A model generated the notes under the pieces. The model was not told where the DNA came from. It saw nothing but the letters and a program-made list of their open reading frames with translations, and ran no database searches. Positions 1-38,273 of a DNA stretch of 38,273 bases are shown in pieces; the first letter of the stretch is position 1; every line of letters begins with the position of its first letter. This DNA is from Selenomonadaceae bacterium. Lineage in GTDB: Bacteria > Bacillota > Negativicutes > Selenomonadales > Selenomonadaceae. A program made the translations under genes and the position numbers. The stretch spans positions 1-38,273 of the forward strand of contig JAFSOQ010000026.1 of NCBI GenBank assembly GCA_017446845.1, read 5' to 3'.

Positions 1-1175
1 CCCATGCCCATGCCGCGAAGTCTGACGGGGAACAACTCTGAGAGCAAAAGCCACGTGACAGGAGACAAGAAACCTTGCTGGAAGAAAAGGAACGTGACAG
101 TTAAGCAGAGGACGACGTAAGGCAGAGCCGACGAACCGACAAAAACATTCGACGCGATACCGATTGCGCAAAGGCAAGCCATGGTTCCGATTTGCCCCGT
201 CATAATCAGCGGGCGGCGACCGTGACGACCCATCATCCAAATTCCAAAGAACGTGGCACTGACGGAGATAACGCCGTTGGCAATGTTACCAATCAACGCG
301 GCTTGCGTGGAGAAACCTGCCTCCGTCAAAATCTGCGTGCCGTAATACATAATCGAGTTGACACCGGAAATTTGCTGACAGATTGCGACGCCCATTGCGA
401 TGAAAACAATTCTGCGAACCCACGGAACTGCCAAATCCGAATAAGTTGCTTGCTGAACGCTGCTTTCAAGTGCGATAGTTTCTTTAATTTCGTCAAGCTC
501 TTTTTGAGCGCGTTTTTCTTCACGAATCTTTTTGAGAACTTCGAGAGCCTCACCGATTCTGCCTTGGACGATTAACCAACGCGGAGATTCGGGAACACTC
601 AACATACCGAGCCACAAGACAACTGCAGGAGTCGAGGCGATTGCCAACATGTAACGCCAAATGCCGCCCGTCGAACCGAAGGCAACACCCATAGCCGCAT
701 TGACGACAAACGCGAGGAGCTGACCTGTAACAATCATCAGCTCGTTTTGAGTAACCATGCGCCCGCGTCGTTCGGCAGGAGCCATTTCAGCCAAAAATGC
801 AGGAACCGTAACCGACGCGCCGCCGACTGCAAGACCTAAGACAAAGCGGCAGAAAATCAAAACTTCAGCGTTCGGAGAAAGTGCGCAACCGTTTGCCGCG
901 AAGAAAAAGATAAATGCCAAATACAGAATCATTTTGCGGCGACCTGCAGTATCTGCAATGCGTCCGCCCATGAACGAACCGATTGCCGCACCCGCCAACA
1001 GACCGCTCGCGACCAAACCTTCCATTGCCGGAGATAAGTTCAGCTGGTCGGGCATTGCCATGAAGGCAAGCGCACCGTTGATAACGCCGGTGTCGTAACC
1101 GAAGAGCAAACCGCCGAACGTCGAAACAATCATTACTCGACGCAAGTAGGTTTCATGAGAAATTCCTTGAGCCAT
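1..1175 (-). CDS. iolT: Sugar-porter MFS transporter, probable myo-inositol permease (3' end cut by window)
   Basis: The gene runs leftwards off the window, so the C-terminus is missing; about 391 residues are visible. It starts at ATG 1175 behind a G-rich Shine-Dalgarno (gaggggg). Family hallmarks of the sugar-porter branch of the major facilitator superfamily are present: an N-terminal GGLLFGYDTGV segment in TM1, a GRR motif after TM2-3, PESPRWL at the end of TM6, QQISGVN in TM7, and a PVTWLLLSELFP segment near the visible end. Alternating hydrophobic segments fit a 12-TM membrane protein. It is the last visible gene of the iol run, so inositol/H+ symport is the natural inference. The sequence alone cannot exclude another sugar or polyol. 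Confidence 0.85.
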   Translation of the reverse strand, partial: MAQGISHETYLRRVMIVSTFGGLLFGYDTGVINGALAFMAMPDQLNLSPAMEGLVASGLLAGAAIGSFMGGRIADTAGRRKMILYLAFIFFFAANGCALSPNAEVLIFCRFVLGLAVGGASVTVPAFLAEMAPAERRGRMVTQNELMIVTGQLLAFVVNAAMGVAFGSTGGIWRYMLAIASTPAVVLWLGMLSVPESPRWLIVQGRIGEALEVLKKIREEKRAQKELDEIKETIALESSVQQATYSDLAVPWVRRIVFIAMGVAICQQISGVNSIMYYGTQILTEAGFSTQAALIGNIANGVISVSATFFGIWMMGRHGRRPLIMTGQIGTMACLCAIGIASNVFVGSSALPYVVLCLTVTFLFFQQGFLSPVTWLLLSELFPVRLRGMGM

Positions 1176-1245
1176 TTGTTGTAACCCCCTCACATTTCAA
1201 TGAGTTTTATATTTGTACCCTAACCCAACAAATGACTCTATATGT

Positions 1246-1312
1246 TAATTAGGAATTAGGAGTTAGGAATTAGGAATTATTTTTTTCATTCCTAATTCCT
1301 CATTCCTAATTT
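1246..1312. repeat. Heptanucleotide tandem repeat forming an inverted repeat (iolT-iolD gap)
   Basis: The intergenic DNA is built from about four units of a 7-mer (TTAGGAA / TTAGGAG), then a T-run, then the complementary unit (ATTCCTA / ATTCCTC) about three times. The two halves can pair into a long A/T-rich hairpin on either strand. It could act as a processing, attenuation or stability element between iolD and iolT. Similar repeat-hairpins fill two other gaps of this operon. Confidence 0.7.
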
Positions 1313-1315
1313 TTA

Positions 1316-3262
1316 TCAGTACTTGCGAGCTGCCTCAAGATTCGGAGCCATAATTTCTTTGTAGACTTTTTGAATCTTTTCGGACTTGGAAACTTGCGCG
1401 ACACCTACACGCCACCAATCGCCGTAGCCGTGCACCATAGTTTTCGGCAAAACTTTAACGTCAATCAGCGTGGAAACTTTTTGTTTCTTGGAGTCTTCGA
1501 TAGCCGCCTTGAGTTCTTCGGCAGTGTGAACCGTGTACGCGACGCAACCATAGGAACGGGCGTTCATTGCAAAATCAATCGGAACAAAACCGCCGTCGAG
1601 ACCTGTCGGAGTGCGGAAACGGAATTCGGTACCGTAACTTTCTTGCCCGTGTCCGATTTCCAAATTGTTAATGCAGCCGTTGGTCATGTTGTCGAAAAGA
1701 ATGACGTTAATCTTGACGCCTTCGGCAATGGATTGCGGCAATTCGGAATGGAGCATCATATAAGCGGCATCGCCGACCATTGCATAAACTTCGCGGTCAG
1801 GCTCGGCGAGTTTGACGCCCAAAGCCGCGTTGACTTCGTAGCCCATGCAGCTGAATCCGTATTCGACATGATAGCCGCCGACAGATTTTGCACGCCATAC
1901 GCGTTGAACGTCGCCGGGAATTGAACCGCTCGCAGCAACCATGATTGCGTTTTCGTCGATAGTTTCATTAACGACGCCGAGCGCACGACATTGCGGCAAG
2001 CTGGAACCTGTAAGCTTAATAAATTCTTCGCTGACTTTTGCGAAATCCAAACCGTCGACGACTTCGGGAACGAAATCTTTGCCCGTGTATTCGACGTGAT
2101 AAACGCGGTCAACTTCTTTGTCGTATTTTTCTTTGGAGGCTTTGACTTCGGCTTTGTATTCGTCGGAAACTTTAAAGCCGCTGACTTCGAGAGCATCGCT
2201 CAATGCGTCGATACCCGCCTGCGCGTCCGCGACGATTTGCAAGCCGTCGAGTTTGTAAGCGTGGAATTTGGAAACGTTGATATTGATGAATTGAACTTCG
2301 GGATTATGGAAAATCCACTTGGAAGAGGTTGTAAAGTCGGTGTAACGAGTTCCGACGCCGATAACGACATCAGCGACCGCCGCAATGTCATTGGCACCGC
2401 AACCGCCTGTTTCGCCGACGCCGCCCAAATTCAACGGGTGATTCCAAAGAATCGTTCCTTTGCCCGCTTGAGTTTCGCCGAACGGGATATTGAATTTCTC
2501 GGCGAATTTGCGGAAGGATTCTTCAGCCTCGGAATATTTTACGCCGCCGCCAAAAATAAGGAGCGGTTTTTTCTTGGTCTTGAGAAGTTCGACAGCCTCT
2601 TTAATCGCGCGAGCAGCAGGAGCTTGGCGGTCAATGTGGTGAACTCTCTTTTGGAAGAAGTATTCGGGATAGTCGTAAGCTTCGCCTTCAACGTCTTGCG
2701 GAAGTGCAATACAAACCGCGCCCGTATCTGCAGGGTCGGCAAGAACGCGCATGGCGTTAATGCAAGCGGTCATCAAAATTTCGGGGCGGGTAACTCTGTC
2801 CCAATATTTGCAGACGGCTTTGAAGGCGTCGTTGGCAGTGATAGCCAAATTGGTCGGTTGTTCCATTTGCTGGAGGACGGGGTCGGGTTGACGGTCGGCA
2901 TAAGTATCGCCGGGCAGGAACAATACCGGAATGCAGTTCGCGGTTGCAGTGGCGGCGGCAGTAACCATATTCATTGCGCCCGGACCGACACTAGACGTGC
3001 AAGCATACATTTGCTTACGACGTTTTTGCTTGGCGAAACCCATAGCCGCATGAGCCATACCCTGTTCGTTGCGTCCCATGCGCATGATTAAATCTCCCGC
3101 GTCTTCTTCGAGAGCTTGACCCATGCCGACAACATTGCCGTGACCGAAAATGCCGAAGATACCTTCAAACATTTTGTTTTCTTTGCCGTCAAATTCGATG
3201 TACTGATTGTTGAGGAACTTCACGAGAGCTTGAGCCACCGTGAGTCGAATTGTTTTAGACAT
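1316..3262 (-). CDS. iolD: 3D-(3,5/4)-trihydroxycyclohexane-1,2-dione hydrolase (IolD)
   Basis: A ThDP-dependent hydrolase of inositol catabolism that opens the ring of the diketone made by IolE, giving 5-deoxy-glucuronate. The 648-residue product matches the family length of about 640. The start chosen is ATG 3262 ([13 protein letters not shown]), preceded by aaggagag; an open extension to 3334 has no comparable ribosome site. The ThDP glutamate region ([10 protein letters not shown]), the central domain, and the C-terminal diphosphate-binding segment around residue 497 ([15 protein letters not shown], then NMTNGCINN) are all visible. The usual GDG of the ThDP motif reads GDA here. The gene lies downstream of iolB with a 43-nt gap and should be co-transcribed with it. 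Confidence 0.95.
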
Positions 3263-3305
3263 TTTTACTCTCCTTATAGTAGGAAAATTTTTATCTGTTA
3301 TATTT

Positions 3306-4106
3306 TTATCTTTTCGGCTCCCAAATTTTGGCATTGAGGTCGAGTAACCAAACGTGTTCGGGCAAGTCGGTACGAGTTTTCTTCCAAGGACCGCCCTGCT
3401 CGTCGGGCAGATGACGAATCATCCAAGAATACCACATTGCATAGCCCGGAGCCGTAACTTGCGGGTGCATAAGTCCGCCCGAAATTTCAGACCAGCTGTT
3501 GTGCGTGATTTTAAATGCGTTGTCGCCGATAAACGCCGCGCCGAATCCTTGCGGCTTATCAAATTTGTAAGTATAAACTTCGGGCTGCGGGTGATTGTGC
3601 GGAATATATCCCGACCAACGTCCGGGGCTGTTTATGACTTCGCCGTTGACTTGATTGGAGAACGGTGCGTTGCTGTAGTCAAAAATCGTGCGGACGGTGC
3701 GTTCTGCGGTTGCGTTCCAAAGTCCTTGTCCGAAAATATCGCATTGAACATCTTCGGGACGATAGAACACGGGAGCAAAATCGCGGTCGTTCATAGTTTT
3801 TTGAATCAAAAGTTCGGAATCGACTTTAGCTTTAATCCAAACTTTTTTGGCGCGCGGAACTTGCAAGCAGAAGGGATTTTCGTCAACGAGTGATTCGCGG
3901 TGCATAATTTCCTTTTTGTCGTCCCAGCTGATTTCAACTTCGCCCGTCAAAATTACAATCGCGCTTTCCTGGTACGGGTCTTCGAGTTCGATAATTTCGT
4001 TGGCGTCCATGACTTGATAGCCGATGTCCATGAGCATATCACTTTCGCGGGTGGTCATGGCGTTATAGCCGTGTTTAAGTTCAGTTCCGAGTCTTCCAAA
4101 TTTCAT
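3306..4106 (-). CDS. iolB: 5-deoxy-glucuronate isomerase (IolB)
   Basis: Isomerises 5-deoxy-D-glucuronate to 5-dehydro-2-deoxy-D-gluconate, the step between IolD and IolC. The 266-residue product is close to the family length of about 270. The two-cupin family signature is visible in its C-terminal half: [13 protein letters not shown] carries putative metal-binding His and Glu residues, and the stretch ending [19 protein letters not shown] is typical of IolB. ATG 4106 follows a good ribosome site (aagggagggc). It lies between iolC and iolD in the same orientation. Confidence 0.95.
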
Positions 4107-4126
4107 TGAAAGCCCTCCCTTTTATC

Positions 4127-4191
4127 AATTAGGAATGAGGAATGTGGAATTAGGAATTTTTTTCTAGTACCTGGTTCCCGGTTCCCGGTTC
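4127..4191. repeat. Short tandem repeats forming an inverted repeat (iolC-iolB gap)
   Basis: The gap holds GGAAT-rich 6-7-mer units (aggaatg, aggaatt), a T-run, then three copies of a 7-mer (GGTTCCC). GGAA blocks on one side can pair with TTCC blocks on the other. The repeat abuts the iolC stop codon, which lies inside the last GGTTCCTA unit. The unit sequence differs from the other two gaps but the architecture is the same. Confidence 0.6.
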
Positions 4192-5226
4192 CTAAATTTT
4201 ATCTTTCCAATTAATTTCTGTGATAACTTCTTCAGCGGCGTGTTCCTTGATAAAAGCGTTAATCTGTTCAATGGTTTGCATAGCCTCCGAACAGCTGTGA
4301 CTTGCAACGACCATAGCCGCATGAGCAGTCGCGTGGCGCAAAGCTTCGGGAACTTCCAAGCCTTCAAGCAAACCGTGAACAAAAGCTGAGGCATAAGCGT
4401 CGCCGCCGCCGAATGATTTCAAAAGTTTGACGTGATAAGAATCGACTTTGTAAGCGTGACGGTCGGCAGTGTAAGCAACCGAGCCGCGTTTGCCGTGTTT
4501 GATTACGACGATTTTATTTCCGAACGACAAATATTTTTCTGCGATTTCGTGGTCGGGCGGATTTTCTGCGTCTTCGGGCAAAAGTTCTGCGAAGTTGACT
4601 TCATCGCGCGAGCCGATAATAACATCACTCAAGCGAGCCATTAACGAATAATAAATCGCGATTTCTTCTTTGGAACGCCAAGTGTAAGGACGATAATCAA
4701 TGTCGAAAATAATTTTGGTGCCGTGCATTCTGGCATATTGAGCAGCCGTCAAACAAGCCTCGCGACTGGGAGCCGCCGCCAATGCCAAGCCCGACACGAT
4801 TAACGCTTTGGATGCCGCGATATAATTTTCGCTGACATCTTCGGGCGCGATTTGCAAATCGGCAACTTTGTCGCGGTACATGAGGATTGAACTTTCGGTT
4901 TCGCTTTTAATCTCGGTAAAGGTCAAGCCCATGCGTTCGCCGTGTTGAGCGCGAGTCATTTGCGTGGTATCAATGCCGCGGTCTTTGAAGAAATTAATAA
5001 TAAAATCGCCGAATTGGTCGTTGGAGACGCAGCCGATAAATCCGACTTTTTTGCCGAGTTGATTCAAGCCGACGGCGATATTGCCGGGCGAACCGCCCAA
5101 GTACATTGAAAAAGTTTTTACTTTGTCCAGAGTGCGATGAATTTCGTTCGGGTTAAAGTCCAAAGTTGCGCGCCCGATTATAACGACATCGCGTTCTCTC
5201 TTTTGGTCAAATTCGATGAGAGCCAT
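4192..5226 (-). CDS. iolC: 5-dehydro-2-deoxygluconokinase (IolC), PfkB family
   Basis: Phosphorylates 5-dehydro-2-deoxy-gluconate with ATP to make the substrate of IolJ. The 344-residue protein has the ribokinase/PfkB fold signatures: an N-terminal GRATLDFNP segment, the GGSPGNIAVGLNQLG substrate-binding loop near residue 45, and the C-terminal anion-hole/catalytic motif KSFGGGDAYASAFVHGLL, where the family normally has GAGD. The C-terminus is a little longer than in the roughly 325-residue homologues. The ATG at 5226 follows gaagggag. Neighbours iolB and a transaldolase-family gene support the assignment. Confidence 0.93.
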   Translation of the reverse strand: MALIEFDQKRERDVVIIGRATLDFNPNEIHRTLDKVKTFSMYLGGSPGNIAVGLNQLGKKVGFIGCVSNDQFGDFIINFFKDRGIDTTQMTRAQHGERMGLTFTEIKSETESSILMYRDKVADLQIAPEDVSENYIAASKALIVSGLALAAAPSREACLTAAQYARMHGTKIIFDIDYRPYTWRSKEEIAIYYSLMARLSDVIIGSRDEVNFAELLPEDAENPPDHEIAEKYLSFGNKIVVIKHGKRGSVAYTADRHAYKVDSYHVKLLKSFGGGDAYASAFVHGLLEGLEVPEALRHATAHAAMVVASHSCSEAMQTIEQINAFIKEHAAEEVITEINWKDKI

Positions 5227-5252
5227 GAAAAAATCTCCCTTCGGTCGATTTT

Positions 5253-5336
5253 TAGGGAAGTAGGAAATAAGCGAAGTAGTAAAGTAGTTTTTTTACTACT
5301 TCTCTACTTCCCTACTGACCTACTTCCCTACTTCTC
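5253..5336. repeat. 8-bp tandem repeat forming an inverted repeat (tal-iolC gap)
   Basis: Five 8-bp units of the type TACTTCCC/TACTTCTC follow a T-run. On the other side of the T-run lies the complementary pattern (AGGGAAGTAGG, GAAGTAG). The arms are largely complementary, so a long hairpin with a T-rich loop can form. It separates the iolC start from the upstream transaldolase gene and could tune read-through within the operon. Confidence 0.65.
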
Positions 5337-5339
5337 TTA

Positions 5340-6398
5340 TCAAACAATCATGTATTTGCGAACGAGTTCGACGAGACCCGCATAGCTGCCGAGGAATTGA
5401 TTAATCGTGCGGAGGAATGCGCCGTAGTGTTGGAATTCTTCGGGCTTCATGCCGTCGGGTTCGTAAGCGCGGCGGAATTCGTCAATCGTCATGAGTTCAT
5501 CAAGCCATTGCTGCGGAACGGGGTCATCCATGTGGTTTTTGATTTCGACTTTGGTGCCGTTGTATTTTTTCTGGAAGTCGCTGGTAATGGTGAGGACAAC
5601 ATCGCCGCCGATGAATTGTTCAAAGTGATGGAGGTTACGATAAGCCGCGAACAAAAGTTTCGTGCGGTAGCCGCGTTCTTTGTAAATCTTGTAAGCGTTC
5701 TTGAAGACAGCGACGCCTGCCCATTCCAAAGCTTCGGGGTGAACGATATAATCTTTGCCTTTGAGATAAGCTTTAAGATAATCGTCGGTTCTGCCGCCCA
5801 TAATCGTGCAGACGGGGTGCATCCAAGAAGTATCTTTGCCTTCTGCCTCGCGACGTTTCAAACCGCGTTCGACAGCCTCGGCAACCGCCAAAGCTTGAGG
5901 AACGGTAAAGGAAACAGTTGCGTTAATGGAGACGCCCTGATAAGTCATTTCCTCAAAAGCCTCGATACCGGCTTTGCTTGCGGGAGCTTTGATTTGGATA
6001 TTGGGCGCGAGACTTGCGAGCTGAACTGCGTGTTCAACGAGCTTTTCGGGATTCTGATAGAATTTTGCATTAGCCTGGAAAGAAATTTTGCCGCGCTGAC
6101 CGTGATTCTGTTCGTGCATGGGTTCAAGCAATTTTGCGGCCTTCAAGCCGAGAGCCTCGATAGTTTTCCAAGCAACGTCGTCTTCCGTGAAAGTCGGATT
6201 GTCGGCGATGATTTTCTTAATGGTGTCTTCCCAATCGGGGAGTTCCTTTTTGAGGACGTTGAAGACGATAGCGGGATTGGTGGTTGCGCCGCTTGCCGCG
6301 CACTGTTCGAGAGCGTAGGTCAATTCTTTGCAGGAGCAGGAATCGTTCCAAACTTCCATTTGCGGATAAGCCTTGATTGCCTCTTGTAAAGTTGTCAT
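5340..6398 (-). CDS. Transaldolase-family protein
   Basis: The 352-residue protein has the transaldolase TIM-barrel pattern: ATTNPAIVF near residue 40 and the Schiff-base region IQIKAPASKAGIEAFEEM, followed by GVSINATVSFTVPQA. It is longer than the roughly 215-residue TalC/Fsa type. Its place inside an inositol operon suggests it handles a sugar-phosphate or triose product, or feeds the pentose-phosphate pathway, but the substrate cannot be read from sequence. The start at ATG 6398 lacks a strong Shine-Dalgarno (aagtagcagataaacat), unusual for this operon. An IS-like remnant lies directly upstream, whose last reading frame ends 12 nt before this start. Translational coupling to that frame is conceivable. 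Confidence 0.85.
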   Translation of the reverse strand: MTTLQEAIKAYPQMEVWNDSCSCKELTYALEQCAASGATTNPAIVFNVLKKELPDWEDTIKKIIADNPTFTEDDVAWKTIEALGLKAAKLLEPMHEQNHGQRGKISFQANAKFYQNPEKLVEHAVQLASLAPNIQIKAPASKAGIEAFEEMTYQGVSINATVSFTVPQALAVAEAVERGLKRREAEGKDTSWMHPVCTIMGGRTDDYLKAYLKGKDYIVHPEALEWAGVAVFKNAYKIYKERGYRTKLLFAAYRNLHHFEQFIGGDVVLTITSDFQKKYNGTKVEIKNHMDDPVPQQWLDELMTIDEFRRAYEPDGMKPEEFQHYGAFLRTINQFLGSYAGLVELVRKYMIV

Positions 6399-6990
6399 TA
6401 TGTTTATCTGCTACTTAAAACATAGACAAAAGTCTATGCTAAGATGATTCGGACAGACCTCGCGGTTCTGTCTTACTGTTTCGTCGTGTCCGTCGTCGCC
6501 AAAGCTACCAACGTTTGTGTAACACTCCACAGTCGTGAATTCCCGGCTAGCCACCGGTACATATCAACAGCGTCTTTCAGGTGACGGTCTGTTGATTCAT
6601 CTTAATAGCTTTCTCCTTTCGTAATATTTGATGAGTACAAAGCCCTCCGGCTTAATTTTTAAGGACCTTGCCCAACGACAACCAACAGGATTCTACTCCA
6701 TAGTTATCAGGACTGTTTCAACCTGCACTGGCACGCATTCCTGTCGTTCCGGCTGCTTTAAAGTTAGCACAAACTGGCTCAATGGCTTTTATAATTTTAT
6801 GAGCCTTCAGCATTACGCTGCACATTTGTCTACCTGATTAGACATTTTTACACATTTTAATCTACCGTTGCCAACTCCTTTCGGGATTAAAAAATTTTCA
6901 AGCTAAAATTTTTGAAACTAGCAATGCGCAGCGTTGCGTACGAACGCGGGAACAACGTTTAAATTATTAATACGTTGCGGCGCGACCGTT
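6399..6990 (-). mobile_element. Degenerate IS200/IS605-type (TnpB) 3' remnant between iolJ and the transaldolase gene
   Basis: A gap of about 590 nt interrupts an otherwise compact operon. On the minus strand it contains pieces resembling C-termini of TnpB proteins of IS200/IS605 elements. One is a 44-codon frame at 6545-6411 beginning REFTTVECY and containing RQNREVCPNHLSIDF. Another, near 6800-6690, reads KAIEPVCANFKAAG then TTGMRASAG before a stop. Stops and frame changes separate them, so no intact transposase exists. A small hairpin (AAGCC-ggag-GGCTT, around 6642-6655) is of the kind found near the right end of such elements. The family call rests on remembered TnpB tails and is moderate. 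The rest of the gap shows no other gene. Confidence 0.45.
6421..6438. promoter_or_regulatory. Perfect 7-bp inverted repeat upstream of the transaldolase gene
   Basis: CATAGAC-aaaa-GTCTATG lies 23 nt upstream of the transaldolase start. It may be an operator, an mRNA hairpin hiding or insulating the weak ribosome site, or the terminal hairpin of the neighbouring IS remnant. The sequence alone cannot choose between these. Confidence 0.4.
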
Positions 6991-6993
6991 GGA

Positions 6994-7833
6994 TCAAACG
7001 TCACGTTTGAAAATTTTCATGTGACGTTTAACATTTTCGCAGGTGCCACGGACAATGGCGTCGCTGAAGTCGAAGAATTTTGCGTTCGGATTAGCCGCGC
7101 AGACTTCGCGAATTTTTTTAGCCGAATTGTCGTAACTTGCCGTCGCGATATTTATTTTCTTAATGCCGTTGGCAATGCAATTTCTGAAATCGTCTTCGGT
7201 CAAACCTGTGCCGCCGTGCAGGACAAGCGGAGTTTTAACGGCGTCGAAAATTTCTTTAAGCCTCTCGATTCGGAGTTTAGGTTGAACGGTGTAATTTCCG
7301 TGAGCGGTGCCGATTGCAACAGCCAACGCGTCAACACCCGTTTCCTCTGCGAATTTTTTAGCCTCGTCGACACTCGTAACCAAAACATCAACGGCTTTGT
7401 AATCGCCTTCCGCGCCGCCGACACGTCCGATTTCAGCTTCGACCGCCGCGCCTTGTGCATGAGCCAATTCGACGACTTCGCGAGTACGACGGATATTTTC
7501 TTCCAGCGGATATTTTGAGCCGTCGAACATGACGGAAGTAAATCCGAGCGACAGAGCAAGTTTAATCGTCTCAAGTGTGCCGCCGTGGTCGAGATGGACT
7601 GCTGCGGGCATTTTGCATTTTTTTGCAGCGGCAAGCATAATCGGTCCGAGCAAATCAAGCGGCGAATATTTCAGCCGACCTTCAGCGATTTGTAAAATCA
7701 GCGGCGTGTTGAGTTCTTCGGCGGCTTGAATCGCGCCCCACGCCATTTCCATGTTGGAGACGTTGAACGCGCCGACCGCGAACGAATTATCATCACGTGC
7801 CGCAAAAAGTTCAGTCATTTTTACGAGCGGCAT
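6994..7833 (-). CDS. iolJ: Class II aldolase, probable 6-phospho-5-dehydro-2-deoxy-D-gluconate aldolase (IolJ)
   Basis: The 279-residue class II (zinc) aldolase of the FbaA/GatY/IolJ family has zinc-ligand motif AVHLDHGGTLE near residue 80, the AEIGRVGG segment, AIGTAHGNY with a further His, and LHGGTGL. In this pathway it cleaves the IolC product into dihydroxyacetone phosphate and malonate semialdehyde. A generic fructose-1,6-bisphosphate or tagatose aldolase cannot be excluded on motifs alone, but the iol context favours IolJ. Its ATG overlaps the stop of the upstream reductase gene (TAATG), indicating translational coupling. Confidence 0.88.
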   Translation of the reverse strand: MPLVKMTELFAARDDNSFAVGAFNVSNMEMAWGAIQAAEELNTPLILQIAEGRLKYSPLDLLGPIMLAAAKKCKMPAAVHLDHGGTLETIKLALSLGFTSVMFDGSKYPLEENIRRTREVVELAHAQGAAVEAEIGRVGGAEGDYKAVDVLVTSVDEAKKFAEETGVDALAVAIGTAHGNYTVQPKLRIERLKEIFDAVKTPLVLHGGTGLTEDDFRNCIANGIKKINIATASYDNSAKKIREVCAANPNAKFFDFSDAIVRGTCENVKRHMKIFKRDV

Positions 7834-8954
7834 TAAATTTCACCTCTCTCGAATTCGTTGACAAATCGGACAAGATTTTTTCTAATCGGAATATGTTGCG
7901 GACAAACACTTTCGCAACGCCCGCATTTAATGCAACTTGACGCGGGATTTTTATCGCGAGCACGAGCCAGCCAACCTTCCCGACGACTTGCAAAAGTTTT
8001 GTTTTCAAACAGCGTCAAATGATTCAGCATTGCGAAGAATCCGCTTATCGGAAGTTTTTGCGGACAGACGGTCGCGCAATAGTCGCAAGCCGTGCAGGGT
8101 ATCAGCGGGATTTTTGTAAGTTCGTTGCGAGCGTCTTCGATAACTTTTTCCTGCGCGGGCGTGAGTTTTGTAAAATCTTTCATCGTGGAAATATTATCGC
8201 GCATTTGCTCCAAAGAGTTCATGCCCGACAAAACGACTGCCACTCCGTCCAAATTTGCCGCGAATCTCAAAGCCCATGACGCCGACGAAGAATTTGGCTC
8301 CGCCGATTTCAAAATCTTTTCGACTTGCGCAGGAGGTGCGGCGAGCATTCCGCCTTTGACAGGTTCCATGACGACAACTTTTTTTCCGTGACGTTGTGCA
8401 ATTTCGTAACATTCACGAGATTTTATCGCGGGTGCGTCCCAATCTGCCCAATTAATTTGCAACTGAACGAAATCAACTTCAGGGTGCGCCGTCAAAATTT
8501 TTTCTAATTCTTCGGGTGTCGAGTGGAAGGAGAATCCGAGATTTTTAATCAAGCCCGCAGATTTTTTCTCCTGCACAAATTCCCAAACGTTGAAGTCGTC
8601 AAAATACTTCGTGCGGTAGTCGCCCAGATTGTGCAACAGATAAAAATCGAAGTAACCTGCGCCCGTCCGTTGTAAAGAGTCGTCGAATTGCTTCAAAGCT
8701 TCGTCTTGAGTTTTAGACCTCCACGCGGCTAATTTGGTTGCGAGTTGAAATTTTTCGCGGGGATAACGTTCAACTAATGCTTGACGAATTGCCTCCTCCG
8801 AGCCGGGATAAGCCCAAGCCGTATCAAAGTAGGTAAAGCCCGCCGCCAAAAATTCATCAACCAACTTTTTGACAAGCTCAATGTCAATCGAGTCGTCAGC
8901 GAGCTTGGGAAGTCTCATCAAGCCGAAGCCGAATTTCTTAATGCCTTCAAACAT
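7833..8954 (-). CDS. Aldo/keto reductase with C-terminal 2x[4Fe-4S] ferredoxin domain
   Basis: The 373-residue protein has an N-terminal aldo/keto-reductase barrel: FGFGLMRLP at the start, the catalytic FDTAWAYPGSEE segment, ATKLA lysine and LLHNLGD histidine regions. A C-terminal ferredoxin-like extension carries two cysteine clusters, CTACDYCATVCPQ and CIKCGRCESVCPQ. Such fusions are common in anaerobes and imply electron exchange with an iron-sulfur partner as well as NAD(P)H. Within this operon it could interconvert an inosose or another carbonyl intermediate; that is inference. It overlaps iolJ by the TAATG junction and lies 15 nt downstream of the alcohol dehydrogenase gene. Confidence 0.88.
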   Translation of the reverse strand: MFEGIKKFGFGLMRLPKLADDSIDIELVKKLVDEFLAAGFTYFDTAWAYPGSEEAIRQALVERYPREKFQLATKLAAWRSKTQDEALKQFDDSLQRTGAGYFDFYLLHNLGDYRTKYFDDFNVWEFVQEKKSAGLIKNLGFSFHSTPEELEKILTAHPEVDFVQLQINWADWDAPAIKSRECYEIAQRHGKKVVVMEPVKGGMLAAPPAQVEKILKSAEPNSSSASWALRFAANLDGVAVVLSGMNSLEQMRDNISTMKDFTKLTPAQEKVIEDARNELTKIPLIPCTACDYCATVCPQKLPISGFFAMLNHLTLFENKTFASRREGWLARARDKNPASSCIKCGRCESVCPQHIPIRKNLVRFVNEFERGEI

Positions 8955-8969
8955 AAAAACGCACTCCCA

Positions 8970-10136
8970 TCAAAAGAGCTTTTTGTAAATCTCAATGATT
9001 TGTTCTTTGGTGGGAATGCGCATTGTATTTTGCGGGCTGCCGCTTTCGAGAGCGTCGGAAGCCATTTTGTCGAGGTAAGAGAAGAATTCTTCTTGAGTGT
9101 GATTGCCCTTCTTGAGCAGTTCGATAACGGGAGGAATGCCGACTTCTTTGCAGAAACGTTCGACTTCTTTAACCATGGCAACAGCGGCGTCGTGGTCGGG
9201 AGTATTTTCGTCGGCAACGCCCATAATTCTGCCGATGTGTGCAAAGCGTGCGGTGTTCTCTTCGATAGCGAATTCAAGGCAAGCGGGGAGCAGGACAGCA
9301 TTGGAAACGCCGTGAGCAATGTGGAACAGTGCGCCAATCGGGCGGCTCATGCCGTGAACGATAGTGACCGACGCATTGTTGAACGCGATACCTGCCTCAA
9401 GCGCGGCAATCGACATTGCAAGGCGTGCCTGTTCGTTTTTGCCGTCTTTGTAGCAAACGGGCAAATTTTTATGAATTTTTTGGATAGCGGAAATTGCAAA
9501 GGTATCTGTGAGCGGCTGAGCTTTGCGGGAGGTATAAGCCTCAATCGCGTGGCAAAGTGCATCGATACCCGTCGCGGCAGTGACACCCGGAGGCGCAGTC
9601 ATTGTAAAGGTCGGGTCAACTACTGCCAATGCAGGAATAATCGACGGACCGCCCAGGAGCATTTTAACGTTATTTTCCGTGTCGGAAATGATTGTGTTCT
9701 TGGTAACTTCGGAGCCGGTACCTGCAGTCGTCGGAATGGCAACCAGATACGGAACGGGCATATCGATAACTTCATGCATGTAGGAATTAATTTTACGGTC
9801 GCCCGCAGTCGTCATGAATCCGATTGCTTTTGCAGTGTCCATGGGACTGCCGCCGCCAAGCGCGATGATGAAGTCGCAATTTTCTTCCTTGTAAACTTTC
9901 AAGCCCGCCTCAACGATTTTGTCGGTCGGCTCGGTGTTCGCGCCGTCGAAGATGACGTAGGGGATATTAACTTTTTTGAGCGCGTCTTCGACCTTGGCAG
10001 CATTGCCGAACTTGACCATAAATTGGTCGGTGACGATAAGAGCCTTGGAACCTTTGCCCGCAATGTGTTCGCCCAATTCGGAAATGACATTGACGCCGGA
10101 AATAATTTTCGCCGGTACCATAAAAGTATAGCCCAT
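8970..10136 (-). CDS. Iron-containing (group III) alcohol dehydrogenase
   Basis: The 388-residue protein has the family's usual length and motifs: GGGSPMDTAKAIG for NAD binding near residue 95, TAGTGSEVTKN, the DALCHAIEAYTSRKAQP signature, and metal-binding histidines in IVHGMSRPIGALFHIAHG. It is the first gene of the divergent minus-strand run, so it is expressed with the iol genes. With no iolA-like semialdehyde dehydrogenase visible, a plausible job is NADH-dependent reduction of malonate semialdehyde, or of another aldehyde end product, to an alcohol as an electron sink. The substrate is inferred, not shown. The start at ATG 10136 has aaaggagag upstream. Confidence 0.9.
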   Translation of the reverse strand: MGYTFMVPAKIISGVNVISELGEHIAGKGSKALIVTDQFMVKFGNAAKVEDALKKVNIPYVIFDGANTEPTDKIVEAGLKVYKEENCDFIIALGGGSPMDTAKAIGFMTTAGDRKINSYMHEVIDMPVPYLVAIPTTAGTGSEVTKNTIISDTENNVKMLLGGPSIIPALAVVDPTFTMTAPPGVTAATGIDALCHAIEAYTSRKAQPLTDTFAISAIQKIHKNLPVCYKDGKNEQARLAMSIAALEAGIAFNNASVTIVHGMSRPIGALFHIAHGVSNAVLLPACLEFAIEENTARFAHIGRIMGVADENTPDHDAAVAMVKEVERFCKEVGIPPVIELLKKGNHTQEEFFSYLDKMASDALESGSPQNTMRIPTKEQIIEIYKKLF

Positions 10137-10193
10137 AAGTACACTCTCCTTTAAATATAATTTGTGATTAAATCTTGGTTATGTTATGGTAGG

Positions 10194-10222
10194 ATTTTAA
10201 ATGTTATCAACTGCAATGTCAA
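10194..10222 (-). promoter_or_regulatory. Sigma-70-type promoter for the minus-strand iol run
   Basis: Read on the minus strand, TTGACA (10222-10217) is separated by exactly 17 nt from TAAAAT (10199-10194). The start point would fall near 10187, about 50 nt upstream of the alcohol dehydrogenase start. This is a consensus -35 with a 5/6 -10 box, so repression (probably by the divergently encoded DeoR regulator) is the likely mode of control. Confidence 0.7.
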
Positions 10223-10262
10223 TATCAAACAGAATAAAATTTTCAGAACCGACAGAAAAAAC

Positions 10263-10291
10263 TTGTCACGCAGAAAGATTTAGTCTACAAT
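10263..10291 (+). promoter_or_regulatory. Sigma-70-type promoter for iolR
   Basis: TTGTCA (10263-10268), a 17-nt spacer and TACAAT (10286-10291) lie 43 nt upstream of the iolR start. The divergent iol promoter begins about 40 bp away, so one regulator bound in between could control both. Confidence 0.65.
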
Positions 10292-10333
10292 CAAAGAAAA
10301 TTATCAGAATTTTTATAGTAAGGGGAGTTTGTC

Positions 10334-11098
10334 GTGAAAATAGAACGAATTCATCAGATACATAAACTGCTTAAGGAAAAGAAAAGAATATCTCTCGACG
10401 AGTTGTGCGCAATCTTCGGCGTGTCAAAAAATACAATTCGCCGCGATATATCCGAACTGGAAGAGGACGGCATAATCAGAAAAGTTTACGGCGGAATTGT
10501 CCTCAAGGAGGCGGAAATAAAATCGCTGGAATCTTTTTCGGCTCGCGAAATACGCAACATCGCCGAGAAACAAAAAATCTGCGCAAAAGCCGCCGCCTTG
10601 GTCAACGACGGAGAAGTTATCTACATTGATTCGGGCACGACCACAATGCATCTCCTTCCGCATCTTGCCGAGAAACAATTTTTGACAATCGTCACGGCAA
10701 GCGTTTACGTACTCGACTTGGCGACGCGCTACACCAATTTAAATGTTATAGCGACGGGCGGCAACCTTCAAGCTCCGATAAAAGCGTTCGTCGGTGCCGC
10801 TGTCAAGGAATGCATAAGAAATTTCAACTTCTCGAAAATATTTTTGGCAAGCACGGGCATTTCCATTGAACACGGTGCGACTAATGCTTCGCCGCTCGAA
10901 TGCGAAATTAAAAAAGAACTCGTCAAAAAATCGGGCGCGAAATTTTTGCTCGTCGACAATTCCAAATTTGATGTCGCCTCGCTCATGACTTACAGCGACT
11001 TGACCGACATTGATAACGTTGTCACCGATAAAACGCCTTCCGAACAATACGTCAACTACTTTAAAGAAAACGGAATCAATCTGATTGTCACGACTTAA
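10334..11098 (+). CDS. iolR: DeoR-family transcriptional regulator, probable iol repressor
   Basis: The 254-residue protein has an N-terminal winged helix-turn-helix typical of DeoR (residues 1-55: RISLDELCAIFGVSKNTIRRD, then ELEEDGIIRKVYGG). A C-terminal sugar-phosphate-sensing domain follows, with DSGTTTMHLLPHL near residue 100. It is divergent from the iol run and converges on iolG, the arrangement expected of a local repressor. In Bacillus subtilis IolR is of the same family and is relieved by the IolC product; the same inducer is a reasonable inference here. The start at GTG 10334 follows aaggggagttt. Confidence 0.85.
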   Translation: MKIERIHQIHKLLKEKKRISLDELCAIFGVSKNTIRRDISELEEDGIIRKVYGGIVLKEAEIKSLESFSAREIRNIAEKQKICAKAAALVNDGEVIYIDSGTTTMHLLPHLAEKQFLTIVTASVYVLDLATRYTNLNVIATGGNLQAPIKAFVGAAVKECIRNFNFSKIFLASTGISIEHGATNASPLECEIKKELVKKSGAKFLLVDNSKFDVASLMTYSDLTDIDNVVTDKTPSEQYVNYFKENGINLIVTT

Positions 11099-11106
11099 AA
11101 AAAGAG

Positions 11107-11129
11107 CGACTCACCTATGCAGCGAGCCG
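11107..11129. terminator. Weak possible bidirectional terminator between iolR and iolG
   Basis: An imperfect stem (CGaCTC with GAGcCG, one mismatch, 11-nt loop) lies between the converging genes. An A7 tract on its left would be a U-run on the minus strand, and a short T-run lies on its right. The stem is short, so the call is tentative. Confidence 0.3.
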
Positions 11130-11171
11130 TTTATAAACATTTGTTGGATTAGGGTCTTAGGGAAGAATGAA

Positions 11172-12182
11172 TCATTTGTAGAAGTCGGGGCGGTCTTTGA
11201 AGACAATGGGAACAACCGCGCCATTCTGCTCCTGCGATTTAACGAGAGCGTCAGCCGTGCAGTTTGCAAGGTAGCCGTCCCAAGCATTCGGACCGCTGAT
11301 AATACCTTTGGCAGCTTCGTTTACCCAATCTTGAACTTCTTCGTCGTAAGCGTCATGGAAACGAACAAAGCAATCGGTGTCAATGGTCGTGGAAACTTGT
11401 GCACCTTTGCGATAGCTCGGATAAAGCGGTTGCGGCATTTTGATTGCGCCGTCTTCGCAGACGACTTCGCAGTTGATGTCGTAGCCGAATTTGCAGTTTA
11501 CGAAAACTTCATCGTCGACGCAAATGCCGCTTTTGGTGCGGAGCAACATAATTTGCGGGTCATAAAGATGATCTGCGGCGTATTTGGTTTTCTTCGGGAA
11601 GATAACCTGCGCGGAAACAAAATCGTCATTAACGAGCCAATGAACAACGTCAATTTCGTGAATGGCGGTATCGTCGACTGCCATGCGAGTTGTGTAGCTG
11701 TCGGGGACAACGGGATTTCTGTGCGTGCAGTGAACAATCAGCGGCGAGCCGTATTCTCCGGATTGGATAGCGGCTTTGACTTGACGATAACCTTTGTCGT
11801 AGCGGCGCATGAATCCGAGTTGAATCAAATGTTTGCCCGATTTAATTTCGGCGTCGATAACTTCCAAACAATCTGCGGCAGTCGTGCAAAGCGGTTTTTC
11901 GCAGAAAATTCTTTTGCCTGCTTTAATTGCCTCAAGCAGGCTTTCTTTATGAGCAAAACCGGGGCTGACAATGAAAACTGCCGCGACGTCGGGGTCGTTG
12001 ATTAAATCTTTGCCGTCGGAATAAATTTTGCAACCTTCGCCCGCGAGTGCCTTACCTTTTTGCGCGAGTGCCTCAACCATGTCGGCAACAGCGACGACTT
12101 GCGCGCCTTGAATACGTTCGGTAATTCTCTTGATATGGTCTCTGCCCATACCGCCGCAACCGATAACACCTACGTTAAGCAT
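11172..12182 (-). CDS. iolG: myo-Inositol 2-dehydrogenase (IolG), Gfo/Idh/MocA family
   Basis: Oxidises myo-inositol to scyllo-inosose with NAD+, the entry step of the pathway. The 336-residue protein starts with a Rossmann motif (VGVIGCGGMGRDH), has the family lysine in FCEKPLC near residue 95, and the catalytic region AVDDTAIHEIDVVHWL near residue 170, with Asp and His suited to proton transfer. ATG 12182 follows aggaggc. It forms a two-gene unit with iolI, 21 nt upstream, and is transcribed toward iolR. Confidence 0.93.
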   Translation of the reverse strand: MLNVGVIGCGGMGRDHIKRITERIQGAQVVAVADMVEALAQKGKALAGEGCKIYSDGKDLINDPDVAAVFIVSPGFAHKESLLEAIKAGKRIFCEKPLCTTAADCLEVIDAEIKSGKHLIQLGFMRRYDKGYRQVKAAIQSGEYGSPLIVHCTHRNPVVPDSYTTRMAVDDTAIHEIDVVHWLVNDDFVSAQVIFPKKTKYAADHLYDPQIMLLRTKSGICVDDEVFVNCKFGYDINCEVVCEDGAIKMPQPLYPSYRKGAQVSTTIDTDCFVRFHDAYDEEVQDWVNEAAKGIISGPNAWDGYLANCTADALVKSQEQNGAVVPIVFKDRPDFYK

Positions 12183-12203
12183 AATTTTTGCCTCCTGAAT
12201 TTA

Positions 12204-13046
12204 TTAACCGAAATTCTTTTTGATAACGGCGTCGGCGTGTTCTTTGCCGATTCTGTAAACGTCGTTGGGGTTCATGCGATAATATTCGGGGCGGAAAAGT
12301 TCGAGCGATACAACGTCCTGCGCCCAACCGATTTTCTTAAGCGTTTGGAAAATTTCATCAAGGTTAATGCAACCTGTGCCGGGCCAAAGTCTGTCTTCGT
12401 CAAGCAATGCGCCAATCGGGAAATCTTCCGTGTCGTTAAGGTGCACTATGAAAATTTTCTTGCCGTCGGCTTTTGCCAAATCTTCAATCTTGGAATCCAT
12501 GCCGTGGAAGTGGAAGCAGTCAAGAGTTATTCCGACATTGTCGAGGTCAACCGCTTGAATAATCTCGTAAGCTTCGCCGAACGTGTTGATTGAGGCGGCG
12601 GGGTGTCCGATGAATTCTACCGAAACTCTCATGCCGTATTCGGCGGCGATTTTGCCCATTTCCTTCAAGCAGGCGATTGCCGATTTATGAATCTCGGAGC
12701 GGGTGACTTTGTTGAGGCTGACGGTCGGAACGGTGATAACGGTCTTGCAACCGATTTTTTGTCCCCATTCGCACATTTGCTTAAGCTCGTCTTTAATGCC
12801 CTGCCAACCTTCCGCCGAACGATTGTTGAAAAAGCAAAGGGTATTGAACGCGAGCGGAGCAATGTTATGCGCTTTGAAGAAATCTGCCAACTCTTCGATA
12901 GAGTGTTCGGCGAGATAATCCCTCATTCTGTCCATTGTGCGCGGCTCAATCATATCGTAGCCGTATTTTTCGGCGAGGATAATATCCTGCTCAATAGACA
13001 TTGCCTGACAATTCAGCGCGGTCGCTTCATTCATGCTCAGTTTCAT
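12204..13046 (-). CDS. iolI: Inosose isomerase (IolI), sugar-phosphate isomerase/epimerase TIM barrel
   Basis: The 280-residue protein closely resembles Bacillus IolI throughout. It begins MKLSMNEATAL, followed by EKYGYDMIEPRTMD and LAFNTLCFFNNR. Metal-site segments are VEFIGHPAASINTF, LDCFHFHGM, FIVHLNDTEDFPIG and VSLELFRPEYY, supplying Glu, Asp, His and Glu ligands. It interconverts 2-keto-myo-inositol and 1-keto-D-chiro-inositol, letting other inositol isomers enter the pathway. The related IolE dehydratase and IolH have different N-termini and are less likely. ATG 13046 follows agagagggc. Confidence 0.9.
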   Translation of the reverse strand: MKLSMNEATALNCQAMSIEQDIILAEKYGYDMIEPRTMDRMRDYLAEHSIEELADFFKAHNIAPLAFNTLCFFNNRSAEGWQGIKDELKQMCEWGQKIGCKTVITVPTVSLNKVTRSEIHKSAIACLKEMGKIAAEYGMRVSVEFIGHPAASINTFGEAYEIIQAVDLDNVGITLDCFHFHGMDSKIEDLAKADGKKIFIVHLNDTEDFPIGALLDEDRLWPGTGCINLDEIFQTLKKIGWAQDVVSLELFRPEYYRMNPNDVYRIGKEHADAVIKKNFG

Positions 13047-13149
13047 CTTTTAAAGCCCTCTCTTTCCTTTCCAATTTTTCTGCATTGTAGCTTGTCGACG
13101 GAATTTTTTCTTTAGCTATTCTGCCCGTAATTCTTTCCAAATTGCAGAA

Positions 13150-13178
13150 TTGACGGTTGCCGATTGCACTTTTATGCT
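13150..13178 (+). promoter_or_regulatory. Candidate promoter of the injection-system operon
   Basis: TTGACG (13150-13155), 17-nt spacer, TATGCT (13173-13178). It lies about 85 nt upstream of the first gene of the 24-kb plus-strand operon, in the divergent gap with iolI. No other comparably good pair was seen in this gap. Confidence 0.45.
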
Positions 13179-13261
13179 TGAAGAATTTTTGGAAGGAAAA
13201 ATATCAAAGGCACCGAAAAAAAATCGTCGTTGTGATTTAAATTTGTGTAAGGGGTTTGGAC

Positions 13262-14065
13262 ATGGACGAAAAAAATTTTTCTGAACAAATTCTTGACGCG
13301 ATAAAAGCCAACGCGTTCGAGATAAAGAAAATTTTACTCAACCTTGATGATTGCGTTCCGAAGTCGGATTTTGTTGACGCACTTGAAAAACTTCATCAAA
13401 CGGAACTTGAAGTTGAGCGGCTGAAAAAAAATCGCACGCGCCTTGAAAATGAAATTGATAATAAAACTTCCGAGATTACCGATTTGCTCAGGCAACACAC
13501 CGATTTATCAGATAAAGTTTACAATCAGCGCGAAGAATTGGAACGCAGACAAAATTCTTTGAAAAAGGCGCAGGATAAAATTTCTCGGCTTGAAACAGAG
13601 TTGGAAGAAAAAAATTCCCGACTTGCTGATTACAACAAAAATTATTCCGATTTGGAACAAGCGATAGCCGCCTACAAAAATCTTTCCGATGAAACGAAAT
13701 TTTCCTTGGAAGGCATCTTCGGCAGGGAAAATTCTCCGATGAGTTTTTTGGCGGGCGTCTTGCAACCGGGACATCTCGAATCGTTGTTTGAATTCGTTGC
13801 AATCACCATGAACAACGGCAACAATTCAGAGACCGAAATTTTATCAAAGCTGTTCGATTTCGGTTTCAATGCCGTAAACAGCGGACGTCGCGAAAAAATT
13901 TTTGCTCGGCTCAATGTTCAGGTCGGCGATGACTTTTCAAGCTCGACCATGCGAAAAACTTCCGACAGCCCCCAACTCGGCACCGTCAAAAAAATTTTGC
14001 TCGACGGCTACAAATATGTTCGCACAAATAAAATCGTTAAGCCTTCGCTCGTTTCTTTAGGATAA
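13262..14065 (+). CDS. GrpE-like nucleotide-exchange factor with long coiled coil
   Basis: The 267-residue protein has a charged helical N-terminus, a long coiled coil (about residues 40-145, rich in E/K/L/N heptads), a helical middle, and a C-terminal stretch (about 218-266) resembling the beta head of GrpE: VQVGDDFSSSTM, then GTVKKILLDGYKYV and KIVKPSLVSLG. GrpE tails read VGxxFDxxxH...GYxxxxxxxRPAxVxV. GrpE dimers release ADP from Hsp70, so this is probably the exchange factor for the Hsp70-like proteins encoded downstream. The start chosen is ATG 13262, 7 nt after GTAAGGGG; a TTG 6 nt earlier is too close to that site. The GrpE call is by motif and needs structural support. Confidence 0.6.
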   Translation: MDEKNFSEQILDAIKANAFEIKKILLNLDDCVPKSDFVDALEKLHQTELEVERLKKNRTRLENEIDNKTSEITDLLRQHTDLSDKVYNQREELERRQNSLKKAQDKISRLETELEEKNSRLADYNKNYSDLEQAIAAYKNLSDETKFSLEGIFGRENSPMSFLAGVLQPGHLESLFEFVAITMNNGNNSETEILSKLFDFGFNAVNSGRREKIFARLNVQVGDDFSSSTMRKTSDSPQLGTVKKILLDGYKYVRTNKIVKPSLVSLG

Positions 14066-14077
14066 GGAGTTTTGCTC

Positions 14078-17000
14078 ATGACGAAAATTATTACAAAGTT
14101 GCCCGTGACTGAAGACGCCCTTAAAGATTTCAAAGAGAGCGCGCTGAAAAAAATTATCGGCGAGGCGGTCGGCGTCGTCGAAGAAAGTTTTTCTATCCTC
14201 TGCAATGAAATTACGAATCGTTTCAACTCCGGCGAATGGATTTACATGCAAGACAAGGACGTTTATTACATCAACGACATTGTCGCGCTTATGCCAAACT
14301 TAAGTAATTTTAATCGTTGCACCGTCGCTGAACATTTAAACTACACTTACGACGCCGCCAAACTAAAATTCGGGAATTTTAACGGCGACTTGATGACCGA
14401 AGGCGAAATGAATAAATGTTTTAATGACAGGCTCGGTTATTTTCGTAACGCGGAAGGTTCGGTTTTCGGTTATCGCGGAATGACTTTCAAGAGGAACGGT
14501 CAATATTGGTACAAATATTTTTATAAGAACAGCTACAAAGGCACGACCAGACAACACGGCAACCGCACGGACAACGACAGCATGATAAGCGTTCCGATTT
14601 TTCGTTTCAGCGGCGAGGACAGTTCGCCCGCGACAGCCGCCGCCGCAGTTTTGTATTGGCTGAAATATAATTTGACGCCGCAAAGTTTTAAGTCGACAGC
14701 GATAAGAGAAATTTTCAACACGCTGAAAACTTTTTACGCCAATTATAAAGTTTATCTCAAGGCGGACGGCAATAATATTGTTCTCGACCGCGATAAAATT
14801 TTTTCGGCAGTTTTATCGGGCACGGAATTTGATTTTCTCCCGAATGCAAAAATTCTTCTCGACGCAACTGAAATCGACGCCGGAGATGAATACGTAGCCA
14901 AATTGAAAACTTATTTGCTAAAGTGCGATAACATTCGCGCCGAGCTTGACCCTTACGACGAAAATATTTTGCTTGACCCGAATCGCGGACATTGGGATTT
15001 ATGGGACTACGGCGAAAATTCCGAGAAGGCGGGCGAAATTACTTTGACGGAAAGTCTGACCGCTCGCGACCCTGCCGACGATATTAACCACGGAATTGTT
15101 GCAATCGACTTCGGAACTAAATCAACCGTCGTCGTCTACGAAAATGACCGCCTGCAAATTTTGCCGTTGCAAGTCGGAACCGGTCAATACGGCGAGGGCG
15201 TCAAAGCCGAGAATTACGAAAATCCTACTGTGATTCAATTCATTGACGTTGAAAAATTTTTTGCCGCGTACAATGCCCGCGAAGGTCGTCCCAAGACCGA
15301 ATGGAACGACGTAACCGTTTCGCACACCGCATTTAAAAATCTCATGGAGAGTAACAGCGAGCATTATTATTCGTTCCTGACGGGCTTAAAACATTGGTGC
15401 GGCTCAAATAATCGGCTCAAGCTCAAAGACCGCAAAAACGTCACGAAAGATTTACCGCCCTTCCTCGAACTCATGGCGGACGATGTTAATCCGCTTGAGT
15501 ACTACGCGTATTATTTGGGCTTGTATATCAACAACATGCTGCAGGAGAAAAGAATTTTTTTGAAATATATCATGTCTTTCCCCGTGACGTATGATAATGC
15601 AATTCGGGAACGGATGCGGCGTGCATTTGAACGCGGGCTGAAAAAATCTTTGCCGACGGCTTTGCTGTCCAATGAACGGGCGATGAAAAATTTTGTCGTG
15701 CAAGACGGCGCGAGTGAACCTGCTGCCTACGCGATAACTGCTCTGCAGGAATACGGCTTTGACCCCGAAGGCGACGAGGAAAATTATTACGCGGTGTTCG
15801 ATTTCGGCGGCGGCACCACCGATTTTGATTTCGGTGTCCTGCGCGAGTCTGATCTTGACCGCTATGATTATACGCTGATTCATTTCGGCGAGAACGGCGA
15901 CAGAACTTTGGGCGGCGAAAATCTTTTGAAACTCTTGGCGTTTGAAGTTTTCAAGGCGAATCAAACAAAATTGCTCAATCCGAAAGAGGGCGATAAAAGC
16001 GTCGGGAAAATTCAATTCACGCTCGATGCCGATAAAAGAGATTTCGACGGCAGTACTGCGCTGATAAAAGAATCTCAAGGAGCAAATCTGAACATGTACA
16101 ACTTGGCGGAAAAATTGCGTCCGGTATGGGAAGACCCCGACGGCGAAATTGCAAAAAAAATTTTCGACAGCGGCACGGTTGAAGTTGACCTGTTCACGGA
16201 CAATAAAAATAATCCTTTGCCAAATATCGTCTTGGATTTAACGTCGCTTGACTTGAAAAAAATTTTGCGCGACAGAATTGAACAGGGCATAAAAAATTTT
16301 TTCATTGCCATGAAGGAAGCGTTCGCGGTCGGCAGTCGCGACAGAGATTTAAACATCAAGCCGCTTGAGGAGATTGACGAGATTTCAATTTTCCTTGCGG
16401 GCAATTCCTCGAAGTCAAAACTTGTCACGGAAATTTTTGCAGAGTATATCGGCGAAACTCAACTTGTCAACGAAGACGGCGTTTTAACTCTCACTCTCGA
16501 CGGCGCGGAAGAAAAATCCAAGCTGCAAGAAATTTTCGGCTTGACGGCTGAACAAATTCCGAAGTTCAAAATTTATCCCGCGCTCGGCACGGAGTCTGCT
16601 CACCAAATTCAAAAAGCTCGCGGCGTCGAAGTTAATCCGAATGATTTGGCAGCTCCGACGGGTAAGACGGGTGTCGCGTTCGGTCTGCTAAAGTGCAGGG
16701 ACAGCGGCAACGTCCAAATTATCCACGTCACGCCCGACAAAAATAAAACGCCCTTCCAATTTTATATCGGCAGGAACAAAAAACGCAAATTCAAAACCGT
16801 TATCGACAAAAATACAAAGTTCGACGAGTGGTATCCTTTTATCGACGCCGGCAACAGTTTTGATATTCTTTACAGCGACCTTCCCGAAGCAATTTCCGGT
16901 TCAATGGATGTAAGCAAGGCGCGGCGCGTGAATGTGACTTTGACCGATTGCGACCCGCACTTGACGGTTTTTATCCGCGCGGTCAAGTCGAACGTTATCG

Positions 17001-17086
17001 AATACCAAATCGCCGAGGACATAGACGACTTGAGCAATCCCGAAAAATTGAAGGACGCCGAGCCTTTCCCGATAACTTTGACGTGA
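14078..17086 (+). CDS. Large Hsp70/actin-fold ATPase with 340-residue N-terminal extension
   Basis: The 1002-residue protein starts at ATG 14078, 8 nt after ataaggag. Residues 1-335 are an unrecognised extension with Tyr/Asn-rich stretches. From about 339 it has the Hsp70 ATPase signatures: phosphate-1 motif AIDFGTKSTVVVY (about 343), phosphate-2 motif FDFGGGTTDFDFG (574-586) and an adenosine-type motif IFLAGNSSKS (about 771-780). The remaining 220 residues include a possible beta-rich region. There is no DnaK lid or EEVD-like tail. It follows the GrpE-like gene by 12 nt and precedes the PAAR-effector gene by 9 nt. The position suggests a chaperone for the effector/spike or the sheath; that is inference. 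Confidence 0.75.
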   Translation: MTKIITKLPVTEDALKDFKESALKKIIGEAVGVVEESFSILCNEITNRFNSGEWIYMQDKDVYYINDIVALMPNLSNFNRCTVAEHLNYTYDAAKLKFGNFNGDLMTEGEMNKCFNDRLGYFRNAEGSVFGYRGMTFKRNGQYWYKYFYKNSYKGTTRQHGNRTDNDSMISVPIFRFSGEDSSPATAAAAVLYWLKYNLTPQSFKSTAIREIFNTLKTFYANYKVYLKADGNNIVLDRDKIFSAVLSGTEFDFLPNAKILLDATEIDAGDEYVAKLKTYLLKCDNIRAELDPYDENILLDPNRGHWDLWDYGENSEKAGEITLTESLTARDPADDINHGIVAIDFGTKSTVVVYENDRLQILPLQVGTGQYGEGVKAENYENPTVIQFIDVEKFFAAYNAREGRPKTEWNDVTVSHTAFKNLMESNSEHYYSFLTGLKHWCGSNNRLKLKDRKNVTKDLPPFLELMADDVNPLEYYAYYLGLYINNMLQEKRIFLKYIMSFPVTYDNAIRERMRRAFERGLKKSLPTALLSNERAMKNFVVQDGASEPAAYAITALQEYGFDPEGDEENYYAVFDFGGGTTDFDFGVLRESDLDRYDYTLIHFGENGDRTLGGENLLKLLAFEVFKANQTKLLNPKEGDKSVGKIQFTLDADKRDFDGSTALIKESQGANLNMYNLAEKLRPVWEDPDGEIAKKIFDSGTVEVDLFTDNKNNPLPNIVLDLTSLDLKKILRDRIEQGIKNFFIAMKEAFAVGSRDRDLNIKPLEEIDEISIFLAGNSSKSKLVTEIFAEYIGETQLVNEDGVLTLTLDGAEEKSKLQEIFGLTAEQIPKFKIYPALGTESAHQIQKARGVEVNPNDLAAPTGKTGVAFGLLKCRDSGNVQIIHVTPDKNKTPFQFYIGRNKKRKFKTVIDKNTKFDEWYPFIDAGNSFDILYSDLPEAISGSMDVSKARRVNVTLTDCDPHLTVFIRAVKSNVIEYQIAEDIDDLSNPEKLKDAEPFPITLT

Positions 17087-17095
17087 GGAATTTTT

Positions 17096-18817
17096 ATGGC
17101 AGATTATTTGACTGAAAACGCGGTGTTCACGTGCAATCAAGGCGGAATAATTAAATGCGAGGACAGCAATAATAAATCGGTCAGTCACAACGGCGCGGCT
17201 CTTTTGACAACGAGCGCAACGCTTAAATCCAAAACGGGCATTTGCCAAATTTTGTTGGCGGCTCAAGTTAAACCTCCGCTTTGCAAATGTCAGTTGACTA
17301 AATGGTTGCCGGGCTTTTCTCCGATGAAAATTTCCAATGGCAATCCGCTTTTGACTGATTCGGCAAAAAATTTTTGTAATGTCGGCGGTTCAATCAGCGT
17401 ACAATTTTCGGGGCATGTCAATAAAATCACGACGGGCACCGCTCCTGCCTCGATGAACATTGCGGCGGCTCAAGTCGTCAAAGTCGTTAATCGCGACGAA
17501 AAAATTTCTGCGGGCGAGCAAAATAAAAATTCGGCTGAAGTTCAAAGCAAATCATCATCTGCGGAAAAAATTGACACTCCCGAAAATTTAGACGCTCCCG
17601 AAAAAATTTCAGCCGTTGCAGGAATTTCGGCAACTTCAAAGAAAATTGAGCAGGGAAAATTATTTTGCCCGTTCAAAGCGGATTCGGAGCGTTGTAAAAA
17701 TTGCGCGTACCCGAAAACCGCGACGACGATTGATAACGACGCAAAAAAGTTGTTCGATAATTATCGGCAGTACACGGAAGAAATTTCCAATCGCGACGCC
17801 GTGGACGAGCATTATTATAAAATGTTTGAGGCTTACGGGAAGTCGCGCTGGTCGTATCAATCGCACCACATCATTTGCGGCAATCAAGTTTTTGCTCCGC
17901 ACGTCGAGATTGTTCGGTTGGCTAATTTTTTCGGCTACGACATAAACAACGCGCTGAATTGTATTCGATTGGTCTCGCGCGAAGACGATTACGGCGCAAA
18001 GCCCGGCGGCAAATCGGCGAGTGCTTATGACATAATGAGTTTGTCGAAAATTCAATGGCATTTGGGCGGACACAGTTATAAATTTTCGCCGAAGGAAACC
18101 GAACGCATAAAAAAAAGAATTCGATACTTTAAAAAGAACGGCGGCGATAAAATTTTAAACTACAGCGAACTTCTATCCGCCGAGCTTACAAAAATCGAAT
18201 CGGCTTTGACGGCGCAACGCGTCTGCAAAAATGATGAACGGCAGAAAAAAATTTTTATCGAGCGCATGAACAATTTATCGCGCAAAGTCAAGGCGGCTCT
18301 CGGAAGTTTTGCCGAAAAGCCGCAGCAAAGTTTTCCGTTCTACGTTTCCAAGGAGGCATATACATTCGCCTTTGCCCTGCCGCAAACCGCGAAAATTATT
18401 TTGATTCGCCGCGCAGAGGATAAAACTTTTTTGTTTGAAAAATTTCGCGCCGAACGCTTTGATGAAATAATTCAATCCGAGGACGGACGAAAATTACTGT
18501 TCAAGCCGATTCTGGAAAAAATTTTGAGCAATCCGAAAAAATTTTCACTCGACACGCGGCGCAGTAAAATTGAGTGCGTGACCTTCTGCGAAAACGCGGA
18601 GTATTTTATTTTTGCCGATGACGTGAATTTTTCGGACGTGCCCTTTCTGACCGATGAAAAATTTTCTAAAAAACTTATCGGGACTGCAAGCGACGGAATA
18701 AAATTTTTGGAGGACAACGAATCTGAAATTTTAATCTGGTTGCGCGATTTGCAGGACGATTATCAATACACCGCGCCGAAAAGAAAAATTAAAGAGCGAC
18801 TTGCTTTGATTGAATAA
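17096..18817 (+). CDS. PAAR-like (DUF4280) protein fused to an AHH-type nuclease toxin
   Basis: The 573-residue protein begins with a DUF4280/PAAR-like tip domain (about 1-125): cysteines in VFTCNQGG, KPPLCKCQLTKW and FCNVGGSISVQFSGH, plus GNPLLTDS. A low-complexity linker (about 130-190) and a CKNC pair follow. Residues 250-335 look like the AHH nuclease family of the HNH/Endo VII superfamily: SYQSHHIICGNQVF (His257-His258), GYDINNALNCIRLVS, and WHLGGHSYKF (His322, His326). The last 230 residues are unassigned. No signal peptide is seen, as expected for cargo loaded on a spike. DUF4280 proteins cap VgrG spikes of contractile systems. The next gene encodes an Imm11-like protein, so this is probably an antibacterial effector. 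Confidence 0.8.
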   Translation: MADYLTENAVFTCNQGGIIKCEDSNNKSVSHNGAALLTTSATLKSKTGICQILLAAQVKPPLCKCQLTKWLPGFSPMKISNGNPLLTDSAKNFCNVGGSISVQFSGHVNKITTGTAPASMNIAAAQVVKVVNRDEKISAGEQNKNSAEVQSKSSSAEKIDTPENLDAPEKISAVAGISATSKKIEQGKLFCPFKADSERCKNCAYPKTATTIDNDAKKLFDNYRQYTEEISNRDAVDEHYYKMFEAYGKSRWSYQSHHIICGNQVFAPHVEIVRLANFFGYDINNALNCIRLVSREDDYGAKPGGKSASAYDIMSLSKIQWHLGGHSYKFSPKETERIKKRIRYFKKNGGDKILNYSELLSAELTKIESALTAQRVCKNDERQKKIFIERMNNLSRKVKAALGSFAEKPQQSFPFYVSKEAYTFAFALPQTAKIILIRRAEDKTFLFEKFRAERFDEIIQSEDGRKLLFKPILEKILSNPKKFSLDTRRSKIECVTFCENAEYFIFADDVNFSDVPFLTDEKFSKKLIGTASDGIKFLEDNESEILIWLRDLQDDYQYTAPKRKIKERLALIE

Positions 18818-18844
18818 AATTTTCAAGACGGGAGATTACACTCG

Positions 18845-19405
18845 GTGAAATTTTTTGTCATGTACGCGGAAACTTGCATGGAAGATTATGTCGTTCCGGG
18901 CGAAGAAATTTTTCAGCTGGAACGAGCTTGCTTGAATTCGGAATTTCAATTTCTGGACAAGTCAACGCTCACCGCAGAAATTTCCGACGAAGGCGGCTTA
19001 TACTTCCCCGATTTTATTTTGTGCGGAGTAATTCCTTTGGTTTCGACGGAATTTAAACGCGTGCTTGAAAATTTCGGCGCGGATTATATTTTCTTCAAGC
19101 CGATTCGATTGACGGCTGCCGAACTCGGACGCGTCGAAGAATTTTGGTTGGCATTGCCGCCGCGAATAAATTGCTTGGATTGGGAGCGCAGTACAATCGA
19201 AGTCGAAGATAACGAATTTTTGCCGCCCGTCGAACTCATACGCGAGGCGAAAAAAATTTTCATAGACGAAAACCAAATCGGACGTTATGACATTTTTAAA
19301 TTGGCGGGCGTCGTCAATCAAGAAATAATCGTAACGGAGCGACTTAAAAACGCTCTGGAAGTCGCGAACTTGGAAAATTTATTTTTTTATGAAACGGGGG
19401 AATAA
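18845..19405 (+). CDS. Imm11-like immunity protein
   Basis: The 186-residue acidic cytosolic protein starts at GTG 18845 (gacgggag upstream). Its C-terminal third has the pattern of the Imm11 (DUF1629) immunity family: FIDENQIGRYDIFKLAG, then EIIVTERLKNALE and LENLFFYE. The N-terminal half (YVVPGEEIFQLE, PLVSTEFKRVLENFG) also fits that family. It sits directly after the nuclease-effector gene, the normal order for toxin and immunity, and should neutralise the AHH nuclease. The next gene starts 3 nt after its stop. Confidence 0.75.
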   Translation: MKFFVMYAETCMEDYVVPGEEIFQLERACLNSEFQFLDKSTLTAEISDEGGLYFPDFILCGVIPLVSTEFKRVLENFGADYIFFKPIRLTAAELGRVEEFWLALPPRINCLDWERSTIEVEDNEFLPPVELIREAKKIFIDENQIGRYDIFKLAGVVNQEIIVTERLKNALEVANLENLFFYETGE

Positions 19406-19407
19406 TT

Positions 19408-21690
19408 TTGGCGAATCAAACTCACAAGACAATTATCTTTGAGGAATTTGACAGCTCGACGGATAATCTCTACACGATAATTAACAACGACCCGTCGGAT
19501 AATAAACTTGCCGAAGAAATTGAAAACAAATTGCTCGTCAAGTCGTTTGAAGAGTTCATGGAAAAATTTGCGCCGAAAGTTTACGAAGTTGCTTGGCGCG
19601 AACCCGACAGCGGCAATATTAAATTTCTTTACACGACCGACCCCACAAAGTTTGCGGGCTATCCCAATTTCCAAATTAAAATAAGCGACCATGCCTTTTA
19701 CAGAGCACTTGCCAAACTTTACGAGACACGCGGCAGCACGGGGCAATCCAATTTGAAATTCGACGACAGGGAAATTATGGAAATGTTGACGCCGAAAAAA
19801 GAATTGGAAGAGGCTCGCGACATTCGCCAGAAAATGGATTACAATCTGCAACTTTACTACGAGGCAGAGGCTCGCGGCGACAGAAGCGAAATGAATTTGG
19901 CAAGCGATAAAGTTATGGAGTGCAGAGAAAAAATCAGCGAATATGCCTCCTCGCCGCTGAATAAATTGTTGCCGATTCTTATCGACGACATCGATAAAAA
20001 ATTGGAACTGCTCGGCAGCGGAGTCAGTAGCGACGGCACGAAAAGCGATACTCCCAAAGCTCTTCCGAGTTACGGCGTTTTATATCTCAATGAGGCGGGG
20101 CAACTGGATATTCTCGACAATCAAAAACGGGAAACTGTTCTTAAAGCTCTGCCGTCTGCGGACGACAAAAAAGGCGGCTCGCTCGTCGTGGCGAACGATA
20201 ATCATCCCGCGCAAATTACGACCTTGCCCGCCAAACCCGCGCAAAATAAATCCGAAAGTCCCGTGCCGGACAAGCAGACTTTGCATAATCAAATTGCCGA
20301 AACTATCGTTATGGATTACGAGGAAGAAGCCGAAATTCAAAACGAGCAAGTTAAAAGTTTAATCGTGTCGACTTTCGCGCCGCTTGCCGCAAATAAAAAA
20401 ATTGACCTCGCGACGCTTGACGAAGATAAATTGGTTGCCACGAAAAAAATGTATGAAAATGCTTACGCGTCGGCTCGGCAATCTTTTGCAAACGAAATGT
20501 CCCGAATTGTCGAAAGTCTTTTGGGCGTCAAAACATTTTTCGACCACGCGACAGTTGACGGCGGCGAATCTTCACAAATTCCCGAAGGCGTAATCATTGC
20601 GAATTGTAAGGCGTCTCGGTTGCTGAAGATAAAAGATAAATTTACTTCCAAGATGAAACTTTTGGGCAAAGACCAAGGAAGAGACCGAATTTGGTTTGCA
20701 GTTGTGCCGAGTGTCTTCGAGAAACCGCCCGTTAAAAATGATACCAATTTTGAAAAAACCGGTCCTCTCGGCGGTCCTTTGCGCAGAAAAAAAGATTCTG
20801 CCGAAAAAATCAGCGACGATTATGTTAATCTCAATGCCTTGAAAGAATTTATTGAGATTATGGAAAAGGCAAAGATTATGACGGTCTTTAATATTCGCGC
20901 CAAAAACGGCAACACATTCGCCGATTTGACCGCCGCCGAAGTTCAAAACAAAATTGAAACTTTCGAGACTTGCAACTACAGCCACGCGGCTTATGCTTAT
21001 CCGAATTTTACTTTGATTAACGAGAGAATTTTGAAACCGTTTGAAGGTCAGGACACTACTGAAATAAATCTGCCCGGCATTTTTATCGACGCGGCATATC
21101 CTGCGGCGGGTTTGCTCGTCGCCTCTCAGCAGACAAAAGTTTTGGACGGCAGAAAACTTAAATACGACAGGGAAAGTCCTTGTGTCAGCGTCAATTTCGA
21201 GGAATTGGAAGTTAAGAAAAAATTGCCGACGAAATTTAATCGCGAAGCTGTTTTGCGTCGCAGCGAAGATTTAATCCGCGCCATCAATGAAAATATGTTC
21301 GGCTTTGCATTCAGCGGCGACGAGGTTAAAGACAACGACGGCGTTTGGAAAAATTCTTACGTCCACTGCGCCCGCACTCTCGCCAAAAATAAAAAGACCG
21401 GCAATTACAAGCCGATTTATCAAACGCTCACGGAAGATTACATCGCGCAAGATTTGAACCTTTTGGCGTCCAAAAGTAAGGAAGAAGTTGAAAAGCGTAT
21501 CAAAAGAATCAATAAAGATTGCGAAGACAAAAACGGTCAGAAAAATCGCTACGCAGGTTGCGTGAATCTTCTTTTGCGCGAGAATGAAAAAATTGACGAA
21601 CAGCTCAGCGAAGACAGCGGCAAAATTAAAATTCTGGTTCACTTCGCGGGCGGCGACAGTTACGTTGAAATTGATGTCGAGAGCGATTGA
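19408..21690 (+). CDS. Putative contractile sheath protein (TssB/TssC-like by position)
   Basis: The 760-residue protein starts at TTG 19408, 7 nt after a GGGGG ribosome site. The N-terminal part (1-200) has LLVKSFEEFMEKFAPKVYE and a helical segment. A Lys/Asp/Pro-rich linker (about 200-320) separates it from a C-terminal half containing IWFAVVPSVF, a YAYPNFTLI segment, LPGIFIDAAYPAAGLL and YVHCARTLAKNKKTG. No transmembrane segments are seen. The assignment rests on gene order: it immediately precedes the tube and spike genes, as sheath genes do in contractile systems. The length would fit a fused small-plus-large sheath subunit. I do not recognise a diagnostic motif, so another structural role is possible. 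Confidence 0.5.
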   Translation: MANQTHKTIIFEEFDSSTDNLYTIINNDPSDNKLAEEIENKLLVKSFEEFMEKFAPKVYEVAWREPDSGNIKFLYTTDPTKFAGYPNFQIKISDHAFYRALAKLYETRGSTGQSNLKFDDREIMEMLTPKKELEEARDIRQKMDYNLQLYYEAEARGDRSEMNLASDKVMECREKISEYASSPLNKLLPILIDDIDKKLELLGSGVSSDGTKSDTPKALPSYGVLYLNEAGQLDILDNQKRETVLKALPSADDKKGGSLVVANDNHPAQITTLPAKPAQNKSESPVPDKQTLHNQIAETIVMDYEEEAEIQNEQVKSLIVSTFAPLAANKKIDLATLDEDKLVATKKMYENAYASARQSFANEMSRIVESLLGVKTFFDHATVDGGESSQIPEGVIIANCKASRLLKIKDKFTSKMKLLGKDQGRDRIWFAVVPSVFEKPPVKNDTNFEKTGPLGGPLRRKKDSAEKISDDYVNLNALKEFIEIMEKAKIMTVFNIRAKNGNTFADLTAAEVQNKIETFETCNYSHAAYAYPNFTLINERILKPFEGQDTTEINLPGIFIDAAYPAAGLLVASQQTKVLDGRKLKYDRESPCVSVNFEELEVKKKLPTKFNREAVLRRSEDLIRAINENMFGFAFSGDEVKDNDGVWKNSYVHCARTLAKNKKTGNYKPIYQTLTEDYIAQDLNLLASKSKEEVEKRIKRINKDCEDKNGQKNRYAGCVNLLLRENEKIDEQLSEDSGKIKILVHFAGGDSYVEIDVESD

Positions 21691-21702
21691 GGAGGTTAAA
21701 AA

Positions 21703-22152
21703 ATGGTTTTTATTGTTAAAATCACTGCAGATGACGGCACGGTTATCGAACTCGGAAAAGCGGAGCAAGAGGAAAATAATCAGGGAAATTGCTTGACGGA
21801 CGTAAATATTCACTTGGACACAATCGACAACGACGCCAAACAAAAATCCTCGGCAATGCTCGCGAAAATTGAAGTCTTCGGAAAAATTTACGAGGAAAGC
21901 AATTCGAAGACCATGTACAAATCTCTTTTCGATTGGGCAAAGTCGCTCGAAAAAAATCAGTGGTACAGAACCGTTGACATTGAAATAAAAGATGACGGCG
22001 GCGAAGAGACTTTCCGCAAATATCACTTTGAAAAAGTTTTCGTCGTCGATTACAAAGAATTTTACGGCAAAAACAATGATATGAAGGACAATCACTTTAA
22101 ACTTTTCATGACGCAAAAAGAAAATACTTTCAAGACAATCGAAACGTATTGA
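21703..22152 (+). CDS. Putative tail-tube protein (Hcp/TssD-like)
   Basis: The 149-residue protein is beta-rich and of tube-subunit size. Segments such as VNIHLDTIDNDAKQKSSAML, SLFDWAKSLEKNQWYRTVDI and RKYHFEKVFVVDYKEFYG match the general pattern of Hcp/phage tube proteins annotated in Firmicutes injection clusters. The ATG at 21703 follows a strong gaggaggt site, suggesting high expression, as expected for a polymerising subunit. It lies between the putative sheath and the VgrG-like gene. The Hcp call is by size, order and general resemblance, not a unique motif. Confidence 0.6.
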   Translation: MVFIVKITADDGTVIELGKAEQEENNQGNCLTDVNIHLDTIDNDAKQKSSAMLAKIEVFGKIYEESNSKTMYKSLFDWAKSLEKNQWYRTVDIEIKDDGGEETFRKYHFEKVFVVDYKEFYGKNNDMKDNHFKLFMTQKENTFKTIETY

Positions 22153-22167
22153 TTGGCGGTCACTGCA

Positions 22168-23595
22168 ATGCAAATAAAAAACTTCGCCAAAATTGAATTC
22201 CTCAAAACTTTTGAGCTGATAAAACACGTCGGCGAACACAGCCGCTTAAATTTTTCCGCGTCGATTGTCGAAACTGCGGCGGAAAATTGCCTTGAGAGCA
22301 CGGGGAAAATAATTTCGGTGACGACCGATGACAATATGCCTGTATTTTTCGGACGAGTCGAATCAGTAGAAGTTGAAAACTTTTTCGGCTCGTCCGAAAT
22401 TCATGTTTCGTGCGTGTCGTTGTCGATTTTATCCGATGAAAATTTTAAGACGCGAATTTTTCACAATCCCGATAAAAAATTATCCGACGTGTTGAGTGAT
22501 TCGCGGCTCGCTTTGGAGTCTTGCAATCTGAAACTTTCTGCGGACGTTGCCAATTTGAAATATCCGAACGTTATTTTGCAGAATAAGGAAACGAATTTTC
22601 AATTTATCTCGCGGCTCGCAAAAAATATCGGGCAAAATTTTTGGGTCGTCGATACGATTCAGCCGGCGAATATTATCATAGATTCTTGCATAAATAAATC
22701 TGCCCGCGAAATCAAACGCAAGCAAATTATTTCCGAACGTCGAGTTAAAGTCGGCAAAAGTTTTAAATCGTTCGTGAAGGTCGATAAAATTTTTGAGCTT
22801 GGGCAGGTCGTCACGGTCGAAGGCAATTCAAAAGAGTTCGTCATCATCGGCGTAAAAATTTCGCTTGAACACGAGGTATATATTTTTTGCTACGAACTGG
22901 CAGAAAATAAACCGTCGCCGCCAAAAATTTCCGACGCGCCGATTTTAGCCAAAACCGTGAAACTTCACGCCAAAGTTAAAAATACCAATGACCCGAAAAA
23001 ATCGGGCAGGATTCAAGTCAGTTTCGACGATAAATTTCTTGAGGATATGGACGAAAAAAATCCGCTGTGGATTCCCTATCGCACGCCCTACAGCGGCAAG
23101 AACGGCGGCATTGTTTTTATCCCCGACGAAGGCGACATAGTTGAAATTTTTTTTACCAATGAGGAAGTTTATTGCGTCGCCGCGCTCCGAGAAAATCCGC
23201 TTGCCGAAGAATGTCAAAAGGTCGCAGAAAAATATATCGGCAACAACACAAAGCAGAGAATTTTTTTTAAGGAAAAGTCGCTTGAATTGTTTTCCGATAA
23301 ATACAAAATCGTTATGGACGAACGCGGCATTGAATTGGTCGTCGATAAAAATTCAATCGTCATAAACAAGCAGGGGATTTTGATTCAGACGGCGGACAGT
23401 AAAATTTCTCTCGCAAAAGATTTAGCCGCGCAGGTCGGCGGGAAAATTGAATTGCGCGCCAAAGATACGGAAATAAATTCCGGCGGCAAAATAAAATTGG
23501 GCGGCAATGAAATTTCTGTTGACGGGAGCGGCGCGACGAATGTTAAAGCCGGCAGCACGTTGAAACTCGCGGGCAGTAAGATTGAACTTTGCTGA
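22168..23595 (+). CDS. VgrG-like spike protein
   Basis: The 475-residue protein has an N-terminal gp27-like region (to about 250, including a QNKETNFQFISRLAKNIGQ segment typical of late-control D / VgrG proteins). A gp5-type OB domain follows at about 270-345 (NDPKKSGRIQVSFDD, LWIPYRTPYSG, GGIVFIPDEGDIVEIFF). The C-terminal tail, from about 380, has short repeating beta strands ending GSTLKLAGSKIELC, as in a triple-stranded beta spike. A PAAR-like protein encoded upstream would sit on this tip. I chose ATG 22168; an in-frame TTG at 22153, directly after the tube stop, is the alternative. Neither has a strong ribosome site, so coupling to the tube gene is likely. Confidence 0.82.
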   Translation: MQIKNFAKIEFLKTFELIKHVGEHSRLNFSASIVETAAENCLESTGKIISVTTDDNMPVFFGRVESVEVENFFGSSEIHVSCVSLSILSDENFKTRIFHNPDKKLSDVLSDSRLALESCNLKLSADVANLKYPNVILQNKETNFQFISRLAKNIGQNFWVVDTIQPANIIIDSCINKSAREIKRKQIISERRVKVGKSFKSFVKVDKIFELGQVVTVEGNSKEFVIIGVKISLEHEVYIFCYELAENKPSPPKISDAPILAKTVKLHAKVKNTNDPKKSGRIQVSFDDKFLEDMDEKNPLWIPYRTPYSGKNGGIVFIPDEGDIVEIFFTNEEVYCVAALRENPLAEECQKVAEKYIGNNTKQRIFFKEKSLELFSDKYKIVMDERGIELVVDKNSIVINKQGILIQTADSKISLAKDLAAQVGGKIELRAKDTEINSGGKIKLGGNEISVDGSGATNVKAGSTLKLAGSKIELC

Positions 23596-23613
23596 TTGTT
23601 TGGAGGGGAGATT

Positions 23614-24906
23614 TTGAATTACGAATTGGAACGCGACATGAAAAAAATAATTGCCGACACTTACTCAAGCGACAGCGACGAACGTCAAATGCTTGAGAAA
23701 ATTTTTTTTGCTCTGGGCAAGCACCAAGAAAAATTTTTGAACGAGTTGGAAGAACGAATCGCGGAAGAATCAGCCGGCAATAATTTTGATAAGGATTTTG
23801 ATATTGCCGTTAAACTCGTCAAGCGCGGCGATTCGGAATCGCGACGCGGCTTTTTCCCGATTAAAACTTCTTCCGATTTAATTTTATCCGACCGCAAAGA
23901 ATCGCCGTTTGAAAAAAATCCGATTGCCGAGAATGAAATTTTTCAAGCGGAATTTTTCCTTGACGTGAATTACGAGGACATTAAAAATTTCTGCGAACCG
24001 AAAAGATACGTCGGACGGATTGTCACGGCGGACGGCACGTCGAAAAATTTTTCTTACACCCTGCGCCGCCATGAAAAATTTATCGCTCATGAAAAAATTT
24101 TGTTCGACCTTGCCGCGCTCTATAAAATTCGTCGCCCGATAATTTTTTCGCCCTATGCAAGAAAAGCCGTGGAAATTAAAATCGACGGGCTTGCCGAAGA
24201 AGATTTTTTGGACGTGCAAAATTTTGATTTGCGCTTGACCGATAACGGCTTGAGCGGAAAACTTTTGACCGATTGCGAGCTTTGCAGTAATATTCAAGTC
24301 GAGACGGCGGACACGAACAGCGGCGGCGAAATTGATGAATACGTCGGCGCGGACGAAATTTTGATACGCTACGAATATTTTCACACCTTCGAACGCGGCG
24401 ATAAAATTTTTATCCTGCCGAATCAGCCTTGCGACGATTTGCGAATCAAAGTCAGCGATGATGAACGGAAAATTATTTTCGGCTACAACAGCATTTTGAA
24501 GGAACGCGCTTGCAAAATTGTCCGATTGAACGGCGTCGAAGAAATTTCGGCGAACACGTTCACGAATGACTTTCCGCGTAAAAATTCTACTCTGCGCTTG
24601 AGGACGGAAGGCGACTTGGAAAAAGTTCTTTCCTGCTTTAACATGACGCGTTTCGGGAAAATTTTCCCCGCGCATTTCGGCAACCTCGGCGGCAATAAAA
24701 ATTTCAAACCCATTACGATTTATCGGCGCGAAGACCAATATTTTATTCCGACCGAAAATCGACTGCTCGGCAAATTCCGCAATAAGGCAATCTGCTACGT
24801 GAAATTTTCCGGCGGCGGGCAATTCAAAATCGACTACGCAAATTACGTGCTCCATTATCTTTCGCAAAATTATCCCGAATTCACTTGGGCGGGTGTCGAC
24901 GAATGA
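23614..24906 (+). CDS. Putative baseplate protein (TssF-like by position and N-terminus)
   Basis: The 430-residue protein starts at TTG 23614, 6 nt after GGAGGGG; a TTG at 23596 would lie upstream of that site. The N-terminus (NYELERDMKKIIADTY, then a helical acidic stretch) resembles the opening of TssF-type baseplate subunits, which start with a helical segment including YxxEL. The rest is beta-rich with many paired acidic and aromatic residues and no recognised motif. It overlaps the next gene by ATGA and follows the spike gene, the usual place of baseplate genes. Identity is inferred. Confidence 0.45.
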   Translation: MNYELERDMKKIIADTYSSDSDERQMLEKIFFALGKHQEKFLNELEERIAEESAGNNFDKDFDIAVKLVKRGDSESRRGFFPIKTSSDLILSDRKESPFEKNPIAENEIFQAEFFLDVNYEDIKNFCEPKRYVGRIVTADGTSKNFSYTLRRHEKFIAHEKILFDLAALYKIRRPIIFSPYARKAVEIKIDGLAEEDFLDVQNFDLRLTDNGLSGKLLTDCELCSNIQVETADTNSGGEIDEYVGADEILIRYEYFHTFERGDKIFILPNQPCDDLRIKVSDDERKIIFGYNSILKERACKIVRLNGVEEISANTFTNDFPRKNSTLRLRTEGDLEKVLSCFNMTRFGKIFPAHFGNLGGNKNFKPITIYRREDQYFIPTENRLLGKFRNKAICYVKFSGGGQFKIDYANYVLHYLSQNYPEFTWAGVDE

Positions 24907-25538
24907 AATACATTTGGCAAAATTACAGCGCGGAAAATAAATTTTACATAGAGACAAAGCCGCTGTCCCCTTATCTTGAAGTCGGCAACGTCGGAGGAAA
25001 AATTTTGGGCGTAAATCCGATTCCGCGTTTCTCTGAAATTTTTTCGCCGCTGTTTGAAAATAATTCGGAAGAAAATTTCAGGTCGCTCGAAAATTGTCTG
25101 CTGCATTATCCGGCAAAACTCGACTTGAAAAGCGGCGTGCACCGCGTATCAATTTTTGAGCACCGACTCGATAAAGAAATTCGGGAAAATTATTTCGGCG
25201 AACGACCCGCCAAACTTTACTTGTCACTGACGGAAAATGAGCGGCGAATTTTTTTAATCTACCTGCGAAGACACGAGGCGGCGCAAGGTTTGAAAAACTT
25301 TTTCTTCGACGCCGTGCAAGCATTTTTCCCCGAAACAAAATTTTATTTCCACGAGTGGGAGAAAAAAATTTTAATCTGCATTCCCCGCGACGAAACCGAG
25401 CACAATCAAAATTTAATGCAACTTTTGATTTTCTTCTTAATGGACATGGGCGCGGCTTACGAAATTTTTTGGAACGGTCATTTCGGGATAATCGGCGACA
25501 ACGAGACAATCCGCCTTGACGATTTTTTAATTTATTGA
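24903..25538 (+). CDS. Putative baseplate-associated protein (TssG-like by position)
   Basis: The 211-residue protein starts at ATG 24903 inside the stop of the previous gene (ATGA), so the two are translationally coupled and probably made in a fixed ratio. It has an aromatic-rich N-terminus, a central helical part (RRIFLIYLRRHEAAQGLKNF) and a C-terminal domain with QLLIFFLMDMGAAYEIFWNG and FGIIGDNETIRLDDF. There are no convincing membrane segments; the LLIFFLMDM stretch is too short and polar-flanked. I recognise no family motif. The tandem with the TssF-like gene suggests a wedge partner. Confidence 0.4.
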   Translation: MKYIWQNYSAENKFYIETKPLSPYLEVGNVGGKILGVNPIPRFSEIFSPLFENNSEENFRSLENCLLHYPAKLDLKSGVHRVSIFEHRLDKEIRENYFGERPAKLYLSLTENERRIFLIYLRRHEAAQGLKNFFFDAVQAFFPETKFYFHEWEKKILICIPRDETEHNQNLMQLLIFFLMDMGAAYEIFWNGHFGIIGDNETIRLDDFLIY

Positions 25539-25550
25539 GAGGTGAACCGC

Positions 25551-27134
25551 ATGGGCAAAGAAATCGGAATTGATTTGGGCACGACCAATACCGTCGTTTC
25601 CTACGTGAACAAAAACGGCAAATTGCGCCAACTCCGCTACGAGGGTAAGGAAATTATTCCGTCGGTGATTTATTTTAAAAGCGAGTCGGAATATATTATC
25701 GGCGAAACTGCGCAAAAACATTTTAACAACAATCCCAAAGCGGGAATCAAAAATTTCAAGACGACTATAGGCGATTCGGAACGTCATGAAATAATTCCCG
25801 AAGAGGGCAAAACTTTTTATAAACGTTCGCGCGAAATTGCTCAACTGTTTTTAAATAAAATCGTTGTCGGCATGGAAAATAAGTTGATAAAAGAATTCGG
25901 AGCGGTCGACGGTTGCATTGACCGCGCGGTTATCACGGTGCCTGCCAATTTCAGTTCGACGGAAAAAGGCGCAACAAAAAATGCGGCGCGTTCGGCAGGT
26001 CTGTCCGACGTAAAACTTGCCGCAGAACCCACTGCCGCTGCCATTGCCTACGAAGATTCCCAAGGCGATGAAAATTCTCGTTCGGTCATTTTGGTTTACG
26101 ATTTCGGAGGCGGTACTTTCGACGTGTCGATTATCCAAAAAAATAACGGCGCATTCGAGGAGATAACCACCGGCGGCGATAAACATCTCGGCGGAAATAT
26201 TTTGACCAATATCCTTGCCGAAGAAATTTTGACGCGCGTCAATGAAGATTACGGCGTCGAGTTTCCGCTTAGCGAAGACGAATTCGACGAAGATTGTCAC
26301 GGCATTTCTTTGACTGAATATCATCAGAATATGAATGAAATTTGGCGCGTCGCCAATCTGATAAAAGAAGACCTTTCCGAAAATGAAGACGTTATCGAAT
26401 ATCTTAACATCAATTTGCCGAACGATAAATCCGAAGTCGCCGAAGTTAATTTCAGTCGCGACGAATTGGAAGAGTACATAAAGGATTCTATCGAACGCAC
26501 GGTTGAAATAACCATGAAGGAGATTCAGCGCGCTAAAGATTTGGGCTTTAATAAAATCGACCAGATAGTTTTGGCGGGCGGCAGTTCAAATATTCCGCTG
26601 GTCAAGGAACGTCTGGAAGAATGTCTGAAAAATCAAGACGTTGTTTTTTGCGATGACGTTTCAACTTTAATATCACGCGGCGCGGCAGTTCTCGCCCAAC
26701 GCTACGCGCAAATCGACAGCCTGTCCAAAGCCGTCACGAATGTTCAAATGGGCGTCGCCGCAACTCAAGGCGTTCACTTCGAGCGATTCCAAATGATAAT
26801 TCCCGAAGATGAGCCGTTGCCTTGTGCTAAGAAGAAAATTTTTTATCTGTCGCAAGATAATCAAAAAAAATTGGAAATCGAATACTACGAGCGCGATATA
26901 AAAAATTTTCCGAACGCCGTGCGCGTCGACGATGAGGGCATTGAACAAATCGATTCGCTTATCATTGACAATTTGCCGCCGAATTTGAAAGCGTCGAAAA
27001 CTTTGGTCGAAGTGGAATTCGTAGCACAAAAGGACGGAAGTCTTGACATAAATGTTGAGCTTAAGGACAAAAGCGGCAAGAAAATCAGCAGCGGCAATAT
27101 GAATTACAAGAAAAAAAGCGACTTGTTGGAGTGA
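25551..27134 (+). CDS. Hsp70 (DnaK-like) protein without C-terminal lid
   Basis: The 527-residue protein is the most DnaK-like of the five. It has phosphate-1 IGIDLGTTNTVVSYV (residues 4-18), RAVITVPANFSSTEK, LAAEPTAAAIAYE, phosphate-2 YDFGGGTFDVSII (183-195), the adenosine motif QIVLAGGSSNIPLV and a short beta substrate-binding domain. It lacks the roughly 100-residue helical lid and tail of a housekeeping DnaK (about 610-640 aa), and the usual dnaJ/grpE/hrcA neighbours are absent. Active-site motifs are intact, so ATP hydrolysis is likely. ATG 25551 follows gagaggtg by 6 nt; an in-frame GTG at 25542 overlaps that site. It follows the baseplate genes and may fold or remodel parts of the machine. 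Confidence 0.88.
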   Translation: MGKEIGIDLGTTNTVVSYVNKNGKLRQLRYEGKEIIPSVIYFKSESEYIIGETAQKHFNNNPKAGIKNFKTTIGDSERHEIIPEEGKTFYKRSREIAQLFLNKIVVGMENKLIKEFGAVDGCIDRAVITVPANFSSTEKGATKNAARSAGLSDVKLAAEPTAAAIAYEDSQGDENSRSVILVYDFGGGTFDVSIIQKNNGAFEEITTGGDKHLGGNILTNILAEEILTRVNEDYGVEFPLSEDEFDEDCHGISLTEYHQNMNEIWRVANLIKEDLSENEDVIEYLNINLPNDKSEVAEVNFSRDELEEYIKDSIERTVEITMKEIQRAKDLGFNKIDQIVLAGGSSNIPLVKERLEECLKNQDVVFCDDVSTLISRGAAVLAQRYAQIDSLSKAVTNVQMGVAATQGVHFERFQMIIPEDEPLPCAKKKIFYLSQDNQKKLEIEYYERDIKNFPNAVRVDDEGIEQIDSLIIDNLPPNLKASKTLVEVEFVAQKDGSLDINVELKDKSGKKISSGNMNYKKKSDLLE

Positions 27135-27139
27135 GACAA

Positions 27140-27910
27140 ATGGAAGAATTTTTACAGACGTTGCATGAAAGATACGGCGATATTTCAATCGGAGCGATTA
27201 TCGGCGAATCATTTAAAATCCCGCCGCCGATTAACGAGCCGGAGATTTTTTCCGAACCGCAAGATTTAAATCCTTTCGAGCAGGAAACGCCGAAAAATTT
27301 TTCGCAGTGGGAATTTGTAATCGATACGCCGCCAAAAACTTTTTCTATATCTCCCGTGAATATTTCTTCAACAAAAGATTGGATGACACTTCGCGGGGAA
27401 GTTTTGGACATACACGAGCTGACGAACTTTTTTGCGGGCAAAATGGATTTTCAAAGCCCGAAGTTCAGAAATATTCTTGACGCTTATCGAAATGCCGTGG
27501 AAAAAAATTTGGGTACGCCTTCGGAAATTGACGCGGATTCTTCAACGAATTTCGTCGATAAACTCGCCGATATAATTCAAAAAAGATTTTTTACCATTTT
27601 AAAAAGTTACAAGCGCGGACTTCAAGGCAAGGGCGAAAATCCGACGGAATATTATCAAGGCTTGGAAAATCGCGTTAAGCTGTATTTTAAACGCATAGGA
27701 TTGAAAAGCGATAACGTGCAGCGTCTCAGCAATTTTCGCGACAGTCAGGAGCGCATGAAACCGACGACCGTACCCACTCAAAACAGTTACTATGATGAAA
27801 AAATTGCCGAAGTGTTGGTTCAGCCGCATTATTTTGAATACTACGATGATGACGGCGAAATCAGAAAAAAATGGATTGACGGCGAATGTATCGTTTTCAA
27901 AAAAAATTAA
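27140..27910 (+). CDS. Unrecognised protein with helical C-terminal domain shared with the next gene
   Basis: The 256-residue protein starts at ATG 27140, 8 nt after a GGAG site lying across the stop of the Hsp70 gene. The first 85 residues are Pro/Glu-rich and probably flexible. The C-terminal 150 residues are helical and contain GKGENPTEYYQGLENRV, then KLYFKRIGLKS, ending EIRKKWIDGECIVFKKN. The downstream coiled-coil protein has an equivalent block (GRKENPKFYKDFLAKI, then NEYLAACHVYS) and a similar tail (ERYCSEGKLILFKF). These are therefore related domains. The position between two Hsp70 genes suggests a co-chaperone or adaptor role, which is inference. Confidence 0.6.
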   Translation: MEEFLQTLHERYGDISIGAIIGESFKIPPPINEPEIFSEPQDLNPFEQETPKNFSQWEFVIDTPPKTFSISPVNISSTKDWMTLRGEVLDIHELTNFFAGKMDFQSPKFRNILDAYRNAVEKNLGTPSEIDADSSTNFVDKLADIIQKRFFTILKSYKRGLQGKGENPTEYYQGLENRVKLYFKRIGLKSDNVQRLSNFRDSQERMKPTTVPTQNSYYDEKIAEVLVQPHYFEYYDDDGEIRKKWIDGECIVFKKN

Positions 27911-27922
27911 GGAGGTCTTCAC

Positions 27923-29362
27923 ATGGGATTTCTATTTCTCGTAACACAAAGCGAACTCCAGCGGGCGACAAATAAAATCGACGGCAACACAAAAAAAATC
28001 GACAGTAACGAAAAAAATATCAAAGCGTTAAAAGATGATTTGCAACGTTTAAAAGGCACGCTGTCGAATTTCGCGACCACGGAGGAGCTTGGCAAAAATT
28101 TTCGTTCCTTGCAGAATGAATGGCGCGAAGATTTGCAGGACGCCTTGAAAAAAATTTCAGCCGAACAAAAAGATTTTCGCGACAGCATTTCCAAAATCGG
28201 GGAGCTTGAAGAAAAAATTTCCACGTTGCCCGCGAATTCGGATTTTGTCGGCTTGCAGAGCAAATTAAATATTTTCCAAACTACTCTCGAAAAACAGCGC
28301 ACGGATTTTGACGGACGCTTGAAAACGCTTGAAACTCGTCCCGCGCCGACAATTCCAATAGTTCCGCCCGTCAGCCCCGCAAGTAATCTTGAAGGTCGAA
28401 TCGTCGCGCTTGAATCGGAACGGCAAAATTTGCTGAATCAACTTGCGCAATATCAAAATTTTTTCGGGCAAATACAAAGAAACTTCGACGCGCTTAACAA
28501 AAAAATTGAGGCTCAGCAGAAAATTATCGCCGACTTCGACGCACTTAACAAAAAAATTGAGGCTCAGCAGAAAATTATCGCCGACTTCGACGCGCTTAAC
28601 AAAAAAATTGAGACTCAGCAGAAAATTATCGCCGAATACGACGCGCTTAACAAAAAGATTGAGGCTCAGCAGAAAATTATCGCCGACTTCGACGCACGCA
28701 TAAAAAATTTAGAACGCAAAATTTCTACTCCCACGCCTCCGCCAATAATTCCGCTAACAATTCGCGATTTTCAGATACAGAAAAAAAACAGCGTCCTCTT
28801 CGATAACGCCGCGAATTTTGAAAAAAGTTTGGCAGTCATCGAAAATCTTTCGGGAATAACTTCCTTCCTTGAAAATGCGCCCGTCGATAAAAAGGAAAGT
28901 TTTAATCGCATTATCAAAGTTTATCGTCAGAATCTCGGCAAATTTATCGAAAAAATTCGGCGCAAAAAATTCGACGCAGATAATTTTTCTGAAGAAGTCA
29001 GCGAAAAATTCTTCGACGTGCTGAAAAAATATTTCCTTGCGGCAATTCCCGTTGCAATTTATCGCGGTCGCAAAGAGAATCCGAAATTTTATAAGGATTT
29101 TCTCGCCAAAATTAACGAATATCTTGCCGCGTGCCACGTTTATTCCGAACTTGTCGAGCCGAAAAAGCCGATTACTTCAAATCAAATCGAATTGATGAAC
29201 ATCGTCAAAAAAGATACTTCGTTGCGCGGCGAAGACAAAATCATTGATGAGGTCGAACAACTTCCGTACCTGCTGGATTATCTTTCGGAAGGCGGCGACG
29301 TTGAAAGATATTGCTCGGAAGGCAAGTTGATTCTCTTTAAGTTCAGCGAGGGGAAAAAATGA
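27923..29362 (+). CDS. Coiled-coil protein with four to five tandem 17-residue repeats
   Basis: The 479-residue protein starts at ATG 27923 behind aaggaggt. Residues 1-130 form a coiled coil; a Pro-rich spacer follows (PTIPIVPPVSP). From residue 188 comes a tandem array of a 17-residue unit (FDALNKKIEAQQKIIAD), four full copies and a partial fifth. A second Pro-rich spacer (TPTPPPIIPL) leads to a helical C-terminal domain (about 290-479) related to that of the preceding gene. The layout is of an elongated dimeric or trimeric rod with a globular end. It might be a ruler, a tail-fibre or a GrpE-like cofactor; none is proven. It overlaps the next Hsp70 gene by ATGA. Confidence 0.6.
   Translation: MGFLFLVTQSELQRATNKIDGNTKKIDSNEKNIKALKDDLQRLKGTLSNFATTEELGKNFRSLQNEWREDLQDALKKISAEQKDFRDSISKIGELEEKISTLPANSDFVGLQSKLNIFQTTLEKQRTDFDGRLKTLETRPAPTIPIVPPVSPASNLEGRIVALESERQNLLNQLAQYQNFFGQIQRNFDALNKKIEAQQKIIADFDALNKKIEAQQKIIADFDALNKKIETQQKIIAEYDALNKKIEAQQKIIADFDARIKNLERKISTPTPPPIIPLTIRDFQIQKKNSVLFDNAANFEKSLAVIENLSGITSFLENAPVDKKESFNRIIKVYRQNLGKFIEKIRRKKFDADNFSEEVSEKFFDVLKKYFLAAIPVAIYRGRKENPKFYKDFLAKINEYLAACHVYSELVEPKKPITSNQIELMNIVKKDTSLRGEDKIIDEVEQLPYLLDYLSEGGDVERYCSEGKLILFKFSEGKK
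28484..28717 (+). repeat. 51-bp in-frame tandem repeat
   Basis: Near-identical 51-bp units start at 28484, 28535, 28586 and 28637, with a decaying fifth from 28688. The unit is exactly 17 codons, so copy-number changes by slippage or recombination would lengthen or shorten the coiled coil without a frameshift. Differences between copies are single bases (for example gcg/gca, gag/gac), which points to recent duplication. Confidence 0.9.
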
Positions 29363-30867
29363 AAAGTTACATCGGCATAGATTTCGGCGCGTGCAATATC
29401 AAGGCGGCGAAAATTTCTTCGACGGGCAAGTTGCAGAAAATTAAACTCAACAAACAACAGGACGGCGGCAATTTTATTCCCAACGTGATTCTTTATGACA
29501 AAGTGCGCGATAATATCGAAATTAAAATCGGCAAGGGCGCGAAAAACAGTTTGGACGTCGAAAATAAAGTTTGGCAGATTAAACCTAAGCTCTCGCAAAA
29601 AAATTGGACAAAGTTTATAAAAAATCTCGGACGCGAAGTCGACGCCGCGCAGGTCTTAAAAGATATTTTCAACCGGATTTGGCAGGAAATTACCATAAAA
29701 TTTTCCAAGGACGAAGAATTGAACGTCACGATAACCGCGCCGGTATCTTTCTCCGAAGTGCAAAAAAATTTGATAAAGCAAGCGGCTCTTGAGGTCGGCA
29801 TTCCCGTCAAGGCGGTAATCAGCGAGCCGTTCGCCGCGATTTTTTCTGCGGAAGATTTTGACGATGAGCAATGTATTTTAGTTTTCGACTTCGGCGGCTC
29901 CACTCTCGATTTAAGTCTTTGCCGAATCGAAAATTTTGACGATGAATTGAACATTACCGAACTTGCGGCGGCAGGTCTGAAATTCGGCGGCATTGACATT
30001 GACAACGCGCTTTATGAAAATATTTTCCTCAAAAAATATTCCGACGAAATCAAAGAACTTTTATCGGAAGATACCCTTGGTAAACATAAAGTTGAATTGA
30101 TGAATTTGATTGAAGTTTTGAAGGAAGACATTTTCCTAAACGAGGAAGAGGAACTTTCAAACAGCATAAGCGACAATCGCGGCAATTTGCACGAATTTAC
30201 ATTGACGCGCGACGAAATTATTTCCGTGCCGGAAAAAATCGGCGTCAAAGAAAAAATCATTGCGCTGTTGGACGAACTTTTAGACGATGCGCAAATCGAC
30301 AAAAACGAAGTCACGCAAGTTAAAACTTTCGGCGGCACGTCTTCTATTGATTATTTCAGGGAAATTTTGTCCGATTATTTCGGCGATGAAATTTTCGATA
30401 AAGACGACTTCGACGCGGAAGAAATTTATATGGCGGTCGCGCAAGGTGCCGCGAAATATCTGCACATGAACGACGCGGAATCCGACATTACGATTAAAAA
30501 TACCATTCCTTACAGTATCGGCTTGATTTCGGGCAATAAATTCAATCGGCTCATCAAACGCAACGAACTGAGCGGATTTATTACGCCCTTTAAGCCGCTG
30601 ATTATCTCCGAGCTTGATAAAAATAATTGGCGGGTCGCGGTTTGGCAAACGTTCAGCAACGAATTCGACTTGCAAGCCGACAGCGACGAAGTAATTTTCG
30701 TCGGCGACGTCGAACTTGATAAAAAACTTTACACGGCTAAAGACGCGATACTTTTCAAAATGCAACCGAGCGGCACCGGAGAAATTTTCATGAGCTTTTT
30801 CGAGCAAACTGCCGACAGCGACGCGCCTAAACTTGTCGAGAAAAAAATTGTCAAATTGGGAGGATAA
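29359..30867 (+). CDS. Divergent Hsp70-fold protein with altered nucleotide-binding motifs
   Basis: The 502-residue protein has the Hsp70 order of motifs but with substitutions. Phosphate-1 reads GIDFGACNIKAAK (the T-T/S pair replaced by A-C), phosphate-2 reads FDFGGSTLDLSL (176-187; GGST instead of GGGT), and the adenosine region reads KTFGGTSSIDYF. The VTAPVSF and ISEPFAAIFSAED segments are kept. A small beta domain follows without a lid. ATP binding may be retained with weak or no hydrolysis, so it could act as a scaffold or a regulator of the other Hsp70s. ATG 29359 overlaps the preceding stop; the site is gcgagggg. Confidence 0.8.
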   Translation: MKSYIGIDFGACNIKAAKISSTGKLQKIKLNKQQDGGNFIPNVILYDKVRDNIEIKIGKGAKNSLDVENKVWQIKPKLSQKNWTKFIKNLGREVDAAQVLKDIFNRIWQEITIKFSKDEELNVTITAPVSFSEVQKNLIKQAALEVGIPVKAVISEPFAAIFSAEDFDDEQCILVFDFGGSTLDLSLCRIENFDDELNITELAAAGLKFGGIDIDNALYENIFLKKYSDEIKELLSEDTLGKHKVELMNLIEVLKEDIFLNEEEELSNSISDNRGNLHEFTLTRDEIISVPEKIGVKEKIIALLDELLDDAQIDKNEVTQVKTFGGTSSIDYFREILSDYFGDEIFDKDDFDAEEIYMAVAQGAAKYLHMNDAESDITIKNTIPYSIGLISGNKFNRLIKRNELSGFITPFKPLIISELDKNNWRVAVWQTFSNEFDLQADSDEVIFVGDVELDKKLYTAKDAILFKMQPSGTGEIFMSFFEQTADSDAPKLVEKKIVKLGG

Positions 30868-30869
30868 CT

Positions 30870-31037
30870 ATGGACAACGATAAAAAAATTTTGGACGAAC
30901 TCTTTCAGTACGGGAACAGAATCTTGACGAATCTGCGCGAGGCGTCAACGGAAAAATCCAATGACTTGGAAAATTTGAGGCGTCGCCATGAAAATCTTCG
31001 GCAGAATTTGAAAAATTTGGCGGAGCAGGAAGAATAG
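30870..31037 (+). CDS. Small charged helical protein (55 aa)
   Basis: A 55-codon gene between two longer ones. It starts at ATG 30870, two bases after the preceding stop, with ttgggagg upstream, and ends 12 nt before the next start. The product is entirely helical and charged (for example NDLENLRRRHENLRQNLKNL), so probably a short coiled coil. Good ribosome sites on both sides and the tight packing support it as real. It may pair with the longer coiled-coil protein encoded next. No family recognised. Confidence 0.65.
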   Translation: MDNDKKILDELFQYGNRILTNLREASTEKSNDLENLRRRHENLRQNLKNLAEQEE

Positions 31038-31049
31038 GAGGAAATTTTT

Positions 31050-31751
31050 TTGGATACGAATTTTAATGAGCAAAAAGCTTTCGAGGACTTGCAGGCGATT
31101 TTAAATCACATGTACACGATTGCGAATAATTTTTATGCCGAACTTCAAAAGGCGCGGGAATTGATTCGCGAAAAAGATAAAACCATTGCCGACCTCAAAG
31201 AAACTTTCGAGAACGAACTCGGCAAGCGTCGCGATGAAATTTCGGCTCTTCAAAATAATTTCGCCGCGCAGTTGGAAAAATACGGCGAGTATAATTCATC
31301 ATTGACTAAACAGTTGGAAACGCTGAAAGGTGAATTGAGCGAAAAAAAAATTCGACTTGATAACCGCGAAAAAGAACTTTCAGAGGGCAAAAAAAAATTA
31401 GCTGAAGACAGCGCAGAGTTTGAACGGGAACGTAAAACTTTTGACGCGGAAAAATCTTCCGTGCAAACGAAAATTGCCGCTTATGACGAACTGCAAAGGC
31501 AAGCGCAAAACTTCGACGATAAACAGCAGGAAATCCGTAATTCTTATGCCGGCGAAATAAAATCTCTCAAACAGCAGTTGCAAGCCGCGCAGGAAACTAT
31601 TGAGCAACTCAAACGCGACAAAGAGAAATTGCAAGGCGATGTTGATAATTATCTCGGACAAATTGAAATGCTCAACGCTGAACTTGCGCGCTTGAAAAAT
31701 CCCGACGCAAATCCTCAAGAGCAAAACAATTTATTGCAGGGCGGCTATTGA
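31050..31751 (+). CDS. Coiled-coil protein
   Basis: The 233-residue protein starts at TTG 31050 after taggaggaaat. Almost the whole length (about 15-215) is predicted coiled coil, rich in E/K/Q/L with Ala spacing (RELIREKDKTIADLKE, EIKSLKQQLQAAQETIEQLK). The last 15 residues are Asn/Gln-rich and end GGY. It has no signal peptide or membrane segment. It is the third coiled-coil gene of the operon and lies just upstream of the Hsp70-VWA gene. A structural or cofactor role is possible; no family recognised. Confidence 0.65.
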   Translation: MDTNFNEQKAFEDLQAILNHMYTIANNFYAELQKARELIREKDKTIADLKETFENELGKRRDEISALQNNFAAQLEKYGEYNSSLTKQLETLKGELSEKKIRLDNREKELSEGKKKLAEDSAEFERERKTFDAEKSSVQTKIAAYDELQRQAQNFDDKQQEIRNSYAGEIKSLKQQLQAAQETIEQLKRDKEKLQGDVDNYLGQIEMLNAELARLKNPDANPQEQNNLLQGGY

Positions 31752-31771
31752 AACAAAGGAGCTGAACTTAA

Positions 31772-33835
31772 TTGGAAGAAATTTTTGTGGGCATTGACCT
31801 GGGCACGACCAATACTCTTGCCTGCTACCTGAAGAAGGGCAAACCCGAATTGATTCGTTTCCCGCGCAGCGGCAAGATGATTCCCTCGGTTCTTTACGTC
31901 GACGAATCGGGAAAAGTTACTGTCGGTCAGACGGCAAAACAAAACGGCATAATGAATCCGCTCAACGTTATCCGTTCCTCGAAAACTTACATGGCTGATT
32001 CAAAAAAAATTTGGAAGATAAACGGCAGGGAATTCACCCCCACCGATGTTGCCGCCGAAATTTTAAAGGAAGTCAAAGCGCAAATCCTTAAGAAATTTAA
32101 ATGCCCGCCCGAAACGATAATCAACGCGGTTATCACGGTGCCCGCTTACTTCACAGGCAATCAGAAGGACGAGACAAAAAAAGCCGGTATCATGGCAGGA
32201 TTTAACGTTCTGCAAATTATCACCGAGCCGATGGCTGCAGCGGTTGCCGCCGTTCGCGAACTCGAACTTAATGAAAAAGTTTTCGTAGTCGATTTGGGCG
32301 GCGGAACTTTCGATATGAGCGTTTTGGAGGCTGACCGGAAAACTCACGTCTATCGCGCCTTGGATACCGACGGCGACAGAAAACTCGGCGGCGACGATTT
32401 CGACACGCTGATTTACAATTATTTTATCGGAATCATTCAAGACGATTTGGGTCTCGACCTCTCCGACCAAAAAGCCTCAGGTCTCGATTTCAACGAATAT
32501 TATTCCATGACGGGACGCGTCCGCGAGGCAGCTGAAAACGCTAAAATCGATTTGAGCGACGCGACGACCTGTCTGCTGGAATTGCCGAATCTCTTCCACT
32601 ACGGTGGGAAAAATTACGATTTCAGCATGGAGATAACCCGCGACGAATTCGATGACATTTGCCGACCGCTTTACGATAAAATTACTTCCCGCATAAAAAA
32701 ATTCATCGAGAAAAGCGACAAGTTCAAACTCAAAGAAATTTCCACGATAATTCTTGCGGGCGGCAGTTGCTATATCCCCAAGGTTCGCGAGGAAGTCGAA
32801 AAGATTTTCCACAAAAAAGCCGATTCCCAACTGAATTTGGATACGCTCGTTGTATTGGGCGCGTGTTTTGTCGCCGAATCGATTAACGGCGGGCTCGTCA
32901 TCACTCCGCAAGATATTTTGTCTCATTCGCTCGGCATAGAAGTTTATTCGCCCGCGTCCAAGAAAATGATTCTCTCCAAAATTCTCAACAAAGGTGCCGT
33001 TTATCCTTGCGAGTCCACGAAAATTTATACCACGTCGCAGGATAATCAAACGACGGTTCCGATTTACGTCTACGAGGCGGGCGGCGATTCCGAAGACATT
33101 GCCGACATTGAGGCTCATGAATATTACGGCGATGTTTCGCTTGAGAATATCGAGAAGGCTCCCGCCAAAGTTCCTCAAATTCATGTCACCTTCAGCTACG
33201 ATAAAGACGGCACACTTGTCGTCACCGCGCAGGATTCTCACAGCGGCAAAAAAAATCTTATCGAGATAAAAAAAGGTTTGAAACCCGTTCGGAAAAAAAT
33301 TCAGGCGTCGATAGATTTTATGTTGCTCTTGGATACTTCGGGCAGCATGAGTTATTCCAATGCCTTAGACGACGCGAAGAAAGCTTGCCATATTCTTTTT
33401 ACCGAGATGATTGATTTCGACGTTCACAGAATGGGTTTCATTACTTTTGATTCATCGGTTCGGAAATATTCTTCTTTGACCAATGACGTTGATAAGTTGG
33501 ACAGCGTTTTGGAATATCTTGAGGCGGGCGGAGCTACCGAATTGCTTGAGGCATTGCAGAAAGCCGACGAAGAGTTAAGGCAAAGTTCAAACAAAAAAGT
33601 CGTGATCATAGTGACGGACGGTCGTCCTTATCCCTGTGACCCCGACGAAGTTTTGAGATATGCCAAAAGAATGAAAGATAACGCAATCAGGATTGCGGCA
33701 ATCGGCGCGGGTTCAAATATCAGCGAAGACTTTTTAAAAGACGTTGCGACCCCCGGCGACGCTTACAAAATCGATAATATGTCGAAGTTGCAAAAAACTT
33801 TCGAGACGGCACTTTTGGCAATCTTGGAAGCTTAA
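31772..33835 (+). CDS. Hsp70-VWA fusion protein
   Basis: The 687-residue protein has a complete Hsp70 ATPase region: phosphate-1 GIDLGTTNTLACYL at residues 7-20, AVITVPAYFTG, phosphate-2 VDLGGGTFDMSVLEADRK at 173-190, and IILAGGSCYIPKV. A beta substrate-binding-like domain follows (about 400-505, including TTVPIYVYEAGGD and VTFSYDKDGTLVVTAQD). In place of the lid there is a VWA domain (about 513-687) with an intact MIDAS motif DTSGSMS (521-527), VIIVTDGRPYP and AIGAGSN. VWA domains bind protein partners through a metal. The start is TTG 31772 with aaaggagc upstream. It may recruit a specific client or partner complex. Confidence 0.88.
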   Translation: MEEIFVGIDLGTTNTLACYLKKGKPELIRFPRSGKMIPSVLYVDESGKVTVGQTAKQNGIMNPLNVIRSSKTYMADSKKIWKINGREFTPTDVAAEILKEVKAQILKKFKCPPETIINAVITVPAYFTGNQKDETKKAGIMAGFNVLQIITEPMAAAVAAVRELELNEKVFVVDLGGGTFDMSVLEADRKTHVYRALDTDGDRKLGGDDFDTLIYNYFIGIIQDDLGLDLSDQKASGLDFNEYYSMTGRVREAAENAKIDLSDATTCLLELPNLFHYGGKNYDFSMEITRDEFDDICRPLYDKITSRIKKFIEKSDKFKLKEISTIILAGGSCYIPKVREEVEKIFHKKADSQLNLDTLVVLGACFVAESINGGLVITPQDILSHSLGIEVYSPASKKMILSKILNKGAVYPCESTKIYTTSQDNQTTVPIYVYEAGGDSEDIADIEAHEYYGDVSLENIEKAPAKVPQIHVTFSYDKDGTLVVTAQDSHSGKKNLIEIKKGLKPVRKKIQASIDFMLLLDTSGSMSYSNALDDAKKACHILFTEMIDFDVHRMGFITFDSSVRKYSSLTNDVDKLDSVLEYLEAGGATELLEALQKADEELRQSSNKKVVIIVTDGRPYPCDPDEVLRYAKRMKDNAIRIAAIGAGSNISEDFLKDVATPGDAYKIDNMSKLQKTFETALLAILEA

Positions 33836-33848
33836 AGGAGCAGATTAA

Positions 33849-36722
33849 ATGGAAAATATAACTTTCAAAGGTCGGGAGATGTCGACGGAAGATTTTTTGA
33901 AAATATTTTTTACGGACGTTCCCGCCGCGAAAATCAAGATGAGTATCGACGATTTGAAAAAATTCGGCACGGAAGATATTTTCGGCGATAAAGATTTGGC
34001 GACGTTCCAAAAAATTGAGACAGCTGCCGATTTGAACGATTTTATTTTAAGTCCGACGACGCAAAATATCGGAGCCAAAGAACTTTTAAAAGAGTGTCTT
34101 GACGATAAAAAAATTTCCTTCAACAAACGCGCGCTTATAAGTTGCGGGAAAAAACACGTGCAAATAATTTTCGACAGCCTGTTTGATTTCGGCGAAGTTA
34201 AAAAAATTCAAACGCCGCCACCTCCACCTGTTCAACCTGCCGAACCTCCGCCGCCGCCGCCTACACCGCCCGAACCTGTCAAAGTAGAATTGTCGCAGGA
34301 AAGAATGCAACACATTTTGAACGGCTGCAGAGAATTTATTCGCCGAGATGATGTTGACGTCACGCAATTTGAATTGACGGAGAACATGCCCGTAACTTTG
34401 CTGAACGAATTTTACATGATGATTCCCGCGAACTTGCAAATTTATTACGGCGCGTCGGCTGTCGTCACTCAAGACCGTTCACATGAAGTGGCGGGCGTCG
34501 GAAGTCTTCGTTTGCACGAGGGCAAGACACATATCCTGCTTGAGGAAAAAAATATCGAATACAGTTTCTTCAGCGAGCAAAATTCTTTTTATATCGTGAT
34601 GTTTCCTCAAAAGGCGCAGGAATTTTTTGAGCGCGGCGAAGATTATCGCGACGAAGTTTATATCGTCGAATGCATTATCGATTTAAAACAGCCTGAGCTT
34701 GCGCAATCGACGCTTTGCATAGATTTCGGTACGAGCAACACGACCGTCGGCACCTACGGAATAAAGAATTCTTATTCAAATGATCCGGAGATTGTAGACT
34801 TTTTGGACGATACCGGCGACACTCCCGAACGTAAGCAAATGCTCCCGACAATCGTTTATATCGAATCGTTGAGCGGCAAGCGCGTTAAATATCTTTTCGG
34901 CTACGAGGCACTTAAGAAAGTTATCGACAAGGATTACAATCCGACCGCTTCTGTCTTCTACGAGATTAAACGTTGGGTAAACAATATTGACGACGTGGAA
35001 ACCGTCACCGACGAACAGGGACGCAAAGCCGAATTGAACCACAAAGAAATTATTCGCGCTTATATCGAACATGTTTTGAATTTGGCGGAACAACATTTTG
35101 AACGGCGATTTGCAAAGTTGCACTTCACCGCGCCCGTCAAACTCAAAGACAGTTTTATAGAAGAGATGCGCAAAATGTTCGGCGGGAAAAATCGCAGCGT
35201 CAACGACGCGAGCCACTCAATCGACGAAGGTATTGCGATTATTTACAATCACGTTTCCGAGCAAATTAAGAAACGCAACGCCGAAATTTCCTACGCGCCC
35301 GAAAAAGTTTTGATAATGGACTGCGGCGGCGGCACCACCGACCTTGCCAGCTGCGAATACAGCTTGGACACGACAGGCTACAGCAAAAATTTAAATATCG
35401 TCACGCGCTTTGAAAACGGCGATTCAAATTTCGGCGGCAATAACATTACCTTCCGAATTCTTCAGCTGTTGAAAATTAAATTGGCGCATAAACTTCAGGG
35501 CAAAGAATGTTCCGTTCAAAGTTTAATCGCGGACGAAAATAAAATCTTGCGCATAATCGACGGGAATCACGAAGACCCCGACTCCTCGAAAGACGACCGA
35601 GAACTTATCTACAGCGAATTTGATGCCGAATACGAGAAGGCTGAAAATTTTGTTCCGACCAAATTCGGCGCGGAAAAACTTCTGCAGAAAAAGAGTAAGC
35701 TCAAAAGAAATTTCTATTATCTGTGGCAAATGGCGGAGGCGTACAAAATTCAATTTTACCGCGCGAGCATGGATTTTGTTTCCGTGAACTTCAACGACCC
35801 CGACGACAGAAAAATCGGCATACCCGACGACAACAAATATTATCTATATGTCAAGGGAACGAGCGGCGGCGAATTGGAAAAACTTCCGAATCCGCTGAGC
35901 GGGATAGAGGTCACCAACAACGACATACACCGCTTGCTTTACGCCGATATTTATACCTTGCTCAAGACGGTGCTTTACAGTTACGACGCCAACGACAACG
36001 AGCAGGAACTTTTGAAGTATAATTATTACAAATTGTCGGGGCAATCGTGCAAGATAACGCTGTTCAACGAGTTGCTGAAAGAATTTATTCCGGGCAAGTA
36101 TTTGCGCTACGGCGATGAAAAAATTACTTCACCCGACAGTATCGAATTGAAGTTGGCATGTATCAAAGGAAGCATATATTACATACGCGATACGGAGTAC
36201 GGGGAGATAAAGCCCAAGATAAAGATGGAAAATCCGCGAGTGATTTACGACGTATGCAAAATTGATGTCGACGGCAAAAATAAAAAAATTATGCTTGAGC
36301 GCGGAACAATGCCAATGCGTCCGACGGTAGATAAAATTTCTTCGGAGGCGCGGCGCGTCAAATACGTTGTGGAAGACGGCAGCGGCAAGCGACAAAATAT
36401 CGTTGACTTCGTGATAGAAAAAAATGTAGGTCGCCCGATTACAACGACCGAATTAAAAATAAGTATCGGCAATATGACTTACGACAAGAACGGCGAAATT
36501 GGCGTGCACATTGTCCGCGAACTGACCGATATTGATTTGAGTAAGGAACGCGATAAAAAAGTTTACGCGCTGTTCGTGATACCTTCAAAGACGGGCTACG
36601 GATTTTATATTTACTGCCTGCGCGTGGAGAACGGAGCCAATCGCTATCATTTGACTTGCGAGCCGAAATATGTCAGCTTTGAAAATACTGCGCTGGAGAC
36701 ATTCTTTGACGGGAGCAGGTGA
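33849..36722 (+). CDS. Large Hsp70-fold ATPase with proline-rich linker and N-terminal extension
   Basis: The 957-residue protein starts at ATG 33849 behind aaaggagc. Residues 1-120 are helical; about 122-147 is a Pro-rich hinge (runs of PPPPP and PPPPPP). Residues 150-285 form an unassigned globular domain. An Hsp70-like ATPase begins near 288 with LCIDFGTSNTTVG, has LHFTAPVKL, and phosphate-2 MDCGGGTTDLAS at 490-501. No clear adenosine motif was recognised; the segment YYKLSGQSCKITLFNELL near 730 may be its equivalent. The C-terminal 200 residues are beta-rich. Together with the 1002-residue protein near the operon start it forms a large-Hsp70 class distinct from the three smaller ones. Confidence 0.75.
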   Translation: MENITFKGREMSTEDFLKIFFTDVPAAKIKMSIDDLKKFGTEDIFGDKDLATFQKIETAADLNDFILSPTTQNIGAKELLKECLDDKKISFNKRALISCGKKHVQIIFDSLFDFGEVKKIQTPPPPPVQPAEPPPPPPTPPEPVKVELSQERMQHILNGCREFIRRDDVDVTQFELTENMPVTLLNEFYMMIPANLQIYYGASAVVTQDRSHEVAGVGSLRLHEGKTHILLEEKNIEYSFFSEQNSFYIVMFPQKAQEFFERGEDYRDEVYIVECIIDLKQPELAQSTLCIDFGTSNTTVGTYGIKNSYSNDPEIVDFLDDTGDTPERKQMLPTIVYIESLSGKRVKYLFGYEALKKVIDKDYNPTASVFYEIKRWVNNIDDVETVTDEQGRKAELNHKEIIRAYIEHVLNLAEQHFERRFAKLHFTAPVKLKDSFIEEMRKMFGGKNRSVNDASHSIDEGIAIIYNHVSEQIKKRNAEISYAPEKVLIMDCGGGTTDLASCEYSLDTTGYSKNLNIVTRFENGDSNFGGNNITFRILQLLKIKLAHKLQGKECSVQSLIADENKILRIIDGNHEDPDSSKDDRELIYSEFDAEYEKAENFVPTKFGAEKLLQKKSKLKRNFYYLWQMAEAYKIQFYRASMDFVSVNFNDPDDRKIGIPDDNKYYLYVKGTSGGELEKLPNPLSGIEVTNNDIHRLLYADIYTLLKTVLYSYDANDNEQELLKYNYYKLSGQSCKITLFNELLKEFIPGKYLRYGDEKITSPDSIELKLACIKGSIYYIRDTEYGEIKPKIKMENPRVIYDVCKIDVDGKNKKIMLERGTMPMRPTVDKISSEARRVKYVVEDGSGKRQNIVDFVIEKNVGRPITTTELKISIGNMTYDKNGEIGVHIVRELTDIDLSKERDKKVYALFVIPSKTGYGFYIYCLRVENGANRYHLTCEPKYVSFENTALETFFDGSR

Positions 36723-36727
36723 ATTTT

Positions 36728-37540
36728 ATGTTCGTGCGCAAAGATTTAAAGTTTTATCACAAAGCGGTTTTGACGAGTGCGATGCTCGGAGAGCTTTACA
36801 ATTATCCGCGAGAAATAACACGGCTCGTGCTTGCTGAATACGGCGACGGAATCATTTGCGGTTTGGACTATTCGATTAAGGACGGCGATTTGATTCTATC
36901 GGCGGGGATTTTCAGATTGGACGGAGAAATTTATTTGCTCGGAGCAGATTTGAACATAAGCGAGCTTGCCGAAAAAAATTCTCTTGCCGCCGATGAAGAA
37001 TACTTCATGACGTTTGAAAAGAAATCGCGCGTCAAAGAACCATGCTTGACCGAAAATAATCTTGAATTGGTTTTTGCAAGGGAAAAGCCGTCTTGCACGC
37101 TCGGAAAGTTTAATTTCCTCGGACGAAAAGATTTTAATCTGCCGACGCTGACTGAAGGCAATAATCCGTTTGAAAAAATTTTTAAGCGGAGTTGTTTAAA
37201 TTTGATTGACGTTCCCTTTGCCGAGAAAAACGGCGCGACTTTCCACCCGCTGCTTTTCCGACTCGTTAAGGAATTTCTTTTGCGGAAAAAAAATAAGACG
37301 CCGTTCGATTACGCAATCTTGGTTCACTTGCAGAACAACGCGACTGTTTCCGCTCAAACTCTTGCCGAATACATCATTGCGGAAAATAAAACTTGCAGTA
37401 AAGATTCCCGCGAAGAATTTTTCCGAACTTTTACGGAATGTCTGCGCGAATCAAAATTCAACGTCACGATTTATAGTTCGGATAATCCGACTCGCGAATC
37501 AACTTCACGCGTAAGGAAACCTTTCGGCAAACTCATCTGA
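36728..37540 (+). CDS. Unrecognised protein, possible baseplate/adaptor, last gene of the operon
   Basis: The 270-residue protein starts at ATG 36728, 5 nt after a gcaggtga site; an in-frame GTG at 36719 overlapping the previous stop is the alternative. Its N-terminus (FVRKDLKFYHKAVLTSAMLGEL, GIICGLDYSIKDGDLILSAG, FRLDGEIYLL) recalls the pattern of phage baseplate or tail-fibre N-terminal domains, which read VSGL...vspG...dG.iy. The C-terminal half is helical and basic (RLVKEFLLRKKNK). Membrane segments are absent. It could be a TssK-like adaptor or fibre anchor, but this is weakly supported. A rho-independent terminator follows 16 nt downstream. Confidence 0.5.
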   Translation: MFVRKDLKFYHKAVLTSAMLGELYNYPREITRLVLAEYGDGIICGLDYSIKDGDLILSAGIFRLDGEIYLLGADLNISELAEKNSLAADEEYFMTFEKKSRVKEPCLTENNLELVFAREKPSCTLGKFNFLGRKDFNLPTLTEGNNPFEKIFKRSCLNLIDVPFAEKNGATFHPLLFRLVKEFLLRKKNKTPFDYAILVHLQNNATVSAQTLAEYIIAENKTCSKDSREEFFRTFTECLRESKFNVTIYSSDNPTRESTSRVRKPFGKLI

Positions 37541-37556
37541 ATATCTCTTAACAAAA

Positions 37557-37588
37557 AAACCGGTTTGTGTTTTTGCACAAGCCGGTTT
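37557..37588 (+). terminator. Rho-independent terminator of the injection-system operon
   Basis: AAACCGGTTTGTG (37557-37569) pairs with CACAAGCCGGTTT (37576-37588), with one G-T wobble and a 6-nt loop. An A-run precedes and a T-rich stretch (tatatttt) follows, so it may work in both directions. It marks the end of the 24-kb operon. Confidence 0.85.
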
Positions 37589-37677
37589 ATATTTTGAGTT
37601 ATTAGAAGTTGTTTTCACGGAGAGAAAGTTATGGGCTGACCGACGAAGGGCATTTTCATTTTTATTTGAAAAAGGCA

Positions 37678-37706
37678 TTGACGCAAGAAAAATTTCTTGA
37701 TAAAAT
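37678..37706 (+). promoter_or_regulatory. Strong sigma-70-type promoter with palindrome in the spacer
   Basis: TTGACG (37678-37683), 17 nt, TAAAAT (37701-37706). The spacer is almost entirely a perfect inverted repeat, CAAGAAA-aa-TTTCTTG (37684-37699), an operator-like arrangement. No convincing coding sequence follows within the window. Confidence 0.6.
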
Positions 37707-37711
37707 ACACC

Positions 37712-37945
37712 AAACTAAATATCGACAAGATTTATGAAGACGTGTTACGTCGGTGGACAGAGGTTGCCGGGTGTCCGTTTCCAGGCGGAAGTTACACCTA
37801 ATCATAATTAGAACGCAATGGCGTTGGCGCGATGAAGGCACCGGTTCAATCGTCGGAGCAAAGAATCACCAATCCGAATCGATACGCGGTCCGAAGAAGT
37901 TTCAAGTTGGAAAGTCGCAACATCAATCAGGTGGAGCGAAAAAGT
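37712..37945 (+). other. Gene-free, hairpin-rich stretch downstream of a promoter; possible untranslated RNA
   Basis: No start codon with a ribosome site and no family-like protein was found. The stretch has local perfect hairpins: GACGT-gtt-ACGTC (37739-37751), GGACA...TGTCC (37755-37776) and AACGC-aatg-GCGTT (37812-37825). It starts a few bases after a strong promoter, so a leader or small RNA is possible. It does not match any riboswitch or RNA consensus I can recall with confidence. Confidence 0.35.
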
Positions 37946-38039
37946 CCGCGAGCCGAATTGTTCTGAGTGTTGAGTTTCAGATTTCGGGTTCAAGTTCAGC
38001 TTTCAATGTCTTGTTCCCAAATACAATTCCGATTGGCGG
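37946..38039. repeat. 94-bp direct repeat, copy 1
   Basis: This 94-bp block (starting ccgcgagccgaattg and ending ccgattggcgg) recurs without visible mismatch 234 bp further right. On the minus strand a frame through it reads PPIGIVFGNKTLKAELEPEI followed by a stop, which could be a protein tail. On the plus strand another frame is also open. Which, if either, is coding cannot be decided here. Confidence 0.85.
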
Positions 38040-38179
38040 CTTTTGTTTAAGTTATCTGTTTTGCATCAGGTTAATTTCTTCGCGGTCGGCAGTTTTCCTG
38101 CTTGCCCGCAAAAATTTCTGACTCGGAAAAGTCTCTTGGGAAGTATGCAAAGTTAATCCGATTGACAACGCAAAAAAGC
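38040..38179. other. Spacer between the 94-bp direct repeats; nothing recognised
   Basis: This 140-bp segment contains no supported gene, RNA or promoter. In the minus-strand frame of the repeat, a stop codon lies only a few codons before the PPIG segment, so copy 1 is not the end of a longer intact gene in that frame. Confidence 0.5.
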
Positions 38180-38273
38180 CCGCGAGCCGAATTGTTCTGA
38201 GTGTTGAGTTTCAGATTTCGGGTTCAAGTTCAGCTTTCAATGTCTTGTTCCCAAATACAATTCCGATTGGCGG
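38180..38273. repeat. 94-bp direct repeat, copy 2 (continues to window edge)
   Basis: Identical to the block at 37946-38039 and cut by the right edge, so the true repeat may be longer. It is preceded by gcaaaaaagcc, whose minus-strand reading is a G/C-rich stretch followed by a T6 run. That would resemble the end of a transcript entering from the right. Confidence 0.85.

What the first reader, a model, noticed from the sequence alone, without database searches (positions are those of the whole stretch)
13859..14065. GrpE-type head domain in the first gene of the operon
The C-terminal segment VQVGDDF...GTVKKILLDGYKYV...KIVKPSLVSL follows the GrpE tail pattern (VGxxFD, GY, RPAxV), after a long coiled coil. 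This was not obvious from the mostly coiled-coil N-terminus. It would give the operon its own nucleotide-exchange factor for the Hsp70s.
Basis: partly seen in the sequence, partly recalled or inferred. Interest (0 to 1): 0.68.

Follow-up and report, generated by a model that had tools for sequence, protein, structure and literature searches.

The report
GrpE-like partner of a divergent Hsp70
The first gene of this operon, in a MAG whose nearest named relatives are gut and rumen Selenomonadaceae, encodes a diverged relative of GrpE, the protein that helps Hsp70 chaperones swap ADP for ATP; it is paired across several phyla with an unusual neighbouring Hsp70, so this toxin operon probably carries its own private Hsp70 machine.

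Summary
The 267-aa protein (ATG 13262 to 14065) has a long coiled coil, a helical bundle and a C-terminal beta domain, the layout of GrpE. Pfam GrpE does not hit it. Profile-profile comparison of its family with canonical GrpE gives P 94-96% (E 1e-7 to 1e-9; shuffled controls at most 8%). A coil-free family HMM retrieves canonical GrpEs, and nothing else, after its own members. An AlphaFold2 model (pLDDT 90) has GrpE structures as its top seven of 350,542 PDB chains. The family spans Selenomonadaceae, Bacilli, Clostridia, Proteobacteria, Campylobacterota and Lentisphaerae. In 51 of 62 places with room it lies directly upstream of an Hsp70-like gene, usually of the g2 type. g1 and g2 co-diverge (r = 0.92). 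g2 (14072-17086) is a divergent Hsp70 by profile and by model. Exchange activity is inferred, not shown. Hsp70/GrpE pairs in bacterial conflict systems have a published precedent, so this is a new variant of a known kind. Most unusual is the setting: toxin and VgrG-like genes without a detectable T6SS sheath.

The parts
13262..14065 (+). g1: GrpE-like protein, 267 aa (first gene of the + strand operon; TTG 13256 is an alternative start)
   Evidence: ORF; AAGGGG then ATG with 7-nt spacing; family alignment A3
13361..13678 (+). long helix / coiled-coil stalk, model residues 34-139
   Evidence: AlphaFold2 model m529b013b0f18, pLDDT about 91-98 over most of it
13688..13882 (+). four-helix region between stalk and head, model residues 143-207 (conserved GIF..., LWDY, LFDFxF)
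   Evidence: conservation
13901..14062 (+). GrpE-type beta head, model residues 214-267
   Evidence: strands; profile-profile match; Foldseek and VIA matches to GrpE
14072..17086 (+). g2: divergent Hsp70-like protein, 1004 aa, directly after g1; the likely partner
   Evidence: hhalign P 98.9%, E 1e-17 to Hsp70 over residues 340-798; model m38e397492c0f pLDDT 86.9; top Foldseek hits are DnaK/Hsp70, E 1.9e-17
15089..16681 (+). Hsp70 nucleotide-binding domain of g2 (DFGTKST, FDFGGGTTDFDFG, LAGNSSKS motifs)
   Evidence: end of domain read from the model
16709..17083 (+). beta-rich C-terminal region of g2, placed like the Hsp70 substrate-binding beta domain; no helical lid seen
   Evidence: secondary structure; about 700 aligned columns with lid-deleted DnaK 5obu; assignment is inference
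17096..18817 (+). g3: PAAR-like (DUF4280) N-terminus and AHH nuclease-toxin domain
   Evidence: Pfam over cut-off
18845..19405 (+). g4: Imm11-family immunity protein
   Evidence: Pfam E 6.3e-14
21703..22152 (+). g6: weak Hcp/TssD-like match
   Evidence: Pfam E 0.011, below cut-off
22153..23595 (+). g7: VgrG-like spike protein
   Evidence: PF04717 E 3.2e-9; NCBIfam VgrG models below cut-off
   Evidence: PF00012 E 7.1e-62

Best explanation
g1 is a diverged GrpE homologue: a coiled-coil stalk, a helical bundle and a beta head. It works as the dedicated nucleotide exchange factor of the divergent Hsp70 encoded next to it (g2). By analogy with GrpE-DnaK, the head would enter or brace the cleft of g2's nucleotide-binding domain, rotate subdomain IIB and release ADP, so that g2 can rebind ATP and let go of its client. 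In this window the clients are probably proteins of the same operon, such as the PAAR-like nuclease toxin or the Hcp/VgrG-like spike parts, held or loaded by the chaperone. Shown here: homology and fold of g1, Hsp70 homology of g2, and conserved pairing and co-divergence. Inferred: dimerisation, nucleotide exchange, and the identity of the client.
For: GrpE homology by profile and by structure. The full-length hhalign alignment runs through stalk, bundle and head, 151 columns, P 96.3%, E 1.7e-9. The family HMM finds canonical GrpE genes, the next 12 hits after its own members. g2 is an Hsp70 by profile and model. An Hsp70-like gene lies directly downstream in 51 of 62 distinct members with room. 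Distance-matrix correlation g1-g2 is 0.92 against at most 0.28 in 2000 permutations, and in three genomes with two tandem pairs each g1 stays with its own g2. Basic residues match GrpE's GR-x-IR positions: K at 259 in 23 of 33, and K or R at 262 in 29 of 33. Relatives also carry Pfam-level GrpE-like genes directly upstream of other Hsp70 genes.
Against: No biochemical data. Four family members (L006-L009) have stalk and bundle but no head, next to another Hsp70, so the stalk has a role without exchange. The window protein lacks the D and H of F-D-x-x-x-H. Mirror-tree correlation also reflects shared descent of linked genes. In Vibrio, Photobacterium and Ferrimonas loci the two genes share a locus but are not adjacent. 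Some specialised Hsp70s (HscA, HscC) do not use GrpE (PMC4753570).
Confidence: 0.72

Rival explanations
1. g1 is a GrpE-derived scaffold that has lost exchange activity: it dimerises through the coil and tethers g2 to other operon proteins, and the head only docks on the Hsp70.
For: Headless members exist; F-D-x-x-x-H is degenerate in the window clade; coil length varies widely, proteins of 196 to 468 aa and more.
Against: The head is kept from Selenomonadaceae to Bacilli, Vibrio and Sulfurovum with invariant G251 and near-invariant G242 and V266, which points to a working surface.
Confidence: 0.15
2. g1 is a general nucleotide exchange factor for all Hsp70s of the operon (g10, g13, g15).
For: Several Hsp70 genes lie in the same operon; operon co-occurrence in L075 and L077.
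Against: Outside this operon g1 travels with g2 alone. g12 and g14, the coiled-coil genes that precede g13 and g15, are not GrpE-like, so those pairs may have other partners. Pairing in tandem duplications is strict.
Confidence: 0.1
3. The GrpE likeness is chance or convergence of a small beta domain behind a coiled coil.
For: Pfam GrpE gives no hit on the window protein; VIA Z of 5-6 is modest and long-helix proteins score as high over the coil; an hmmsearch of the coil-free profile against PDB sequences lists no GrpE.
Against: Shuffle, reversal and other-family controls; top 7 PDB matches all GrpE; canonical GrpEs are the only non-family hits of the HMM; neighbouring gene is an Hsp70.
Confidence: 0.03

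Closest known systems
GrpE (PF01025), nucleotide exchange factor of DnaK
   Same: Order and fold of stalk, helical bundle and beta head; G-x-V...GY...K-x-x-K-x-S-x-V tail; sits directly before an Hsp70 gene.
   Different: Below Pfam detection; different helical bundle sequence; the FDPxxH motif is degraded here; partner is a divergent Hsp70 with a 330-aa N-terminal extension, not DnaK; relatives hold a canonical GrpE as well.
HSP70 + GrpE genes in GAP1-N2 GTPase-centric conflict systems (Kaur et al. 2020, PMC7159879)
   Same: A private Hsp70 with its own exchange factor inside a predicted bacterial conflict locus, in Firmicutes among others.
   Different: No GTPase, FNIII or DnaJ domain came up in the Pfam scans of this operon; GrpE there was recognisable as such; here the locus has PAAR-toxin, Imm11, Hcp-like and VgrG-like genes.
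Type VI secretion spike modules (VgrG, Hcp, PAAR/DUF4280 effector-immunity)
   Same: Three spike-type genes and an effector-immunity pair in one operon.
   Different: No VipB/TssC sheath in 41 genomes searched, and no phage sheath or TssK in 7.

Membership tests
GrpE superfamily (homology) | Coiled-coil stalk, helical bundle, then beta head in that order | tested here: met
   AlphaFold2 model: helix 34-139, helices 143-207, strands 214-266; full-length hhalign
GrpE superfamily (homology) | Beta-domain fold of GrpE | tested here: met
   Top 7 Foldseek PDB matches are GrpE, best E 3.9e-3, prob 0.95; VIA 1dkg_A Z 6.2, 86 residues, 4.2 A. Scores are modest and rest on a predicted model.
GrpE superfamily (homology) | Significant profile similarity to canonical GrpE | tested here: met
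   P 94-96%, E 1e-7 to 2e-9; shuffles at most 8%
GrpE as curated in Pfam (PF01025) | Score over the Pfam gathering cut-off | tested here: not met
   No hit for the window C-terminus at E up to 1 and none among the families shown for the whole protein; 14 of 33 family members match weakly, best E 5.2e-5
GrpE as curated in Pfam (PF01025) | Conserved F-D-P-x-x-H motif | tested here: not met
   Window: F-S-S-S-T-M; wider family F-D in 28/33, H in 15/33
GrpE (function) | Homodimer that accelerates ADP release from a cognate Hsp70 | not testable with these tools
   needs purified protein
GrpE (context) | Linked Hsp70 partner gene | tested here: met
   51 of 62 members directly upstream of an Hsp70-like gene
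Hsp70 (g2) | Hsp70 nucleotide-binding domain | tested here: met
   hhalign P 98.9%; Foldseek to DnaK E 1.9e-17; Pfam HSP70 itself gives no hit
Hsp70 (g2) | Substrate-binding domain with helical lid | tested here: inconclusive
   beta-rich C-terminus fits SBD-beta; no lid helices in the model
Type VI secretion system | Contractile sheath (VipB/TssC) and baseplate TssK | tested here: not met
   VipB absent from 41 genomes, TssK from 7, with E. coli control ringing; G003 is listed 100% complete and has the operon

The most novel reading that the evidence does not exclude
A private Hsp70 machine (a divergent Hsp70 with its own GrpE-like exchange factor, backed by three or four further Hsp70-like proteins) folds, loads or even drives delivery of a PAAR-toxin with VgrG/Hcp-like parts in bacteria that have no contractile sheath: ATP-driven chaperone cycling in place of sheath contraction.
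Probability: 0.2. Interest if true: 0.88.

Novelty: new variant of a known kind. Interest (0 to 1): 0.56.

Why it matters
It adds a GrpE branch that Pfam and NCBIfam miss, paired across several phyla with an equally undetected Hsp70 branch. That suggests exchange-factor/Hsp70 pairs have radiated into specialised systems. In this genus the pair opens an operon with toxin, immunity and spike-like genes but without a detectable T6SS sheath, so it gives a testable handle on how such sheathless sets work.

Tried and rejected
Pfam, PHROGs, NCBIfam and PADLOC scans of g1 return only coiled-coil noise. Profile search of PDB sequences with the full family is swamped by coiled coils; with the coil-free profile it lists no GrpE, and the g2 profile lists nothing at E 0.01, so the structure evidence rests on models. 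The search for related loci with the g1 alignment failed for lack of conserved stretches, so g2 was used. g8, g11, g12, g14 and g17 were tested as further GrpE relatives and rejected. Absence of canonical GrpE in the own MAG is not read as replacement by g1: the MAG is 74% complete and 25 of 25 good related genomes have canonical GrpE. tblastn of two family members against plasmids found nothing. Paper searches for Hsp70 with VgrG/Hcp, contractile injection systems or SrfB gave nothing relevant. No complex model of g1 with g2 could be made.

Full report
What is there. The reading frame 13256-14065 on the + strand encodes the quoted tail in frame. ATG 13262 is the likely start, 7 nt after AAGGGG. 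It is the first gene of the + strand run: the gene upstream (12204-13046) points the other way, and g2 follows directly. Residue numbers for conservation below follow the 269-aa frame from TTG; model residue numbers are two lower.

Is it GrpE. Pfam does not see it. Homologues were found in 36 of 119 related genomes. Aligned and compared by hhalign with GrpE genes taken from relatives, the C-terminal 46 columns match the GrpE tail at P 93-94.5%, E 3.5e-7 and 8e-8; column shuffles reach at most 8%. A phylum-wide set of 33 sequences aligned over its full length gives P 96.3%, E 1.7e-9, with 151 columns running through stalk, bundle and head. To exclude coiled-coil bias a coil-free alignment was made. 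It gives P 94.6% against at most 4.0% in 150 shuffles and 0.4% reversed; in an HMM search of all open frames of the fetched loci, the hits after family members are 12 canonical GrpEs and nothing else, E 1.8e-5 to 0.036. Other gene families of the same operon score at most 7.4% against GrpE.

Structure. The AlphaFold2 model has mean pLDDT 90.4, one helix 34-139, helices 143-153, 159-166, 169-184 and 191-207, and strands 214-216 to 262-266. Foldseek ranks seven GrpE chains first in the PDB (T. thermophilus, human GRPEL1, M. tuberculosis, E. coli), best E 3.9e-3 with probability 0.95. Whole-chain TM-scores are low (0.2-0.35), as expected for a long flexible stalk. VIA-align places GrpE at Z 5.0-6.2 over residues 168-267, above the best unrelated chain there at 3.9. 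These Z values are modest; the argument rests on GrpE being the only recurrent family over that region and on the sequence profiles.

The partner. g2 has no Pfam hit, but its alignment matches Hsp70 over residues 340-798 with P 98.9%, E 1e-17. Its model (pLDDT 86.9) has DnaK as best PDB match, E 1.9e-17, with about 700 aligned columns. It has an additional 330-residue N-terminal part and a beta-rich C-terminus without an evident lid. A genome-wide scan with g2 brought 80 loci from Selenomonadaceae (Quinella and relatives), Peribacillus, Lysinibacillus, Clostridium, Ruminococcus, Epulopiscium, Ghiorsea, Sulfurovum, Vibrio, Photobacterium, Lentisphaerae and others. In many the gene directly upstream ends in the same head. 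Over all distinct family members with enough downstream sequence, 51 of 62 are followed directly by an Hsp70-like gene. Pairwise distances of g1 and g2 correlate at 0.92 (permutations at most 0.28), and in three genomes with two tandem pairs the pairing is kept. Linked genes share history, so this shows stable pairing, not contact. A set of isolated 790-890-aa g2 paralogues has no such partner.

Mechanism. GrpE's beta domain inserts into the DnaK cleft and rotates subdomain IIB, opening the nucleotide pocket (review PMC4753570). The shared fold, stalk and Hsp70 neighbour make the same action on g2 the likeliest function. The same review notes that GrpE works with cognate Hsp70s only and that HscA and HscC do without it, so exchange must be tested, not assumed. 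Headless homologues next to another Hsp70 show that the stalk can be kept without the head.

Setting. In this genus the pair heads an operon with a PAAR-like AHH-nuclease toxin, an Imm11 immunity gene, Hcp-like and VgrG-like genes, three further Hsp70s (one with a VWA domain) and a weakly SrfB-like protein. No VipB/TssC sheath was found in 41 genomes, including one listed 100% complete that has the operon, and no phage sheath or TssK in seven. Elsewhere the pair stands alone (Peribacillus, L145) or beside a HerA/FtsK-like ATPase of about 1000 aa, with a WYL-domain regulator in Vibrio. The pair is thus a module reused in several contexts.

Known or new. Kaur et al. 2020 report HSP70 with GrpE in about 14% of GAP1-N2 GTPase-centred conflict loci (PMC7159879). 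The idea of a private exchange factor is therefore not new. The family, its pairing with this Hsp70 branch and the toxin/spike setting were not found in the papers searched. The paper library is incomplete.

Noticed in passing
window 17096-23595 and related genomes: PAAR-like toxin, Hcp-like and VgrG-like genes in a genus where no VipB/TssC sheath was found (41 genomes, E. coli control positive), nor phage sheath or TssK in seven genomes.
   Followed up: partly
window 27131-27910 and 27923-29362: g11 and the C-terminal half of g12 share a domain of about 190 aa with no known family (hhalign P 99.9%, E 1e-33).
   Followed up: no
L006-L009 (about 231-241 aa): Headless relatives of g1: coil and bundle kept, beta head missing, followed by an Hsp70 of about 525 aa instead of g2.
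   Followed up: no
L055-L069, e.g. L068:6430-6768: Other diverged GrpE proteins, most over the Pfam cut-off, lie directly upstream of Hsp70 genes of about 490 aa in the same genus; in L068 such a pair sits directly before the g1-g2 operon.
   Followed up: partly
L166:12123-15290, L171:12682-15663, L171:8148-9188: Outside this genus the pair can sit with a HerA/FtsK-like ATPase (PADLOC mad8 and HerA hits in L171, DUF87 in both) and, in Vibrio, a WYL regulator: a possible defence locus.
   Followed up: partly
L094 (G000:C73), 6781-10905: A second GrpE-like/Hsp70-like pair in the same MAG, with an intact F-D-x-x-x-H motif in its head.
   Followed up: partly
window 31772-33835: Hsp70 fused to a C-terminal VWA domain.
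   Followed up: no
L154:24-2420: A 798-aa open frame ending in the GrpE-like head, much longer than other members.
   Followed up: no
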